DNA from: Frankia sp. AiPs1
GTDB lineage: Bacteria > Actinomycetota > Actinomycetes > Frankiales > Frankiaceae
DNA: 64,000 nucleotides
Assembly: GCF_023716945.1 (NCBI RefSeq)
Contig: NZ_JAMQQF010000001.1
Coordinates: 25,863 to 89,862, forward strand
Reading direction: 5' to 3'
Made by a program: the position numbers and the translations under genes. Below are positions 1-64,000 of this stretch, one piece after another. Below the pieces are notes generated by a model. That model saw only the letters and a list, made by a program, of their open reading frames with translations, did no database searches and was not told the DNA's origin. Each line of letters opens with the position of its first letter. Positions within the stretch are counted from its first letter, which is position 1.

Positions 1-1
1 G

Positions 2-1180
2 CTCGCGGTGTACGGGACGGGGGCTGTGCTCAGCGCCGTTGCGCCGGGCGTGGGTGTGCTGCTCGTCGGCAACTCGATCCTGGAAGGCATCGGAACCGCC
101 CTGCTGATCCCCCCGGTCTACATCCTCACCACGTTGCTGTTCACCGACCTCACCGCCCGCGCCCACGCCTTCGGGATGATCATGGCTGCTGGTGGGCTGG
201 GGGCGGCGGCGGGCCCCCTCATCGGCGGCCTGATCACCTCGGCGATCAGCTGGCGGGCGGCCTTCGCCTTCCAGGCCCTGGTCATCGCGCTCATCATCGC
301 GCTGAGCCGGTCCGTCCCCGACCCGCTCCCGCCGGACCCGCACCGTCACTTCGACATCCCCGGCGCGGTCCTGTCCGCAGGCGGCCTCACCCTGATCGTC
401 ATGGGCATCCTCGCCGCCGACAACAGCCTGGCCCTCACGGCCGCCCTCCTCGCCGCCGGCATGCTCGTGCTGGCCGGATTCCTGCACTGGGTACGCGTCG
501 AGGAGCGAGCCGGCCGGGAGCCGCTGCTGTCCACCAGTCTGTTCCGCAACCGAAACTCGAACCTCGGCCTGGTCACCCAGAACATTCAGTGGCTGCTGCT
601 CATGGGCTCGTCCTTCACCGTCGCCGCGTACCTCCAGGTGGTACGCGGCTACGACGCCGTCAGGACCGGCCTCATCTTCACCGCGGCCACCGTCGGTCTG
701 CTCGCCTCGTCGCTTGCCGCCGAGCGGCTCGCGAAACGACGCTCCCAGGGCACTCTGATCACGGCCGGATTCGCCCTGACCATCGCCGGAATCGTCCTGC
801 TGATCGGCCTGGTCGCCGGATCACGCAGCCCGTGGGCGTTCGTTCCCGGGCTGTTGCTGATCGGTCTCGGCCTCGGCGTGATGCTCACCCCCTCGGTCAA
901 CGTCGTCCAGTCCTCCTTCTCCGAACAACGCCAGGGCGAGATCTCCGGCCTCTCCCGCAGCATCTCGAACCTCGGCTCCTCCTTCGGCACCGCCATCGCC
1001 GGAACCATCCTCGTCGCCGGCCTGACCACGAACGCCTACGCCACCGCCATGGCCGCACTCGCCGTCATCGGCGTCCTCGGCCTGGTCGCCGCCGTGCTGA
1101 TGTCCCGGACCACCGCCGGGGCCGACACGCCGGATGCGGATGGCGGCCGGCCCGACGTCAGCGCCCGCAGGCCTGACTGA
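2..1180 (+). CDS. MFS drug exporter (DHA2-like), 5' end cut by window edge
   Basis: The reading frame is open from base 2, so the true start lies left of the window. About 392 residues remain and carry at least nine or ten hydrophobic segments. An early stretch with GGLGAAAGPLIGG followed by SWRAAFAFQ resembles the motif C region of drug:H+ antiporters, and the number of later membrane spans suits the 14-span DHA2 group. The probable role is proton-driven efflux of small molecules at the cytoplasmic membrane; the substrate cannot be read from the sequence. The last 25 residues form a short polar tail. The next gene is convergent and ends only 14 bp away. Confidence 0.85.
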   Translation, partial: LAVYGTGAVLSAVAPGVGVLLVGNSILEGIGTALLIPPVYILTTLLFTDLTARAHAFGMIMAAGGLGAAAGPLIGGLITSAISWRAAFAFQALVIALIIALSRSVPDPLPPDPHRHFDIPGAVLSAGGLTLIVMGILAADNSLALTAALLAAGMLVLAGFLHWVRVEERAGREPLLSTSLFRNRNSNLGLVTQNIQWLLLMGSSFTVAAYLQVVRGYDAVRTGLIFTAATVGLLASSLAAERLAKRRSQGTLITAGFALTIAGIVLLIGLVAGSRSPWAFVPGLLLIGLGLGVMLTPSVNVVQSSFSEQRQGEISGLSRSISNLGSSFGTAIAGTILVAGLTTNAYATAMAALAVIGVLGLVAAVLMSRTTAGADTPDADGGRPDVSARRPD

Positions 1181-1194
1181 TCTCATGTCGGGGT

Positions 1195-1578
1195 TCAGGT
1201 CAGAACGCGAGACTTCGCCCGCTGGAAGTCCTCCTCACTGATCTCGCCGTTCCGGCGCAGGTCGGCCAGCTTCGCCATCTCGTCGGCGACCCCCTGGGAC
1301 TGCACCGCGGACGGCTGGAACCCCTGGTACACGGCCTGCTGGCGCTGCCGGTCCGCAAGTGCCCGCTCACCCATCGAATCGCCACGGAAGATGGTGTACG
1401 CCAGCACGCCCAGAAGCGGGAGCACGATGACGGCGGTCAACCAGCCGGCCTTCCCCCAGCCGGAGAGGTCGCGACTGCGAAAGATGTCAGATATGACGAC
1501 GAAGAGCAGGTACAGCCACAGCATGAACCCGAAGAACAGCAGCATGGTCCAGAAGGCCGAAAGAAGCGGATAATCCAT
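1195..1578 (-). CDS. PLDc_N/SHOCT small membrane protein
   Basis: This 127-residue protein has two hydrophobic segments (about residues 8-30 and 43-62) separated by a short loop with SRDLSGWGKAGW, the pattern of the phospholipase D N-terminal-like (PLDc_N) domain, which in such small proteins has no catalytic part. The C-terminal 30 residues (LADLRRNGEISEEDFQRAKS) are a typical SHOCT motif, a short oligomerisation helix pair. It is probably an oligomeric membrane protein of unknown role. The ATG start has a GAGGGG ribosome site about 8 bases upstream. It is convergent with the exporter gene. Confidence 0.8.
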   Translation of the reverse strand: MDYPLLSAFWTMLLFFGFMLWLYLLFVVISDIFRSRDLSGWGKAGWLTAVIVLPLLGVLAYTIFRGDSMGERALADRQRQQAVYQGFQPSAVQSQGVADEMAKLADLRRNGEISEEDFQRAKSRVLT

Positions 1579-1768
1579 GATGAAACCCCCTCGCGCAGGT
1601 CGCCATCGGATACCGGCGATGTCTCGTTGAGAGGCTTACCCGAACTGTGCGTCACCACACGTTTCGCGGTCCTGGCGGGGAGTGGGCGAGAATCGGAATC
1701 CGTCGCCGGCGTCGGGGTGGATCGACGCACATTTCAGGGGTGTGATCCATGAGCGGCCACGGGCGCGT

Positions 1769-2632
1769 TCACCTGGCCGCGGATCTCGCGCGTCGCCTGA
1801 ATGCGCGGAGGACGGACAGGCCCTGCTCGTTGTACCAGCCGCCGACGATCGCCCCGCCGGTGAGAACGACCCCGAGTCCGATCAGCCACGAAAGAAGCGT
1901 GAAGACGACGCCGATCTCGCCGTAGTTCCGTTCGTTCTCGACGATCGACGTCGAGAACAGCAGCCGGCTCACCACCCCGAGGCCGGTCAGGCCGATCGTG
2001 GTGAACACGGCCACGGGCAGGATTTCCCGCCAACGCAGCCGGCCGCGGACAAGAATCCAGGTGCCGATCCAGAACAGCAGCACCATCGCGGCGACGACGA
2101 TCAGGCCCTGGCAGATCTGGCCGACGACCGTGCCGGTGAGCACCGCCCCGGTGGCGGTGGTACCGGCAAGAAAGACGATCAGTCCGGCGAGCCAGACCAC
2201 CTGAGCCGGCACACCGCGCAGGCCGAACGCCGGAAGCCGGAAGACCCGCAGGTACACCGACTGCACCGCTCCGGCCAGGCTCAGTCCGCCCAGCGTCAGC
2301 CAGAGCGCGCCGAGGACCGTCCACCCGGACTGCGCGGATCCGCCGCCGCCGCCGTCGGGGGTGAAGAGACGCTCGACGGCCATCGCGGCGTCGTGGTTCA
2401 GCCCCATCCGCCTGACGATGATCTCCGCCGCGCCGCCGGGGCGCAGTGGTGACACCGCGGCCAGGGTGATGATGAACGGGAAGAACAGCATCAGGATAAG
2501 TGCGGCAAGCGTCATCGCACCGTTTATCAGATCGCTCTCCCGCAACTGGCGGGTCAGGTCCTCCGCCGACGAATCGCGCCATCTGTCGCGAAACCCACCG
2601 CGCGGTCGAACCACACCTGCAGCATTACTCAA
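1769..2632 (-). CDS. YihY/BrkB-family inner membrane protein
   Basis: This is a 287-residue integral membrane protein with six hydrophobic stretches and the conserved C-terminal block with YGEIGVVFTLLSWLIGLGVVLTGG, the hallmark of the YihY/virulence factor BrkB family (formerly mislabelled RNase BN). Function is unknown; transport or envelope roles are proposed for the family. The listed start is a TTG; GTG codons at residues 7 and 8 are equally possible, so the first few residues are uncertain. The C-terminus is short and basic. Confidence 0.75.
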   Translation of the reverse strand: MSNAAGVVRPRGGFRDRWRDSSAEDLTRQLRESDLINGAMTLAALILMLFFPFIITLAAVSPLRPGGAAEIIVRRMGLNHDAAMAVERLFTPDGGGGGSAQSGWTVLGALWLTLGGLSLAGAVQSVYLRVFRLPAFGLRGVPAQVVWLAGLIVFLAGTTATGAVLTGTVVGQICQGLIVVAAMVLLFWIGTWILVRGRLRWREILPVAVFTTIGLTGLGVVSRLLFSTSIVENERNYGEIGVVFTLLSWLIGLGVVLTGGAIVGGWYNEQGLSVLRAFRRRARSAAR

Positions 2633-2706
2633 AGTGAGTGTCGGCGCATCCCGCCGGCCCGAGGCGGCGACCGCCGCCCCGGCGGGCGGGTCCCACCCCC
2701 GCCCGT

Positions 2707-4182
2707 TCAGACTGCCGTGCTGATCCGTCCGGACCGCGCGGCCTCGGCGAGTGCCGCGTGATCGCGTTCGTTCTGGTCGGCGTAGGCCTCGGCGAACCGG
2801 GTGATCGCCTGGTCGAAGGCGTCTCCGGCGCCGAGGTAGGCCGCGATCGCGACGCGGTCACCCGAGCGGGCGTGGGCCCGGGCGAGGGTCGCTCCGCACA
2901 GCCTCGCGAACAGGGCGAGCCCGTCGGGGTCCATGCGTTCGGGGAGCACGACGCCCTTCCAGTCCTGCAGCTGGCGGACGTAGAAGTCGCGGTGCCGCCC
3001 GTCGATGCCGCCCGCCCGCTGCCAGCCGAGGAGGATGTCCCCGACGGCCTGCATCAGACGTTGTCCGGCGACGACCCGCTCCCCCTGGTTGCCGTACCGG
3101 CTGGCGGGCAGGTGATCCGCCAGGACCGACGCCTGCGCCTCCTTGACCTGCAGCAGCAGCGGATCGTCGCGGTCGCGGCCGAGCAGCAGCGCCACCCAGC
3201 AGCGGGTTCCCACGCTGCCGACGCCGACGACCTTGCGTGCGACGTCGACGAGCCGATACTGGGCGAGCAGCGACCGCCGGTCGTCCGTCAGGGTGGCGCC
3301 GTACTGGTCGATGATGGTGGTGAGCTGATCCGTCAGCAGGTCGCGCTCAGCTCCGTGGAGCAGCTCGCGGACCGGGACGAGCAGCGGCGGGTCGGAGACG
3401 AAACGCGGATGGCCGTCCGTAACCTCCGTCAACCGGGCGAAGGCCCGTAGCCGGTCGCGGGACCGGGCGGTGGTGGCCGCGCGGGACAGGCGCCGGGTGT
3501 AGCGCCGCCCCAGCACGTCGGCGAGCTGGGCCCGCAGCTGGTCCACGTCGACGTGGGCGTACCAGACGTCGAGGTTGGTCATGGCCGCGAACCGGCGCAT
3601 CCAGGCCCGGTACGCACCGATCGCCGCGGTGACGGCGGCCCGTCGCCGCGCCGGCGTGAACCCGTTGCCACGGCCGGCAATGACCAGGCTCGCGGCCAGC
3701 CGCTTCACATCCCATTCCCACGGGCCGGGAAGGGTCTCGTCGAAGTCGTTGATGTCGAACATGAGGTGCCGCTCGGGGGAGGCGAGCAGGCGGAAGTTGA
3801 GCATGTGCGCGTCGCCGCAGAGCTGGACGCCGATCCCCGAGACCGGGGTGCCGGCAAGGTCCGCCGCCATGATGGCGGCAGCACCACGAAAGAACCGGAA
3901 CGGTGACTCCAGCATGCGCTGGTAGCGCAGCGCGACGAGCTCGGGCAGCCGGGTCTGCGACTGCCGCTCGAGCACGTCGACGGGATCGGCCCGGCCCGAC
4001 GTCGGCGCGTACTCGCCGTGGGTCCGGCGCGGGGCGAGGATCCTCGTGCCCTTGCCCCAGGCCGCGCGTTCGGCCGGCGTGAGCTGTTCGGACCTCGCCG
4101 ACAGCCGTGACTGCTCGGACCTCGCGGACAGCCGTGGCCGCGAACCGGCCGCGACCGGCGACGGGCTGACGACCGCTGCCAT
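2707..4182 (-). CDS. DUF2252 family protein
   Basis: The 491-residue protein matches the DUF2252 family from about residue 70 on: YQRMLESPFRFFRG, then QLCGDAHMLNFR and FDINDFDETLPGPWEWDVKR, which resemble the catalytic loop and DFD motif of the protein-kinase/aminoglycoside phosphotransferase fold. A phosphotransferase activity is inferred from the fold; no substrate is known. I place the start at the ATG at 4182 because AGGTGG lies just upstream; a GTG at 4194 is the alternative. Residues 20-35 contain a duplicated SRLSARSEQ unit encoded by a 27-bp tandem repeat (about 4082-4137). Confidence 0.85.
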   Translation of the reverse strand: MAAVVSPSPVAAGSRPRLSARSEQSRLSARSEQLTPAERAAWGKGTRILAPRRTHGEYAPTSGRADPVDVLERQSQTRLPELVALRYQRMLESPFRFFRGAAAIMAADLAGTPVSGIGVQLCGDAHMLNFRLLASPERHLMFDINDFDETLPGPWEWDVKRLAASLVIAGRGNGFTPARRRAAVTAAIGAYRAWMRRFAAMTNLDVWYAHVDVDQLRAQLADVLGRRYTRRLSRAATTARSRDRLRAFARLTEVTDGHPRFVSDPPLLVPVRELLHGAERDLLTDQLTTIIDQYGATLTDDRRSLLAQYRLVDVARKVVGVGSVGTRCWVALLLGRDRDDPLLLQVKEAQASVLADHLPASRYGNQGERVVAGQRLMQAVGDILLGWQRAGGIDGRHRDFYVRQLQDWKGVVLPERMDPDGLALFARLCGATLARAHARSGDRVAIAAYLGAGDAFDQAITRFAEAYADQNERDHAALAEAARSGRISTAV

Positions 4183-4203
4183 GCTCCACCTCACCCCGCT
4201 GCC

Positions 4204-4254
4204 GTTACTCCGGGTTCTCGGCCAGGATCGTTACTCCGGGTTCTCGGCCAGGAT
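4204..4254. repeat. 26-bp tandem duplication over a stop codon
   Basis: Two adjacent copies of a 26-base unit (4204-4229 and 4230-4254, the second lacking its last base) cover the final codons and TAA stop of the CMD-fold gene, leaving a second copy of the coding tail downstream of the stop. It looks like recent slippage. Confidence 0.9.
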
Positions 4255-4578
4255 TTCGTCCAGGCCGAGCGCGCGTAGGACGTTCCCGGCCGCCGACACG
4301 ACCCGGGCACTTCCGACGATCGGTGCGATGGCGGTGGTCACGCCCTGCGCGTCGGCGGCGGTGAGGCCTGCCTCCTGGGCCGCGGCGAGGTGCATCAGAT
4401 AGGAAGCGGGCGCCGAGTCCACGGCGACGAGCGCCGCCAGGCGCACGAGATGGTAGGTGCGCTCGTCCAGGCCCGAGCGCTCACGGGTGTCCAGGTGCAT
4501 CTGTACGATCTCTTCGAAGACCGGCGCGTCACCGTGCGCGATCGCGCCAAGTGTCCGCTCAGGAGCCTGTGTCGTCAT
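4231..4578 (-). CDS. Carboxymuconolactone decarboxylase-fold protein
   Basis: This 115-residue all-helical protein fits the CMD/AhpD-like fold: an N-terminal helix, then ERTYHLVRLAALVAVDSAPASYLMHLAAAQEAGLT with the helix order of the family. It has no cysteine at all, so the CxxC thiol pair of AhpD-type peroxidases is missing and peroxidase activity is unlikely. A GGGGAGA ribosome site precedes the ATG. It is divergent from the membrane-protein gene at 4834 across 255 bp that must hold both promoters. A 26-bp direct duplication (4204-4254) spans its stop codon. Confidence 0.7.
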   Translation of the reverse strand: MTTQAPERTLGAIAHGDAPVFEEIVQMHLDTRERSGLDERTYHLVRLAALVAVDSAPASYLMHLAAAQEAGLTAADAQGVTTAIAPIVGSARVVSAAGNVLRALGLDEILAENPE

Positions 4579-4833
4579 TACTCTCCCCTTGTTTCGACCA
4601 CTTGCGTTTCAGGGATATTTTCCTCCTATTGGCTGCCCGAGACCGACGGACGCAAACCTACAACGTCAACGGATCGAGGCAGAGGAAGCGGATTTCGCTA
4701 TTTTTCGGAGTTTCTCGGCGTCACATTCCCGAGCCGTCCGCCGGCAGTTTATGGCTACCCCTCGCCGGGAAGGACGCGCACCGCGGGACCGTGATGGCGG
4801 CCGCCCCGGGCCGAAAGCAGGAGGGCTGCGCTC

Positions 4834-6234
4834 ATGGTTGCCAGTGCTGGCGGCGGCTCCAACGGTCCGTCGCGTCCGGACGACAACCGTCCCCTGGTCG
4901 TCGGGGAGCGGGCGGAGTACGAGCGGCTGCGCAGCGCGGCGGCGGTGCGCCACGACCGGCTACGGAGTGTCGGGGCATCCGTCCTGCTCCTGCTGGCCGC
5001 CGTGCTGGCGCCGCTCGCCGTGGTCGCCACCTGGGCCCACACGACGATCTCCGACTCCGACCGGTACGCGGACACCGTCGCCCCGCTCGCCACCGACCCC
5101 GCGGTGCAGAACCTGGTGATCGACCGTCTGACCGAACAGGTCGTCAGCAACGTCAACGTCGATCAGGTCGCCGCGTCGCTTGCCGGCGTCCTCAAACGCA
5201 ACGACGCTCCCCCCGCTGTCGTGGACCACGCCGACGCGCTGGCCGGTGCGCTGAAAACCGCCCTGACCAGCGCGGTGCGTCAGGTGGTTCAGGGGGTGGT
5301 CACCAGTGAGCAGTTCCCGCTGATATGGGAAAACGCGAACCGGCGCGCACATGCCGCCGTGGTGAAGGTTCTGACCGGTAAGGGCGGCAGCGCCGTGCAG
5401 GCCAAGGACAACACGATCGTGGTGGACATCGGCCCGGTCGTCGACAGTGTGCAGAAACGGCTGGCCGACGCCGGCTTCGAAAAGGCCGGCAGGATTCCCG
5501 ACGCCGACCGACAGATCGTCCTGCTGCGGACGGACAAACTCACCAAGGCGCAGGACGCCTTGCGCCTACTCGCCATCCTCGGCCGCTGGCTGCCGGTCGC
5601 CGTGGTGGCCCTCGCCGCGCTGGGCGTGTGGCTGGCGCCCTCGCACCGCGCCGGACTCATGGCCACGGGCATCGGAATCGGCGCGACGATGATCGTGCTT
5701 CTCGTCGGACTGGCCGTCGCACGCCAGGTCTATCTGGACTCCGTCCCGCCCGACACCCAGCCGCGGGACGCCGCAGCGGCCATCTACGACACTCTCGTCC
5801 GCTTCCTGCGAGACAGCGCGCTTACCTGGCTGACCATAGCCGTCATCATCGTGGTCGCTGGATATCTCTACGGGCCGGGACGCGGCGCCCGGGCCGTCCG
5901 CTCCGGCGCCGCCCACGCCACCGGAGCCGTCGGTCGGGCCGCGGGCCGGGTGGGTGTGCGTACCGGCGATGCGGGCCGCTGGTTGGACAGGCATCGCCGC
6001 CTCACCAACGGGATCGTCATCGGGGCCGGGGCGCTGGCCCTGGCGCTGTGGAACTCCCCGTCCCCGTCCTCGGTCGCCCTCGTCCTCGTGCTGGTTCTGG
6101 TCACCCTGGCTGCGCTGGGTGTCCTTGCCGCCGCCGGCACCACCTCCACTACCACTACCACTACCACCCGACCCGATCCCGGGCGCCCCGATGGCGGGCC
6201 CTACGACGGCATCGTGGGGCCGCCGAGCAGCTGA
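4834..6234 (+). CDS. Actinobacterial multi-pass membrane protein, unknown function
   Basis: This 466-residue protein starts with a cytoplasmic stretch of about 40 residues and then a transmembrane helix (SVLLLLAAVLAPLAVVA). An extracytoplasmic region of about 200 residues follows (ADTVAPLATDPAVQNLVIDRLTEQV), a layout seen in many unnamed actinobacterial envelope proteins. Three to five more hydrophobic segments and a Thr-rich C-terminus end the protein. AGGAGGG lies about 8 bases before the ATG. I do not recognise a biochemical function. A convergent lipid-kinase gene ends 35 bp downstream. Confidence 0.7.
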   Translation: MVASAGGGSNGPSRPDDNRPLVVGERAEYERLRSAAAVRHDRLRSVGASVLLLLAAVLAPLAVVATWAHTTISDSDRYADTVAPLATDPAVQNLVIDRLTEQVVSNVNVDQVAASLAGVLKRNDAPPAVVDHADALAGALKTALTSAVRQVVQGVVTSEQFPLIWENANRRAHAAVVKVLTGKGGSAVQAKDNTIVVDIGPVVDSVQKRLADAGFEKAGRIPDADRQIVLLRTDKLTKAQDALRLLAILGRWLPVAVVALAALGVWLAPSHRAGLMATGIGIGATMIVLLVGLAVARQVYLDSVPPDTQPRDAAAAIYDTLVRFLRDSALTWLTIAVIIVVAGYLYGPGRGARAVRSGAAHATGAVGRAAGRVGVRTGDAGRWLDRHRRLTNGIVIGAGALALALWNSPSPSSVALVLVLVLVTLAALGVLAAAGTTSTTTTTTTRPDPGRPDGGPYDGIVGPPSS

Positions 6235-6269
6235 CGCCCACGCCGCTACGCGATACGCACGGGCACGGT

Positions 6270-7619
6270 TCAGACCGGCGGGCGGCCGACGGCGATGCGG
6301 ATCAGCGCGGGGAACATCCCCCAGACGCCCGGCCGCGCGGCCGGGACCCCGGGCGCGTGCAGCGGAATCCGAACGCGCACAGCCGCCGGCAGCAAGCGGA
6401 GATCCAGCGGTGGCGGCAGGCGCAGCGCCTCCCCGTCCACGCCGACGCTGACCGGTCGTGCGGAGTCGATGCGCATGGTGGGGCTGGTCCACTGGCGGAA
6501 ACCGCGGAACCGGCTGATGGCACCCATGGACTCGAGCGCGACGAGGGCGGGTAGGTCGCGGGCGCGATCGACGCGCAACGCCGCCACGCCAAGCCGGCCG
6601 CTGTCGAGCCGGGGCCGGGTACCGAAACCACCAAGGCTGTGTAGCTGGTAGGCGTTGTTCGACACGAGTAGGACGTCCGCGGTCGATCCGGCTCGACCGT
6701 CCGGGCCGGTGAAGCGAAGATCCGGCGCAGCGCGGTCCACGCCCAGCAGGTCGGGCAGCATCGCGGCCGCCGTTCCCATCTTGGCCTCACGGTAGCTGTC
6801 GGACTGCACGATCTCGGCGTAGACGCCCAACGAGACGTTGTTGACGAACACACGCTCCCCGAGCTGACCGAGGTCAACGCGCTGCTCGACGGCGGGATCG
6901 AACGCGTCGAGCGCCCCCGCCACATCCTTCCGGTCGAGGCCGAGGTCGAGGGCGAAGTGGTTACGAGTACCGGCTGGGACGCAGACGAACGCCATCCCTC
7001 GCCGCCGCGCCACGTCCGCGACCAGTGCCTGCGATCCATCGCCGCCCGCCATGCCCACCACGTCGGCTCCGCGGTCGGCGGCGTCCTCGGCGAGGGAACG
7101 CAGATCAGCGCGTTCGGTGAGGGTGACGACCGCGATCCCCCGCCGGGCGGCCTCCTGGGCGAGATGGTGGCGGTCGGCGGCGCCACCCCCGGAGCGCGGG
7201 TTCACCAGCAGGACGCCGCGCCGGGCGGCTCCCACCAGGAGCCCCTTCGGTCGGTGCCGTCCGAAGGCGCCGCGCGCCGCGGTTCCCGACGTGACGAGCA
7301 GGCCCGCGGTGACCAGCACGGTGGTCAGGCCGACCACCCCCCCGAAGGCGATCAGGCCGCCGAGCGTGCAGGCCGCCACGACAGCCGCGCTCACGCGGCG
7401 CAGCCCCCGTCCGACCAGCGCCGTCCAGCCCGCCACCAACGCGATCGTCACAGCAGCGACCGAAACCGGCAGAGCAATCGGCCGATCGATCAGCCGGGCG
7501 ACGATGACAGCGACCGCCGCGGCGAAGCTCACCAACGCCGCGCACGCCGCCACCCGCCGGGGGCGGGACACCGGTGCTCCCGCCCGCCACCCCAGCCGGT
7601 GAACCATCCAGGAAAGCAC
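6270..7619 (-). CDS. Diacylglycerol-kinase-family lipid kinase with N-terminal membrane domain
   Basis: In this 449-residue protein, residues 1-115 contain four hydrophobic segments. The DAGK catalytic domain follows, with VLLVNPRSGGG at its start, GMAGGDGSQALVADVA as the nucleotide-binding GGDG loop, and VPAGTRNHFALDLGL as the next conserved block. It probably phosphorylates a membrane lipid such as diacylglycerol or a sphingoid-like lipid at the cytoplasmic face; the exact lipid is unknown. The listed start is GTG; an ATG four codons in (7607) is the alternative. Confidence 0.85.
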   Translation of the reverse strand: MLSWMVHRLGWRAGAPVSRPRRVAACAALVSFAAAVAVIVARLIDRPIALPVSVAAVTIALVAGWTALVGRGLRRVSAAVVAACTLGGLIAFGGVVGLTTVLVTAGLLVTSGTAARGAFGRHRPKGLLVGAARRGVLLVNPRSGGGAADRHHLAQEAARRGIAVVTLTERADLRSLAEDAADRGADVVGMAGGDGSQALVADVARRRGMAFVCVPAGTRNHFALDLGLDRKDVAGALDAFDPAVEQRVDLGQLGERVFVNNVSLGVYAEIVQSDSYREAKMGTAAAMLPDLLGVDRAAPDLRFTGPDGRAGSTADVLLVSNNAYQLHSLGGFGTRPRLDSGRLGVAALRVDRARDLPALVALESMGAISRFRGFRQWTSPTMRIDSARPVSVGVDGEALRLPPPLDLRLLPAAVRVRIPLHAPGVPAARPGVWGMFPALIRIAVGRPPV

Positions 7620-8008
7620 GATGACCCATCCTTCCGAGCCTCACGGCGCCGAATGCCGGCGGACGCCGAGGAGGGGGAGGACCAGCGCGCGGAAAGCCAC
7701 CCGACCTTCGTATCCGCTCAGTTTCCGGTCACGGAATTGCTCGATGAGATCCAGGAAGGAAGTAACTCATCTCCCACCCTCTTCCCGTATCGACCCCTCC
7801 ACCGTCCCATCCCGTGACCTGGGTCAGCAACTCGATCAGGAGCGGAAAACCAACCGATACGGGCGAAGAGGGCGCGGTCTCTCGTCGCGTCCGCCTCGAA
7901 GGCCGGAAGTGCCACGCGGGACCGGCACGGCATGACCAGTGGCTTGAGTGACCTGTAGCCGGATTGCGGTGGGCGCGGCCGGCGTCAAACCCGGGCGTTT
8001 CACGCTGG
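7620..8008. other. Intergenic stretch without recognisable gene
   Basis: I found no convincing coding sequence on either strand in these 389 bases; short open frames here have no family resemblance and arginine-rich composition typical of shadow frames. It should contain the promoter of the lipid-kinase gene that starts at 7619. Confidence 0.6.
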
Positions 8009-8350
8009 TCAGGCGAGTGACACCGTCCAGTCGCCGTACTCGCGGGCCACGTCGGTGACCGTCAGGGTGCCCGACCGGGTCGGGCCGTGCGTGCTCAGGG
8101 CCTGCTCGAGCGGGGTGATCAGCATGTTCTCGAGCGCGGAGCCGACGCCGTGGTCATCGGGGTGCAGGTCATCGAGGTGCAGGTCGGCGAGGTGCAGGTC
8201 GGCGGTGAGCTCGACGAGGAGGCGGGCGCGGGCGCGCGGGCCGAGGGTGAGATCGATGCCCTGTTCGGTGCGGATGCGGGCGACGAGCCGGCCGACGAGC
8301 AGATCGACGATCCGCTCGATGTCGGCGCGGTCATTATGGTTCGGCACCAT
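8009..8350 (-). pseudogene. Fragment of a ClpB-like AAA+ ATPase C-terminal domain
   Basis: From an ATG at 8350 the frame gives about 113 residues resembling the small C-terminal D2 domain of ClpA/ClpB-type ATPases: ADIERIVDLLVGRLVARI, then LGPRARARLLVE, then VGSALENMLITPLEQAL. The Walker A/B core that should lie upstream is absent, so it is read as a gene remnant rather than a working chaperone. In the middle a 15-bp tandem repeat expands the chain to ADLHLADLHLDDLHPDD, where the family normally has one short loop. The open frame extends to 8476, but that part shows no family match. Confidence 0.5.
8160..8204. repeat. 15-bp tandem repeat, three copies
   Basis: Three consecutive near-identical 15-base units built on AGGTGCAGGTC lie inside the ClpB-like fragment and stay in frame, encoding repeated DLHLA/DLHLD units. 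Confidence 0.8.
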
Positions 8351-8482
8351 ACAAGTGTCGCCGGGGATGGTGAAGCTCCGGCCGGTTCGGGCCAGGTCGA
8401 TCAAGACCCACGTCCTTCGCCAAGCGGACCGGCTCGTGATCCACATGGGCCTCGGCACCACCGCATTACCGATCACGGTCGA

Positions 8483-9190
8483 TCAGACCCGCTTGGCCAA
8501 CTCCGGATAGATCGCCGCCACCCCGCCGGACAGCCCGGCCAGCAACTGCACGCTGGTCTCGTCCACCAGGATCTCGAACGCCCCGGCCTGCACGCCGTCC
8601 AGCGTGATCTTCGCGGCGGACGCCGGGTCCAGCTTGGGCAGGTCGATCCCGCGGGTCATGTCCGTGTCCATCAACCCGACGTGCACCCCCGTGACCGCGG
8701 TGCCCTGCCCGGCCAGCCAGATCCGCTGCGCATTGGTCAGCGACCACTGCGCCGCCTTGGACGCCGCGTACGGTGCGATGGACGGCTCGCTGAACCAGGA
8801 CGCCGCGGACAGGATGTTGACCACGGCACCGGTCCCGGCCGCCGCCAGCTGCGGCGCGAACGCCCGCGTCACCGCCAGGGTGCCGAAGTACTGCACGTCC
8901 ATATGTGCCCGGATGTCCCCGATCGACCCCGACTCCAGCGACGCCCCGTTGGCGATCCCGGCATTGTTGATCAGCACCGTCACATCCCCGGTCGCGGCGA
9001 CCGCCGCCGCGATCGACGCCGGATCGGTGACGTCGAGCTGGACCGGGATTGCCCCGGGCAGATCCACCGACGCCGGGGTCCGGGCCCCGACGTACACCTT
9101 CGCCCCGCGGGCCAGCAGATGCTCGGCCAGCTGCCGGCCGAAGCCGCGATTGCCGCCGGTTACCAGGGCCGTGCTGCCCAACAATTCCAT
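8483..9190 (-). CDS. Short-chain dehydrogenase/reductase
   Basis: This is a classical SDR of 235 residues when started at the ATG at 9190. It shows the cofactor loop TGGNRGFG near residue 10, the NNAG motif, a catalytic serine in NILSAAS, and YAASK with catalytic Tyr and Lys. A basic residue after the glycine loop suggests NADP(H) over NAD(H), which is inference. The frame is open to 9313, but the extra 41 residues are Cys/Arg-rich and precede the Rossmann fold, so I exclude them. It is divergent from an AraC-type regulator, which is its likely controller. Confidence 0.88.
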   Translation of the reverse strand: MELLGSTALVTGGNRGFGRQLAEHLLARGAKVYVGARTPASVDLPGAIPVQLDVTDPASIAAAVAATGDVTVLINNAGIANGASLESGSIGDIRAHMDVQYFGTLAVTRAFAPQLAAAGTGAVVNILSAASWFSEPSIAPYAASKAAQWSLTNAQRIWLAGQGTAVTGVHVGLMDTDMTRGIDLPKLDPASAAKITLDGVQAGAFEILVDETSVQLLAGLSGGVAAIYPELAKRV

Positions 9191-9378
9191 GATCTGCCCC
9201 AGGAGAATGACGGGCTCCTCAGCCCGTGACGATTGCCGACAGCAATCACCGTATGGACCGCCCCTGCACCGGTCGATGCTCGAAAGCAGCAGGAAAATAT
9301 CCGTCTGACTCATCCTGAGCCACCCGTACGACGCAACGGCACCCGATGACCCCGGCCGCGCTCGCTACCCTGACCGGC
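9191..9378. promoter_or_regulatory. Divergent SDR/araC control region with two inverted repeats
   Basis: The 188 bases between the divergent starts contain two adjacent perfect inverted repeats: ACGGGCT-CCTC-AGCCCGT (9210-9227) and GATTGC-CGACA-GCAATC (9231-9247). Both sit close to the SDR start and are plausible operator sites for the AraC-type protein. A TACCCT hexamer seven bases before the ATG at 9379 fits a leaderless actinobacterial promoter for the regulator. Confidence 0.5.
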
Positions 9379-10347
9379 ATGGATCTCCTGGCCGACGTAC
9401 TCGCCGTCTCCGGCGTCCGCGGCACCCTCGGCGCTCGCATCGAAGCCGGTCAGGACTGGGCGGTGTGGTGGAGCGACTGCCCCGGCGCCGCCTTCTACGC
9501 CGTCACCACCGGCACCGCCTGGCTCACCCTGCCTGGCCACGAACCCTGCCAGCTCCTGCCCGGCGACGTCGTCCTGCTGCCCACCGCCAGCGGCCACACC
9601 CTCGCCAGCCACCCCGAGGCCACCGCCCCCGCCTGCGACGCCACCGCCGCCGCCGCCGACCACGCCCGCCGCCACAGCGACGTCCTGCGCTTCGGCACCG
9701 GCCCGGTCCAGACCCACATCCTCGGCGCCGGCTACGACCACGACCCCGCCGTCACCACCCAGGTCCTCGCCCTATCCCCCGCCCTATCCCCCGCCCTCGT
9801 TCACCTGCGCGCCGACCACGGCACCCCCCTCGACGACACCGTCCGGCTCCTGGCCCGCGAACTGGCCCACCCCCAGATCGCCTCCGTCGTCGTCCTCAAC
9901 CGCCTCGTCGACATCCTGCTCGTGCAGCTCCTGCGCGTCTGGCTGTCCACCGAACCCGCCCACTGCCAGGGATCCTGGCTCGGCGCCCTCAGCGACCCGA
10001 TCATGAGCCAGGCCCTGACCAAACTCCACCAGGACCCGGCCCGCCCCTGGACCACCGCCGACCTGGCCGCCGAAATGGCCGTCTCCCGGGCCACCCTCAC
10101 CCGTCGCTTCCGCGCCGTCACCGGCCAGACCCCCGGTGCCTACCTCACCCAATGGCGCATGGACCTGGCTGCCCTGCGCCTGCGCGACACCGACGACCCC
10201 CTCGAGACCATCGCCGCCGCCGTCGGCTACACCTCCGTGTACGCCTTCAACCGCGCCTTCAACCGCGCCCGCGCCCAACCTCCCGGCCGCTACCGGATCA
10301 CCTCCCGGCAACCGACCCCCACCGGGGCCCGCACCAGCTCCGGCTGA
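9379..10347 (+). CDS. AraC-family transcriptional regulator (cupin + HTH)
   Basis: The N-terminal half is a cupin-like sensor domain (WWSDCPGAAFYAVTTGTAWL, then PGDVVLLPTASGHTLASHP), and the last 100 residues are the double helix-turn-helix AraC domain: WTTADLAAEMAVSRATLTRRFR, then GYTSVYAFNRAFNRA and PGRYR. I start it at the ATG at 9379; an ATG at 9346 in the same frame would add 11 residues. It probably controls the divergent SDR gene and perhaps itself; the inducer is unknown. Confidence 0.88.
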   Translation: MDLLADVLAVSGVRGTLGARIEAGQDWAVWWSDCPGAAFYAVTTGTAWLTLPGHEPCQLLPGDVVLLPTASGHTLASHPEATAPACDATAAAADHARRHSDVLRFGTGPVQTHILGAGYDHDPAVTTQVLALSPALSPALVHLRADHGTPLDDTVRLLARELAHPQIASVVVLNRLVDILLVQLLRVWLSTEPAHCQGSWLGALSDPIMSQALTKLHQDPARPWTTADLAAEMAVSRATLTRRFRAVTGQTPGAYLTQWRMDLAALRLRDTDDPLETIAAAVGYTSVYAFNRAFNRARAQPPGRYRITSRQPTPTGARTSSG

Positions 10348-10395
10348 ACGACAACGCCCACTTGTCGCTTTTTGTTCCAGGTACCAAGATCTGGG

Positions 10396-11853
10396 ATGCT
10401 GTGTTCATGGCGGACGGAGGACGTCGTAGAACGTTCGGCAACTGCACGATGGGCGGCCGTAGAAGGTGTCCGAAAGGTTTGGGGTTCCGGTGCGGATCGC
10501 GCATGGGGTGGCGCCATCACTAGCCTGGAGCAGCTGCGAGGCTTCATCCTCGAGGAGGTACTGGCCCGGCTCCTTTACGAGAGCGGGTACCGCCTCCTGG
10601 TGTCCGAGACACAGGACCCCGAGGCGCTCAGACGGGGCGCGCACGGGCTCCTCGTTCGAGGCCGAGGCACCGATCACCAAGCCGACGTGCTCGGCGAGTT
10701 GACGTTGCCCGTCCCCTTCTCGCTACCACTGCGCGTGTTTGTCGAAGCAAAATATCGCGCCGCGAAGACGGGCCTCGGTGACGTGCGGAACGCGCATGGA
10801 GTCATTCACGACGTCAACGAGCACCACTCGACAGCCTCAGCGGGTACCCGCGCAATCCCGATGCGGCGTTACCACTACCGGTACGTTTTGTTCTCCACTT
10901 CCGGGTTCACCAAGCCGGCCCAGCAGTTCGCCCTCGCCCAGCAGATCTCCCTTGTGGACCTGTCGAGCCCAGGATTCGCCGGGCTGTTGGGCGCCGCCGA
11001 CAGGGTCGCGCAGGGGCTCTATGGCCTCGCTGAAGAAGCGCAGATATCACCGTTTCCGACCGGGCAGGTCCGCACCGCTCTCAGGCTGGCGTTCGGCACC
11101 TGGACCGACAGGGAATCCGACGATATCGATGACGTAGACACCGATGATGCGGTCAGCTTCCAGCGGCGCACGAGTCGAGCCCGATGGGCAAACCAGCTGA
11201 ACCCGGCGCAGCGGGAGCTTCAAACACTTCCCCTAGATCGTCTGGAGTCTCTCGCGGCCGAGCTCGCCGGACGGCTCGGCGAAAATTTGGTCTTCGCCTT
11301 CCCGTCTGCGCCCTTTGTGCTGGCTCTGCGGCCCTCCGATCTCTCCGCGCTCGACACCTACGTCGCTCGCAATGGCTCCGAGGTAGACGTGAACATCCTA
11401 TTCGTGACCCGACGCGAGGTCACCGGAGACTGGATGATCGTGCCCGCCGACGGTTCACGATCCTTTCAGCTCCAGTTCTCGTTACCGGCGCTACTCGAAG
11501 ACTGGATTCTTCACGACGAGCGCACAGCGGCGCGTCGCGCACGCGGCATCAAGGCCGAACTGCTGTCCTCGATCTCGCTGTTCCGAAACGGCCGCCTCAT
11601 CCGGCTACAGTACGAACGCCATGGCGGATCTCGCGTTCCTGATCTGGGCGACATCCCGGGTGATCATGGCAACCTTCGACGTCGCTCCCGAGGCCTGGCG
11701 ACGCCACCTCGACCTCCACCTGGATGGGTTGCGCCCCGAGGCGGCGCACCCGCTGTCCGTTCCACCGATGACCGCCGAACAGGTCGCGACCGCGCTGCGT
11801 GCCGGCTAACTCGGTCTATTTGCACAGGTCAGACGGTTCGTGGCGCAGCATAG
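10396..11853 (+). CDS. Mrr-like PD-(D/E)XK restriction-endonuclease-type protein with aberrant C-terminus
   Basis: About 485 residues. After an N-terminal leader the nuclease core reads LEQLRGFILEEVLARLLYESGY, then DHQADVLGEL and FVEAKYR, which supply the acidic residues and Lys of a PD-(D/E)XK site as in Mrr/NaeI-like and NERD-like enzymes. A DNA-cleaving defence role is inferred. The frame is open from 10372 (TTG); I use the ATG at 10396, but no clear ribosome site decides it. The final 75 residues (after about 11620) turn Pro/Arg/Gly-rich exactly where another frame encodes the end of a TetR regulator. The natural C-terminus has therefore probably been lost by insertion. Confidence 0.7.
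   Translation: MLCSWRTEDVVERSATARWAAVEGVRKVWGSGADRAWGGAITSLEQLRGFILEEVLARLLYESGYRLLVSETQDPEALRRGAHGLLVRGRGTDHQADVLGELTLPVPFSLPLRVFVEAKYRAAKTGLGDVRNAHGVIHDVNEHHSTASAGTRAIPMRRYHYRYVLFSTSGFTKPAQQFALAQQISLVDLSSPGFAGLLGAADRVAQGLYGLAEEAQISPFPTGQVRTALRLAFGTWTDRESDDIDDVDTDDAVSFQRRTSRARWANQLNPAQRELQTLPLDRLESLAAELAGRLGENLVFAFPSAPFVLALRPSDLSALDTYVARNGSEVDVNILFVTRREVTGDWMIVPADGSRSFQLQFSLPALLEDWILHDERTAARRARGIKAELLSSISLFRNGRLIRLQYERHGGSRVPDLGDIPGDHGNLRRRSRGLATPPRPPPGWVAPRGGAPAVRSTDDRRTGRDRAACRLTRSICTGQTVRGAA
11621..11809 (+). pseudogene. 3' remnant of a TetR/AcrR regulator
   Basis: A 62-codon frame beginning at an ATG encodes AFLIWATSRVIMATFD, then WRRHLDLHLDGLRPEAAHP and LTAEQ-like MTAEQVATALRAG, the usual last helix and tail of TetR-type regulators. 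The DNA-binding N-terminus is missing. It overlaps the tail of the nuclease gene in a different frame, so one gene has landed in the other. Confidence 0.6.
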
Positions 11854-11854
11854 C

Positions 11855-11925
11855 GGACCATGCGTACCAGCATCCGAACTGTTCGATCTTGGTTGTCGTC
11901 CCTGAAATCACTGTCCGACCGGTCA
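11855..11925 (+). repeat. Solitary copy of the DUF2637-gene leader element
   Basis: About 70 bases beginning GGACCATGCGTACCAGC match the sequences directly upstream of the two intact DUF2637 genes (25080 and 47586). After GGTCAC the similarity stops and no DUF2637 gene follows. It lies at the 3' side of the minus-strand hepT gene. Confidence 0.8.
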
Positions 11926-12009
11926 CAGACCGGCCGAGGCTTGGAGACGCTTCCGTCGCCGCTCCATCGTCACCTGCCGCCGGACATAGAACGCGAGCCA
12001 GACGCGCGG

Positions 12010-12381
12010 TCAGTGCGGCTGGTCGAGTTGGCTGGCGATGAATGGGAACTCGGCTTTGAGGAGCGTCAGCAGTTTCTCCCGGAGTTCCCGCAGCGCGGTC
12101 GTGGCGATCCGCCACACAATTGACCAATCGACCTCGAAGTACGCGTGAACGGCGATGTTGCGGAATCCGGTGACGGACCGCCACGGCACGTCCGGCCACC
12201 GTCCGCGGATCTCGGGCGATACTCGTCCGGCCGCCTCGCCGATCACCAAAAGTTTCTGCAGGACGGCACTCTGAATCAGATCGCTGTCCAGGAACGCGGC
12301 CTCGTCGACCTCCTGGACGAATGCCAGCGCGGCGACCGCGGCTTCGATCATATCGACGAGGTAGAGCTCATCACGCCGCAT
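12010..12381 (-). CDS. hepT: HepT-type HEPN ribonuclease toxin
   Basis: This 123-residue all-helical protein of the HepT/DUF86 family carries the RX4-6H active-site motif as GFRNIAVHAYFEVDW near residue 75, including the Tyr (HAY) that is AMPylated in characterised homologues. It is predicted to cleave RNA, with tRNA reported as a target in this family. It overlaps the upstream mntA by 11 bp, giving translational coupling with antitoxin first. The sequence looks intact. Confidence 0.88.
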   Translation of the reverse strand: MRRDELYLVDMIEAAVAALAFVQEVDEAAFLDSDLIQSAVLQKLLVIGEAAGRVSPEIRGRWPDVPWRSVTGFRNIAVHAYFEVDWSIVWRIATTALRELREKLLTLLKAEFPFIASQLDQPH

Positions 12382-12661
12382 AAAGGACCCGAGCCTCCGC
12401 GAGCACTCGATCGCGGATGACCCACTTCAACCGGGACTTGGGCACCAGGTCGACACGGCGACCCACGATCTTTTCAAGATCATCCCGAAGGTCGACGATC
12501 TCGAAGCCAAGCGTCGAGTCGGGCGCCAGCACGTACAGCAGGTCGACGTCCGAGGAGTCGGTGTCCTCGCCGCGCGCCACCGAGCCGAAGACGGACAACT
12601 CGGCGACGCCATAGCGCCGGCACACCTCGGCAATCCGGCTGTCACGAAGATCGATGGTCAC
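12371..12661 (-). CDS. mntA: MntA-type nucleotidyltransferase antitoxin
   Basis: This is a minimal nucleotidyltransferase of 96 residues with the motif GSVARGEDTDSSDVDLLYVL, i.e. GSX10DXD, and a later acidic residue in DLVPKS. MntA proteins neutralise HepT by adding AMP groups to it. I place the start at the GTG at 12661, with GGAGG 13 bases upstream; the frame is open to 12697. A 15-bp tandem direct repeat about 200 bp upstream may be an operator. Confidence 0.85.
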   Translation of the reverse strand: MTIDLRDSRIAEVCRRYGVAELSVFGSVARGEDTDSSDVDLLYVLAPDSTLGFEIVDLRDDLEKIVGRRVDLVPKSRLKWVIRDRVLAEARVLYAA

Positions 12662-12860
12662 ATCGCCATTATCACCTCCGGACAGCCACGACCGCACGAC
12701 CCAGGCACCGCCTCACGCGCGACGCCCGCGGCGTCCTGCGAGTAGCCCTCCGTCAGTTCGGCGAGGCGGGGCGTACGGGCGCGGCCAGTGGCATGGCTCA
12801 GGGTTACATGACGCCTGTCGATCCTGCCACCGGCCGCGCGGGTGCTGCACACGGTATGGA

Positions 12861-12890
12861 CACACCGTGGTCGTACACACCGTGATCGTG
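12861..12890. promoter_or_regulatory. 15-bp direct repeats, possible operator
   Basis: Two head-to-tail copies of CACACCGTG(G/A)TCGT lie between the excisionase-like pseudogene and mntA, with a partial third copy (CACACGGTATGG) just left of them. Position and spacing fit an operator for mntA-hepT; binding is inferred. Confidence 0.35.
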
Positions 12891-12916
12891 ACGATGCTGG
12901 CCTCGCCGGGGGATTG

Positions 12917-13183
12917 TCAGGCGGTGGTGTTGGCGAAGGCTGCGCCGCGACGGACGTCATCGGGGTCGACGGCGGGACCGTTCACGTCCAAGGCTGCCAT
13001 GAGTGCGGCCGTCGGAACCTGGTAGCGCCAGCCGAGTCGCATGACGCGGCACGGGAAGCGCTGCTCATGGACCAGCCTGTAGGGCGGTGCTGACGGAGAT
13101 TCCGACGGCTCGTGCGGCGGTGCTCAGGTCCATCACGGTCGGCAGTTCGAACAGCTCGGGAAAGGTGAGTCGCCGGCCAGTCA
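12917..13183 (-). pseudogene. Frameshifted excisionase/AlpA-like HTH gene
   Basis: A GTG start overlaps the stop of the upstream gene (GTGA). The first frame gives LTFPELFELPTVMDLSTAARAVGISVSTAL, a helix-turn-helix start typical of small AlpA/excisionase-like proteins, but stops near 13070. The next frame continues FPCRVMRLGWRYQVPTAAL, the expected second half of the same domain, and ends at the TGA at 12917-12919. A one-base deletion or similar slip near 13075-13085 best explains this. Such proteins bind attachment sites or promoters of actinobacterial mobile elements. Confidence 0.6.
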
Positions 13184-13882
13184 CGCCGCTTTCCCATCGC
13201 CGTGGCGGTCGGCCTGGTCACGTGCCAGTTTCAGGCCGAGCCGCTGGGCGACTGCGCCGAGGCGCTCGCCCTCTATTGTAACCGGATCAACATCGCCGCT
13301 GCTTTTATCCATGGCGAGTGTACCGTCGCCGACCAGACGCTGGAAAGCGGCAATCGCTCGCGACGCATCGAAGGGCGAGGCATCGAGCGCCCGGACGAGC
13401 TCGATGTCGGCGGTGGGGGTTTCCGGTCGTGGGCGTGAGACAGTGCGTCTAACATGACGGTACGTATTCCGCCAGAGTGTGCGGCCAAGGTCCGGCCGGT
13501 CCAGGTCCGCAACGCGGGCCGTCGCAAGAAAGGTGCTAACGGCTTCGGCTTCCAGCTCTGCAAGATCAAACTGAACCCCGTGGCTACGGCAGCGCCAGCA
13601 GATCTTCCGGAGCCCGGGCGTCATCATCCAGATTGTGATGACGTCCCAAGGATCGGTCTTTTCGCGGGCAAGCTGGAGGAGGCGCGACCAGATGCCATCG
13701 CGTAGGTCGGCCGGCGTGTCGGCGTTCAACATGATGTCACGTAGCGCCTTTACCGAGTTTCGAAAAACCTGGTGGCCGCCGTCGGCCGCCGGGACCTCCA
13801 GGGTGAGGCTCGAGATGAGCGGTGAGTGGGAGACGTGGGCTTCGACAGAATCAAGAACGCGGGCGCAGAGCAGGATTGCCAA
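13181..13882 (-). CDS. Sigma-factor-like hypothetical protein
   Basis: This 233-residue protein lies directly upstream of, and is coupled to, the excisionase-like gene. Its middle (DPWDVITIWMMTPGLRKICWRC, then DLAELEAEAVSTFLATARV and RTLWRNTYRHVRRTV) has the helical pattern of a divergent sigma region 2. The C-terminus (GERLGAVAQRLGLKLA) resembles the first half of a region-4 helix-turn-helix but then runs out. Similar pairs are found in integrated elements of Frankia-type genomes; that recollection and the sigma-like reading are inference. The abrupt C-terminus suggests decay here too. Confidence 0.5.
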   Translation of the reverse strand: MAILLCARVLDSVEAHVSHSPLISSLTLEVPAADGGHQVFRNSVKALRDIMLNADTPADLRDGIWSRLLQLAREKTDPWDVITIWMMTPGLRKICWRCRSHGVQFDLAELEAEAVSTFLATARVADLDRPDLGRTLWRNTYRHVRRTVSRPRPETPTADIELVRALDASPFDASRAIAAFQRLVGDGTLAMDKSSGDVDPVTIEGERLGAVAQRLGLKLARDQADRHGDGKAA

Positions 13883-14121
13883 ATCAGTTCCTCCTCGGTG
13901 CGGGCGACGGCCGTTTCTTCGTCACGTTCCGTCGTAGCAGCACTGCCCCAACATAAAGGCGACATGTGCCTCTTGGCGTGGTCCCGTCGTGAGCCTCGTG
14001 GCGCTACGGCGATGGGCCTCCGTGGCAGGGACCTCGGCCATCAAAGCCCCCCTGGCGGTGTGCGGGAGTGATTGTTCCCGAGCTGGTCGCAGCGAGGGGG
14101 CTGCGACCGGCCGAAAGGGAA

Positions 14122-15198
14122 TCAACCGGTTTGTCCTACCGCTGTGACCTGCCGCTCCACAGTGAACTGGGTGTAGTCGGCCACGGTGGGGCGTTTCGGC
14201 AGCTTCAGACCGGGCGGCGGAGAAGGAAGGTAGACGGTCTCGACGACCAGTTCCTCCCCATCGCCAGACAGCAGCAGATAACCGAACGCCGTGGTGAGGC
14301 TTTCCGGTCCGGACACCTGCACACCGACAGCCCGCCCGTCGCGCCCCGCCCGGTCGGTGACCCTCCCCGCGTCGAAGACACCGGGCGCCTCGGCGAGGAC
14401 CTCGAACAGCGCCGCGTTCTGTGCGGCGGTCGTGTCACCTTCACGCAGCCGGCCCAGCACGGCGAGGGCGACGTCGGTACCGCTCGGGATGCGACCCTGG
14501 GCCCGCACCGGTGCCTCAAGGGCGGCGCGCAGCCGACCGGGATCGGTGGGCAACGGAACCTCGCCTGCCTCGGCCGGTATCTCGGTCAGCCCATGCCGGG
14601 TCGGAGCGGGTTGCGGGCCACCGACATCGTGTCCGGCTCGGTCGACCTGCTGCAGAAGCCGGTCGACGTGCCGCGATCCGTCCGGTCGGCGCCATTCGGC
14701 CACAAGGTAGGTGGTGGCGGTCGTGGTGGCCTTCCGCCGAGCGACGGTCACGTCGAGGCCGTAGGTCTGACGCACCGTGTAGCGCACGGGTCCGACACCC
14801 ACGACCGCGGCGGTCCGCTGGTCGCGCGCGGCAGCCAGCAGCGTCCCGACCGCCGCCTGCCGATCCCCACCGGTCACGGTCAGCAGCGGCGTCGGCAACA
14901 GCGGCGCCGCCGTGGCCGTGTCACGCCCACCGATCACGTTCACCGCGGTCAGCAGCAAAGCCAACACCACCACGGCGGCCGCGGAGGCGACCGTCGCCCG
15001 TGCCCGCAGCCGGCCCCGCCACCCAGGCGAGTACTCCGCTGAGACCCGCAACGTCCGCAACACCTCTGCCGCCCGCCGCCGCTGCGCACAAGTCGGTGGC
15101 CGCTGCGGAGACGGATCTGTGCCGGCCAGCAGCATCCGGACGGCCCGCAGGTCGTCCTCGGCAGCGCTGCCGTCGGTGTCGTGGTCGGTCGATGTCAT
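14122..15198 (-). CDS. CU044_5270-family protein, likely sigma-factor partner
   Basis: This 358-residue protein has a cytoplasmic N-terminus, one transmembrane segment (ATVASAAAVVVLALLLTAVNVIG, around residues 73-95) and a large outer domain with EWRRPDGSRHVDRLL and EVPLPTDPGRLRAAL, as in the CU044_5270 family. It is coupled by an ATGA overlap to the preceding sigma factor gene, the usual arrangement of these pairs, so it may act as an anti-sigma or envelope-sensing partner. The frame is open to 15360, but the extra N-terminal part is the antisense shadow of the sigma gene, and the ATG at 15198 is the natural start. Confidence 0.8.
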   Translation of the reverse strand: MTSTDHDTDGSAAEDDLRAVRMLLAGTDPSPQRPPTCAQRRRAAEVLRTLRVSAEYSPGWRGRLRARATVASAAAVVVLALLLTAVNVIGGRDTATAAPLLPTPLLTVTGGDRQAAVGTLLAAARDQRTAAVVGVGPVRYTVRQTYGLDVTVARRKATTTATTYLVAEWRRPDGSRHVDRLLQQVDRAGHDVGGPQPAPTRHGLTEIPAEAGEVPLPTDPGRLRAALEAPVRAQGRIPSGTDVALAVLGRLREGDTTAAQNAALFEVLAEAPGVFDAGRVTDRAGRDGRAVGVQVSGPESLTTAFGYLLLSGDGEELVVETVYLPSPPPGLKLPKRPTVADYTQFTVERQVTAVGQTG

Positions 15199-15788
15199 CG
15201 AGACCTTCCCAGGGCAGACGAAGACGGCGAAACGTCTGCGGGGACAGGCCCCTCGACGAGGGCCTGCAACCGGCGGCGGGCGCGGTGCAGCCGAACCTTC
15301 GCTGCGGCCGGGGAGACCGACAGCGCGGTCGCGAGCCCGGCCACGTCCAGGCCCTCCCACACCGCAAGGGTCAGGATCTCCCGGTCGTCCTCCGACAGAC
15401 GTTCCAGGACGCGCACAGCCTGATCGCGGCGAATGGCCTTGTCGGCGACAACATCCACCCCGGCGGTCGAATCAGCCGTGGCCGCCGAACCCGTCATAGA
15501 CAACTTGGCGGTGAGCCGAACGGCCCGAGCCTGCGACCGGCGGCGATTGCGTACCGCGTTACCCGCGATCGCATACAGCCATGGCAGTACCTCCGCGGCG
15601 TCGGCCGGCTGTTTCTCCCACGACCGCCACACCACCAGGAAGGTCTCCGACACCACGTCCCAGGCGGCAGCGTCCTCACCGAGCCGGCGCCGCGCGAAAC
15701 GCAGAACAGCCAGGTGATGGTCCTGGAACAACGCCTCGGACAGCGTCGCGGAGGAACGCGGCGGCACGGAAGATCCTTCCTCAGGCAT
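15195..15788 (-). CDS. ECF RNA polymerase sigma factor (SigE-like)
   Basis: This 197-residue group 4 sigma factor has region 2 in HHLAVLRFARRRLGEDAAAWDVVSETFLVVWR and VLPWLYAIAGNAVRNRRR, and region 4 in LSEDDREILTLAVWEGL followed by VSPAAAKVRLHRARRRL. It lacks an extended C-terminus. It is the first gene of a two-gene operon with the CU044_5270 protein and probably autoregulates it. Confidence 0.88.
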   Translation of the reverse strand: MPEEGSSVPPRSSATLSEALFQDHHLAVLRFARRRLGEDAAAWDVVSETFLVVWRSWEKQPADAAEVLPWLYAIAGNAVRNRRRSQARAVRLTAKLSMTGSAATADSTAGVDVVADKAIRRDQAVRVLERLSEDDREILTLAVWEGLDVAGLATALSVSPAAAKVRLHRARRRLQALVEGPVPADVSPSSSALGRSR

Positions 15789-15876
15789 CTCCCCTACAGG
15801 TCCGACCGGCAGTCAGAGTTACAACCCCACCCACCCGACCACCACCTGTCGATCTTCACGGCGACCGGCCTGCCGC

Positions 15877-15993
15877 AAAAGGCTCACCGCCGACGTACTG
15901 ACCACGCACCTGTGCGGCCAGACACACATCGGGCTGTACCCCCTGCTCGACGGCGACCGGCGCTGGTCGCTCGCCGCCGACCGCGACTCCGCA
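15877..15993 (+). pseudogene. Remnant of a TOTE-system-like primase (AEP) gene
   Basis: The plus strand encodes KRLTADVLTTHLCGQTHIGL then YPLLDGDRRWSLAADRDSA. This matches the N-terminal block of archaeo-eukaryotic primase domains in TOTE conflict-system proteins (LTADVL, HLxGQxHxGLYPLLDGD, WLAADFD), but the catalytic DFD has decayed to DRD and nothing of the rest follows. No start or stop belongs to it. Confidence 0.5.
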
Positions 15994-16090
15994 CTGACCA
16001 TTCACGTAGTCAGCCTCGACCACATCATCCGCTCGAAGGAAACGCGAGCAGGACGCGTTGCTCGTCGGCGGGCAGCCGCGCCAGGCACGG
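15994..16090 (+). pseudogene. Possible C-terminal scrap of a nucleotidyltransferase
   Basis: Directly after the primase remnant, the same frame reads IHVVSLDHIIRSKETRAGR, which resembles the end of AbiEii/MntA-type nucleotidyltransferases (SLDDIIRSKE-x-RxKD). A frame change after SKE then gives REQDALLVGG. It is too short for certainty. Confidence 0.3.
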
Positions 16091-16196
16091 CACCGCCGGG
16101 CCGCCGGCTCGGCCGGTAGCTGTGTCAGCCACCGGCCGAGCGCGGGGTCCTGTCCTGTTGTGGAGCGTTACTTCTGAGGGTCTGCCGTACGTCTGG

Positions 16197-19100
16197 TCAG
16201 GGCTTCGTGGCCAGCGCGGGCGTGGGGGACGGTGCCGGAGCCGGAGCCGGAGCCGGGCTCGGAGCTGAGGTCCCAGAAGAGGTCCAGGTGATCGTGACCT
16301 CTCCGTTGCCGCCGTTGACGGTGCCGGAGTTGACCCCGCTCGTCAGAGTCGGGTTCACGATGCTCGACGCGGCGAACGAGCTTCCACCAGCGCCCCCGCC
16401 CCCGGCGCCACCGTAGCCGCCGAAGGTGCCGCCGCCCCCGGCGCCGCCACCACCACCGAAGTAGCCGCCGCCCGCGCCGCCGCCTGCGCCACCACCGGAA
16501 GTGGTGGCGTTCGGGTCTGCGCAGGCCGGGGTGTAGGCCCCGTTGCAGGGCAGGTTCCCGGCTCCGCCGGTCCCGCCGGTCCCGGACCTGCCGTCAGTAC
16601 CGTCGCCGCCGCAGCGCGGATCGGTCGACGGGCTACTCACCGGGGGGTTTCCCGCGCCATGACGGCACGCGTTCAGCCCTCCGCTGCCTGCGACGGTCTG
16701 GGTTCCGGCCTTGCCCGGGACGCCGGCATTACCACCATCCACGAGCGCCCCACCGTCGGTGTCGGCGTCGCCCCCGGCTCCGCCGAGCGCGTTGCCCTGA
16801 CCGCCGACGCCGCCGGCACCGCCGCCGCCGCCGGCGACCAGCACCCGGGCGGACAGGTCACAGGCAAGTGCGGCACACCCTGCCGCGGCCAGGCGGACGT
16901 CGGAGGAGCCGCCGCCACCGGAGCCGTTACCGCCGTTGGACGCGGTTCCGCCGTTCGCACCGGAGCCGTCACCAGGCCCGCCTGGCACGCCGGCGTCGGC
17001 CCCGCCGAATCCGCCGAGTGCTCCCGATCCGCCGGACGGGCCGTTACTCATCCCGCCCGAGCGTGATGCCGCAGTTCCATCGGCGCCTTTACCCGCCACG
17101 TCCACCTGTAGGACCTGGCCGCTCGTCAGACCCGTCAGGGTCCCGGATGCCCGGCCACCGCTGCCGCCGGGACGCCCGGTGATGTCCCCCGCCGGGGACG
17201 GGTGCGCCGCGTCACCAGCGACGAAGTAGTGCCCACCCTGGGCGCCAGTCACTGTGATCTCGACCGACTCCACACCCGCGGGCACGGTGAAGGTGTCCGA
17301 TCCGGCTGTGTGATAGGTGCAGGTCATCGTCGTCGTGTCGGACTGCGCACCGGTCTTCCCGCACACTGGCCCGGCCGCTACGGCCCGCGCTGGGGCGATC
17401 GCGATCCCTACCGGTCGGTCACCGACGGAAATGGGGCTTCCGGGGGTGTTGGTGGCCACGTCGATCGGCGTCACCGAGTTACTGTCGCGATTAACAGCGT
17501 AGGCGGCTACGCCGTCCGGTGTAACCGCAATGGCGAACGGCTCGACACCCCCCGTCGCAATAGTGGTGCCAGGGGTGTTGGTGGCCACGTCGATCGGCGT
17601 CACCACGTTGTCGCGCTCATTGGTGACGTACACGGTCTTTCCGTCGGGCGTGATCGCGATTCCGACTGGGCGGTCACTGACCGGAATGGCTTTCCCGGGA
17701 GTGTTGGTAGCCACGTCGATCGGCGTCACCGTGGAGCTGCCGGCGTTGGCGTTGTCGGTGACGTACACGGTCTTTCCGTCGGGTGTGATCGTAACCCACT
17801 GCGGGTTGTTCCCGGCGGGGATCGGCGTGCCAGCGGTGTTGGTGGCCACGTCGATCGGCGTCACCGTGTTGCTCGCGGCGTTGGCGACGTAGGCGGTTCG
17901 ACCATCGGGCGTGATCACGATGCCGTGCGCATCGTCACCCACCGGGATGCGGGCGCCGGGAGTGCCCGTGGCCACGTCGATCGGCGTCACGTCGTCGCTG
18001 GCGTTGTCCACGACGTAGGCGGTCTTGCCATTGGGAGTCACGGCGACCCCGAACGGGAACTGGCCGACCGGGATCGGGGTGCCGGGCGTGTTGGTGGCCA
18101 CGTCGATGGGTGTCACCGTGTTGTCGGCCCGGTTCGTCACGTAGACGGTTCTGCCGTCAGGCGTGACCGTAAGCCCTCTGGGGCTCGCTCCGACCGGGAT
18201 CGGAGTGCCGGCAGTATTGGTGGTCACGTCAATCGGAGTCACCGTGTTACCGAAATTGTTAATCACGTACGCGGTGGCCGCGGCCGGCTTCGTGCCAGGG
18301 CCCTGCGTTGGCCCCGACGTCGAAGTCGGAGTCGGAGTCGGGGACATGGGCGACTGAGAGGGACTGGTCGACGGGGTGGGGCTGGGCGACGCGGAGGTAC
18401 CCCAGGAGATGGTGACCTGGCCGTTCCCGTTGTTGATGGTCCCGGTGTTGACACCAGTGGTCAGAACGGCGGAGCTCACCGTCGTGGCGGCGAAGGAGCT
18501 GCCCCCGCCGCCACCGGCACCTGCTCCGCCGCCACCGATGCTGGTGCCACCGCCGCCCGAGCCTCCACCGCCACCGAAGTACCCGCCACCGCCACCGCCA
18601 CCAGCGCCACCGCCTGACTCCGTGTCATCGGGGTTGCGGCAGGGTGGGTTGTGCTCACCCAGGCAGGCCTGGTTTCCTACCCCCCCGACGCCGCCCGTGC
18701 CGGCGGCGCCGTCGGCGCCGTCACCGCCGAAACGCGGATCGTTGGGATCGGGGGGAGGCGGCGTCGCGTGCCGTCCGGGGTTGAGACCCCCGGCCCCACC
18801 TGCGGTCTGGCTGCCGCCACCCCCAGGAGCCCCCGGATGGCCCCCGTCGACGAGGGCACCACCAGCAGCGCCGGCAGCACCGCCACCAGCGCCGCCCGCG
18901 CCGGGCAGCGCGTAGCCCTGGCCCCCGGTGCCGCCACCGCCGCCGCCGCCCGCACCGACCAGCGCTCGATCCGACAGACCGCACGTCAATGCCGCGCAGC
19001 CAGTAGCAGCGATCCGTACATCCGAGGAACCGCCGCCGCCGGCGCCGTTGCCACCGTTGTTACTCGCGGTCCCGCCAGCGGATCCGCCGGCGTCGCCCTT

Positions 19101-19634
19101 ACCGCCGGCTACACCACCGTTGGAGCCGCCGAACCCTCCCACGGCCCCCTGCCCGCCGGACGGCCCGTTGTTCTTTCCGCCCGAGCGGCTGGCGGCAGTG
19201 CCGTCGGCGCCCTTACCGGCGATATCGACCTGCAGTACCCGGCCTGCCGGCAGACCCGTGATCGTGCCGGCTGCCTGGCCGCCGCCCCCACCGGCGCGGC
19301 CGGTGATGTCTCCCACCGGTGAGCCGCCATGTGCAGCGTCACCGGCAACGAAATAGTGGCCGCCCTGGGCGCCGACCGCCGTGATCTGAACCCACCGTGC
19401 ACCCGTGGGAATCGTGAAGGTGTCCGACCCGGCCGTGTTGTAGGTGCACGTAGTCCCGCTGAGGACACCCGATTTCCCACACGGCGACGGCGAAGAGGGC
19501 TCGCAGCCGGTCAGCCCCAGACTCAGCACCATGCCCAGCACCGAACCAGACCACGCGACGACATGACGACGTCGTAGGACGTTGCGCCTCCGCCGACAGC
19601 GTGTTCGCGAATTAAACAAACCTGCCAAGTTCAA
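16197..19634 (-). CDS. Large glycine-rich lipoprotein with YncE-like seven-repeat propeller
   Basis: The 1145-residue product begins with an arginine-rich n-region and hydrophobic stretch ending in a lipobox, SLGLTGC, so it is probably exported and lipid-anchored. It has three parts. The first is a glycine-rich module (residues about 50-420) opening with a short Cys-containing domain and AGSDTFTIPTGARW. The second is seven 40-45-residue repeats of the form VTPIDVATNTPGTPIPVG...ITPDGKTVYVTN, expected to close a seven-bladed beta-propeller. The third is a second glycine-rich module that closely copies the first. A Pro/Ala-rich tail ends the protein. A surface adhesion or binding role is plausible, but no ligand is known. 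The start (TTG at 19634) is uncertain; GTG codons lie closer to the hydrophobic core. Confidence 0.75.
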   Translation of the reverse strand: MNLAGLFNSRTRCRRRRNVLRRRHVVAWSGSVLGMVLSLGLTGCEPSSPSPCGKSGVLSGTTCTYNTAGSDTFTIPTGARWVQITAVGAQGGHYFVAGDAAHGGSPVGDITGRAGGGGGQAAGTITGLPAGRVLQVDIAGKGADGTAASRSGGKNNGPSGGQGAVGGFGGSNGGVAGGKGDAGGSAGGTASNNGGNGAGGGGSSDVRIAATGCAALTCGLSDRALVGAGGGGGGGTGGQGYALPGAGGAGGGAAGAAGGALVDGGHPGAPGGGGSQTAGGAGGLNPGRHATPPPPDPNDPRFGGDGADGAAGTGGVGGVGNQACLGEHNPPCRNPDDTESGGGAGGGGGGGYFGGGGGSGGGGTSIGGGGAGAGGGGGSSFAATTVSSAVLTTGVNTGTINNGNGQVTISWGTSASPSPTPSTSPSQSPMSPTPTPTSTSGPTQGPGTKPAAATAYVINNFGNTVTPIDVTTNTAGTPIPVGASPRGLTVTPDGRTVYVTNRADNTVTPIDVATNTPGTPIPVGQFPFGVAVTPNGKTAYVVDNASDDVTPIDVATGTPGARIPVGDDAHGIVITPDGRTAYVANAASNTVTPIDVATNTAGTPIPAGNNPQWVTITPDGKTVYVTDNANAGSSTVTPIDVATNTPGKAIPVSDRPVGIAITPDGKTVYVTNERDNVVTPIDVATNTPGTTIATGGVEPFAIAVTPDGVAAYAVNRDSNSVTPIDVATNTPGSPISVGDRPVGIAIAPARAVAAGPVCGKTGAQSDTTTMTCTYHTAGSDTFTVPAGVESVEITVTGAQGGHYFVAGDAAHPSPAGDITGRPGGSGGRASGTLTGLTSGQVLQVDVAGKGADGTAASRSGGMSNGPSGGSGALGGFGGADAGVPGGPGDGSGANGGTASNGGNGSGGGGSSDVRLAAAGCAALACDLSARVLVAGGGGGAGGVGGQGNALGGAGGDADTDGGALVDGGNAGVPGKAGTQTVAGSGGLNACRHGAGNPPVSSPSTDPRCGGDGTDGRSGTGGTGGAGNLPCNGAYTPACADPNATTSGGGAGGGAGGGYFGGGGGAGGGGTFGGYGGAGGGGAGGSSFAASSIVNPTLTSGVNSGTVNGGNGEVTITWTSSGTSAPSPAPAPAPAPSPTPALATKP

Positions 19635-19908
19635 GCACCCTCTTAGCTATGCACCCCGAAATCAAACTCCAGGGGCCCAGAATTGTTTTTTCCAGATCCA
19701 TCGACGAACGTGACGAAGCTGTGGGACGTGCCGAGCAGTCACGTCGGTTCGCCCTGTTTCTTGTGCCGACCAGAACGGTGAGATCCGGTCCGATCGGCGC
19801 GATAACAGATACAGGTTCAGTGCGCCGGCCGAGCCAGGCAGGGAGTACCGTCATCGCGCGGGCCGCGCCGCCGACGCCCCTGACAAGGTGCGCCCACGAG
19901 GTGGGTGA

Positions 19909-19946
19909 GTGCCTGTACCCGGCTCCGTCCAGCCGGGTACAGGCAC
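19909..19946. terminator. 16-bp perfect hairpin
   Basis: Arms 19909-19924 and 19931-19946 are perfectly complementary over 16 bases around a CCGTCC loop. There is no U-tract on either side, as usual for actinobacterial hairpin terminators. Confidence 0.6.
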
Positions 19947-19992
19947 ACGGTGCGGTCTGATCGGTGCGCCGCACTCCTCGCCGGGAAATCGC

Positions 19993-20039
19993 CGGCCCGA
20001 AACGGCGCCGGCTGCCCCGTGCGGTGCCGTTTCGGGCCG
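19993..20039. terminator. 14-bp perfect inverted repeat with 19-base loop
   Basis: CGGCCCGAAACGGC (19993-20006) pairs exactly with 20026-20039. It could be a second terminator or a site for a dimeric protein. Confidence 0.45.
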
Positions 20040-20138
20040 TCGGTCGCAGAATCAGGTACAGCTGACGAGCTGGCGGTGTCGTCGGTAACCGTCCAGGGTC
20101 AGGCGACGGTAGGACACCAGTCGGCGGACGATCCTTTC

Positions 20139-20158
20139 CGCGGTTCTGAAACCGCGGG
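20139..20158. terminator. Short hairpin downstream of the exported-protein gene
   Basis: CCGCGGTT-CTGA-AACCGCGG forms an 8-bp stem with a 4-base loop, 82 bases beyond the stop of the minus-strand gene at 20240, a suitable place for its terminator. Confidence 0.5.
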
Positions 20159-20239
20159 TGCCGTCATGCGACAAAATTTCGGGCGGACCGCGCTTCGGTG
20201 CCGGGCGGCCCGCCTGCGGACCACAAGGTTCGGGTGTCC

Positions 20240-21310
20240 TCAGACGCCGTCGTTGGCGCACAGCGCCCAGACGTCGGAGTAGGTGCTCGGTGAGCTCATG
20301 CCCCCCGTGTGGGTGAAGGCTGTCCAGTACGCCGCCGCGGTGGTCCCGTCACTCACCGGATTACCGCTCGAGTCGCTGGGGAAGCTTCCGTTGAGGTGGT
20401 CGCCGCCCGAGCCTGGTCCGGTGAAGTCGGTCGTGGTCACGCTGCCGCCGCTGATGGCAGCACCCCCGCTGATCAGTTTCCCGTCCCCGCTGGGGCAGTT
20501 GACCGTCACCTTCTTGCTTGTACTCCCCGTGGTCGGGCCACTCGCCTCGCTGTAGTGCACCTTCACGGTGACACCACTGATGTTGATGCCGCTTCCGCTG
20601 CAGATCGCGTAGACATAGGTCTCGTTGGTGCTGTTGGTGCCGTTGGCCCACCCGACGGCGGTCCAGGAGTCGGGATTGGTCTCGCCATCGGCCGCGGCCT
20701 TCAGACCGAAGTCATGCGCCGAGTTGTTGAAGGTCGGAAAACTGGCGATCGGCTTGAAGTCACCGACGCTGGCCGGAGTGGCACGCGCACCGCCGCCGAG
20801 CAGGATCGTGTTCGCCGGGCAGGTGGCCGTAACCCGACCCACCGTTGTCGCCGTGGTGGGTGCGTTGACCTTGTTCATGACCACCTGGGTGTGATTGATC
20901 AGATTGCTGGTGAAGCACACCGCGAAGGGGGTCGTGGAGAAGGAACTGTCAGCCTGGCCACCACTTCCACCGATCCCGAGCCAGTGGGTCACGTCGGTGC
21001 CGACGACCCCGGTGGAACCGGTGTACTCGGAGGTACCGTTCGAGCTGGGCGAGGTACCCATCACATGGTTGCCATTGCCGGTACCGGTGGCCTGGTTGAT
21101 TCCACCACCGGAGATCAGGCCGCTACTGCAGTCCGCATGGGTCGAGATCTCGGAGTTCGCGGTCGAGGGGCCACTGGTAGCCCCGGGTGTCTTCACCGTG
21201 ACGGCCACGGTGTTGGCGTAAGCCGCAGTCGGGATGGCCACGGCCAGCGCGGCACCCAGGACGAGGGCAGTTCCCGCTGTGCGCGCACGCACGGACAGAT
21301 GTGCTCTCAC
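20240..21310 (-). CDS. Secreted protein of unknown function
   Basis: Started at the GTG at 21310 this is a 356-residue protein with a clear Sec signal peptide: basic start, hydrophobic core (AGTALVLGAALAVAIP), and an AYA-N cleavage site. The mature part is Ser/Thr/Gly-rich with regular Cys residues (HADCSSGLISGGG, ATCPANTILLGGGA, VNCPSGDGKLISGGA). It therefore consists of about three diverged copies of a C-P/S-x-G...L-x-GGG unit, each likely a small beta-rich domain. I do not recognise a function. The frame is open to 21490 but the extra part lacks signal character. Confidence 0.65.
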   Translation of the reverse strand: MRAHLSVRARTAGTALVLGAALAVAIPTAAYANTVAVTVKTPGATSGPSTANSEISTHADCSSGLISGGGINQATGTGNGNHVMGTSPSSNGTSEYTGSTGVVGTDVTHWLGIGGSGGQADSSFSTTPFAVCFTSNLINHTQVVMNKVNAPTTATTVGRVTATCPANTILLGGGARATPASVGDFKPIASFPTFNNSAHDFGLKAAADGETNPDSWTAVGWANGTNSTNETYVYAICSGSGINISGVTVKVHYSEASGPTTGSTSKKVTVNCPSGDGKLISGGAAISGGSVTTTDFTGPGSGGDHLNGSFPSDSSGNPVSDGTTAAAYWTAFTHTGGMSSPSTYSDVWALCANDGV

Positions 21311-22024
21311 GTCAACCTTCGCGTCAGGGGTGTGGAGGGGGCAGATGCACCCATGCACACCGGAAGGACCATGTCCGAGGGGGAAACGCAGGTTGTGCGA
21401 CGCTGCACAAGGTCCGCAGATGCGGCCGCATCGGCAGTAATCGAGCCGCATCCACGTCGAACTTCTAGTCCGTGTGCCGCTCCGTGTCAAGAAGAGTCAA
21501 AGATCGGAACTATCCTCGATCATGCTGTCGGATCGCCTCGGAGGCCAGCGCGCCTGGTTGAGCAGCTGCTCGGGAGAGATCGCTACGGGTGCGGCGGGAC
21601 CAGGCATGGATCTGGTTGTGATTATCACGGTCGTTGCGTCGCGACTGGGGCGACCGTACGTTTAGAACCTTGCGGATTATGTTGTGCTTGAGTTGATTAA
21701 TTTGTGTCTGTCGATGGTCGGGTTCAGTGTCCGTATCCCGTCCGGTCATGGATGTAGTTCAAGGGTGCTGTGGCGGTTTTGTACGGGTGGGTAGTTGGCC
21801 CGGAGACGCCGGTGGAGTTTGGTGCCTGGCCGACGGTGTCCAACCAGCTCCGCCAAGGGCGGGACGCCGAGGTGTTCACGGCCCTGCCGGAAGACCAGAT
21901 CGGTCAGACTGCCACGCGGGGAAACAAGGTGACCCATGGGACGGGGCCGGTCGCCATCGGTGCGTCGGAGAGAGCCCATGGAGTGGCGCGCGCGCGCTGG
22001 GACGACGTCTACGGCCGACCAGCC
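21311..22024. other. Intergenic stretch with an AT-rich island
   Basis: No supported gene on either strand. Bases about 21655-21720 are clearly AT-rich against the GC-rich surroundings (runs such as TTGAGTTGATTAATTTGTG), which marks either promoter DNA or inserted foreign sequence beside the pseudogenes that follow. Confidence 0.5.
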
Positions 22025-22583
22025 GGTGAGCGACGTCAGCTGGTTCCAGCGTGAGCCGGCCGGCTCGCTCGACCTGGTCGCATCCGCGATCCGCGGGACC
22101 AGGGCCAAGCGATTCGGTCGTGGATGTCGGCGCACGCACCGCCTCGGACCTCGTCGACCGGCTGCTGGAGCGTGGCGACCAGGACGTCACCGTGCTCGAC
22201 CTCGCCGCGGACGCCTTGGCCGTCACCCACTCCCGCCTCGGGGCACGAGCCGACGGCGTGCACTGGCCGACCAGCGACCTCCTGGCCCGGCAACCGCCGC
22301 AACGCTACCGCCTCCGGTACGACCGGGCCGTGTTCCCCTTCCTCACCAACGCGCACGGCCAGGACCGCCACCTCGCGGCACTCAGCCAGGCCCTCGCCCC
22401 CGGGAGATAGTGATCATCGGAACGTTCGCCGCCAACGGCCCGCAAGCCTGCTCGGGGCTGCCTACCGCCCGCCACGATCCCGACGATCTGGCCGCGCAGT
22501 TCCCGAATCTCCGCATCGTGCGCACCAGCCGGGAAGACACCACACTCCGGCGGCACACGTTCAGCCGTTCACGTGACTCCTGA
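22025..22583 (+). pseudogene. Frameshifted SAM-dependent methyltransferase
   Basis: Three frames together give a class I methyltransferase. One frame starts WFQREPAGSLDLVASAIRG. A second contributes VVDVGARTASDLVDRLLERG, VTVLDLAADALAVTHSRL and FPFLTNAHGQDRHLAAL. The first resumes with VIIGTFAANGPQACSGLP, and a third ends in HVQPFT. The SAM-binding glycine loop is already altered (VDVGARTA). At least two frameshifts (near 22110 and 22408) mean no full-length protein can be made. Confidence 0.65.
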
Positions 22584-22715
22584 TGACCAACCGCTGACAA
22601 CCGCGCGGCGAGGGGCGGCGCAGCAGGTGAACGCCGGGGCCGCGATCGCCGTCGCCGGCTGAGCCGGCCAGCCCCCGTCCTGCTCGTAGGCCTACGGCTG
22701 CGACATGGGGGCGGG

Positions 22716-23063
22716 ATGCGGGTCGGTTACGTGCGGGTCAGCAGCATCGAGCAGAACACCGCCCGCCAACTCGACGGGATCGATGTCGAACATATGTTCG
22801 TTGACCGGGTGTCGGGGAAGGCAACCGCGCACTACGCCCAGATCCGGGGCCGCCGTGGTGTGCAGAAAGCCGTCGGCGCGATCTGCCATGACATTCTCAT
22901 CGCCTACTGGCACATCGTCTACGACAGCACCGAATATCGGGAACTCGGTGCCGGCTGGACGCAGCGACGACGCAGCATCGACGCTCAGCAGAAACGGCTC
23001 GTCGCGCAGCTGGAGAAACTCGGCCTGAAAGTCACCGTCGAACCCGAACAACCGGCGGCATAG
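22716..23063 (+). mobile_element. Chimeric ORF: serine-resolvase N-terminus fused to IS110 transposase C-terminus
   Basis: This is a single 115-residue open frame. Residues 1-38 (MRVGYVRVSSIEQNTARQLD, FVDRVSGK) are the beginning of a serine resolvase with its catalytic Ser in VSS. From about residue 39 the sequence (IRGRRGVQKAVGAICHDILI then AYWHIV, YRELGAGW, and a basic tail) is the C-terminal end of an IS110-type transposase. Neither half has its catalytic partner domain, so no recombination activity is expected. Confidence 0.65.
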
Positions 23064-23254
23064 GGACCAGGCCCCAGCACCCGCGGTCGGGAACAGGGCC
23101 CACGCCCGGGACCGGACCACCCGGCGCGGTCTGGCGCGCCCGCGAACGATCCAGCCCAGACGCCGAATCCTCACCCAAGGTGAGGTGCGGACAGTGATTC
23201 GCACCTAGGACTCGGGTGGTTCCGGGACGGGCGGGGTCGTGTTCCTCGCGATGA

Positions 23255-23908
23255 TCAGACGGGCACAACGACCGTGTGCACGATCTTGTCGGCGAGCGTC
23301 TGCCGTTTGGCGTCCCACAGCGGGAACAGGAATCCGACGTAACAGATGATGCCATCGACGAAGTGACAGAGATCGCGGGCAAGCGCCATCGCCGGTCCGA
23401 TCGGCTGGCCGGTGACCTCGCTGACGAGTCGGATGTTCAGCGTCTTCTTGCCCAGCGACTGGCCAGTCCTGCCGCCCTGGATCCATCGGTTGTAGATGAT
23501 CCAGCCGAGCGAGGCCAGCCAGAGGATCACCAAGAGCGCCACCGCCGGCCCGCGGAGTATCGCTCCGAACAGCCCCAACACGACGATCTGTGGCAACGCG
23601 TCGATGATGTACGCGCCGACTCGCTGGCCCCAGCTGGCGTAGGCGCCTGGCCCCACCGGCTGGCCGGGCCCGTACCCTGGCGCGGGCTGTGGGTACGGGT
23701 TGGGCTGGTAGTAGCCGCCCTGGCCGGGCTGCTGGTACTGACCGGCCTGCGGGTACTGGCCGGCCTGCGGGTACTGGCCGGGCTGCGGGTACTGGCCGGG
23801 CTGCGGGTACTGGCCGGGCTGCTGGTATTGCGGGTACTGGCCGGGCGGGGGCTGCTGGCCCCACTGCGGGGGATATGACTCGGACGGGGGTGGGTTATAG
23901 CCGGTCAC
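23255..23908 (-). CDS. RDD-domain membrane protein with PGQYPQ repeats
   Basis: The 217-residue protein begins with about 85 residues of Pro/Gln/Tyr/Gly-rich low-complexity sequence containing repeated PGQYPQ units from an 18-bp DNA repeat. The RDD domain follows ([19 protein letters not shown] with the R-D pattern, three hydrophobic segments, [17 protein letters not shown]). RDD proteins are small membrane proteins, some linked to ion transport; the function here is unknown. The GTG start has AGAAAGG upstream. It lies just downstream of, and in line with, the DUF2752 gene. Confidence 0.8.
23722..23846. repeat. 18-bp tandem repeats in the RDD gene
   Basis: About six to seven copies of an 18-base unit (core CTGCGGGTACTGGCCGG) encode the [12 protein letters not shown] repeats; copy number is a likely site of strain variation. 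Confidence 0.8.
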
Positions 23909-23954
23909 GATCGACCTTTCTGAGAAGAGCGATCCTGCATGGATCGGCGATCGC

Positions 23955-24371
23955 CTAGATGAAGTGGTACCGATGCAGCTGAAAGAGCCAGCTGAGAGCT
24001 ACGACGACGTATGCCGAGTACCGGGTCCGCGCACGCGCGGCGGCGGACCAGGGGCGTGGCGGTGGCGCCAGGCCGAGGAGCCGAGCCGCCAGGATCGGCG
24101 TCGTCGCGGTCACCAATGCGGCCGTGAGATAGATAAGAGGGCTGGTGCTGGCGGCAGCCGTCCATTCGCTATGGGTCAGCGCGACCGTCGCGGTCGTCAG
24201 CCCGCAGAACGGACACGGCAGGCCGGTCAGCGTGCGCAGTGGACAGGGAAGGCCCCGCCCGCCCGCGCGCGCCATGATCGTCGGATAGATCGCCCCGATC
24301 AGGCCCGCGCCCAGGCCGGCCATGGTGATGTGCTCGGGAACCGAGTACATCCTCCGCAGCATCGCCGACAT
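23955..24371 (-). CDS. DUF2752 membrane protein
   Basis: This 138-residue protein has three hydrophobic segments and the family signature [19 protein letters not shown] near residue 43, with its conserved Cys residues at the membrane edge. Function is unknown; the gene often lies next to RDD genes, as here, so the two products may work together. An ATG start follows a G-rich ribosome site. Confidence 0.75.
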
Positions 24372-24434
24372 CCCCCCGTTTACTCCGCAGATGGCATTCG
24401 CCGCATGTTAGGTGCGGCCATGCCTATCTGCAAT

Positions 24435-24448
24435 GTCAAAAATTTGAC
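24435..24448. promoter_or_regulatory. Palindrome in AT-rich DNA upstream of the DUF2752 gene
   Basis: GTCAAA-AA-TTTGAC lies 64 bases before the DUF2752 start in an unusually AT-rich stretch. It is a plausible operator for a dimeric repressor; no protein is assigned. Confidence 0.35.
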
Positions 24449-24727
24449 GTCTTCATGATTTACGGGGCGATCGGTGACCGCCGCGAGAACCGCGCCGACA
24501 ACCAACCGATCATCGGCATATGTGGGTGACCTAGACTCGACTCATGGTCACGATGAGTGGCACCGGGTGCGGTGGTGTCGGTGGCTGGCCCCGAAGTAGC
24601 TGACGGCGTCCCTGGGGGACCGCCGGGATACGGCAGAAAGAGGCAACGGATGACCGTAGCCCCGGTGGCGGGACATATGGGGATCGCCGAGTAGCCTGTC
24701 GATCACTGTCGGGGCGCGGGGCGGTCG

Positions 24728-24967
24728 GTGGCGTCGATCGAGCGGACCTCGACGGGGCAGCATCGGCTGGCGCTGCTGGTGTTGTTGAAGTGCTACCAGC
24801 GGTTGGGCTACTTCCCGAACCTGACCACGGTGCCAGGGGACGTGGTCGGCTTCGTGTGCAGCCAGCTGGGACTGGCCGAGTCGGTGGCGGCGGAGCATGA
24901 CGCGCCGCGCACGGTGACGTGCTGCCGCGCGGCTGCCAGGGCGAATATCGCTCTCTGTAGCCGTTAG
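24728..24967 (+). pseudogene. Remnant of a Tn3-family transposase (DUF4158 part)
   Basis: The frame reads QHRLALLVLLKCYQRLGYFP, then VPGDVVGFVCSQLGLAES and EHDAPRTVT, matching the N-terminal DUF4158 domain of Tn3-type transposases (LGFAVLLKFFQxxGRFP, VPxEVVxxVAxQLG). It stops after about 65 residues; the catalytic DDE part is absent. The 24372-24727 gap before it holds the palindrome but no gene. Confidence 0.55.
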
Positions 24968-25079
24968 CCAGGCCTTCAAGATTAATTGCTGACGCAGCGG
25001 CATCGCATGGGCATCACATCGACTACTCATCGATCTTCGTCCTGGCTGAGCCGTCACAAACGGCCTGGTCAGAGGGTGT

Positions 25080-25181
25080 GGACCATGTGTACCAGCATCC
25101 GAACCGTTTGATCTTGGCTGCTGGCCCTGAAGTCACTGTCCGGCCGGTTGCTACCCGGGCCCTGACCAGGGACGATGCCCA
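25080..25181 (+). promoter_or_regulatory. Conserved leader element of a DUF2637 gene (copy B)
   Basis: The sequence starting GGACCATGTGTACCAGC and running to the start codon is shared with the leader before the second DUF2637 gene (47586) over about 105 bases, and with a lone 70-base copy at 11855. The most constant block is CATG(T/C)GTACCAGCATCCGAAC, followed by TGATCTTGG and a GGCCGGT palindrome region. Confidence 0.8.
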
Positions 25182-25991
25182 GTGACCGTGCCAGCAGCAA
25201 CATCATCTAACCAATCGAACAGGTGTCCCGAATTCCTGGCGGTGTCGGACGTTTCGGCCCGCCTTGTAACGGTGATCGTCGGCGTGGTGGTCGCGTTGAC
25301 GTTCCTTTTCGGCTTCGGGAATGTCCTTGCGCTTGGGCTGCGGCTCGGCGTTCCGATGTGGGTAGCGCCGCTGGTCGCTCCCGCTGTCGACCTATCGGTC
25401 GTCGGCCTGCTGCTCGGTAGCCGGTCACTCGCTGTGAACGGCGGTCCAGTCGAGGTGGTGCGCTCGGCACGGAGGCTGCTCATCTTCGCGAGCATGGTAA
25501 CGCTGGCATTGAACATCGCGGAACCCCTGATCGCCGGCCGTTACGGCAAGGCCGCGTTCGACGCCGTCGGACCGCTGCTTCTTATTGGGTGGGCAGAGGT
25601 CGGACCAGGTCTTCTGTACGCCATGCAGAACCCTGCGAGCGAGCGGCCACTCGCCGACTCACGGGACGCCGAGAGGCATTCGGGGGCCGTCGAGGGCCGG
25701 GACCCGCTGCCTACGCCCGCGGCCGAGCGGTCGCCGGGTGGGGCTTCCGGGAAGGTGTCGTTGTCCCATGAGGCCGCGCGCGAGGCGCGTAGGCAGGATC
25801 TTCTCCACCGGGCCCGCGCCGAGGATGTCCTGCACTGGCAGCAGCACCAGCGCCCGATCTCCGCTGAGACCCTCCGCAAGCGACTGCGCGTTGGGACGCC
25901 GACGGCGCGCGGTCTGGTCACGCAGCTCCGCTGCGATACCCATTCCCAGATCGAAGAGAACACCCGGCTACCGACGCAACAGGACCTCTGA
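25182..25991 (+). CDS. DUF2637 (SpdB-like) membrane protein with C-terminal winged helix, copy B
   Basis: In this 269-residue protein, residues 25-150 form the DUF2637 core with four hydrophobic segments (VTVIVGVVVALTFLFGFGNV, MWVAPLVAPAVDLSVVGLLL, LIFASMVTLALNIAEPLI, FDAVGPLLLIGWAEVGPGLL). A variable linker follows, then a winged-helix-like tail, LHWQQHQRPISAETLRKRLR and VGTPTARGLVTQLR. DUF2637 proteins include SpdB spread proteins of Streptomyces plasmids, so a role in element transfer or membrane sensing is possible. The membrane core differs from the copy at 47687 at 7 of 123 residues. The HNH/HTH gene follows in the same direction. Confidence 0.75.
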   Translation: MTVPAATSSNQSNRCPEFLAVSDVSARLVTVIVGVVVALTFLFGFGNVLALGLRLGVPMWVAPLVAPAVDLSVVGLLLGSRSLAVNGGPVEVVRSARRLLIFASMVTLALNIAEPLIAGRYGKAAFDAVGPLLLIGWAEVGPGLLYAMQNPASERPLADSRDAERHSGAVEGRDPLPTPAAERSPGGASGKVSLSHEAAREARRQDLLHRARAEDVLHWQQHQRPISAETLRKRLRVGTPTARGLVTQLRCDTHSQIEENTRLPTQQDL

Positions 25992-26218
25992 CCGAGCCCG
26001 ACGCACGGCGCCCCCGCTCCCAACGGCCCTCCGTCGGGAGCGGGGACAGCCAGGGCGCTTCTCGATCGCCCCTCGGCCCCGCGCCGTCTTGTTCCTTCAC
26101 GGTGGCAGTCAGGCGCTACCGCCTGACCGGTCGCCTGTGGGGATGGTTCCGGTCGGGTGGTAAACATCTGGGTCGAAGTCATTCGCATGGGCGAAGGCCC
26201 TACGCTGGCGGAGGGTAG

Positions 26219-27880
26219 ATGGCGGGCCGGGGCCTGTTCACGGACAGGCAGGCACAGAAGATCATCGATGATATTGCTGCGGGTAGATGCACGCAGGCTG
26301 AGGCAGCTGCATTGCATCAAGTCTCGCCGGCAACGATCAGCAACCTCGTGCGCGGGCACACGTACCCGGACTTGCAGCGTGGCCCGACCGGACTCACCGA
26401 CGAGCGGCGCTGGTATGGCCTGCCTGAAGTTCCGGAACGTCGCCGCGCCGGCGTCGCAGCCTTTTGGGACCAGACGGCACGGAGCGGCGACAATGAATGC
26501 TGGCCGTTTCGCAGCGCCGCGCCCGGAGAGTACGGACAGGCCGCGCCTGCTCTCGTGGGAAGCCCGTCGGCACACGTCGTGGCCTACACCCTGGCTAACG
26601 GCCTACCCAGCCGTCCGCCGCGCGGTCGTGTCATCCGGCATCTGTGCAACAACCGCCCGTGCTGCAACCCGGCGCACCTGCTGGAAGGGACTGACGCGGA
26701 GAACAAGCAAGACCGGTTCCGCGCCGAACGCGCTGGACTGGTGGGACCCATCGAGGTTACCGATCCGGTGAGACCGCCAGAGGGCGGGTGGATCATCGAA
26801 GTTGGGAACGTCGCCGAGCTGGAGCAGCTCGCCCGAATCGCGGAGTTCTGGTCCCAGGTCGATCAGGCAGGCGGGCCGGATGCCTGCTGGCCCTGGACCG
26901 GCAAGACCATGCACAGCAGCGGCTACTACGGCCAGATGCGCTGGGACGGTCGCAACGCGGTACCGGCCCACCGCATCGCCTATGTCCTCAGGTACAAGAT
27001 GGAGCTGTCGGACCTGTCGCCGGCGCAGCACGTCCGTCACCTGTGCCCCGGCGGCGCGAACAGTCTTTGCTGTAACCCTGACCACTTGAAGATCGGAACG
27101 GCCGCCGAGAACCGGGCGGATACCGTGGCCGACGGCCGTGTCCCACGTGGCGAGCAGCATCACGCCGCCCAGATCTCGGACGCCGACATCGCCGCGCTGC
27201 GCCACGCCTACTGGTCGGTCGCCGAAGACAAGCGTCCCAAACTCACGGACCTCGCCCAGCAATACGACGTGAGTGTCTCCACGATCGGAAACTGGCTCGA
27301 GGGTACGAGCCGTCTCGACGCGGGCGGCCCCATCGGTCAGCTGCCCGTCAAACGGTTCCTGAACGCGGAACTCGCCCTCGAAATACGACACCGCCATCAC
27401 GACGGCCAGGAGTCCATCACGAGCCTCGCAGCTGCCTACGGAGTCGATCGCGAGACCATCGCGGACGCACTCAAGGGGCGGTCTTTCGCCGATGCCGGCG
27501 GCCCTCTCGGAGTGCGCCCGCAACGCCGCGGCATGTCCGAGAAGACCGTGTTGGAGATCAGGCACGCGGTCGCCGACGGTGAAACGGTCCGCGAGGTCGC
27601 AGCGAGACTCGGCGTCAGCGAGGACGCCGTCCGCAAGACGGCGAGCGGCCGGACCCACCCGTCGGTCGGCGGACCGATCACCCGCGCTCAGCTCACCGAC
27701 GCCCAGGCTCGTGCGATTCGGCAACGTCATGCCCAAGGCGAGTCACGCGCCACCCTCGCGGAAGCGTTCAGCAGATCACCAGCAACCATCGACGACGTCC
27801 TCGCGGGACGAACACACGCCGACGCCGGCGGCCCGCTTACCGAGGTGATGCCCCGAGGCCAGTGGCGTCGGGATGCCTGA
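26219..27880 (+). CDS. Double HNH nuclease-like protein with five helix-turn-helix repeats
   Basis: This 553-residue modular protein begins with a helix-turn-helix unit (FTDRQAQKIIDDIAAGRCTQ...VSPATISNLVRGH...RGP). Two HNH_3-like modules follow: HVVAYTLANG...HLCNNRPCCNPAHLLEG and HRIAYVLRYK...HLCPGGANSLCCNPDHLKIG. Four more HTH units of about 50 residues each end in (D/S)xGGP, for example EVAARLGVSEDAVRKTASGR. It probably binds an extended DNA site and nicks or cleaves it, like a homing or intron-type endonuclease; that is inference. GGAGGG lies just before the ATG. It is downstream of the DUF2637 gene, and a broken paralogue sits at 61219 beside a broken DUF2637 gene. Confidence 0.7.
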   Translation: MAGRGLFTDRQAQKIIDDIAAGRCTQAEAAALHQVSPATISNLVRGHTYPDLQRGPTGLTDERRWYGLPEVPERRRAGVAAFWDQTARSGDNECWPFRSAAPGEYGQAAPALVGSPSAHVVAYTLANGLPSRPPRGRVIRHLCNNRPCCNPAHLLEGTDAENKQDRFRAERAGLVGPIEVTDPVRPPEGGWIIEVGNVAELEQLARIAEFWSQVDQAGGPDACWPWTGKTMHSSGYYGQMRWDGRNAVPAHRIAYVLRYKMELSDLSPAQHVRHLCPGGANSLCCNPDHLKIGTAAENRADTVADGRVPRGEQHHAAQISDADIAALRHAYWSVAEDKRPKLTDLAQQYDVSVSTIGNWLEGTSRLDAGGPIGQLPVKRFLNAELALEIRHRHHDGQESITSLAAAYGVDRETIADALKGRSFADAGGPLGVRPQRRGMSEKTVLEIRHAVADGETVREVAARLGVSEDAVRKTASGRTHPSVGGPITRAQLTDAQARAIRQRHAQGESRATLAEAFSRSPATIDDVLAGRTHADAGGPLTEVMPRGQWRRDA

Positions 27881-28185
27881 CGTCCGTCGCCCCCGAAGGT
27901 CGACCTAGCCGCCTCTGAGGACGGGTGGTCCTGGATGCGGGGTCCTGATCCCGAGGGTCGGTCAGGGCCTGAGAGCCGCGGTCGTGTTGCCGAGGCGACG
28001 GTGGAGCAGCGACAGCGTTGAGAACAGGTCCAGGGACTGCAAAGTTCTGACTTGTCGGCGTATGAGGCCCGCCGTGGGGACGCCCCGGCAGTCACTGCTG
28101 GAGCGAATGGCTAGTCCTCCCGATAAGTCAGGGCCAGTGTACCATTCCGAACTTGGGGGCAGCGATGGGCACTAACCGTTGGAAA
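27881..28185. other. Intergenic region, no gene recognised
   Basis: These 305 bases separate the plus-strand HNH/HTH gene from the 3' end of jetD. Short frames show no recognisable family, and I found no clear terminator. Confidence 0.5.
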
Positions 28186-29391
28186 TCAAGAATTCGCACC
28201 GTCTACTGGAAGATCGGATGTCACCATCGGACCTAGCGGGTCGGACGAGTCCGGTCCCAGCAGAAGGTCCAGGAACGAGGCGTTCTCCTGGTAGACGGGC
28301 GTCTCAGTAACTCCGCCCCCGAACTGTGCGGGTACCGGCTTCAGGACGCGCGCGCCAAATCGCGTCCGTACGAGTTCTGAAATATTCTCACCAGAGGAGT
28401 CCTGATCTCCACTATAGAGAATTGGGACGCCGTCGTCGGCGAGGTATTGAAGGAACTCGTGGTCTACGGCCGCGAGGGACCCCGATGTGCATGCGAGGGG
28501 TTCTTGGCATCCGCGGATGATGGCCTCCTCGATCACCGAAGGATTCTCGACGACGAGGACGGGCCTGGCTGGCGAAATGTGCGGCCGATGCATGATCAAG
28601 TCGTAGAGGCTCAGGTGTAGAGGGCGCCTTGATGCTGTGGCAGCGCGTATAGCGTCGTCGATGGGTCCGTCGCCGGTGGCAACGAGGTTGAAGCCGATGA
28701 CGGTGGAGCTGATCCGGTCCACGTGGATTCCACAGCGCGCGAGGAGCGCGGCTCGGCTGTTCGGCGCGATGGCCGTGCTCAACGGCTGGCCGGTGAGCTC
28801 GGCAACGAGCATGACGAGCTTGGCGCCTTGGCCGGGCGGGTTGAGGTCGAAGTAGTGGGGATCACCGGCGCAGTAGAGCGACAGCCGGGGCAGGGGAACC
28901 GGACGGTCGAGCGGTAGGAGCGTGTGGGCGCGGGCCAGAGCGTCGATGAGGCGGCGGCGGTCCTCGACCGAGTTCTCGGACAGGCCACCTGCGCGCAGGT
29001 ACGCAAGGAGCTGAGGCGCGCCAGGTAGCACCGAGTGGGCGTAGGCCCACACGTCGGCCTTCATCGCGGCGAGCCGGCGGTTGGGCTGCAGCACTTCTGG
29101 GATGCCGACGGTCGTCTGCAGGATGTCGGCCAGCTCGATGGTTGGCCCGAGGGCTTCCAGAACGCGGTCGATTGGTACCGTGACGCGCCCGTCTCGCGCC
29201 GTCAGGCGGGGGCGGCGAGTCCCGCGTGTGGTGCTCGGCGCGTAGGCGAGCCATCCGTTGATGCGAGCGAGACCCGTGCCGCTCAGGGTGACGCGCACGC
29301 TCTTGATTGCCGTGAGGTCCCCGGTGGCGACCCAGCGGTCTCGGATGGCTTCCCAGAGCGGTCGCACCTCCGGGTCGTGAAGGTCGCTCAC
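28186..29391 (-). CDS. jetD: Wadjet JetD-like Toprim nuclease subunit (DUF2399/TIGR02679-like)
   Basis: This is a 401-residue protein. The C-terminal third is a Toprim-like domain: VLVVENPSVIEEA (catalytic Glu near residue 280) and ILYSGDQDSSGENI (DxD near residue 327). This matches the DUF2399 family of SMC-linked proteins and the nuclease subunit of Wadjet, which cuts closed circular plasmid DNA once the SMC complex has extruded it. The N-terminal part corresponds to the DUF3323-like arm. The ATG overlaps the jetC stop (ATGA), placing it last in a jetABCD operon. The metal-binding residues are present, so it looks functional. Confidence 0.82.
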   Translation of the reverse strand: MSDLHDPEVRPLWEAIRDRWVATGDLTAIKSVRVTLSGTGLARINGWLAYAPSTTRGTRRPRLTARDGRVTVPIDRVLEALGPTIELADILQTTVGIPEVLQPNRRLAAMKADVWAYAHSVLPGAPQLLAYLRAGGLSENSVEDRRRLIDALARAHTLLPLDRPVPLPRLSLYCAGDPHYFDLNPPGQGAKLVMLVAELTGQPLSTAIAPNSRAALLARCGIHVDRISSTVIGFNLVATGDGPIDDAIRAATASRRPLHLSLYDLIMHRPHISPARPVLVVENPSVIEEAIIRGCQEPLACTSGSLAAVDHEFLQYLADDGVPILYSGDQDSSGENISELVRTRFGARVLKPVPAQFGGGVTETPVYQENASFLDLLLGPDSSDPLGPMVTSDLPVDGANS

Positions 29392-32300
29392 CGTAGGTCG
29401 TCGGTGACGTCGTCGGAGGTCCGGGCAGCCTGTCCCGGGATGGAGATCCGTACGGCTTCGGGGAGGCCGGCGCCGCGCCAGATGTAGGGCATGGCGAACC
29501 GGGCGCCACTCGCACTCCTGATGATCTGGTGAATGGCTGTGGTCCGCAGTTCGGGAACGAGCAACTTGCCCATCGTTGGCAGGGTGGCTAGCACATCGAG
29601 GTCCCAGTCGCGCAGGAGCGCGAGCAGGGTGCGCATGTTGGTCTGGTCCACGGCCGCGTCGAGTTCGTCTATGAACGCCATCCGGGGCCCGATGTATCCG
29701 GGTGTTGAGTAGAAGGACTTCACTGCGGCGAGCAGCGGAAGCATGCTGGCCAGGCGTTTCTCGCCCGTCGACAGCGTGTCCAGCGGATTCTTTCGTTTGG
29801 TGATTTCACGGAAGACCTCGCCGGGGTGTGCCTCGTCGGAGAATGCCTTGTGGGTGACCTCCACGTGCCAGGTGTACCAGGTGCGGTAGTCGAAGACCCT
29901 CGCGGTGCGCTCTGACGCCGATTCCGCGGTCTCCTCGTCTGCCAGTCGCGCGATGAAGAACTCGTACATGTCGTCGAAGTTGCCGTCGACGTTGGCGGCT
30001 TGGACGTGGCGCCGCGCCTCCTGAGCGATGGGATCGTCGAGCCGTGGCTTCCAGCCGAGGCGGACCCCGACTCTCTCGACGCCGGTACGTACGCCCTGGA
30101 GCGTGGCGTCGATGGCGGTGACGATGCGCTCGGCGAGGTCTATGCGGGCGGCGATCTGTGTGCGTAGCTGGGTGAGGAGGGAGCCTTTGATCTCGGTGCG
30201 GAGCTTTTCGTCGTAGTCCTTCTGAAGGCCGTCGAGCCGCCGGCCGACGTCCGCGATGGCCTGCCGGAGGGGCCGAAGCCGGCCTGCTGTGTCAAGTGTG
30301 GCGTCGCTTTCGGCGACGACGATACGGCGGAGCCCGCCCGTGCCGAACTGGTCCTCGCTAATGTGACGGCCCATCCGGATGAAGACCTCGGCCACGGGGC
30401 GGACCTCGCCCGCGAGCCTGGTCGACTCCCGCTGCAGTTGTTCGCGGACGCTGCCTGCTGCCACCCTCTGGGAGAGGCGCCCGGCCGCGGTAACTGCTGC
30501 GGCGAGGTCATCGGGACGTTCGTAGCTGAGGCCGTCCTCGACGTCGGCGATCAGGCCATGGCCGAACAGTTCGAGGAGGCGGTCGAAGGCGCCTGCCCGG
30601 TCCTGGCGGGTTCTATCGAGATTCTCTGCCAGCGTGTCTGCTCGTACTTCGAGGCCGGCGAGGTGTCGTTCACTGGCCCGGGCGTTCGCCTCCTCTTGGG
30701 CGGCCAGGTCCTTGGCCTTCTGTTGCTCCGTACGGTTGTGCTCGTGCTCGCCGAACAGCTCCTGAAACGACTGCTCATGTACACGGCGTTCCTCGTCGAG
30801 CCTGTGCTGCTCGGTGCCGGCGTGCGCGGTCGTCTTTCGTTCGGTCTCGGTCGCGCTGTCTGCTCGCTCGGAGGCGGTGGTGGCGGCGCCTCGCGCAGCC
30901 TGCGCCTGGCGACGAATCAAGATTGTCCGCTCGGCGGCGCTGCTCCATCCCTCGATGGACTTCGCGAACCGTCCGACGGCGCCGCTGAACTCGTCGAGGT
31001 CGCTTTCGTTCAGCGGCAGCCGGCGTCCGTCCTTGGTCGTGGCGGCGGCGCGGCATAGCCGTCGTGCTTCCTCAGTAGCGTCCTGGCATTCCTCCAGGTC
31101 GCCGCGTGCGCGGGCTTCGTCTGCGGATACCCGCTCGAATTGCTTCTCCGCTTCGTCGAGCAGAGCGAGGGCATCGCGTAGATCACCCAAGGGAGGCAGG
31201 TCATCCCGGGCCTGGTGCGCCTGACCATCTCGGGAGCCTGCTTCGTCTGCGGCTTCCTGCGCGGTCTCTGCAGCCTCGTCTGCCAGTCGCTTTGCCTCTG
31301 CCCAGTGGGCTTGGTCATCCAGCGCGCGGGCAACCGCTTCGGCCCGACTGCGGCTGGGGTGTAGGTGCTGGAGCAAGGCGGCGCAGGCGACCACAGCCGC
31401 GGCAACGCCGTCTGGGTCGGCGGGCGCGGATGCCTGCTCGCAGACGTCTGCGGCCAAGCCGTCCGCGGCCTGTGCGTCGTCGTGGCTCCCGCGTGCGCGC
31501 TGCGCGGCAGCGTCGTGGGTCGCGGTCGCGACGGTGAGCGCGGTCTGCGTCTCTGCGAGCGCGGTCCGCTCCGCGAGCAGGTCGCTGAAGTCGGGCAGGA
31601 CCGCCTCGCGTACAAGGATTTCGATGTGATCTTTGGCTGTGTCGAACCTTGCGCACGCGGCCTTGATCTCCTGAGTGAGCGTAAGACGCCGTCCGTGGAG
31701 TTGTTCCAGCAGGCGTCGCCGTTGCTCGGCGCGTGCGGTCGCACCGATGAACTGCGGCTGCCAGCCGCCGGGGGCTGAGGCCGTAGCCCAAGCCGTTCGC
31801 AGTTGGTCACCGATGACGGCGATGTCGTTGGCGGTAGCGTCCGTGTTGTAACCGATCTGCGCGAGGACACCTGTGATGAACTCGGCGCCGATCGTGTCGG
31901 TGGGCTGAGCGATCAGGACATCCGCGAGGGTGCGACCGTCGGCGGGATCGCCGGGGCGTAGCAGCACCTCGCCGGCGATCGCGTTGCTGCTGGGATCCAG
32001 CCAGGCGTCGAGGATGCCCGCGGTGAGCAGCGTGCCCTCGACCACGGCGCGTTCCCTCTCGGGCAGGTCGGGTGCGAAGTCCACTAGCGCCCAGAGGGGT
32101 GCGCCCTCGCGTCCGGCGCGGTCAGCGCGCCAAGGCGGAGCCGAAGGCGGTAGCTCCTCTGATTCTGCCTTCGTGATCTCCTCGTTGAGTGCCCGTAGCT
32201 GCTCCTCCAGGCTGCGTACGTCACGTCTGGCGGCTTCCAGCGCTTCGCGCAGTGGGGACTCCGCCCTGTCGCGGGCGACGGTGGCGATCTGGGTCCGAAA

Positions 32301-34637
32301 CGCGTAGAGGTCTCCCTCTCGGGCGTCGGATTCTTCGGGGATCTCCTGCGGCTCGAGGGCGAGGATCTGCAACGACACCGACCAGTTCGTCACGTTTTCG
32401 GTGTATGCGGCGACTGCGTTGTCGAGGCGGGACCGCTGATGGGCATGGCGCCCTACGACCCGCGCCAGTTCTGCGGCTGCCTCTGCGGCGATCTCGGCCT
32501 CGGTGGTGGCACGGTCGCGGAGCTGGACCGCTATGGCCAATGCCTGTGCTGCCTGGCGCAGTATCTCGGCCCGGTCGGCTGCCTCCTGTACGGCTGCGTC
32601 CCCATGAGGCAGCCCGCTGAAGGAAGAGCCCAGACCGAGGTCGACCGCGTCGAGCGTGTCGATCCACTGCAGAACAGCCCGCGGTGGTGACGGCAATGCT
32701 GTGATTGTCTCTTTGATCGCGGCCGTCGCAGCTTGAAGCCGGCCAGCTGCGGTCGCGGTGACCCCTAGTGCTTCCTCGAGGTGCTCTCTGGCGGATCCGG
32801 CCGCCGTGCGCGCCGTGTCGTGCCGTGCGATGGCCCCTGCCCAGTCGATACGGCTGACAGCGCTCTGCAACGCCTGGTCCGCCCACGCGGTGACCGCGTC
32901 TGGGTCGATCGGCATGAGGGCGAGCAAATGCATTGGCACGGGACCGAGGACCGGACTGTGCGCCTCGGTGAACGCCCGCAACGCCCGCGCTGCCTGCTCG
33001 TGGGCGCCTGCCACCTGCGCCTTACACGCGCTGAGGCCAGGTTCCGCCGCGCTGACCGCGTCCGCCGCCGCCGTATGTCTGGCACTCGCTTGTGCCTGGA
33101 CACCCTCGCGGACTCCGACGTGGGCGAGGGCACTACCAACCTGGCGAATGACTGTCTCGCGGTGCTGGACCCACGTCTTGCCAGGCTCAGCGACCGCGTG
33201 GAGGTCCTCCTCGACGAGGGTTTCGGGTTGTCCGAGGTCAGATGTGACCACGTCGGCCGCGGTTTGGAATGGCTCGGCGAGGATCTCCGCGCTGACCTCG
33301 TTCGAGTGTCTGCGCACCGAGGCCATGACGCTTACCAAGTGACGGCGCGTCGAGTCGAACGCCTCGACGGCCGTGTGCTCATCGCGCCTGGCTTGCTCGG
33401 CTTCCTCGCGTCGCTGCTTGGCAGTCTCGGTCGCGAGCCTGGCTGTGTCGTGCGCGGCCTCCACCGCGAGGGCGAGTGCGGGCAGGTGACTGCCGGGGTG
33501 GCCGTCAAGGCGGCGCGACAGCGCCTCCCCGGTGCTCCTCAGTTTGGTCAGGTGCTCGTCGGCGGCGATTTTGGCTGCCGTCGCGCGGTGGAGCCGGCCT
33601 TGGTAATCCGCCGTTTCGTCGGTCAGCCGGGCCGTGTCGCGCTCCACTCGCTCCACCGCGCCATGAGCGTCGAGCAGCGCATGCGCGGTAGCTGCCGCGG
33701 CGGTATCCGCGTAGCGGCCGTAGGCCTTGGACAGCCTGTTCAGCAGCTCATGCTCCTGCTTGGCCTTGTTGACCTTGTCGAGCAAGTCGTTGGACTGGGC
33801 GAGGTTCTTCGCCAGTAGCTCGACGTACTGGGTCGGGACCGCCGGCAGGGCTGAGGTGAGCGTGTCCTGCATCTCGGCGGCGGTCATGCGGTCGTTGACG
33901 CGGACGCTGCGCAGGGCCCGCAGCACAGTGGTCAACGCGGCCATTTGATCGCGGTCGGTGCCGGGAAAGAGTTCTAGACGGACCGCATCGGCGTAGGCGG
34001 CCTCCTCGTTGACCGCGGCGCCGTGCTTGCTCGCCGCCTTCAGCAGCCGTTCCTGGCTGGTAAAGATCTGCGCGTCGCCCGGAGGCAGTTGTTCGCACAA
34101 TCCGTCGATGTCGACGGGATCGCCCTCTGACTGCAGGTGAAGGTCGACGCCGACCCGACGTGATGTGACGAACCAGACCCGCTCCAGCGCTTCGGATTTC
34201 TGGCCTCGCCAGCGGATCCAGAGGCCGAGAGTCATCCACCGCAGATCCCCGTCTGGGGTTTGGAATCCGAACTCAAGCCACCAGGCTCCGGTCTTCTCCC
34301 TGCCGGGGGTTCGGTTGTGATGGCGCTCGGCCAGGGTTCCGGCACCGCGTTGCGACATGGACAGGGCTGAGGTGCTGGTGTCCCCGTCGATCAGGGTGGG
34401 GAACCACTGGCCGCTTGTCAGTGACTTGCCTGAGCCGTTGGGGCCGACGAGGGCGCTCCAGCCGTCGTGGAACAGAAACTGCTCATCGACCCATGCCCAG
34501 GAGTTGACCACGCCCGCGCGCACGGGTTGCCAGCGTCCGACCGCGGTCGGCAGCGCGTCGACGGTGAGGGCGTTGGTGGCGCCGGTGCCGACGTCGAAGA
34601 GCGTGACGTCGACGCGGTTCTCACTGGGGTTGGTCAC
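29388..34637 (-). CDS. jetC: Wadjet JetC-like SMC ATPase (TIGR02680-like)
   Basis: With the GTG at 34637 this is a 1749-residue SMC-like ATPase. Walker A (ALVGPNGSGKS) lies near residue 65. Long Ala/Glu/Arg-rich coiled coils fill most of the middle, interrupted by a globular hinge-like section (PPWRADRAGREGAPLWALVD). The signature motif LSTGEKRLA lies near residue 1620 and Walker B in MAFIDELDAAVD near 1655. It is the DNA-loop-extruding motor of a Wadjet complex. The frame is open to 34730, but the GTG overlapping the end of jetB is preferred. The size is usual for TIGR02680 members, and no frameshift was seen. Confidence 0.85.
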   Translation of the reverse strand: MTNPSENRVDVTLFDVGTGATNALTVDALPTAVGRWQPVRAGVVNSWAWVDEQFLFHDGWSALVGPNGSGKSLTSGQWFPTLIDGDTSTSALSMSQRGAGTLAERHHNRTPGREKTGAWWLEFGFQTPDGDLRWMTLGLWIRWRGQKSEALERVWFVTSRRVGVDLHLQSEGDPVDIDGLCEQLPPGDAQIFTSQERLLKAASKHGAAVNEEAAYADAVRLELFPGTDRDQMAALTTVLRALRSVRVNDRMTAAEMQDTLTSALPAVPTQYVELLAKNLAQSNDLLDKVNKAKQEHELLNRLSKAYGRYADTAAAATAHALLDAHGAVERVERDTARLTDETADYQGRLHRATAAKIAADEHLTKLRSTGEALSRRLDGHPGSHLPALALAVEAAHDTARLATETAKQRREEAEQARRDEHTAVEAFDSTRRHLVSVMASVRRHSNEVSAEILAEPFQTAADVVTSDLGQPETLVEEDLHAVAEPGKTWVQHRETVIRQVGSALAHVGVREGVQAQASARHTAAADAVSAAEPGLSACKAQVAGAHEQAARALRAFTEAHSPVLGPVPMHLLALMPIDPDAVTAWADQALQSAVSRIDWAGAIARHDTARTAAGSAREHLEEALGVTATAAGRLQAATAAIKETITALPSPPRAVLQWIDTLDAVDLGLGSSFSGLPHGDAAVQEAADRAEILRQAAQALAIAVQLRDRATTEAEIAAEAAAELARVVGRHAHQRSRLDNAVAAYTENVTNWSVSLQILALEPQEIPEESDAREGDLYAFRTQIATVARDRAESPLREALEAARRDVRSLEEQLRALNEEITKAESEELPPSAPPWRADRAGREGAPLWALVDFAPDLPERERAVVEGTLLTAGILDAWLDPSSNAIAGEVLLRPGDPADGRTLADVLIAQPTDTIGAEFITGVLAQIGYNTDATANDIAVIGDQLRTAWATASAPGGWQPQFIGATARAEQRRRLLEQLHGRRLTLTQEIKAACARFDTAKDHIEILVREAVLPDFSDLLAERTALAETQTALTVATATHDAAAQRARGSHDDAQAADGLAADVCEQASAPADPDGVAAAVVACAALLQHLHPSRSRAEAVARALDDQAHWAEAKRLADEAAETAQEAADEAGSRDGQAHQARDDLPPLGDLRDALALLDEAEKQFERVSADEARARGDLEECQDATEEARRLCRAAATTKDGRRLPLNESDLDEFSGAVGRFAKSIEGWSSAAERTILIRRQAQAARGAATTASERADSATETERKTTAHAGTEQHRLDEERRVHEQSFQELFGEHEHNRTEQQKAKDLAAQEEANARASERHLAGLEVRADTLAENLDRTRQDRAGAFDRLLELFGHGLIADVEDGLSYERPDDLAAAVTAAGRLSQRVAAGSVREQLQRESTRLAGEVRPVAEVFIRMGRHISEDQFGTGGLRRIVVAESDATLDTAGRLRPLRQAIADVGRRLDGLQKDYDEKLRTEIKGSLLTQLRTQIAARIDLAERIVTAIDATLQGVRTGVERVGVRLGWKPRLDDPIAQEARRHVQAANVDGNFDDMYEFFIARLADEETAESASERTARVFDYRTWYTWHVEVTHKAFSDEAHPGEVFREITKRKNPLDTLSTGEKRLASMLPLLAAVKSFYSTPGYIGPRMAFIDELDAAVDQTNMRTLLALLRDWDLDVLATLPTMGKLLVPELRTTAIHQIIRSASGARFAMPYIWRGAGLPEAVRISIPGQAARTSDDVTDDLR

Positions 34638-35937
34638 TGGTGCCGTCCTGCTGGTCGAAGAGATTGTCGGCGAGAAGTGGCTGTTCGTCGTGTGGGTCGG
34701 CGGCCGTGACCCGCACCCGCCAGTAGGCATGAGCGCCGGTCGGAGTCCACAGGCGTGGTCGGTCGCTGGTCGGGGTTAGGACTCCGGCGGCGACCAGGAT
34801 GGCGATGGCTTCCCTGGTGAGGGTCTTGAGCGCCGCGGTGGACCGGTAGGAGCGGGCCCACTCGGCGTTGTCGGCTTTGGCCCCTTCGATGACGGCCTGG
34901 AATGCGTCCACTGGGAGAGGCGCAGCGGAGTCGTCGGTGTTCAGCCAGTGCACGATGAGCAGCGCGGCCTGGCCGGCGAGGGACCGCGGCTGGGGGAACT
35001 CGAGATCGGTGCTGCGCCGGTCCGGGTCGCCCGTAAGCCACAGGTCGCGGCGGACGATACACGTCAGCCCGGCGGTGAGAGTCGCGTTCAGCGCCTGTCT
35101 GCGTCCGCCGGGCGAGGCCAGGTAGCGTGCCTCGCTGCGGACACCGTCGAGGACAACGACCGCGTCGTCGATCACTGTTCGCAGAGCGCGGTGCCGTCGC
35201 TGAAGGTCGCGTTGGTTCTCGGACACATGCTTAGGTAGGTCTTGCTGGTCCTCGCACAGTTTCGCGATGTGCGTCCGCGGCTCGCCGATGTCGATCTGTA
35301 GCTGGGAGATGGCCGGTGCCGCTAGCAGGTCGTTGAGCCGCTCAGGGTTGCAGGTGATCACGACGTCGTTGGCGGCTGCTGTGCCAGTCGCAGCCAGCGG
35401 TCCGTCACACGTGATGATCCGCCACTCCTGCAGGAGCTCAAGCGCCTCGACGAACGCGCGGCGATGCTGTTCCGCTCGCGCCCGCGGCTCGCCTGCCTGG
35501 GTAACGACGTTGAAGGCCGGCAGGTCGCCGCGGCTCGACTCGGCCGCGCAGGTGCGGATGACTTCGCGCTGTAGGTCGCCAAAAGTGATCTCTGGGCGGC
35601 GCCAGAGTTGCTCGGCGGCCAGGCACAGCAGGATGAGGGCGAGCTTCGACGGGCTGCCTGCGTGCTCGCTGGGCAGGGGGCTCCGGTCGGTGGGCGGTCG
35701 GTCGCGACGCTTGAACAGGCGGACGTACCGGCCGAAGGTCGAGACCTTGAGGCGCCATCCCAAGATCGCCTGGAACCATTGCCGAAGGTCGTTCTCGTGG
35801 AGACGGGCCTGGCGGTAGAGGTCGGGCTCCGTCTCCTCGGTGAGGAACGGTTTGCGCAGCAGCGCTGCGATGACCGGTGTCAGATCGGTGAGCGTGTCGT
35901 CATCGTCGTCAACGAGGAGGTCCTCGACATCGGTCAT
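34621..35937 (-). CDS. jetB: Wadjet JetB-like subunit (DUF2398/TIGR02678-like)
   Basis: The 438-residue protein resembles DUF2398/TIGR02678 proteins, the MukE-like winged-helix subunit of this Wadjet branch: VIAALLRKPFLTEETEPDLY, then LRQWFQAILGWRLKVSTFGRY and LKRRDRPPTDRSP. The C-terminal winged-helix-like part includes LTREAIAILVAAGVLTP. It bridges JetA and the JetC heads and takes part in DNA clamping, by analogy. The ATG overlaps the jetA stop and the gene end overlaps jetC. Confidence 0.8.
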   Translation of the reverse strand: MTDVEDLLVDDDDDTLTDLTPVIAALLRKPFLTEETEPDLYRQARLHENDLRQWFQAILGWRLKVSTFGRYVRLFKRRDRPPTDRSPLPSEHAGSPSKLALILLCLAAEQLWRRPEITFGDLQREVIRTCAAESSRGDLPAFNVVTQAGEPRARAEQHRRAFVEALELLQEWRIITCDGPLAATGTAAANDVVITCNPERLNDLLAAPAISQLQIDIGEPRTHIAKLCEDQQDLPKHVSENQRDLQRRHRALRTVIDDAVVVLDGVRSEARYLASPGGRRQALNATLTAGLTCIVRRDLWLTGDPDRRSTDLEFPQPRSLAGQAALLIVHWLNTDDSAAPLPVDAFQAVIEGAKADNAEWARSYRSTAALKTLTREAIAILVAAGVLTPTSDRPRLWTPTGAHAYWRVRVTAADPHDEQPLLADNLFDQQDGTSDQPQ

Positions 35938-37445
35938 CGACGTACCAGGGTCGCCGGTGCGCCTACGGGGGATATCTCAACTCGTACGTCAGGCGCTGTC
36001 AGCGTGCCCTCGGTTGTCGGGATCGTGACCACCTGGCCGGGTCTTCCGGTCGTGAGCCGCATACGACAGCGGAGCGTAAGTGCCTCGCCGAAGCCCAGAT
36101 CGGCGTCGTAGCTGTCCAACGCCTCTTCGAGGAGGGCAACCAGGACCTCCAGGTGAGCACCGTCGATCTCGGCGAAGTGCGCCAGCCCCACCATGCCGGG
36201 CGTTACCAGTCCGGCTGAGAGTTCCGCGAGCCGCGCCAGCTCCGCAGTCGCCGCCTGCTCCTCCGCTTGACGAGAGAGCTCCAGGTTTTCCATCCGCCGC
36301 GGCGCGCGAGGCGCCGCCGCGCTGCTGGCCCGGCCACGCAGGCTCACGGATACTGCTTCACGCGGGGCGGCTGCTGTGATGGCCGCGGGCAGGACGTCGT
36401 CATCGTCGATCGTGACCTGCGGATGCTGCGCCGCCCACAGCCCGGTCGCGGCAGCGAACACCCCGTCGGCGTCCTCTGCGGATTCCTGTGCGTGTAGCAG
36501 CCGGGCTAGCTCGTGGAAGTCCGCTGCCAGGTCACTGGTGCGGTTGGACGCGTAGTAGCGACGCGTGATGGCCGACAGCAATGCGTCGATCGCGTACAGC
36601 GCAGAGTCGATGATCCTGTCGATGTTTCCGCCGGAGCTGAACCAGGCATCGAGGCTCTCCAGATCCGCGACGGCGTCGTCGATCCACGCTGCTGTACCGC
36701 CGGGTGCCATCGCCCCGATTCCCGGGGCGGCGGCCTCCGCGATGACGGCGTAGCCCGTGGCGCGGACGTCCTGCAAGCTGCGCCGCAACGGCGCGAGCCC
36801 TGCCTGGGTGTGCTGAACGAACTGGCGGAGCACGAGCATGATCCGGGCGCGGCTCTCGCTGAATACTTCGTCGTCGGTGACATCCTGCTGGTTGAGCATC
36901 CGCATCGCGTCGTAGTAGTCGCCTGCGGCGTCGAGCAGCTGGCCCAGATGCGATCGCACGTGCGTGAGATCGAGTGCCACCCGCATCGGTCCCTCGTCGA
37001 GGTGGAGGAGGAGCTCGCGCAGTGTGTCCTGAATGGACTCGATCAATTGCGGTGGCAGGGCGAGCACGCGGTCAAGGTCATTGATCGCGTCGCGGACCGA
37101 CCGCACGATGATGCGGCCCTTCTTGCTCAGCGACCACGCTTCCTGGCGACGGTGGCCATCGCGCAGGTCCTCCCGGGCGGCCGTCGGGCTCAGGAACGGC
37201 AGGACGAGCCGCATCTGGACCAGGCCGTCCAGCCGGGAGCGCAGCTGCTCGGCGGGCATCGGCTCGCCGTATCCGTCCCGCCGCATCTGCTCGGCGATGT
37301 CTCGCATCGTGGACATCGGCGCGGAACCACTGAGCCGCAGGAGGGCGGAGAGGATCGCCGCGTAGTCCTCGCGCGCCTCGCCGAGTGGCTCGCCGACAAA
37401 ACGCCACATATCGGGCTCGATGCCCCGCCACCAGTCGCTTCTCAT
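35934..37445 (-). CDS. jetA: Wadjet JetA-like kleisin subunit (DUF2397/TIGR02677-like)
   Basis: This 503-residue protein fits the DUF2397/TIGR02677 family, the MukF-like kleisin of this Wadjet branch: DMWRFVGEPLGEAREDYAAI, a winged-helix start LRSRLDGLVQMRLVLPF, a helical middle with ITRRYYASNRTSDLAADFHELARLL and a C-terminal domain. It is the first gene of the jet block, 145 bp after sbcC on the same strand, so it may share the sbcDC transcript or have its own promoter in that gap. The ATG lies at 37445. Confidence 0.8.
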   Translation of the reverse strand: MRSDWWRGIEPDMWRFVGEPLGEAREDYAAILSALLRLSGSAPMSTMRDIAEQMRRDGYGEPMPAEQLRSRLDGLVQMRLVLPFLSPTAAREDLRDGHRRQEAWSLSKKGRIIVRSVRDAINDLDRVLALPPQLIESIQDTLRELLLHLDEGPMRVALDLTHVRSHLGQLLDAAGDYYDAMRMLNQQDVTDDEVFSESRARIMLVLRQFVQHTQAGLAPLRRSLQDVRATGYAVIAEAAAPGIGAMAPGGTAAWIDDAVADLESLDAWFSSGGNIDRIIDSALYAIDALLSAITRRYYASNRTSDLAADFHELARLLHAQESAEDADGVFAAATGLWAAQHPQVTIDDDDVLPAAITAAAPREAVSVSLRGRASSAAAPRAPRRMENLELSRQAEEQAATAELARLAELSAGLVTPGMVGLAHFAEIDGAHLEVLVALLEEALDSYDADLGFGEALTLRCRMRLTTGRPGQVVTIPTTEGTLTAPDVRVEISPVGAPATLVRR

Positions 37446-37590
37446 GACCCCCCCTGCGGCCGACCGCCCTCCGCCACATAAGGATTACAGATGGGTACGA
37501 CAGCCCGTCGGGATATTGGCGCTTCGCTGCACCATCGATGCGCGCCCACTACGGCTTCGCGCCTGTGCGGCTGGAGCGGCCCGTTGGGGG

Positions 37591-40587
37591 TCATGGCAGG
37601 AGTCCCCCGTCGAGGTCCTCGTCGACGAGCCGGCCCCGCTCCAACATGGAGGCCCAGTGCGCCTGGCTTCCGGATTCGTCACGGGTCACGAGGAGCACGT
37701 CACCGATGTTCTCGGCCACGGCTCGCATGTGGCTGATGACGGCGACGAGCCGTCCGCCCAGGGTCTGTCGCGACAGGGCAGCGAGTGCCTCAGCGAGGGT
37801 GTCGGCGTCGAGAGAGCCGAATCCCTCGTCGAGCAGAAGAGCGTCGGCGCGTCCACCGGCACGTCCAGCGAGGTCGACGACCGCCAGCGCCAGCGCCAGG
37901 CTGGCCAGGAATGTCTCTCCGCCGGAGAGCGTCCGTCCGTCACGTGGCTGCGACGTGTGCCGGTCGATGATGCGGAAGTCGGGGGAGAACGCGAACCGCC
38001 CGGCGGTCATGGCCAGCAGCTGGTCGGTAGCCAGTCCGAGGAGGGCCCGCTGCCGGCGCGCGACCACCGCGGCTTGGAAGCGGCCCGCGGCCAACAGCGT
38101 GGACAGTTCGCGGAGGGCGTCGACGAGCGGGGTCGCGGCCTCGATCCGCCGGTCCAGATCTGAGGCGATCGGTGTCTCGCGCTCCGCACGGTCGAGGTCC
38201 GTCTGGGCCACCATCGCTGCGGCTGCGGCTTCGATGATGAGTCTGTCGAACTGCTCCATCGCATCCACCCCGGCAGCGGACAGGACTTCGGTGATCTCGT
38301 CGTCAGCTTGCCGGGCCTGGGACGTGGCGGTAGCCGCTTCGTCGCGCGCCGCGCGCAGCAGAACGGCGACGGTGTCCTCAAGAGCCGCGGCCCAGGTTAC
38401 GGACGTGGGCAACTCGTCGTCTGGGGAGCGCGGTGGTGGCGGCTGGTGGCCAACGAGGAGGGCGGTCTCGCTGGCGCGCCGAACCAGCTCGTCGAGCGCG
38501 TGGAGGAGCTTTGTAACGGGTCTTTCCACCTCGGTGAGATGCCGCGTGTCGAGGCGGGCTTGCAGGTCACCAAGCTCGCCTATCTGCGCTCGTGCGGCGG
38601 TCAACTGATCAGTGACCGCCTTGAGTTCCACCTCCCATTCGCGCGCGGTGCCGAGCAGCAGGTCCAGGCCCTCGACGGTGACCGGGTCGAGGCGCCAGAG
38701 CTCGGGCAGTTCCTCCAGCTTTCCCACTGATGCGCGGAGGCGTTGATCAAGAGCGAGACGGTCTGCGGTCAAGCTGTCCTGCCGTCCAGCGAGCGCTCGA
38801 CGGCTCTGGTCCACCTTCGCAGCCTCAACGGCCAGGCTCTCCCGCGAAGCAGCCGCCACTTTGCCCTGTTCCTCCAGGCCCTCCTCCTCGGCGACACAGA
38901 TAGTTAGGAGCGGTAGCACGACCGCATCGGCAGGCTGGTCGAGGTCGACTGCTCTCAGCTGCGGGGCGAGCCGATCGACTACCAGGGCCAGCTTCTGGCG
39001 CTCTGCGACTGCGCGTGGTTCCAGCCGCTCAACATCCTCGATGGCGTTCCGGCGGCTGAGAACTGCGGCGCCATGCCGACCCTCAATCTCCTTCGCGGCG
39101 GCGGTCGCGGTGGCCAGCACGGCTCGGGCCTCGCCCACCTCGCGTTCAGGAGGTGGTTGGAAGGTGATTGGAAGGTCGCGGCTGCAGACTGGACACGGCT
39201 GCCCCGGCTGGCAGGCCGCTGCGGCGTGAGCGGCGCTGTTGGATCGCATGACCGCTTCGAGTACCTGGTCGGCGGCGATCTGCCTCTCCTTGGCCGCGCC
39301 GAGCTGTGCTGCGCTCTCCTCCATCGCGGCCTCAGCCTGCTTGATGCGAAGACGAGCGCCTTCGACCTCGCTCTCGGTGCCGTGCAGGGCAATCCGCAAG
39401 CTCTGCGCGGAGGCGACGACGGCGAGCTGGCTCGCGACGAGTTCCCTGGACGCAGCCACCGAGTCCGCGGCGGACCGTGCAGCCTCCTCGGCCTCGCCAA
39501 CGACAGTGGCCCGCTCCACGAGGCCGGCCGCGTGCTCATCGACGACGCGACGGTCCTCTGCGAGCCGCAGGTCGGCAGCCTCTATCCGGTTGCGGTCCGT
39601 ATCGATGTTCGGGAGCTGTTCGCGTGCCGTCTCGACGATGGCGATCGCTCGCGGAAGGATCGACGGCCCGCGGCCTTGCCTTTCAGCCTCATCGACGGTG
39701 TCCTGCAGCGCGCCTTCGCGTCTCTGCCACTCGGTCGTGGCGTCCTGGCACGTCTTCTGTTCGCCGCGGATCTCCTTCTCGAGACTGGCGAGCGCCCCAA
39801 GAACAGCAGCCGCCGTGGGCTGTCTCGCGGCCTGGAGCAGCTCTTCTTGGCGTCCGGCAGCGGTCGCGCGGGCGAGGAGTCCGTCGCGCCGGGCCGCGGC
39901 GCCGCGGGCGGTGTCACGAGCATCGGTGAACTGGGCTTCGCGTTGGCCTGCGTCATGAAGCCGCCGGGTCGCCGCCGCCGCGGCGGCGGGCGGATCATCG
40001 AGCAGCTTCTGGCGTTCGATGATGCGCTGCGTAAGCAGGTGGTGCAGGCGTTCGTGGGAGATCTGCGCCGTGTTCCGAATCGTGTCGAGTTGGTCGAGAC
40101 CAAGGACGCTCTTGAGGATTTCGGTCCGGTCCTTGGGGGTGGCGTACAGCAGCGCCTGGAACCGGCCCTGCGGCAGGATCACGGTCTTCAGGAACGCGCG
40201 ATAGTCAAGGCCGATCATCTTCTCGATGACGGTATTGACTTCTGTCCTGGAGTCGTGACGCGTACCGTCGTCCAGGCAGAGCAGCTCGTGGCGTGATGGT
40301 GGTGACGACGAACGGGAGATGGTCCGCGTGACCTGCCAGGTCTTGTCGGCGCACCGGAACGTGAGCCGCACCCGCATCGTGGCTGCACCGTCGGCGATCA
40401 GCTCGCTGGCGTTACGCCCGTCCCAGGTTGATCCGCCATACAGGGCGAAGTACAGAGCCTCGAGTAGCGAGGATTTCCCGGCGCCGGTGTCGCCGTGGAT
40501 GGCGATGAGACCGACCGAAGAGAAGTCGATCTCCTGCTCGGCCAGGTACGAGCGCAGTCCACGCAGGCTCAGGGACAGCGGCCTCAT
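37591..40587 (-). CDS. sbcC: SbcC-like exonuclease ATPase subunit
   Basis: This 998-residue SMC-type ATPase has the N-terminal LSLRGLRSYLAEQEIDF and Walker A HGDTGAGKSSLLEALYFALYG, coiled coils with a zinc hook CPVC at residues 465-468, and C-terminal LSGGETFLASLALALALVD with Walker B ALLLDEGFGSLD. With SbcD it forms the Mre11-Rad50-like nuclease that opens hairpins and blocked DNA ends. The ATG overlaps the sbcD stop. Sitting directly before jetA makes a dual role with Wadjet, such as clearing cut plasmid DNA, plausible but unproven. Confidence 0.88.
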   Translation of the reverse strand: MRPLSLSLRGLRSYLAEQEIDFSSVGLIAIHGDTGAGKSSLLEALYFALYGGSTWDGRNASELIADGAATMRVRLTFRCADKTWQVTRTISRSSSPPSRHELLCLDDGTRHDSRTEVNTVIEKMIGLDYRAFLKTVILPQGRFQALLYATPKDRTEILKSVLGLDQLDTIRNTAQISHERLHHLLTQRIIERQKLLDDPPAAAAAATRRLHDAGQREAQFTDARDTARGAAARRDGLLARATAAGRQEELLQAARQPTAAAVLGALASLEKEIRGEQKTCQDATTEWQRREGALQDTVDEAERQGRGPSILPRAIAIVETAREQLPNIDTDRNRIEAADLRLAEDRRVVDEHAAGLVERATVVGEAEEAARSAADSVAASRELVASQLAVVASAQSLRIALHGTESEVEGARLRIKQAEAAMEESAAQLGAAKERQIAADQVLEAVMRSNSAAHAAAACQPGQPCPVCSRDLPITFQPPPEREVGEARAVLATATAAAKEIEGRHGAAVLSRRNAIEDVERLEPRAVAERQKLALVVDRLAPQLRAVDLDQPADAVVLPLLTICVAEEEGLEEQGKVAAASRESLAVEAAKVDQSRRALAGRQDSLTADRLALDQRLRASVGKLEELPELWRLDPVTVEGLDLLLGTAREWEVELKAVTDQLTAARAQIGELGDLQARLDTRHLTEVERPVTKLLHALDELVRRASETALLVGHQPPPPRSPDDELPTSVTWAAALEDTVAVLLRAARDEAATATSQARQADDEITEVLSAAGVDAMEQFDRLIIEAAAAAMVAQTDLDRAERETPIASDLDRRIEAATPLVDALRELSTLLAAGRFQAAVVARRQRALLGLATDQLLAMTAGRFAFSPDFRIIDRHTSQPRDGRTLSGGETFLASLALALAVVDLAGRAGGRADALLLDEGFGSLDADTLAEALAALSRQTLGGRLVAVISHMRAVAENIGDVLLVTRDESGSQAHWASMLERGRLVDEDLDGGLLP

Positions 40588-41840
40588 GCTGACACCTCCG
40601 CACCGTCGGTTGGCGCCGCTGCGGTGAGCAGGGCCTCCTCGTCGAACACCGGATCGCGGTCTTCCTCAATGGCCCCGAGGATCCTGCTGAAGGCGTCGAG
40701 GACGATCTGGGGGCTGGCCGCGCGGCTGCCGCGCTCGGCGAGGAACTCGGCGAACATCTCCCGAAGGCTGGGCTCCGCGTCGACCTCCACCTGGTCCGCG
40801 GTGACGATGTCGATCGACAGGTCCGAGCGTGCGGGCGAGACATCGAGCAGGGTTGCGCGGGGCAGCATGCGCCGCACCTGTTCGGTCAGGGTGGGCAGGT
40901 GGGTGGGCGTCTCGACTGTGATCACGCACAGGTCGTCGTCGATTTCGCTAGCGATGGCCTCGAGCTGCTCCAGGGTGCCGTGGAACTTGGACAACCGCCG
41001 GCCAGCACTGAGAGGGACGGTTTCGACACGAGCCGGCGTGCCCGGCTCCGCTTCGACCAGAACCACGCTCTTCGTCTCATGGATCTCGCCGAAGTCCAAC
41101 GCGATCGGCGAGCCGGCGTAGCGGCCGACGACGTTCCTGCCCGGGAGTGCCTGCGGCCTGTGGAGGTGGCCGAACGCCGCGTAGCTCACGGCCGGGACCG
41201 TGTCGAGATCGGTCGAGTAGGTGGCGTCGATGTGCATCCCGCGCTCGCTGCCGCTGTGCGTCGCGCCTCCGACGTACAGGTGCGCTGCGAAGACGGCGAT
41301 GTCTGTCGTCGGGTTGAAGTTCGTGAGCAGTGCCCTGCCCAGTGCGGCCTCGATGCCGCGTACCTGCGTGAGGTAGTCGGTGCCCCAGCTGGCCGGGTCG
41401 CCGAAGGCGTCGGTCATCAGGTGGGCGTGCTGGAACGGTAGAGCGGCCAGCCGCACGGTGTGGCCGCTTCGGGTGGGGAACTGCAGGACGCCATCCTGCG
41501 GGGCCCGGACCTTGGCCACGAAGTGGACCCTTTGGACCCCGCCCGAGATGCGCATGTAGAGGTTGAGCGCGTCCAGCAGGCTGGCGGAGTCGTGATTGCC
41601 GCACACAACGACGACCGGGGCGATCGACGCGAGCTCACGCAGAGCATGCCCCGCCCGGGTGATGTCCTCGGTTGCTGGGCGGGCCCGGTCAAACAGGTCG
41701 CCCGTATGGCAGATCAGATCTGGGCCGAACGCGCGTGCCACCTCCGTGATTTCCGCGATGACCTGGTCGTGGTCTGGTGCCCGGGATTGGCGGTACAGCG
41801 TCGCACCTAGGTGCCAGTCGGAGGTGTGTAGCAGCTTCAT
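40584..41840 (-). CDS. sbcD: SbcD-like Mre11 family nuclease
   Basis: This is a 418-residue metallophosphoesterase of the Mre11/SbcD family, starting at MKLLHTSDWHLG (ATG at 41840). The metal ligands are visible in HTSDWHLG, HTGDLFDR, VVCGNHDS and FGHLHRPQ. A C-terminal cap follows. It pairs with SbcC through an ATGA overlap. The frame is open to 41996, but that part overlaps the divergent gene's promoter and start and is not expected to be translated. Confidence 0.88.
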   Translation of the reverse strand: MKLLHTSDWHLGATLYRQSRAPDHDQVIAEITEVARAFGPDLICHTGDLFDRARPATEDITRAGHALRELASIAPVVVVCGNHDSASLLDALNLYMRISGGVQRVHFVAKVRAPQDGVLQFPTRSGHTVRLAALPFQHAHLMTDAFGDPASWGTDYLTQVRGIEAALGRALLTNFNPTTDIAVFAAHLYVGGATHSGSERGMHIDATYSTDLDTVPAVSYAAFGHLHRPQALPGRNVVGRYAGSPIALDFGEIHETKSVVLVEAEPGTPARVETVPLSAGRRLSKFHGTLEQLEAIASEIDDDLCVITVETPTHLPTLTEQVRRMLPRATLLDVSPARSDLSIDIVTADQVEVDAEPSLREMFAEFLAERGSRAASPQIVLDAFSRILGAIEEDRDPVFDEEALLTAAAPTDGAEVSA

Positions 41841-41972
41841 GACGTTCCTTCGCACGCAGGACAGTGAGGGGTCGCGGTGCCGGCCGCGGCGTGGACGAGC
41901 CGGTACGGAACGCGACCGGCTCAAGTTTGGCAGAACGTGGAAGTACGTCAAGTCCCATGGTAGCTTTGACCC
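41841..41972. promoter_or_regulatory. Divergent promoter region between sbcD and the four-gene operon
   Basis: These 132 bases serve both directions. TAGCTT lies six bases before the ATG at 41973 and there is no ribosome site, which fits a leaderless actinobacterial promoter (TANNNT about 7 bases from the start). The region is less GC-rich towards the plus-strand gene. Confidence 0.45.
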
Positions 41973-42797
41973 ATGCCAAGCATGCCGGATGTCCAAGCAG
42001 CGATGGCCGAGGTGACTCGGCTGCAGCAGCGTCTGGCTGCGGCGCTCGATGCTGACGACCTTGGTGAGGCTGACCGGCTACTTGCCGAACTGAGCGTGGC
42101 GGAGCGGCACCGCAATCGCCTGCTGCAGCGCGCCTCGGCGGGCAGCGGAGCGTTCGATGCGGCTCCTCCGATCAGGGAGCAGGTGGCCGCCATCCTCGGG
42201 ATTCTGAGCCGGCCCGCCTCGGTCTCCCTCATCCGAGACGTCGCGACCGCCCGGTTCGGTGAGACGATCCAGCCAAGCCGGCTGGCATCGTTGCGCCGGG
42301 ACGAACAGCGCTCCTGGCAGGCCGCCCACCGCGGCACCGCACCGGGTGCCCGTTCGCTCGCCCGGCCGGTGTACGTCGTTCCAGCTCTCACGTTCGACCG
42401 GTTCGCCCCCGTGAGGGGAATGCTCGCCCTGTCGAGCTGGCCGCTGGAGATCAGACTGATCGCGCCTGCCAGCGCCAGGGTGGACGTCCTGTACATCATC
42501 ATGCGGCTGGTCGACGAGCTCGATCGCACGCCCGACTCGCCGTGGGCACCGAACCTCCGACGTCTTGTCTGGCGCTTCGCACACACGATCGCTGGCGCCG
42601 TTGAGATCAGGGGTGGATTTGACTACAGCTCCGTCCGTGAGGCCGCGGAACGCGAGCTACAGCAGATCTCGGATACCGACACAACCGAACGCGCTGAGGC
42701 CGCGGAACGGGCCCACGCGAAGCTTGACCCCGAAACCCAATTGTTCGGCGCTACTATGCGCCTCGCCAACCGACCCTCCTCAGAGGCCACTGGATGA
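41973..42797 (+). CDS. Unknown protein, first gene of the Cas4-like/helicase operon
   Basis: This 274-residue protein starts with a predicted coiled coil (AAMAEVTRLQQRLAAALDADDL then GEADRLLAELSVAERHRNRL, residues 8-50). A possible winged-helix region follows (REQVAAILGILSRPASVSLI, RDVATARFGETIQPSRLASL), then a helical domain ending in charged residues. The winged-helix part suggests DNA binding or regulation. I recognise no family. It overlaps the next gene by 4 bp (ATGA), so it is translated with it. Confidence 0.7.
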   Translation: MPSMPDVQAAMAEVTRLQQRLAAALDADDLGEADRLLAELSVAERHRNRLLQRASAGSGAFDAAPPIREQVAAILGILSRPASVSLIRDVATARFGETIQPSRLASLRRDEQRSWQAAHRGTAPGARSLARPVYVVPALTFDRFAPVRGMLALSSWPLEIRLIAPASARVDVLYIIMRLVDELDRTPDSPWAPNLRRLVWRFAHTIAGAVEIRGGFDYSSVREAAERELQQISDTDTTERAEAAERAHAKLDPETQLFGATMRLANRPSSEATG

Positions 42798-43963
42798 TCT
42801 TCCGTGACGCCCGGGAACGTCTCGTGCACTTCCGCGGCGACTTCCCGGCCAAGCCGCTCGACGCTCGGCGCATCGCCGGACTGCTGGACGCTCCCGGATG
42901 CATGCGTCGTCAGGTGATCGATGCCGCATCGGTGCCGATGAAAGATCTGGCACCGCTCATTGGCTGCCGCGAGCCGCGGCAGAGCTCATACGCACTGCAG
43001 CGAGGCGTGCGTTTCGAGCAGAGCGTGACGTCCAATGCGATGTCCTTCCTGCTGCCACTGGTACGTGAGCAGCTCGCACTCGACGTTCGCGAGGTACGCG
43101 AGCAGGACCTGTCCACCGTCCAGGTGCGCACCCAGTTCCCGGACCTGGACCGGGACGCCCTCACGGACCACAGGGTGAGGACGACGCGCGACTCCGTCGC
43201 CCAGATGCTCGCCGGCGATCAGCGGGCGATCAACCTGCTGCGACACCCTTATCTCGTCCTGACGCTCGGCGACATGCCCACATATCTGGAGCCGGACCTG
43301 CTGGCCTACGCCGCGTCGGGCACGCTCGCGCCGATCGAGATCAAGTCTTTTCCCTGCATCGATGGCATCGCCGATCCCGCGAAGACAGCGGAAGCCGCCC
43401 GCCAGACGGCGGTCTACATGGTCGCCCTGTGCCGGCTCGTCGAGAACCTGGGGCAGCCCTCGTCCCGGATCGCCTCCCAAGGCCTTCTGGTGATGACCCG
43501 CGACTTCACACTCGAGGCATCCGGTAGCCTGCTCGACCTGCGCCCCCAGGTGCGGCGTCTGGAGCGGGTCCTGGCGAACTTCCCCCATGTCACGCAGCTC
43601 GCGGCGCAGATTCCGACGGCCGTGTCTCTACCGGCGCTCCCCAGCAGGGACACCAGCCAGACGGAGCGGACGGCGGCCAGCGCCCAGGCGCGCGAGGCGG
43701 TCGGCGCTCTTCCCATGCGGTTTGGCGACGGATGCACAGGCTGCCCGCTGCTCGACTTCTGCCGCGGTCAGGCACAACGCGAGGAAAGCGTCGCGCAGCT
43801 CGGTACGCAAGCTGCCAACATGTGCGGCGACGTCTCCACCGTCTCACACGCCCTCGCCCTCACCGCCGGTACCCGGACACCCACCACCGCGGCCGAGAAG
43901 GCGGTCGCCGAGGAACTACGCCGCGCTGCCATCGCGGTACAGCTGGCAGGCGCTGCCGCATGA
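42794..43963 (+). CDS. Cas4/RecB-like PD-(D/E)XK nuclease with predicted Fe-S cluster
   Basis: This 389-residue protein has a nuclease core with EPDLLAYAASG (Asp168), IEIKSF (Glu182, Lys184) and QTAVY (Gln204-Tyr208), the D...EXK...QxxxY order of RecB/Cas4-type enzymes. Four cysteines, C36 in APGCMRRQ and C314, C317 and C323 in GCTGCPLLDFC, are placed as in Cas4 and AddB, where they hold a 4Fe-4S cluster. It probably trims or cuts DNA with the helicase encoded two genes later. It is coupled to both neighbours by ATGA overlaps. No cas1 or CRISPR array is nearby, so CRISPR adaptation is unlikely. Confidence 0.78.
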   Translation: MIFRDARERLVHFRGDFPAKPLDARRIAGLLDAPGCMRRQVIDAASVPMKDLAPLIGCREPRQSSYALQRGVRFEQSVTSNAMSFLLPLVREQLALDVREVREQDLSTVQVRTQFPDLDRDALTDHRVRTTRDSVAQMLAGDQRAINLLRHPYLVLTLGDMPTYLEPDLLAYAASGTLAPIEIKSFPCIDGIADPAKTAEAARQTAVYMVALCRLVENLGQPSSRIASQGLLVMTRDFTLEASGSLLDLRPQVRRLERVLANFPHVTQLAAQIPTAVSLPALPSRDTSQTERTAASAQAREAVGALPMRFGDGCTGCPLLDFCRGQAQREESVAQLGTQAANMCGDVSTVSHALALTAGTRTPTTAAEKAVAEELRRAAIAVQLAGAAA

Positions 43964-45366
43964 GCGTCGACGTGTACCTCGGTCTGAGCGCAATCGAGAG
44001 AGGGCGTGCCGTCGCCCGCGCGGCAAGGCGTCACGTTCACCTCGCCGCAGAGCCATTCGTTGTCGTGGGCTACCACCTGCCAGGAGATCCAGGCGCCCCA
44101 ATCGGTCTCCTGTACGGAACCCGCCGTGAACAGCCGACCGTCATCGGAGTCGGCGAGCCCCGCGATCCGAAGCTGCGGTTCGCACAGCTCGCGCAGTTCG
44201 CGATGGCTCTCAACGGCTACGTCGCGCAGTTCGTCCAGCCCTCGGCCAGCAGCAGACGCCCGCAGGACACGCGCGTCCGAATGGGCGGCCCTCAGCTGAT
44301 CGTGGCGAACCAGGCAACCGCGCAGTGGCTGTGTGACCTGATGGGACGGCGGCTGCGCTACCTGAGGTCCGAGGGCGACTGGCCGGTACATCCGAGCCTT
44401 CCCACCGCAGGAGCGCACCTGTCGTTCTTCGCCGGTCAGAGGGTGCCCGGCTCGTCGCTCGTTCTCCCGCTCACCGAGGTACTCGCCCAGCACTGGACCA
44501 CCGGCCAGCTGGCAGCCTTGAACGCGAACATCGCCAGCCAGCTCGCATGGATCAGCGATCCGGACTCGTTGGAGGAAGCCGAGCGCGCACTTCCGGCAGG
44601 TCCAGTGCCCGACCCGGAGTGGGAGGCCCTTGAGCTTCACGACGCGATCAAGGCCTACGGCAAGCTCGTCGAATCGCGCCCGGCCCAGGCGAATAGGCCG
44701 ATGATCCAGGCGATCGACGAGGCATTGCGCCCGTCCTGGCAGGCCTGCTGGCACGCTCTCGACCTACTGGCCGATCTCCCGCCAGCTGAGCGGACCCGCG
44801 ACCGCTGGAGCCATGACGTCCACCAATGGAACCGACACACGGAACGGGTGAGTGCCGGAACGGCGTACTTCCGCAAACGCCCCAAACAGCTGCAGGTCTT
44901 CCGATATCTCACTCGGCTCGAGCGGCTCACCGCCGACCTCAACCGCGAGATGGCCCTCGACGACCCCCTTATCATGGCCGGGTACGTCGCCTCCGGCGAG
45001 GCGCTATCCGGGGACGTCGTCGCCGTCGACCTGTCCGGGCGCCCGCCCCGTCTCCAGGTGCGCCCGCACCTGCCGTTCCTGCGTCCCATCGGCACCGATG
45101 TCTTCTGGCACCCACCTCAAGCCGCGGACGTCAGAAGCCCCGGGAGACCGCCGGTCGTGAGCCTGACCATGACGGGCACGACCACTGACGGAGACGTGAC
45201 CTTCAACGTCACCGCCGGCGCTATCCAGAAAAAGCTCCACCACCGGCTTCCCCGACCCGGACAGCAGGTCGTGTTCTCGCCCTTCGGTCCACGCGACTAC
45301 CACCAGGACACGCTTCCCGCAGAGCTCCCGTGGACCCACGCCGACGATCAAGACGGCGAGCGATGA
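43960..45366 (+). CDS. Unknown 468-aa protein between nuclease and helicase
   Basis: I do not recognise this 468-residue protein. It starts MSVDVYLGLSAIERGRAVAR at an ATG overlapping the nuclease stop. The N-terminal 100 residues are mixed alpha/beta, the middle is largely helical (WQACWHALDLLADLPPAERT, YFRKRPKQLQVFRYLTRLERL), and the last 120 residues look beta-rich (VVSLTMTGTTTDGDVTFNVTA), perhaps an OB-like or barrel domain. No catalytic motif is obvious. Its fixed position suggests a structural or specificity subunit of the complex encoded by this operon. Confidence 0.72.
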   Translation: MSVDVYLGLSAIERGRAVARAARRHVHLAAEPFVVVGYHLPGDPGAPIGLLYGTRREQPTVIGVGEPRDPKLRFAQLAQFAMALNGYVAQFVQPSASSRRPQDTRVRMGGPQLIVANQATAQWLCDLMGRRLRYLRSEGDWPVHPSLPTAGAHLSFFAGQRVPGSSLVLPLTEVLAQHWTTGQLAALNANIASQLAWISDPDSLEEAERALPAGPVPDPEWEALELHDAIKAYGKLVESRPAQANRPMIQAIDEALRPSWQACWHALDLLADLPPAERTRDRWSHDVHQWNRHTERVSAGTAYFRKRPKQLQVFRYLTRLERLTADLNREMALDDPLIMAGYVASGEALSGDVVAVDLSGRPPRLQVRPHLPFLRPIGTDVFWHPPQAADVRSPGRPPVVSLTMTGTTTDGDVTFNVTAGAIQKKLHHRLPRPGQQVVFSPFGPRDYHQDTLPAELPWTHADDQDGER

Positions 45367-46697
45367 CCCCGCAGGACGGCGGCTCTCCAGCCGCCGCACA
45401 CGGTGCCGCCGTCGACCGGATCTGGCAGCTGTTCGACGATCAGGCACGAGCAATTGTGGTCAACTCCCCGCCCGGAGCCGGCAAGTCGACTCTGGTGCAG
45501 CGGACCGCGCAACGTCTCGCCCCAGGCAGCCAGATTCCGATCATTACCCAGACCAACGACCAGGCAGACGACCTGGTCCGCAGCCTCGCGCGCAGCCTCG
45601 CCAACACGACCCTCGCCGTCGGGAGGCTGCACCGGGCCGATCGCTACTCCCCGCCGCCCGGGATCCCCGCCTCGAACAAGATCGAAGACTTGGACAACTG
45701 CCAGATCGTCGTGGCACCAGCCGACAAGTGGGCCTACGTCAAGGAAGATCACCGCTGGGACATCGGCATCATCGACGAGGCCTACCAGGTGTCCTCGGCG
45801 CATCTGGTCCGAATCGCCGCACGATTCGATCGGCTGCTCCTCGTCGGCGACCCCGGCCAGCTCAGTCCCTTCACCACGGCGGAGGAGGCTGCCCTGCGTG
45901 CGACGGGATGCTGGCCACTGGCGACTGCCGCGGGCACAGTCCTCCGCACCTATCCCACCACTCCCACCGTCGAACTCCCGATCTCCTGGCGGCTACCGGA
46001 GAGCGGGGCTCGCGTCGTCGCCGACAGCTTCTACGCGAAGCCCTTCACCGCTGGATCCACAGCCGACGAACGCGGCTTGTGGACGCCCATCCGAGCGGCC
46101 CGCGACGGCCACCTCGACCGCGTCCTCGAAACCGCGATCGAACACGGCTGGTGCCTCCTAGAACTTCCCGAAGCCCTCCTGCCACGCACCGACCCCGAGT
46201 GCGTGGAAGCGATCGTCGACGTCGTACGGCACCTCCTCCTCAGCCGAACACATGTAATCGACAGTGACACGCGAAGACCACTCCGCCCCGCCGACATCGC
46301 GATCGGCGTTACGCATCGCGATCAACGAGAGCGGATACGCGCGCGAATCGACGAGGCGTGCGCCGACCTCGGCGTCCCGCCACGCGAGATCACCGTCGAC
46401 ACGGCCAATAAACTGCAGGGTCGTCAGTTCGAGGTCGTCGTCGCCTGGCACCCTCTCTCTGGGCGACGAGACGCCTCCGCGTTCCACCTCGAATCCGGCC
46501 GGCTCTGCGTCCTCGCCTCTCGCCATCGCCAGGCCTGCATCGTCGTCGCGAGAGCCGGAATCCGTGAGCAACTCGACGCCTACCCCCATAGCGAACCAGT
46601 CTGGCTCGGCGCGACAACGCCAGACATCGACGGCTGGGAAGCTAACCACAGGTTCCTCGACCATCTCGCGGACCATTCAGTCCGCCTCGGAGCATGA
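45363..46697 (+). CDS. SF1-type DNA/RNA helicase
   Basis: This 444-residue helicase is reduced to a minimal core: Walker A SPPGAGKSTL near residue 40, motif II IIDEAYQ, motif III LLVGDPGQLSPF, and the C-terminal motifs THRDQRERIRARI, VDTANKLQGRQFEVVV and LCVLASRHRQACIVVAR. The overall pattern fits the UPF1/Dna2-like SF1B group, here without extra domains. It overlaps the preceding gene by ATGA. Together with the Cas4-like nuclease it resembles a split Dna2-like nuclease-helicase. Confidence 0.82.
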   Translation: MTPQDGGSPAAAHGAAVDRIWQLFDDQARAIVVNSPPGAGKSTLVQRTAQRLAPGSQIPIITQTNDQADDLVRSLARSLANTTLAVGRLHRADRYSPPPGIPASNKIEDLDNCQIVVAPADKWAYVKEDHRWDIGIIDEAYQVSSAHLVRIAARFDRLLLVGDPGQLSPFTTAEEAALRATGCWPLATAAGTVLRTYPTTPTVELPISWRLPESGARVVADSFYAKPFTAGSTADERGLWTPIRAARDGHLDRVLETAIEHGWCLLELPEALLPRTDPECVEAIVDVVRHLLLSRTHVIDSDTRRPLRPADIAIGVTHRDQRERIRARIDEACADLGVPPREITVDTANKLQGRQFEVVVAWHPLSGRRDASAFHLESGRLCVLASRHRQACIVVARAGIREQLDAYPHSEPVWLGATTPDIDGWEANHRFLDHLADHSVRLGA

Positions 46698-47140
46698 GCA
46701 TCGAGGCTGTCAACGGTTTCTGGATCTTGGATCCCGTTCTCGCCAGCGCAGCCAGTCCTGACTTCGTGGTCCGGCTCCACGGCTGGATTGATCGGGGTGC
46801 AGCCCGGGTCGCGCACCTCGACGGGCAGATCGTCGAGGCCCTCGCGGTCGGCCCCGCACCGTGATACGTGCCGGCCCCCGACCGGTCTGAGCTCTACCTC
46901 GAAGCGTTCGTGACGTCTCGGGCGTAGGCCGGCCGTGGAGTCGGCCGGCGGCTGCTCGCCGCGGTGGTCCGCGAGACGACCTCCGACGGCGCCGAACAGG
47001 TACGGGCCGACTGCTGGGCCCGCGGCGACGGAGGACTCTTGCGCTACTACGAGCAGCAGGGCTTCACGCAGGCCGAGACCTTCCACGTCGGCACCTGGTC
47101 CGGACAGCTACTCGTACTCCCGCTCAGCCCACAGTCCTGA
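46694..47140 (+). pseudogene. GNAT acetyltransferase with two in-frame stop codons
   Basis: An ATG overlaps the helicase stop (ATGA) and opens a 148-codon frame of GNAT type: FWILDPVLASAASPDFVVRL at the start, then SELYLEAFVTSR, the acetyl-CoA loop AGRGVGRRLLAAVV, and YYEQQGFTQAETFHVG at the end. It is interrupted by TGA at 46862 (codon 57) and TAG at 46925 (codon 78), with no frameshift anywhere. Single changes from Trp and Tyr codons would explain both. Sequencing error is possible but would need to strike twice. Confidence 0.7.
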
Positions 47141-47486
47141 CCGGCGCGGCGCCGAGCCGATCGAGAAGATCTGCGAGGCGTTGAGAGGTCAGATCGGATC
47201 CGCACGGGGACCGTTCTCGTTGATCGCGCGATGACCTCGACGCAGCGAACGTCGCGACACACCGTGCGGACCCGTCTCTTTGGGGCAGGCGGCGTCGTGA
47301 GCGCCACGATCTCTACGGCGCACTCCGTGGTCAGCCGTAGACGCGGGCCGGGCACATCGACACGACCTGCTACATCGGGCTCGCGTCCCTGGCGAGCTCC
47401 ACGGCGCCCCGTCAGCAGCCAGATGTCACGCACAGCAACAAATTTGGCCGGTCGAGCGGGGACCATCTTTCCGTACGAACCGAATG
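47141..47486. other. Intergenic region, no gene recognised
   Basis: No supported reading frame on either strand; the window between the GNAT pseudogene and the repeated leader motif seems non-coding or too degraded to name. Confidence 0.5.
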
Positions 47487-47490
47487 ATCA

Positions 47491-47509
47491 TGCGTACCAG
47501 CTGCACATT
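47491..47509 (+). repeat. Extra short copy of the leader core motif
   Basis: CATGCGTACCAGC, identical to the core of the lone leader at 11855, occurs here about 95 bases before the full leader copy C, giving this gene two possible binding sites. Confidence 0.6.
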
Positions 47510-47585
47510 TAGGTAGCAGCCGCTGGCCTCGGCGAGTAGGTAGAACTCATTTGACCAGGTCAGATGCTAGTTACGGAGCGTGGTG

Positions 47586-47686
47586 GACCATGTGTACCAG
47601 CATCCGAACCGATTGATCTTGGTTGCTGGCCCCGAAGTCTCTGTACGGCCGGTCGCTAGCCGGGTTCTGGCCAGGGGCGATGCCTC
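47586..47686 (+). promoter_or_regulatory. Conserved leader element of a DUF2637 gene (copy C)
   Basis: It starts GGACCATGTGTACCAGC and stays alignable with copy B at 25080 right up to the start codon of the downstream gene. Differences are scattered point changes, so the element is under constraint or recently duplicated. Confidence 0.8.
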
Positions 47687-48490
47687 GTGACCGCGGCCAT
47701 CGGAACATCATCTTTCGAGTCGAACAAGCGTTCCGAATCTCGGGTGGTTCTGGACGGTTCGACCCGTCTGGTGACCATGATCGTCGGCGTCGTGGTCGCG
47801 CTGACGTTCCTGTTCGGGTTCGGGAATGTCCTCGCGCTCGGGCTACGTCTCGGCGTCCCGATATGGGTCGCACCGCTGGTCGCACCGGCGGTCGACCTGT
47901 CAGTTGTCGGCCTGCTGCTCGGCAGCCGGCAACTTGCCGTGAATGGCGGGCCTGTCAACGTGCTGCGTTCGGCGCGGAGGCTGCTCATCTTCGCGAGCAA
48001 GGTAACTCTCGCGCTGAACATCGCGGAACCCCTGATCGCCGGCCACTACGGCAAGGCAGCGTTCGACGCCGTCGGACCACTGCTGCTTATCGGGTGGGCA
48101 GAAGTCGGCCCGGGACTCCTCTACGCCATGCAAGCCACGGCAGTCCCCACCCGCCGTGACGCCGGGGAGCGCTCGGCCGGCTTGGCGGTATCGGCGGCGC
48201 AGGATGTCCCTTCGGCCTCCGGGACCATCGACCAGCCCAGACAACCAGGGACACCGATTGCGGGCGGGAAGTCGGTGGGCGGCGATGGTGAGGCACGCCA
48301 GCAGGATCTTCTGCACCGAGCACGTGCCGAGGATGTGCTGCACTGGCAGCAGCACCAGCGTCCGATCTCCGCGGAGACGCTGCGGAAGAGGGTGCACGTC
48401 GGTACCGGTACGGCCCGCCGCTTGGTCACCCAACTCCGTACCGAGACTCACGTCGCCCTCGACGGCCTCGGCGAGCCAGCCTCTGCATAG
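47687..48490 (+). CDS. DUF2637 (SpdB-like) membrane protein with C-terminal winged helix, copy C
   Basis: This 267-residue paralogue of the gene at 25182 has the same layout: four-segment DUF2637 core (MIVGVVVALTFLFGFGNVLA and so on), divergent linker, and conserved tail LHWQQHQRPISAETLRKRVH / VGTGTARRLVTQLR. Core and tail are nearly identical between copies while the linker (residues 150-200) differs strongly. That pattern suggests conserved function at both ends and a freely evolving tether. No HNH/HTH gene follows here; the next gene is convergent and ends 118 bp away. Confidence 0.75.
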   Translation: MTAAIGTSSFESNKRSESRVVLDGSTRLVTMIVGVVVALTFLFGFGNVLALGLRLGVPIWVAPLVAPAVDLSVVGLLLGSRQLAVNGGPVNVLRSARRLLIFASKVTLALNIAEPLIAGHYGKAAFDAVGPLLLIGWAEVGPGLLYAMQATAVPTRRDAGERSAGLAVSAAQDVPSASGTIDQPRQPGTPIAGGKSVGGDGEARQQDLLHRARAEDVLHWQQHQRPISAETLRKRVHVGTGTARRLVTQLRTETHVALDGLGEPASA

Positions 48491-48608
48491 AGGCCGTCCG
48501 GCTCGGGCCGGTTCGTGGATGGGGTCAGCGCGAGCCTGCGTCGGCGCGGATCCTGTCGCGACCTCGTTGTCACGCTGAGGCTGGATGAACGGAAGGTGTC
48601 AGCATTGC

Positions 48609-51065
48609 TCACCGGCCTTGGCGACGCCCGCCGCTGGCGGGCACGGCCCAGCCGTCCGGGTGGGGCCAATTCACCAGCGCGGACGGCGGGCGAAGGGTGG
48701 GCAGGAAGCCGACCAGATCCGGCGGCAGCGGCCCGACATGGTCATCGAAGTAGACGTCGACCAGTTGGCGGGTTGTCTCGTCGTACAGGAACAACGCGCC
48801 GCGAGACAGCGAGAGCTGATGCTTCTTGGTCTGGAGGTACCCCCGTAGACGACGCTCCTCGTTCACGAGGTTCGTTCCTGCCGGAAGTGTCGCCCAGACC
48901 AGCAGCCAGCCTTCCTCGCGAACCGTTGTCCCCGCGGTCGGCACTGTCATGCTGCGACCGACCCCATGGTCGGAGGGATGGTCCAGGAGCGCACGCACGT
49001 TCTTTGCCAGCCTGTGCTGTGTCGGCGTGGACCCTTCCAGCAGGGTCGCGCCGATACTCAGCCACCCTTGGACCCTCCGGGCCTCCAGCTCGTCGATGGT
49101 GTCCGCGAGTGGTGATGGCACCATGCGGGGCTTGGGCGCGCCGTCCTCGCCGGCGGACGCGCGCTTGGAGTAGAACCATCGGTCCAGGGCATCGGTTCGG
49201 CTCGTGACGAACGCGGGCGCCTGCTCGCGGTAGCGGCGACGCTCGGCGGTGGTCGGCTCAGGCATGAACGGGAACGCTGCGCGAACCTGGTCGGGATCGG
49301 GCTCTACCCACAGGCCCGCCTCAAAGAAGTAAAGGAAGAGGTCGAGCTCATCCGACGCCCTGAACATCTGCGTGACGTCAGGGTTCCGGCGACGCCGCAG
49401 GTAAAGGAGGAATTCCGCGGGCCGATCGACCAGCTCAACGATCAGTTCCAAGTCGTGCAGGGACACCGTCCATGGGATGTTGCTCGGTTCGAGTATCCCC
49501 GCGCGCACAAGTTCCGCGGTCGCAGTCGTCACGCTCGACAGGTCGTCCAGGCTAACAGCGATGGTGTGCACCTCGCGGATGTGGCTGAGATCGACCCAGC
49601 CCTCGTCCTCGATGCGTACACCGCCGTCGCGCAGGATGGCATCACGCATCCGTCCGCTCTGCATGGCGGCCTTGGTAATGATGCCGGTCAGGTCGGTCCG
49701 AATACGGTTGACTTTGCCGCCACGGGACTGTGCACTGAACGCGACTGCCTTGTCCTCGACGACCAGAGCGACATCGTCCATGAGGACCAGATGGTCGCCT
49801 TCGACCCGCTTCGTGTACTTGTTGGGGTCGCCGCCGTCAAGCTCCTCCTGGGTCGCCGGGACGTAGTACTCGTATCCGTCGCGGAAGTTCGCGCATGGAA
49901 GGACCCGGGCAAGGACACTGCTGATGCGAGTCTCAAGCAGATCGCCGCGGTGCTTCGCGTAGGTCTCCCAGAGAGCAGAATCCTTCAGCTCCGCTTCGAG
50001 TTTCTGGCGGATCGCGTCAGCCGAGAGCGCGTCGTGAGGCAGCATGAAGCGACCAGAGTCGGTGACAACGAGCGGGCGGGTCCGCCAGGGGTTGTCGCCT
50101 GCGGTGAACGCCTCCATTACGGCCGCGGGCGTGGTCGCACTCAGGTCGAGACGGAACCGATCCGCGATGGCGCGAACCCGGTTCTGCGGGACGCCGGTGG
50201 CTGCGACCAGCTCGTCGACGCCGACCGACACGTCGTCCTCGTCCGGCTCCCACGCCGCATCTACCACGGCACGCGCCGCGTCGATGATCTCGGGATCTGC
50301 CTCCGCGTCGGGGTCCGATCCCATCGCCGAGTGGATCGAGTCGGCCATGGCTTGGAACCGCTCGTTCAGCGCGGTCAGCTGCAAGTGGTGAACTGCCGTG
50401 AGCACCGCGAGCGCGTCCATGACGTCGAAGCCGAGCCGGGAGAGCAGCTCGTTGCGTACTTCGTCGTTGTCGTTGAACAGCTGTACGAGGGTCGTCTTGG
50501 CCATGTCGGGGTAGGCACCGTTGCGGACCCACACCTCGTATCCGCGCACGAGGAGGGCAATCATCGCCATCTTGTCGGTAGGCTCGGCGCCAGCGACGGC
50601 GCGGACGTGCGCCAATCGAAACAGGCGGTCCAGTTCGTCCGACGCCTCGGAGACGAACTGGCTGAGTGTCTGGGCCGGTGGTGTCTCCCGAGGTTCGGGA
50701 CTGTTCTCGTTCCGTGCTGCGAGCGCGAGGGCCGTCAGCAACTCGACCCGCGCCGCGCTGGAGGCCGGATCGACCGGGATCTGTCCGGCTGCGGCCCATG
50801 GCAGGAAGGCGAGCCGGGCGACCTCCGCCAGACGGAACGGGTTGAAAGCCTTTAGCCGAGCGGCAAACTGGCTCAGGGTCTCCTCGAACGCGGCATCGAT
50901 CTCGGTGACAGGGTCGTCGGCCTGGGCAATGGAGACAACGAAATCCTGCATCTGTGACATCGAGTTGATGAGGAATTGGGCGTGCACATCGAAGACAGGG
51001 GTGTTCGATGTCGCACGCCGCTGTCTCTTGGTGCGTGCTGCGCGACGCTTCGACTTCGAGGCCAT
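48609..51065 (-). CDS. 818-aa protein with PD-(D/E)XK-like nuclease motif
   Basis: This large protein begins with a very basic tail (KSKRRAARTKRQRRA). The first 300 residues are helical. Around residues 370-440 the pattern GDLLETRISSVLARVL (Glu378), HLVLMDDVALVVEDKAVAF (Asp430, Glu437, Lys439) fits a PD-(D/E)XK nuclease core. The C-terminal 350 residues include YLQTKKHQLSLSRGALFLYD and have no named family that I recognise. A single-gene nuclease defence protein is the best guess. It is flanked by the DUF2637 copy C and divergent from the DUF7662-GIY-YIG gene. Confidence 0.65.
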   Translation of the reverse strand: MASKSKRRAARTKRQRRATSNTPVFDVHAQFLINSMSQMQDFVVSIAQADDPVTEIDAAFEETLSQFAARLKAFNPFRLAEVARLAFLPWAAAGQIPVDPASSAARVELLTALALAARNENSPEPRETPPAQTLSQFVSEASDELDRLFRLAHVRAVAGAEPTDKMAMIALLVRGYEVWVRNGAYPDMAKTTLVQLFNDNDEVRNELLSRLGFDVMDALAVLTAVHHLQLTALNERFQAMADSIHSAMGSDPDAEADPEIIDAARAVVDAAWEPDEDDVSVGVDELVAATGVPQNRVRAIADRFRLDLSATTPAAVMEAFTAGDNPWRTRPLVVTDSGRFMLPHDALSADAIRQKLEAELKDSALWETYAKHRGDLLETRISSVLARVLPCANFRDGYEYYVPATQEELDGGDPNKYTKRVEGDHLVLMDDVALVVEDKAVAFSAQSRGGKVNRIRTDLTGIITKAAMQSGRMRDAILRDGGVRIEDEGWVDLSHIREVHTIAVSLDDLSSVTTATAELVRAGILEPSNIPWTVSLHDLELIVELVDRPAEFLLYLRRRRNPDVTQMFRASDELDLFLYFFEAGLWVEPDPDQVRAAFPFMPEPTTAERRRYREQAPAFVTSRTDALDRWFYSKRASAGEDGAPKPRMVPSPLADTIDELEARRVQGWLSIGATLLEGSTPTQHRLAKNVRALLDHPSDHGVGRSMTVPTAGTTVREEGWLLVWATLPAGTNLVNEERRLRGYLQTKKHQLSLSRGALFLYDETTRQLVDVYFDDHVGPLPPDLVGFLPTLRPPSALVNWPHPDGWAVPASGGRRQGR

Positions 51066-51384
51066 TCGTCAATATCACCACATCGCGCTCGCAGCCTGGA
51101 CCAGGGAGTTCCCACCCTGGGGCTACTCGACCTGGCCTGAGCCGCCTTGCCAGCCCGCTCGTTGCCGGGTAGGTCTGACCGACACGTCCCGTCGGTGCCG
51201 ATGGCGGCCTTGCCGGGTCGACGTCAGCTTGCCAGCATGGCCACGCCCGCGCTCGACGTTGCCGGACCCATCGCGGCCGGCCAGTACGGATCGATCATCT
51301 GCGGCGCTCCGATCAGCAGGAGCTCTGCCGCCCGTTGCCTGTTGGCCAACACGTCCAGGGCCAGAATCCGCCCAGGAGGTTCTG
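51066..51384. promoter_or_regulatory. Divergent intergenic region
   Basis: These 319 bases lie between two divergent starts and must hold both promoters. AGGAGG at 51375-51380 is the ribosome site of the plus-strand gene. I see no other gene; short frames are Ala/Arg-rich shadows. Confidence 0.55.
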
Positions 51385-52158
51385 ATGGGTAGATATGACC
51401 CGCTGACCGCATACCTGCGAGTTGCGGAGGATCGCGGTCAGGCGACGGTGGAGCTGGGGTTCGATCAGATCGGGGAGATTATCGGCTCGTCGCTTCCGGC
51501 GTCGTCGGACCAGCGGCAATGGTGGGCCAACTCCAGCCACAGCCAGGCGTTGGCATGGCGGGCCGCCGGCTTCCACGTCGAGCAGGTGTACCTGGACCGC
51601 CAGCGGGTCCGGTTCGCGCGTGGCACGCGCGGCGGCAGCTACGCCGACCGCGGTCGGATCGCCACGTCACCAGTCCCACACCGCCCTGCTCCGCCCTTGG
51701 TGGACCGCCAGCCGGTGGGAGCTGCGGTCGACGTTCGAGTCCGGCTGTGGTGGCTCGACGCAGGCATGATCACCCTCGATCCGGGTGGGAAGCCGACCTT
51801 CGGCGGCCTCGACGAGGCGCCCGGCCTATACCGGATGACCCTCACCGGCGCAGTGGCCGACATCCGGCCGCAGGTCTACATCGGGGAGACGGACAGCCTG
51901 CGCCGCCGGCTGTCCGTCAACTACCGCAACCCCGGAGTCGGACAGCAGACAAGCCTGCGAATCAACGCCCTGCTGCGCGCGCACCTCGCCGCCGGCGGAC
52001 GTGTCGACCTCGCCCTGGCAACGACGGCGACCCTGTGGCTCGATGGCGTCGAGCGGCCCCTCGACCTGACCCGCAAGGCCGGCCGGCTGCTGGCCGAGAA
52101 CGCCGCGCTCGTGCTCGCGCAGGTCACCGATGACGCGGACATCGTCAACCTCGGTTGA
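51385..52158 (+). CDS. DUF7662 domain fused to a GIY-YIG-like nuclease
   Basis: This is a 257-residue protein. Residues 1-80 (YDPLTAYLRVAEDRGQATVE, LGFDQIGEIIGSSLP, WWANSSHSQALAWRAAGF) match the DUF7662 pattern found next to restriction and defence proteins. Residues about 145-230 read GLYRM...VYIGETDSLRRRLSVNYR...QQTSLRINALL, where the YIG motif and downstream Arg fit a GIY-YIG endonuclease. The start is set by AGGAGG five bases before the ATG; an upstream open frame to 50521 is antisense shadow. The substrate is unknown. Confidence 0.72.
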   Translation: MGRYDPLTAYLRVAEDRGQATVELGFDQIGEIIGSSLPASSDQRQWWANSSHSQALAWRAAGFHVEQVYLDRQRVRFARGTRGGSYADRGRIATSPVPHRPAPPLVDRQPVGAAVDVRVRLWWLDAGMITLDPGGKPTFGGLDEAPGLYRMTLTGAVADIRPQVYIGETDSLRRRLSVNYRNPGVGQQTSLRINALLRAHLAAGGRVDLALATTATLWLDGVERPLDLTRKAGRLLAENAALVLAQVTDDADIVNLG

Positions 52159-52391
52159 CAGTTCCAGCGCATCTCGATCGCGCCGTGCGGCGGTTCGACG
52201 CATTCGCGACCTGCCTACCAGCGCGGCAGGCGTTCCTGGCAGGGTCGAGCCGGGACCCGCTCGCGGAGTTCCCTGAGCGGCTCACCCATGCACTCCTCGG
52301 CGGCATTCTCGCGGCGCCTCGGTCCGAGTCAACTATTACCTGGGCGGATGGCAGGGCCAAAGTACAGGTCCAGCCTTCCTGCCCTCGATGA
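52155..52391 (+). CDS. Small unknown protein coupled to the DUF7662-GIY-YIG gene
   Basis: A TTG overlapping the preceding stop (TTGA) opens a 78-residue frame: HLDRAVRRFDAFATCLPARQ, then EFPERLTHALLGGILAA and ITWADGRAKVQV. The residue mix looks protein-like rather than a shadow, and the overlap suggests re-initiation. No family is recognised and a TTG start lowers confidence. The gap 52392-52504 holds the promoter of the STAND gene. Confidence 0.4.
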   Translation: MTVPAHLDRAVRRFDAFATCLPARQAFLAGSSRDPLAEFPERLTHALLGGILAAPRSESTITWADGRAKVQVQPSCPR

Positions 52392-52504
52392 CCTCGCGAG
52401 GCAGGCTCGTTGGGGTGATCACGTCCGCGTGATCTCTAGGATGGCGTGAGCGGCCCGCCGACTGGGGCGGGCCGGCAGACATCACGGCGCGAAGAGGTGA
52501 CGCG

Positions 52505-55500
52505 GTGGGGCTGCGACCGACGCACCTCGGCTATGCCTACCAGGACCTGTTGACGGCGATCCGGCTCGTGGATGTCGCGCTCGGCCGCGCGCTCAGGGTG
52601 ATCGTCGACCTCAAAATGTTCGATGAAGACCGTTTCGACGACGTGACGTGTGAGTGGAGGGGTGGTGGCCGCGAGCGGCTTCAGATCAAACATTCGGCCA
52701 GCGGCAGCGAGTTGGCCGCAGCCAGCTTCACTGGCGATCGTCGCAGCCTTCGTCTGGATCTCCTTGTAGCAGCCGTCAATCGCGATCTTTCCGATTACCC
52801 TGGAACGACGTACCGGATTGTGCTCCGTGATACGGAACCGCGCGACGCGGACTTTGCTTCGATCCTCAAACCGGTCGAGAAGGGTTCTGATCCAGGACCG
52901 GTGTTTCAAGGACTGGGACGTAGCCGGTTTCGATTTGATCCAGAGGCACTCGGAATCACTATGCCGTGGCGGTCGATATTCGCGCATATGGAGAGTGATA
53001 CGGTTCGTCGTGCGTGTGAGCGTATTGTGGTCGACCTTGGACTTCCCGGCTGCTCGCTCAGCGTCCGTGACCCGGGCCCGATAGAACAGGTGCTGTTGCG
53101 CCGGGTCACCCACGAGCTCGGTGCGGGCCGCCCACCGAACCGGCATCGCGCGCCAGAAGATGTCGCACTTGCGCTCATTGAGGCGGCGCAAGCGGCGCGC
53201 AGCCTCAACGGCCCGAAGGGCGTCGTGACTGCGTCGAGCCTCCTTCCTCGGCTCGACCTCGCGGTCGATTTCGGCGCCGTCCGCCAGGGTCACCCTGTCG
53301 ACCGAAGCGTTGAGATCGCGCGACCGCGGGTGCTCGACGCACTGGTAGGAGCGACCAGCATGGCAGCGCGGGATGGTGGCTTGCTGGTCGTAACCGGCGA
53401 TCCCGGCGTCGGGAAGTCGTGGCTGTGCGAACAGCTCGCGGATCGCCTTCACGGCGAATGGATCGTCGCCCGACACCATTGCTGGCTCGGGGCGGAGGAC
53501 GCGAACAGGGACCGGCGAGTGCTTGCGGAAGTCGTCCTCGGTAGTTTGCTGGGGCAGCTTGAGGCAGCGGCTCCAGCAGGTCTGTCAGAGGTCCGGCCCC
53601 GTCTTGCCGCGACGATCGACACCCTAAGAGAGGCAGTCGTCGGAATCCGGAGGGATCAACCGGACCAGCCAATCGCTTTGATTGTCGACGGGCTGGATCA
53701 CGTCAACCGTGTTCTCGGGCATGTGGATGGCGCTGCTTTCCGGGCGCCCGTGGACCACGCCCGCAGGCTCGTCGACGAACTTGCGGCGGTTGATCTGCCG
53801 GCTGGCGTCGTTCTGGTGCTCGCCAGCCAACCAGGTGATCACCTTTCTCGGATCGATGGTACTGCTATGACTATTCCGCCGCTGGATTACAATGAGATCC
53901 GCGACTTGGTGCAGCGGCTCGGCGTGCTCGCCGCCGTGGGCGAAGCTGGGTCCGAGGCGGGTGACACAGACCGGGAACGTTCTGTCGTCGAGCTGGTAAG
54001 CTCCAGGTCTCGCGGTAACGCGCTGTACGTGACGTATCTGTGTCGTCAGGCCGTGAGCCCAGGGCCGCACCTCGGGGACTCGGAGCCTCAGCAGTTTAGG
54101 GCGATCGATCCGCTCGACCGGCTACGCGACGTCCCGGCCTCCGCCAGTACTTTGGACGAGTACTACGCCTATCTGTTCAATGGGCTCGCTGGCCGCCAGC
54201 AAACCGCAGTCAGTTTGCTCGCAGTCTGCGACTTTGCCGTAACCGCTGACGAGCTTCGCGACATTTTCCCTCAGGTTGCCCCTACGCTGGGGTCGGCGCT
54301 CGATGCGATCGTACCGATCATCACGCAGCAGCCAGGAATCGGTGGCCTGAAGATCCACCATGAAAGCTTCAGCCGGTTCATTCGCTGCGCTGTGCGGGAT
54401 GAGACCTGGATCGGCAATATCCGTGAGGCAGCAGCCGACTGGCTAACGCGGCGCGGGTTTTTCACGGATGCTCGCGCATTCCGTCACCTTCCGGAACTGC
54501 TGGCTGATCTCGGCCGCGACGGCGACCTGGCCGCCCTGATCGGACCTGATTTCCTTTCACGTGCGATCGGTGGCCTTCAGCCGCCCGCAGCGATCACTCA
54601 TACCTTGAATCTGGCCGCGCGGCGAAGCTCGGTCCTTGGGGACTGGCGGACACTTGTCCGGTGTGTTGAACTCCGCCGCGCGGCCGACACCTATGAGGAC
54701 GAAGGTATTACCAATACCCTCGTCACCTATGCCGACGTGCTGATCAAGATTGTTGGTGTAGACGCTGTCGCCGCGTCACTTGTCTATGACGGGGTCGCTA
54801 CCATGCCGGCGCGGTGGGGGCTGATGCTGTGCAACGCCGTCGATACTGCTGGCGGTGCCGCGCCTTGGGCGGTCTATCTCGCCGCGCGGGAGAAAAGTCG
54901 TCAGACAGACAACGTCGACTACGGCGATGAAATCGACACGGAAGTATTTCTGGCCGAGCTACGAGGCTCGCTGCGGCTGGAAGACAGGAACTCCGAAGCA
55001 GAACTCGGGGCCGACAGCACCGGAACAGTCTCAGAACGTGTTGCCCGGTTTCTCGGCCAGGACGGGCTGCCAGCGCCCGGTCGGGTGCTCGACGTTCTGC
55101 TGGACTGCCTCAGCCCTCAACCGCTCCTCGACACCATTCCGCTCCTCGAAGACGAGGAAACACGCGCCACACTCCTACTGCGACTCGCCGAAACGTCGGC
55201 GACCGATCGCGGCGGCCTGCCATCCCCCCGGACGCTCGCCGTCGCTTCTTGGGCATGCTCTTCGACGGTTGACCCACGGCGCCTCATGCGTCATGGCGTC
55301 CCGACTGCCGACCTCGCCGACGACATACTCGGGCCCGACACCCACGCGACCCTGAGCGCGGCCACCGCGGACCTGCTGCGCCACCCGAACCCCGGTCTGT
55401 CTGAGGCGATGCGGCGATGGCTGAGGTTGCTAGCCGTAGCGCACGAGCGGCATCCTCACGCGCCCAGCCGTTTGCTTCCCCTAGTTACCGGACCTGGCTT

Positions 55501-57754
55501 CTTCCGCGCCTGGCTACGGTTCGTCATCACTACCACCGGTCTCCGGCGCGACGTCGACGCCGGCCTGCTCGCCCCAGATGCCGCCTCCACGACCGTCCGC
55601 CTCGCCCTCGACCATCTCGCCCGGACTGAGGAACCGTCTGCCGGCAGGCCGGGTGCCCGAGACTTTTGGGAGATCGGCCGATACATCCACCAGGCCATCG
55701 ACGACGCCGCCGCCCTCCTCCAGCACGAGGATCTGGAGGCCGCTCTCACCTCGCTCAACGCGGTCAGCACCGGCACCACCACCTGGACTCGCCCTCACAC
55801 AACGACCGGGCCTCTGGTCACCACCGATCTGCTCGCACTGCTGAGTCGGACGGGCGCCCCCGTCGTCCAGCGACTGACCCAAGAGCTGAGGGACACGCAC
55901 ACGAGCCGCACCGGCCTCTACTCCGAAAGCGCGGCCTTCGAGCTTGAGATGGCCCGGCTGAACCTGGCCGCCGGTAACACGGTCGAGGCTCGTCGCTGCT
56001 GGGACCGCGCCGCCCACTACATGGCCGCCTATAGCGGTCGCAAGGAAACCACCATCTACGAGCTGCTCGATTCAGTGCCGGCGCTTGCCGCAGGAAATCT
56101 CGGTCAGGCGCGGGCGCGACTCGCGCAGGCGCAGCCACTCGCGTACCTCGTCGCGCAGCGCACCGACGGGCGCAGCACCTGGGCGGCACCGCACAACTGG
56201 TGGCGTCGCCTCGCCGACCTCGACCCGAACGCTGCCGCCGACCTGGCCACGACAACCCTCCTCAACGCACCCGGTCTGCCCGACGCGCTGGTGGACGCTG
56301 CCCATCACAGGCTTCTCGCGGGGCAGACCGCCGCCGACCCGGTCGTGCTCGCAGCATTGCGGGTAGCCGCAGGTCCCGGCGGCCGGAACCTCGACAACGA
56401 CCTGGCCCTCCTCGGCCGCCTCGAAGCGCTGCCCCCCGAGGACCCCGCTCATGCCACGGGTGTCCTGCCCGTCCTCGTGAACGCCATCACGAGTACCTAC
56501 GACGATCAGCCCCTGATGCAGACATCATCGTCCGAGGACGGACCCGAACCGAACGCTGCATTGCACCAGGCCGCGCACCGGCTCGGTGGAGACGGCGCGC
56601 CGCCCCGCGAACCGAAGCCCGACAACGGTAACGGCCTACGTGATCAGCCCACACGCACGATCGACACCGCGACGCGCATCCGTGGCCAGTTTCGAGACGT
56701 GTTTCCGCCTGGAGGCATCGGCGCCATCGCCGCCGTCCGTACCTACGGCAGTAAGCCATACGACGAGACCGCCGCATCGCACTGGTCAGCCGACATGCTG
56801 ACCAACGCGATCGGCTGGCGTCTCATCGAGGTCGCGACCGCAGACGGGCCCGCGGCAGCGGAGCAGCTCCTTCGTCGCATCGCTGACGAGTTTGGCCTTT
56901 TGGGTGCGACCGAGGTGCTCGCCGATCTCGCCGCCGGACTCGACCGGCGGCGCAGCAGCTCAGCCAGTCCCGGTAGCCTCGACCGGCTCACCGCTGTGGC
57001 CTTTACGCTTGCCTTCACGAAGATCCGCGGCGGCGGAGGCTGGCTCACCTTCGCGGGGGGTGACCGGCTCGATCTCTGGCAGCAGGCCAACGTTCTCGAT
57101 CCGGCGGCGGCAGCAGCCACTCTTGCCGAAGAAGTCGCAGCCGTAGTCGCCGGCCGGAAGTACGGCACCTACGGTGTCACCCGGGCGCTCATCGCGGCAT
57201 TTGCAGACTCTCCTCCCGCGATCTCCTGGCAGAGCCCTATCGACGCCTCTGCGTGCTGGGACGCGGCCTTCGGGATCATCGCCCAGCGGCTGCCAGGTGA
57301 TGCTGATATCGGCGTCGGCCTGTACCGGCCGGCACCGGGACCGGTCCGTCAGCCGGTCGAGGACGCCGCGCTCAGCCGCCTCGCCCTCGCGACTCTCGCG
57401 ATGCCTGACCGCGGTGATCGGCGCCGCGCGCTCCTCGCCGCCGCCGTCCTCTTGGCCGCCCGACCAGCCGCAGCACAAGCCGCAGTGGCAGACGTGCTCG
57501 CCGCCGATCTCGGTGCCGGCCCTCTCACCTGGCTACTCACCGTTCTTCGCGACGAGCTCCAGAACGGACCGTTGTGCGTCACTCTCGTCGCGCAGCTTGA
57601 GGTCCTCGCACAAAGCGACATGCTCTCGGTCCGCACTGCCGCTGCCAACGCCCTGGCCGCTGCCGGCCTGCCCACGCCTGACCCTCCCGCGACCCCTGCC
57701 CACCCAAAGCTTGCCTGGGCCATCGCTGCCAACGCCGAGGTGGACATCCCGTGA
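52505..57754 (+). CDS. Giant STAND NTPase with Cap4/DUF4297-like N-terminal nuclease (Avs-like)
   Basis: This is a 1749-residue protein. Residues 9-64 (GYAYQDLLTAIRLVDVAL, FDDVTCEWRGGGRERLQIKH) match the Cap4/DUF4297 nuclease start, with the QxK form of the PD-(D/E)XK motif (Asp46, Gln60, Lys62). A NACHT/STAND ATPase follows: Walker A TGDPGVGKSW near residue 300 and Walker B IALIVDGLDH near 395. The remaining 1100 residues form an alpha-helical repeat sensor. Avs-type proteins sense phage proteins with such repeats, oligomerise, and unleash the nuclease. The GTG start has AGAGGTGAC upstream, and the last codon overlaps the next gene. Confidence 0.78.
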   Translation: MGLRPTHLGYAYQDLLTAIRLVDVALGRALRVIVDLKMFDEDRFDDVTCEWRGGGRERLQIKHSASGSELAAASFTGDRRSLRLDLLVAAVNRDLSDYPGTTYRIVLRDTEPRDADFASILKPVEKGSDPGPVFQGLGRSRFRFDPEALGITMPWRSIFAHMESDTVRRACERIVVDLGLPGCSLSVRDPGPIEQVLLRRVTHELGAGRPPNRHRAPEDVALALIEAAQAARSLNGPKGVVTASSLLPRLDLAVDFGAVRQGHPVDRSVEIARPRVLDALVGATSMAARDGGLLVVTGDPGVGKSWLCEQLADRLHGEWIVARHHCWLGAEDANRDRRVLAEVVLGSLLGQLEAAAPAGLSEVRPRLAATIDTLREAVVGIRRDQPDQPIALIVDGLDHVNRVLGHVDGAAFRAPVDHARRLVDELAAVDLPAGVVLVLASQPGDHLSRIDGTAMTIPPLDYNEIRDLVQRLGVLAAVGEAGSEAGDTDRERSVVELVSSRSRGNALYVTYLCRQAVSPGPHLGDSEPQQFRAIDPLDRLRDVPASASTLDEYYAYLFNGLAGRQQTAVSLLAVCDFAVTADELRDIFPQVAPTLGSALDAIVPIITQQPGIGGLKIHHESFSRFIRCAVRDETWIGNIREAAADWLTRRGFFTDARAFRHLPELLADLGRDGDLAALIGPDFLSRAIGGLQPPAAITHTLNLAARRSSVLGDWRTLVRCVELRRAADTYEDEGITNTLVTYADVLIKIVGVDAVAASLVYDGVATMPARWGLMLCNAVDTAGGAAPWAVYLAAREKSRQTDNVDYGDEIDTEVFLAELRGSLRLEDRNSEAELGADSTGTVSERVARFLGQDGLPAPGRVLDVLLDCLSPQPLLDTIPLLEDEETRATLLLRLAETSATDRGGLPSPRTLAVASWACSSTVDPRRLMRHGVPTADLADDILGPDTHATLSAATADLLRHPNPGLSEAMRRWLRLLAVAHERHPHAPSRLLPLVTGPGFFRAWLRFVITTTGLRRDVDAGLLAPDAASTTVRLALDHLARTEEPSAGRPGARDFWEIGRYIHQAIDDAAALLQHEDLEAALTSLNAVSTGTTTWTRPHTTTGPLVTTDLLALLSRTGAPVVQRLTQELRDTHTSRTGLYSESAAFELEMARLNLAAGNTVEARRCWDRAAHYMAAYSGRKETTIYELLDSVPALAAGNLGQARARLAQAQPLAYLVAQRTDGRSTWAAPHNWWRRLADLDPNAAADLATTTLLNAPGLPDALVDAAHHRLLAGQTAADPVVLAALRVAAGPGGRNLDNDLALLGRLEALPPEDPAHATGVLPVLVNAITSTYDDQPLMQTSSSEDGPEPNAALHQAAHRLGGDGAPPREPKPDNGNGLRDQPTRTIDTATRIRGQFRDVFPPGGIGAIAAVRTYGSKPYDETAASHWSADMLTNAIGWRLIEVATADGPAAAEQLLRRIADEFGLLGATEVLADLAAGLDRRRSSSASPGSLDRLTAVAFTLAFTKIRGGGGWLTFAGGDRLDLWQQANVLDPAAAAATLAEEVAAVVAGRKYGTYGVTRALIAAFADSPPAISWQSPIDASACWDAAFGIIAQRLPGDADIGVGLYRPAPGPVRQPVEDAALSRLALATLAMPDRGDRRRALLAAAVLLAARPAAAQAAVADVLAADLGAGPLTWLLTVLRDELQNGPLCVTLVAQLEVLAQSDMLSVRTAAANALAAAGLPTPDPPATPAHPKLAWAIAANAEVDIP

Positions 57755-58896
57755 CGTCTGATCACCGCGCAGTCGCCGCGGCGGCCATCGACGAACTTTC
57801 GGCCTCCCGGCTCGACGCGGTGGACAATCTACCGGGGCTGCGCGAAGCGGCAATCGACCTCGCGGCTGCTGCCCTCTCAGGCGACGCCGGCGAACTCATG
57901 CATGCACAGATCCAACACCTGCGCCGGCCTGGGAGCAGCCTCTTCCCCGACGCGTACCTCGCAGTTGACGCAGCAGCCGAGGACGCACTGCAACGAGCGG
58001 GTGCAGGCCTCCGTGTGGCCCTGGCCCAGGCCGGGAAACTCTTCGACGCACGCCGCTACGAGCACGCCATGGCCACACGGCTCAGCGACGATCCACGCTT
58101 CGCCCTCCGCGCCGAACTCGCCCGAGTTCCACGGCCCCTCACGCGGCCCGAACCCCTGACATGGTCGATCCCACCTGCCCCGTGGGCCAGAGACACATAT
58201 GGCAGCGACCCGAGCCCTTGGCCTCCCAGCGGGCTTGAGACAGCCGCCGCACTGCGCTGCCTTCCAAGCGGAGCAGCAGCGCTCGCCAGCGTCGAGGACG
58301 GTGCCCACGCTGGCTGGGCACAGATCGGCATGATCGAACGTCACCGGACGCCCGCGAACAGACATCACGACTGTCCAGCCCGGCAGGTGCTGATCGCCGT
58401 CGGGCTGGAGGTGACGGACACTGAACCCCCAGCGAAGTCGCCGCCCTTCACGGAAGTCCCATGGCAGCTGTGGATCTGGCAACCAGAGCAGCTGGAAGAG
58501 ATCGTCAATCCACGTGTCGCGACCCGGCGCCTTTCAACCGGCAGCTTTCCCGCTGTAGCACTTACCAACCAAATCCACACCGGCCTCGGGACACCTCTGA
58601 ATGTTCTCGCGCCCATTCTTGACGTGGTCATGGCACTCAGGCTACGGCCCACCGCAGGCATATGCGGGTTCAGTCTCAGCGACAACAATGGAGCGGGCAT
58701 CATTTGCCGCCAGTGGCATGGCCACCTCGTTCACGACGGAAACGTACAGCCGCTTATGCCCGCGGTTGAAGGAGCCGACCTTTTGATACGCCCGGACCTG
58801 TTCGATCGGCTCCGTACCATCATCGAAGACGCACGCATCCGAGCTGGCATTTTCGTCGACTACCAGGAAGGCGTAAAACCCGCCGGCGGCGCATGA
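57751..58896 (+). CDS. Unknown partner of the STAND gene
   Basis: The GTG start overlaps the STAND stop (GTGA), so the two are co-translated. The 381-residue product has a helical N-terminal half (AAIDLAAAALSGDAGELMHA, AEDALQRAGAGLRVALAQAG) and a mixed C-terminal half (PWQLWIWQPEQLEEIVNPRV, AGICGFSLSDNNGAGIICRQ). I recognise no catalytic motif. Constant coupling suggests a regulator, inhibitor or accessory sensor of the STAND protein. Confidence 0.65.
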   Translation: MTSDHRAVAAAAIDELSASRLDAVDNLPGLREAAIDLAAAALSGDAGELMHAQIQHLRRPGSSLFPDAYLAVDAAAEDALQRAGAGLRVALAQAGKLFDARRYEHAMATRLSDDPRFALRAELARVPRPLTRPEPLTWSIPPAPWARDTYGSDPSPWPPSGLETAAALRCLPSGAAALASVEDGAHAGWAQIGMIERHRTPANRHHDCPARQVLIAVGLEVTDTEPPAKSPPFTEVPWQLWIWQPEQLEEIVNPRVATRRLSTGSFPAVALTNQIHTGLGTPLNVLAPILDVVMALRLRPTAGICGFSLSDNNGAGIICRQWHGHLVHDGNVQPLMPAVEGADLLIRPDLFDRLRTIIEDARIRAGIFVDYQEGVKPAGGA

Positions 58897-58948
58897 GAAA
58901 CGGCCGGACTTCGTCCCCGGGCAACAGCGCGAAGATGCCGTTCACAGG

Positions 58949-59707
58949 TCACGGTAGCTGCTCCACGCCCACGACATCGTTCGGCGCGACGCTACCTTTG
59001 CAGTCCACGCCATACAGGCTCGCCCAGCCGGCAGGATCATGATCACTTCGAATCGCCGAATACACGTACCAGAAAGCGGCGATCACCGCCGCCTTCCCTA
59101 CATCCGGAGAACGGAACTTCACGATGCATTTTTTGGATGCCGCCTCGAATGCTTCTTGAAGGTTGTGTCCAAACGAGCGTCCGATGTCCTGGACAATTTC
59201 CGGGGTTGCGAGATAGTCGTGACAGCCGATCGCCCCGGGATTGAAATGATTGCCGCGGACGAGTAGGGCATACGGACCATGGAGTGACGCGTTTGACACT
59301 TTGTGTCGGTAAAGAAACCCGCTATGTCCGCTGCCACTCCCTTCCAGGTCAGCTCTGAACCTCTGCCAATCCCTCTCGGTAATCCGATCCCCGATGAGCT
59401 CATACAGAGACGACCAGATCCTTTCAATTACTTGACCTAGCGGAAGGATCCCTTCGCGGAGAAATGAATCCGGATCAAACGAGCGGGTACCGTGGAAATA
59501 GTACGCCCCGCCAAACCTCGTAGAGTCGAATTCGACATTGACCTCTGACAAGAATGCCTTGACGGCTTGCTCTTCGTGCTCGCCAGTGAAGTCGCCTTCC
59601 ATGCTGCGCTCACGGATTGCCCTGACCAAGACGTCCTCCCGGACGTGAAACGCAGCGGTCAGCGAGCGCAGCGCAGACGCCGGGGTGTGGCAGTCGAGGT
59701 AAAGCAT
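58949..59707 (-). CDS. Unknown protein with an ART/DarT-like opening motif
   Basis: This 252-residue protein is encoded in clearly less GC-rich DNA than its neighbours, a sign of acquisition. A block FGGAYYFHGTRSFDPDSFLR then EGILPLGQVIERIWSSLYEL recalls the start of ADP-ribosyltransferase-like folds (HxT/HGTR followed by a hydrophobic helix), but no Glu motif can be assigned. I start it at the ATG at 59707; an ATG/GTG further upstream (59761) is open in the same frame. Convergent with the STAND operon. Function unknown. Confidence 0.6.
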   Translation of the reverse strand: MLYLDCHTPASALRSLTAAFHVREDVLVRAIRERSMEGDFTGEHEEQAVKAFLSEVNVEFDSTRFGGAYYFHGTRSFDPDSFLREGILPLGQVIERIWSSLYELIGDRITERDWQRFRADLEGSGSGHSGFLYRHKVSNASLHGPYALLVRGNHFNPGAIGCHDYLATPEIVQDIGRSFGHNLQEAFEAASKKCIVKFRSPDVGKAAVIAAFWYVYSAIRSDHDPAGWASLYGVDCKGSVAPNDVVGVEQLP

Positions 59708-59761
59708 CGTCGTCCTAGCCCTTAGAAGTCTAACCGTGGAAGGCCCACATGGTTGGGTCAC

Positions 59762-60297
59762 AGCGCACCGAACTCATCAACCGCACCGACTTGTTCCCGG
59801 TCGCCGAGATGAGGCGACAGCAGGAGTCGCACTCATCGACGCAGCACCGCGCGCCGCCGATGAAGACCTTACGACATGCGCGCAGCGACTCCGCGCGCAT
59901 CCGAGCCCTCGACCTCAGCGATCGCGGATTCACCGGCGAGAGTTCGACGGTCCACGATCGGGAGACATCATCCGGGCGACGCGCCGCTTCGGAGAAACAA
60001 CGTGGGTGGAGCTGGCGTCGGGGGCGGGAGGCGTGACAGCACCCTGGCCCGGGCTTCGCACACCCGCCGGTCGTGCCGCTGGGAGGCCTGACGGTCTTCC
60101 TGACCTCGACCTGGGTGCGGGCACCCTCGGGCGCCCGCAGGGACACCTCGTACCGCCCCGCGGGGCGGCCCCAGGAGTTGCGTCCCCGGCCGTGCTGCTG
60201 CGAGCAGCGGCAGGAGGCACGGCCAGCCGTCGACGGATCTGGACTGGCCGGCGCTTCTACTATAGGTGGTCCTCAGCCGCCGGGTGTCGGAGTGTGC
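59762..60297. other. Intergenic region, mostly unassigned
   Basis: No supported gene in these 536 bases; overlapping short frames on both strands are Arg-rich shadows. A TACTATA box at about 60257-60263 is a likely -10 element for the Ntn-hydrolase-like gene, which has GGAG six bases before its ATG. Confidence 0.45.
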
Positions 60298-61101
60298 ATG
60301 ACTTCTATCGTCGCGTGGGTCGCAGTCGACGCGCGTGCGCCGTCGTCCTTGTACGTGGCCAGCGACAGCAGGATCACGTGGGGTGGTCCAAAACAACGCT
60401 GGGACCAGGGCAGGAAGGTGTTCGCTTGTCTGACGGAGGCGCACCTGTTCGCATACGTCGGCGACGTCCTGTTCCCTGCACTCGCGCTCCCGACCATCAC
60501 CGACAGAATCGATCGCGGTCTACTCGTCGATGACGGTCGAGGCTGGGAGGTGAACGTCCGCGAGGCGGTGCGACTCCTCCATTCCGACTACCCGTCCAAG
60601 TACCGAAAAGACTTCGGGATAGTCCACGGCTACCGGAGCGGTGAGGGAATGTCCTGCCGGTTTCACCTCGCGGTAACCAAGTACAATGCGGCATCAGACT
60701 CCTGGCGGGCTGTCGACCCATCGATGCCCGAGAGGTCGTCGATCCTCCATGTGGACGGAAGCGGCTCGCGAGCCGTGCGCGACGCGGCGCTCCTCTGGCA
60801 GCAGAGCCCTTCCCGCGACACGAGTAGGGCGATGTTCGGCGCGTTCCATGAGGCCGTATCGACCGGCACCGACCCAATGAGCGGTGGTGCTCCACAGGTC
60901 GGCGGTCTCTACCGAATCGGAGCTGGGAGGATATTTGGAGTGTTGCTCGACGGGAAAAGATACCTCTCGGGCGCCAAACTAGTCGGACGGGAAAATCTCG
61001 CGGGCGTGGAGTGGCGCAACAACCTTTTCGAGCGAGTTGACGGCAAGAAGCGTAAGCGCCTTCCGGGCGCCCAGAGGCATCACCCGCGAACAGGCGGCTA
61101 G
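60298..61101 (+). CDS. Proteasome/HslV-fold Ntn-hydrolase-like protein
   Basis: The 267-residue product begins M-T-S-I-V. Removal of Met would leave Thr at the N-terminus, the nucleophile position in proteasome beta subunits and HslV. The following pattern, VASDSRITWGG, then WDQGRKVFACLTEAHLFAYVGD, matches the spacing of the conserved Asp17 and Lys33 and the sheet after it (HslV: GDGQATLG, KKVRRL...VIAGFAG). A self-processing peptidase is therefore likely. It has no ATPase partner next to it. Its place in a defence island suggests use against phage proteins or for activating a toxin; that is inference. Confidence 0.55.
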   Translation: MTSIVAWVAVDARAPSSLYVASDSRITWGGPKQRWDQGRKVFACLTEAHLFAYVGDVLFPALALPTITDRIDRGLLVDDGRGWEVNVREAVRLLHSDYPSKYRKDFGIVHGYRSGEGMSCRFHLAVTKYNAASDSWRAVDPSMPERSSILHVDGSGSRAVRDAALLWQQSPSRDTSRAMFGAFHEAVSTGTDPMSGGAPQVGGLYRIGAGRIFGVLLDGKRYLSGAKLVGRENLAGVEWRNNLFERVDGKKRKRLPGAQRHHPRTGG

Positions 61102-61218
61102 AGAGTAAGGGAGTAGCGGAGCGCTGTACCCAGGACCCAATTTCCGCAGGCGCGCCGATTTGGCCTACCAGGTTCACAGCTGTAAGGCGCGAGGCCCGCT
61201 GGGTGGCCTGAGGCTGCG

Positions 61219-61782
61219 TTATTTGGTTCGTGGGTCGTCGGCGGTGACGTGAGTCCGTCCAGGGAGGATATCGTCGATGGTGACCTTGGACTTGCCGAAT
61301 CTCTTCGCGAGGCTTGGGCGTGTTTCGCCTCGCGCGTGGCGTTCCCGGATGTCGCGGGCGTCGGCCGCAGTGAGTTGACGACGGGTGCGGGGTCCGCCGA
61401 CGGACTGGTGGATCCGGCCGCGTGCGGTCTGGCGGACTGCGTCTTCGCTGACGCCGAGTCTGGCCGCGACGGCGCGGACCGGTTCGCCGTCGGCGACGGA
61501 GTGGCGGATGTCGAGGACGGTGCGCTCGGACATGCCGCGGGTCTGTGGGACCACGCCTCGCGGCTCGCCCACATTGGTGAACGACCTGCCGTGGAGTACA
61601 TCCGCGACGGTCTCGCGATCAACATCGTAGGCGGCGGCGAGGCTTATCACGCTCTCGTGGTCATCGTGGTGTCGGCGGCGGATCTCGCGGGCGAGATCCG
61701 CATTGAGGCGTCGTCTTGCAGTCGGTAGTGCCCGGACCGGGCCGCCTGCCTCGAGCCGGTGCCTGCCTTCGAGCCAAGAGCC
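61219..61782 (-). pseudogene. C-terminal remnant of an HNH/HTH paralogue
   Basis: The frame encodes three and a half of the HTH repeats of the protein at 26219: GSWLEGRHRLEAGGP, LAAAYDVDRETVADVLHGRS, VAARLGVSEDAVRQTARGRI, KRFGKSKVTIDDILPGRTH. The N-terminal HTH and both HNH modules are missing; upstream DNA is instead the opposite-strand DUF2637 remnant. Protein-level identity to the intact copy is high in the shared part, so the break is recent. Confidence 0.75.
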
Positions 61783-61870
61783 CGCCCCCGGCGGAGGCCA
61801 ACCGCCGCGAGCCGGCACCCGCGTCGACAGCCGAGCCAACACACGACCAGACTACCGTCGAGGTCCGACG

Positions 61871-62089
61871 GCACGCGAGGCCGCTCGCGAGGCTCGCAGG
61901 CAGGACCTGCTGCACCGCGCCCGCGCCGAGGACGTCCTGCACTGGCAGCAGCACCAACGCCCAATCTCCGCAGAAACCCTGCGCAAACGGCTCGCCGTCG
62001 GCACCGAGACCGCCCGCGGCCTGGTCACCCAACTGCGCACCGACACCCACGGCGCGCTGGATGGCCGCAGCAACCGGCCGACGTCGTAG
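61871..62089 (+). pseudogene. 3' remnant of a third DUF2637 gene
   Basis: The frame reads AREAAREARRQDLLHRARAE then DVLHWQQHQRPISAETLRKR and TARGLVTQLRTDTHGALDG, nearly identical to the tails of the genes at 25182 and 47687. The membrane core and leader are absent. It points away from the HNH/HTH remnant, whereas the intact pair is co-directional, so an inversion or two deletions took place. Confidence 0.8.
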
Positions 62090-62309
62090 ACTAGGGCGGC
62101 GAACCGAGGACGCGGATCTCGCCGGTCGCTGATCCTCCCGTCCGGCTGACGGATCACATCGTGGTCGCCCGCGCGGTGCCTATCGGGCCGTCATCCTCAC
62201 GGTGAACGACTACACCGTCTGAGCTTGGTCCTCGGCCGGTGCGCCAAGTCGGGTGGCTGCGGCGGCCTTGTCTGCGCTGGACCGTGTTTCCCGTCCGGGC
62301 GCACCTGTG

Positions 62310-64000
62310 TCAGGCGCCTACGTGGATGTGGGATGCCCACGCCGAAGGATCAGCAGCCCATAGGCTACGCAACGTGCGTGCGACGCTATGGACGGCGGAG
62401 CCGACGTCTCCGGTCGTGACTAGGGTCGCGTAGATCTTGTCGGCAACGGTAAGGGCGTGCCGGTCACTGATCGGCCACAGCGTGGCGATGACGTGCCGGT
62501 AGCCAGCGAGTTGGAACGCGGAGGCCAAGTGGATCGCCTCGTCGGCCAGCCGTGCGCCAGGCAGGGCGGTATTAGAGGTGGACAGGAACGCCAGCTCCGC
62601 GTCGCGCAGCCGCATCCGGGCAAGATCCAGGACAGTCAGCGGCTTGTCGACGAGTAGGAGCCTGCCATTCAAGGGGTCGTAAAAGTCGTTGGCGGCGGCG
62701 CAGGCGAAATGCGCCCACCGGGCGGCCGGCAGCCTGTCAAGCACCGCCTGCCGGGTCGCCTGCTTGCCGATCAACACGTCAACCTGTCCTGGAAACAGGG
62801 TCTGCAGGTTGGTGACTTCGATCTCAGCGCCGGGAAGGTCGCCAGCGCCGGGCGTATGGGGCATGGCCACCGCGACCAGCCGGCCGCCGGCGAGGAGGAC
62901 ACCCCTGCCCGCGCCGGCGTGGCGGGCGTGAACCAACGCACGCAGCGTCGGCGTGTACGACGAGATCACCCGGTCGACGACGGTCGCCGGGGCCTCGTTG
63001 AACCTGGTGCCGTGATGGCCTGCAGCGTGCAGCGGCAGGAATGACAACAGCCCCGAAGGGCACCACCACACCCGTGGCCACGGCTCACCGTTGACCGGCG
63101 GGCCGACGAGGCCGAGCCGGTCGAGCACCGGGTCGGCCACGACATCCCAAAGCCACTCAAGGCATTCCTCCACCCGCTCCCTGGCCGCGGCAGAGGGCGC
63201 TTCCATCGCGGCGAGAAGCGTGTAAACGTGGTAGGCAATTGCTTCCTGGTTCAGCCCAGGCAACTGAACCGCCTCAACTCCGCCGTCGGTCAGCAGCAGC
63301 GCGTACGACCCGAACTGCGAGACCGCCACCGCCACGACCGGACCGTGGGCCGCCGTCGCGAGCAGGTCGTCGATCGGTGGGGGCTGGAGAAAGTTTTCGA
63401 ACCCGTCCAACTGCCGGATCGACGCGATTAGCTCCTCGAATGCGATACCCGCCGCCCCCCGCTCGGAAATGGCCGCGTCGGCCGCGCCCTTGCTGGAACG
63501 GTCGGGCTGGACCGGGTCGTCAACCTGGTCCAGGACGTCACGCAGCCGAACGAACGAGGCGGCCAGGTCGGGACGCCGCTCGACGAGGGTGGTCAGGTCG
63601 GTGCGGGTGTCCAACGCTTGACCGAGTAGCACTCCGCGGGCTTGCTCGAACAGCTCCACCGCCCGCCCGGCCATGCCGGCCTGCACGCAGCAGGCCGCCG
63701 CGTCCGTGCCCAGACCACCGAACTCGGCGAGCAGATGCTCCTGATCGCCGTGGGCCAGGCTGCGCGGTGCGACCTGGGCGAGCAACTCGGCCGCGGCCGT
63801 GAACCCCGCTACCGCCTCCTCCCACCGGCCCCCACCCGCGGCCACACGGCCCCAGCGACGCGCGGCGACCGCCCGCGTCCGCGGCGACGCCCCCATCACC
63901 CCGACTGCCGTCCGATAGGTCTCGATCGCGGCGTCGAGGTCGGCGAGCTGCCCGGCCCGCTCGAACCGGGCCTGCAGCGCGGCACCGAGGTTGGACAGCA
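62310..64000 (-). CDS. TPR-CHAT protein, 5' end cut by window edge; catalytic Cys replaced by Ser
   Basis: The frame continues past the right edge (codons up to 63998 read LSNLGAALQARFERAGQLAD, a TPR-like repeat). The part in the window has more TPR-type helices, then a C-terminal CHAT protease domain: ISSYTPTLRALVHARHAG, WAHFACAA with the catalytic His (codon at 62709-62711), and LAFLSTSNTALPGARLADEA then FQLAGYRHVIATLWPIS. The active-site Cys of CHAT domains sits in LSAC(E/S)T; here the aligned residue is Ser in LSTSNT, encoded by TCT. Peptidase activity may be lost or altered. Confidence 0.72.
   Translation of the reverse strand, partial: LSNLGAALQARFERAGQLADLDAAIETYRTAVGVMGASPRTRAVAARRWGRVAAGGGRWEEAVAGFTAAAELLAQVAPRSLAHGDQEHLLAEFGGLGTDAAACCVQAGMAGRAVELFEQARGVLLGQALDTRTDLTTLVERRPDLAASFVRLRDVLDQVDDPVQPDRSSKGAADAAISERGAAGIAFEELIASIRQLDGFENFLQPPPIDDLLATAAHGPVVAVAVSQFGSYALLLTDGGVEAVQLPGLNQEAIAYHVYTLLAAMEAPSAAARERVEECLEWLWDVVADPVLDRLGLVGPPVNGEPWPRVWWCPSGLLSFLPLHAAGHHGTRFNEAPATVVDRVISSYTPTLRALVHARHAGAGRGVLLAGGRLVAVAMPHTPGAGDLPGAEIEVTNLQTLFPGQVDVLIGKQATRQAVLDRLPAARWAHFACAAANDFYDPLNGRLLLVDKPLTVLDLARMRLRDAELAFLSTSNTALPGARLADEAIHLASAFQLAGYRHVIATLWPISDRHALTVADKIYATLVTTGDVGSAVHSVARTLRSLWAADPSAWASHIHVGA

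Follow-up and report, generated by a model that had tools for sequence, protein, structure and literature searches.

What does an operon that matches no named defence system do beside a Wadjet system, and which genes belong to it? Wadjet cuts plasmid circles, and how its linear product is removed is, to our knowledge, not settled. The operon lies in Frankia sp. AiPs1 (GCF_023716945.1), within a 64,000-nt stretch of DNA (NZ_JAMQQF010000001.1, 25,863-89,862); this stretch, taken whole, is called the window, and all positions refer to it.

A four-gene operon facing sbcDC and a type II Wadjet system

Four forward-strand open reading frames, each pair sharing the 4-base ATGA overlap described in an earlier sequence-only reading, occupy positions 41973-46697. 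They encode a candidate DNA-binding subunit or regulator (g1, 41973..42797, 274 aa), a PD-(D/E)XK nuclease with four cysteines and a predicted Fe-S cluster (g2, 42794..43963, 389 aa), a predicted scaffold in which an exonuclease-like fold is followed by a putative stalk and beta-barrel (g3, 43960..45366, 468 aa), and a minimal SF1 helicase of Upf1/Dna2-like type (g4, 45363..46697, 444 aa). A 132 bp gap (41841..41972) with degenerate TGG/TGGAA repeats, a putative divergent promoter region, separates g1 from the reverse-strand genes sbcD (Mre11-type nuclease, 40584..41840, 418 aa, with a longer ORF from 41996) and sbcC (Rad50-type ATPase, 37591..40587, 998 aa). SbcD scored above the TIGR00619 cut-off (128 bits), and SbcC matched Pfam AAA_23 and SbcC_Walker_B while remaining below the TIGR00618 cut-off (194 against 478.5 bits). 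Next on the same strand, PADLOC models identified a type II Wadjet system, bearing out the divergent sbcD-sbcC-jetABCD arrangement: jetA (35934..37445, PDLC00539 JetA2, E 2e-45, DUF2397), jetB (34621..35937, PDLC00543 JetB2, E 2.5e-50), jetC (29388..34637, PDLC00553 JetC2, E 8e-167) and the nuclease gene jetD (28186..29391, PDLC00557 JetD2, E 7e-45).

Among relatives, dN/dS of g1-g4 was 0.10-0.39 (5 pairs for each of 4 genes), and the genes are therefore under purifying selection. No direct repeats of at least 22 bases spaced by up to 120 bases occur in 26000-60000, hence no CRISPR array in that range, and a Pfam scan of 18 proteins of the window turned up no Cas1, as the reading had stated. 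Its statement that no named system fits also held: in the PADLOC comparison it had proposed, g1, g2 and g3 matched 0 families at E <= 1 (2023 models), and no Pfam or NCBIfam model exceeded its cut-off for these three proteins. With PADLOC, g4 matched parts of helicase models belonging to other systems, and none of g1-g4 matched a Jet model.

A candidate regulator, a predicted nuclease, a predicted scaffold and a minimal helicase

The 108 homologues found for g1 share two conserved blocks, SLRRDE-RSW and LFG. An N-terminal coiled coil is supported indirectly, by matches of residues 1 to 60-80 to helical bundles of designed proteins, and the sequence suggests a probable winged helix. A CATASP match (E 0.011, below cut-off) was rejected as a coiled-coil match. 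TGGAA repeat arrays precede g1 in relatives. A strict repeat pattern, positive in 14/57 upstream regions, was replaced in the final scoring by a chain score, by which the window's own region reaches only 3. We infer that g1 probably binds the TGGAA repeats that precede its gene and acts as the operon's switch; it may also load the nuclease-helicase complex.

All g2 residues named in the reading (D168, E182, K184, Q204, Y208, C36, C314, C317 and C323) are present. An alignment of 132 loci (133 rows, since the window appears two times) had C314, C317 and C323 in every row and C36 in all 72 rows reaching that column. The catalytic columns were less strict (D168 in 120, E182 in 118, Q204 in 120 and Y208 in 117 rows; K184 was conserved in 108 rows and replaced by R in 22). 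One cysteine before the motifs and three after them constitute a Dna2-like layout, with Fe-S binding a prediction. Fold matching assigned a four-cysteine nuclease fold for which EXO5, Cas4, RecB and AddAB were equally good, so that the label "Cas4-like" captured one of several equivalent matches; EXO5, Cas4 and RecB scored above Dna2. No Cas4 model matched g2 (Pfam, NCBIfam, PADLOC) or its relatives (Pfam), the Dna2 model was not among the Pfam matches of g2 and its relatives (23 proteins), and weak PDDEXK_1 matches appeared in only 4 of 23 g2 rows. Profiles of g2 and g3 gave no link to PDB sequences at E <= 1.

The exonuclease-like fold of g3 lacks the usual acidic pair, the barrel match is weak and tied with ATP-synthase and ferredoxin-reductase barrels, and Pfam returned chance matches only on 25 g3 rows. 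Profile comparison (hhalign) with 16 Upf1-like helicases gave no match for g3, whereas g4 matched at 99.3%. No g3 relative was found in 50,697 phage records or by a pattern-based IMG/VR scan, and a phage-borne function is therefore not supported.

The assignment of g4 as an SF1 helicase was confirmed by Pfam matches of AAA_30/AAA_11/AAA_12 type. Its Walker A motif lies at median residue 38 and at most residue 63 (130/133 relatives with the pattern found, positions depending on called starts), which would leave no room ahead of it for a 1B domain. Natural fusions join g2 to g3 (P0083 and P0084) and g3 to g4 (L195) and were seen only pairwise; a g2-g3 fusion in L049 was rejected because of unknown bases at the joint. 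Together with a g4 that appears to lack 1B, these fusions suggest a split Dna2-like machine. The reading had offered a split Dna2 or an AddAB-like machine on the basis of a nuclease with a separate SF1 helicase; the former fits better since g4 matches Upf1/Dna2-type models and not the UvrD-helicase N-terminal model (UvrD_C_2 reached only E 0.094, below the Pfam cut-off).

sbcC and sbcD are co-inherited with g1-g4

The four genes recur together, as single genes in 56 loci and with g3-g4 fused in one more, with and without Jet or SbcCD. In a tree from which L083, L179 and L180 were left out, one branch with support 100 split 21 SbcD proteins encoded opposite g1-g4 from 13 other SbcD proteins of 12 genomes, 10 of which also carry the sbcDC-linked form (hereafter the cassette). 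The topology of the cassette SbcD resembles that of the g3-g4 tree, and a separate SbcD was present in 10/10 cassette genomes examined. In actinomycetes, sbcC-sbcD facing g1-g4 is thus a co-inherited six-gene unit, and because Wadjet is exchanged, as described below, the four-gene unit first proposed was too narrow for the window. In the record of L083, sbcC and sbcD are in pieces, and the sbcD match of L125 contains a TGA.

Wadjet is a frequent and exchangeable neighbor

Wadjet was found nearby in 18/24 distinct sbcDC-linked loci (type I in 7, II in 7 and III in 4); in 15 of the 18, no called gene separated the two. Type II was assigned by PADLOC JetA2-D2, type III by JetA3/JetC3 and type I by annotation. 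Five loci carried no Wadjet in the fetched DNA (L185, L190, L191, L193 and L195), including L195, whose weak JetC2 match reached 64 bits against 1040-2434 elsewhere and was disregarded, and in the remaining one (L002) the contig ends inside sbcC and Wadjet was left unscored. Terminal-repeat twins (L183, L192 and L194) were counted once; L127-L132, with a g1-like gene only, and weak split matches of G269 were not counted as cassettes. Mapped on the g3-g4 tree, Wadjet switches type seven times, with some of the forks beneath unsupported; for this count L001, L125, L126, L187 and L189 were moved out of the without-Wadjet (B0) class. Loci with type I (L178 and L179) and type II (L180) sit on end branches of 0.011-0.015.

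Fetched flanks of 30 g1-g4 loci without sbcDC held no Wadjet, also when the search was repeated with profile HMMs. The Fisher p of 5e-10 overstates this sbcDC-Wadjet case, as supported branches yield only 2 independent contrasts (3 when every branch is used) and the linkage rests on two clades.

A proposed resection unit for DNA cut by immune systems

Our leading reading, to which we give an even chance, is that the six-gene unit is an add-on machine for resecting DNA ends that would degrade whatever a partner immune system, in this case Wadjet, has cut. Wadjet would linearize small plasmid circles, the Mre11-Rad50 pair encoded in the cassette would find and open the DNA end, and the g2 nuclease and g4 helicase, joined by g3, would unwind and cut the strands in the manner of a split Dna2, so that the linear product would be lost rather than re-joined. 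The Wadjet linkage, the co-inheritance of the six genes, the pairing of g1-g4 with pPIWI-RE described below and the predicted make-up of g2-g4 speak for this reading; the cassettes without Wadjet, the tied barrel match of g3, the higher scores of g2 against nucleases other than Dna2, its lax catalytic columns and the Streptomyces core locus described below speak against it.

Alternatively, SbcCD-g1-g4 could be an independent restriction arm against linear DNA entering the cell with its ends exposed (phage or linear plasmids), with Wadjet dealing with circles, which are invisible to SbcCD; the two would then be paired by complementary targets with no hand-over of DNA. Published work bears on both readings: the available text of PMC10586767 describes Wadjet as cutting circles and sparing linear DNA, with Rad50 complexes acting on ends, and that of PMC12624138 describes how Mre11-Rad50 in E. 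coli restricts a hairpin-ended linear plasmid that lacks protection, lowering its transformation. The five cassettes without Wadjet and the location of cassettes on linear replicons fit this arm as well. We nevertheless regard it as rather unlikely, given Wadjet in 18/23 determined cassettes and a second partnership: in 11 of the 30 loci without sbcDC, all in Streptomyces, a pPIWI-RE operon faces g1-g4, pointing to a role in assisting systems that cut DNA and not in sensing ends. All 11 carry the four genes PprPDDEXK-PprRE-PprDinG-PprPIWI; L171 failed this check and was rejected as a pPIWI-linked locus.

A core locus in Streptomyces and copies near chromosome ends

In many Streptomyces, g2-g3-g4 without g1 forms a fixed locus, with sbcDC, Jet or g1 in 0/77 cases, and this locus is probably housekeeping. 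The core activity may therefore be repair and not defence, and the defence setting proposed by the sequence-only reading, while supported, does not make the module defence-only. Streptomyces chromosomes are linear with capped ends. Where the chromosome was (near-)complete, 5/6 genomes had their sbcDC-linked copy 4.7-24 kb from an end, and three of these copies were doubled in mirror position. In one clade, transposition-type genes follow the cassette, and the copy that was tested proved TnsB-like.

Eukaryotes use Mre11-Rad50 and Dna2 to resect DNA breaks. A bacterial parallel, that is, a DNA-repair or telomere-processing machine lying by chance in subtelomeric islands beside Wadjet, would accommodate this background, the fixed Streptomyces locus and the near-end, mirrored copies. 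It is unlikely in light of the sporadic four-gene form (any g1 in 33/392 Streptomyces genomes, the window's order in 1/35), the separate SbcD kept by cassette genomes, and a Wadjet that mostly adjoins the cassette, with one type swapped for another. We rejected telomere protection as the principal function, location being its one argument and Wadjet enrichment at chromosome ends having been reported already (PMC10482375, available text). Chance clustering of defence and mobile genes at chromosome ends, making SbcCD-g1-g4 and Wadjet neighbors without shared function, would agree with the enrichment on Streptomyces chromosome arms in that same text and with the transposition-type genes, but is very improbable when types I, II and III recur, mostly abutting, and the pairing extends to the type III system of Micromonospora okii and the type II system of the window.

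Returning to the resection reading, we propose more tentatively that a portable Mre11-Rad50 and split-Dna2 machine may be a shared DNA-destroying back end for Wadjet I-III and, in its four-gene form, for the Argonaute-like pPIWI-RE, moving as a cassette that regulates itself and sits close to the termini of linear chromosomes and plasmids. If so, a dedicated resection unit with every Wadjet type would supply the product-removal step, immune systems would share one common degradation back end, and bacteria would have a resection pathway of the Mre11-Rad50/Dna2 kind, a core version of which would be that of Streptomyces.

Comparison with known systems

Wadjet I-III, the neighbor in 18/24 sbcDC-linked loci and abutting in 15, differs from the unit in that g1-g4 and sbcDC are not Jet proteins, and the unit goes with any Wadjet type. 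pPIWI-RE, which lies opposite g1-g4 in 11 loci of Streptomyces, brings a PD-(D/E)XK protein of its own, and its proteins differ from g1-g4; the available part of its 2013 description gives a three-gene operon or standalone gene and mentions no g1-g4-like partner (PMC3702460). The sbcC-sbcD pair of the window qualifies as SbcCD (Mre11-Rad50) by the model matches given above. In the comparison with Cas4, EXO5 and pAgo-associated ACE1 nucleases, the differences are that no CRISPR array lies in 26000-60000, no cas1 is among the scanned proteins and g2 has no Pfam Cas4 match. With AddAB, AdnAB and RecBCD the unit would share a helicase and a RecB-type nuclease acting on ends, and the g2 fold matches RecB and AddAB, but g4 is Upf1/Dna2-like, not UvrD-like, and encoded separately from the nuclease. 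The gene order of nuclease, putative barrel and helicase resembles Dna2, which combines nuclease and helicase in one polypeptide, whereas here three separate genes encode these parts, an exonuclease-like domain and g1 come in addition, and g2 does not match the Pfam Dna2 model. As in the eukaryotic Mre11-Rad50 and Dna2 pathway, a Mre11-Rad50 pair stands with an Fe-S-type nuclease and an SF1B-type helicase; in contrast to that pathway, the six-gene unit is accessory and partnered with immune systems.

The four-gene operon and its surroundings in the window

The sequence-only reading had described four genes linked by ATGA overlaps, and all four ORFs (g1-g4) were found where it placed them, at window 41973-46697, with successive ATGA overlaps. 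The product of g4 matched SF1 helicase models in profile searches, and the candidate DNA-binding protein (g1), predicted nuclease (g2) and predicted scaffold (g3) gave no Pfam or NCBIfam match above model cut-off. That reading knew of no named defense system of this kind, which was borne out for PADLOC, as g1, g2 and g3 matched no model even at E <= 1. Encoded on the opposite strand are the sbcDC pair (sbcD and sbcC) and a Wadjet (JetABCD anti-plasmid) system of type II. The window maps to G000:C315 of its genome, and since within the window's taxonomic order the cassette was present in 1/35 genomes, namely the window's own, it is accessory there.

Several neighboring genes were also recorded. 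An acetyltransferase-like frame (46694-47140; GNAT-like by eye) overlaps the g4 end by ATGA and carries two in-frame stops; its pieces had no Pfam match, nothing evidently similar was seen by eye downstream of g4 in loci L001 and L002, and it is probably a dead gene outside the unit. Just past the operon, an 818-aa protein (48609-51065, minus strand) had no Pfam, NCBIfam or PADLOC match, and the products of two overlapping genes, 1295 and 381 aa long (53867-57754 and 57751-58896, plus strand), matched neither Pfam nor PADLOC at E <= 0.01.

Distribution of the four-gene form and of the g2-g3-g4 trio

As g1 is the marker of the four-gene form, its carriers were surveyed, giving 22/393 genomes of the class and 33/392 Streptomyces genomes (5 of them also among the 22). 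Twenty class carriers were analyzed, omitting the window's own genome and G269 with its weak matches; 19/20 held g1-g2-g3-g4 in order and the remaining one a g1-like gene alone, while all four genes were present in 33/33 Streptomyces carriers (28 new, 5 earlier). Adding the window and the loci from Micromonospora, Tardiphaga, plasmids and Nonomuraea brought the total to 57, of which 54 were distinct once terminal-repeat twins were removed. In 24 of these, sbcDC is divergent from g1; the other 30 lack it. On five Streptomyces linear plasmids (L128-L132, at about 13.8-17.3 kb in each locus), a g1 relative is the first gene of another kind of three-gene operon, followed by genes for proteins of about 620-710 aa and about 180-200 aa and adjoined by an HU-type gene; the large protein gave no Pfam match in L129, the copy searched.

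Upstream of g1, tandem TGGAA elements recur at 8-11 bp spacing. A score of 5 or more was reached by 28/57 upstream regions (twins counted), versus 0.19% of random windows and 0 shuffles, and by none of the regions upstream of the trio in 11 g1-less loci. The Tardiphaga contig also has the elements; the window itself reached a score of only 3, and for several cassettes the score was 1-2. Since the array goes with g1, we infer that g1 may bind it.

A scan of GTDB contigs confirmed at least 582 g3 relatives. Among the best 80, a helicase lay 3' of g3 in 80/80 (with another gene in between in L017) and a nuclease match 5' in 77/80, the three others (L023, L030, L068) starting less than 700 bases from the locus end. 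Loci L004-L080 (77 in all) were free of matches to sbcDC, Jet and g1 at E <= 1e-6. Recurring families, many in 40-62 loci, flank the trio in Streptomyces (gene maps viewed for 12 loci), and we therefore regard the trio as a fixed locus of the chromosome there. It is also present in Catellatospora and Actinocatenispora. Micromonospora okii and M. sicca carry g1-g4 plus sbcDC, and an 8-kb contig that was assigned to the proteobacterium Tardiphaga carries g1-g4 with no sbcDC; across the phylum, g3 was detected in 10/246 genomes. On the Tardiphaga-assigned contig, a DNA-methyltransferase-like gene with an SPPY motif by eye (L003, 1453-2736) lies 5' of g1-g4.

The sbcDC-linked cassette associates with all Wadjet types

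Wadjet lay within the fetched DNA at 18/24 sbcDC-linked loci: type I at L082, L083, L119, L178, L179, L181 and L182; type II at the window, L111, L126, L180, L184, L186 and L188; and type III at L001, L125, L187 and L189. None was found in the fetched DNA of L185, L190, L191, L193 and L195, and the L002 contig ends inside sbcC. PADLOC models were applied to the window, L126, L187 and L001 (with no match for the presumed JetB of L187 and L001) and annotation was used for L082 and L083; other loci were typed by tblastn and profile HMMs built from these same loci, with type III JetD assigned by position. No called gene separates Wadjet from the cassette in 15/18, the exceptions being L119 (one gene between), L126 (two) and L125, where jetD faces sbcC and the JetC/JetD end alone is visible before the contig end. 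By tblastn and HMMs, Wadjet was found in 0/30 g1-g4 loci without sbcDC (flanks mostly extending 9.5 kb beyond g1 and 5.4 kb beyond g4, shorter in L003, L121, L124 and L171).

The sbcDC-Wadjet link gave a Fisher p of 5e-10 with kinship ignored, and a contrast test on supported branches retained just 2 independent pairs. Stronger evidence is the turnover of Wadjet: on the g3-g4 tree, a quick tree with some unsupported forks, Wadjet type changes 7 times among I, II and III, or 9 times counting "none", while sbcDC-g1-g4 stays.

In one cassette clade (L190-L195; genomes G495, G440, G514, G618), sbcC is followed by three conserved genes (531, 257 and about 345 aa) and no Wadjet. In L191 the first gene product resembles TnsB and has a Mu-type C-terminal domain, and the next is an AAA protein, which hints at carriage by a Tn7-like element. 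Separately, a 746-749-aa restriction-type DEAD helicase with helicase-associated repeats lies after g4 or behind the Wadjet genes in L119, L126 and L211 (beside L187); Pfam/PADLOC matches are those of L119, and the other copies are alike by eye.

Cassette SbcD proteins (21, window included; L083, L179 and L180 omitted) were split off by one branch (support 100) from 13 other SbcD of 12 genomes, 10 of them cassette carriers and one of the 13 an extra copy near a G514 end. In 10/10 examined cassette genomes there was a further SbcD apart from that of the cassette, with 30-37% identity to the cassette type, and two pPIWI-type genomes had this kind as their sole SbcD. In the window's genome, a distant SbcD-like gene was located on a different contig. 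This separation, and branching similar to the g3-g4 tree, indicates that sbcDC and g1-g4 share a history reaching back before the split of the window and Streptomyces clades, or moved as a block. Near both G514 ends lies a third, distinct SbcD (G514:C1:54736-55866, L247, and a mirror copy), 32% identical to the cassette type.

Replicon location and the pPIWI-RE partner

A complete operon of pPIWI-RE, an Argonaute-like system (PprPDDEXK, PprRE, PprDinG, PprPIWI; HMM on L169, tblastn on all), is divergent from g1-g4 in 11 Streptomyces loci, all without sbcDC; L108 also adjoins HmaA/HmaB. All 11 fall within one supported clade of 13, and tblastn found no pPIWI-RE in its other two members (L171, L173).

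Among six Streptomyces assemblies that include a chromosome-sized contig, five had the sbcDC-linked copy close to one end of it, at distances of 4.7, 6.7, 18, 24 and 24 kb (524 kb in the sixth), with a mirror copy at the opposite end in three, whereas pPIWI-linked copies on such contigs (n=5) lay 1.2-3.4 Mb inside (Mann-Whitney p 0.002, with the test picked post hoc). Two copies on plasmids were near record ends. That Wadjet is enriched at Streptomyces ends has been reported before (PMC10482375).

A proposed role and rival explanations

By title and abstract, no published description of the six-gene unit was found in the open PMC full-text literature. Small circles are cut by Wadjet, which leaves linear DNA intact, and Rad50 complexes act as end sensors (PMC10586767). 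We propose that the linear product of Wadjet cutting would be passed to the cassette, where SbcCD would open the end and g2-g3-g4 would unwind and degrade the DNA. The pairing of g1-g4 with pPIWI-RE is consistent with a helper of DNA-cutting systems. Rival explanations are that the cassette is an independent restriction arm against linear DNA, or a repair or telomere machine.
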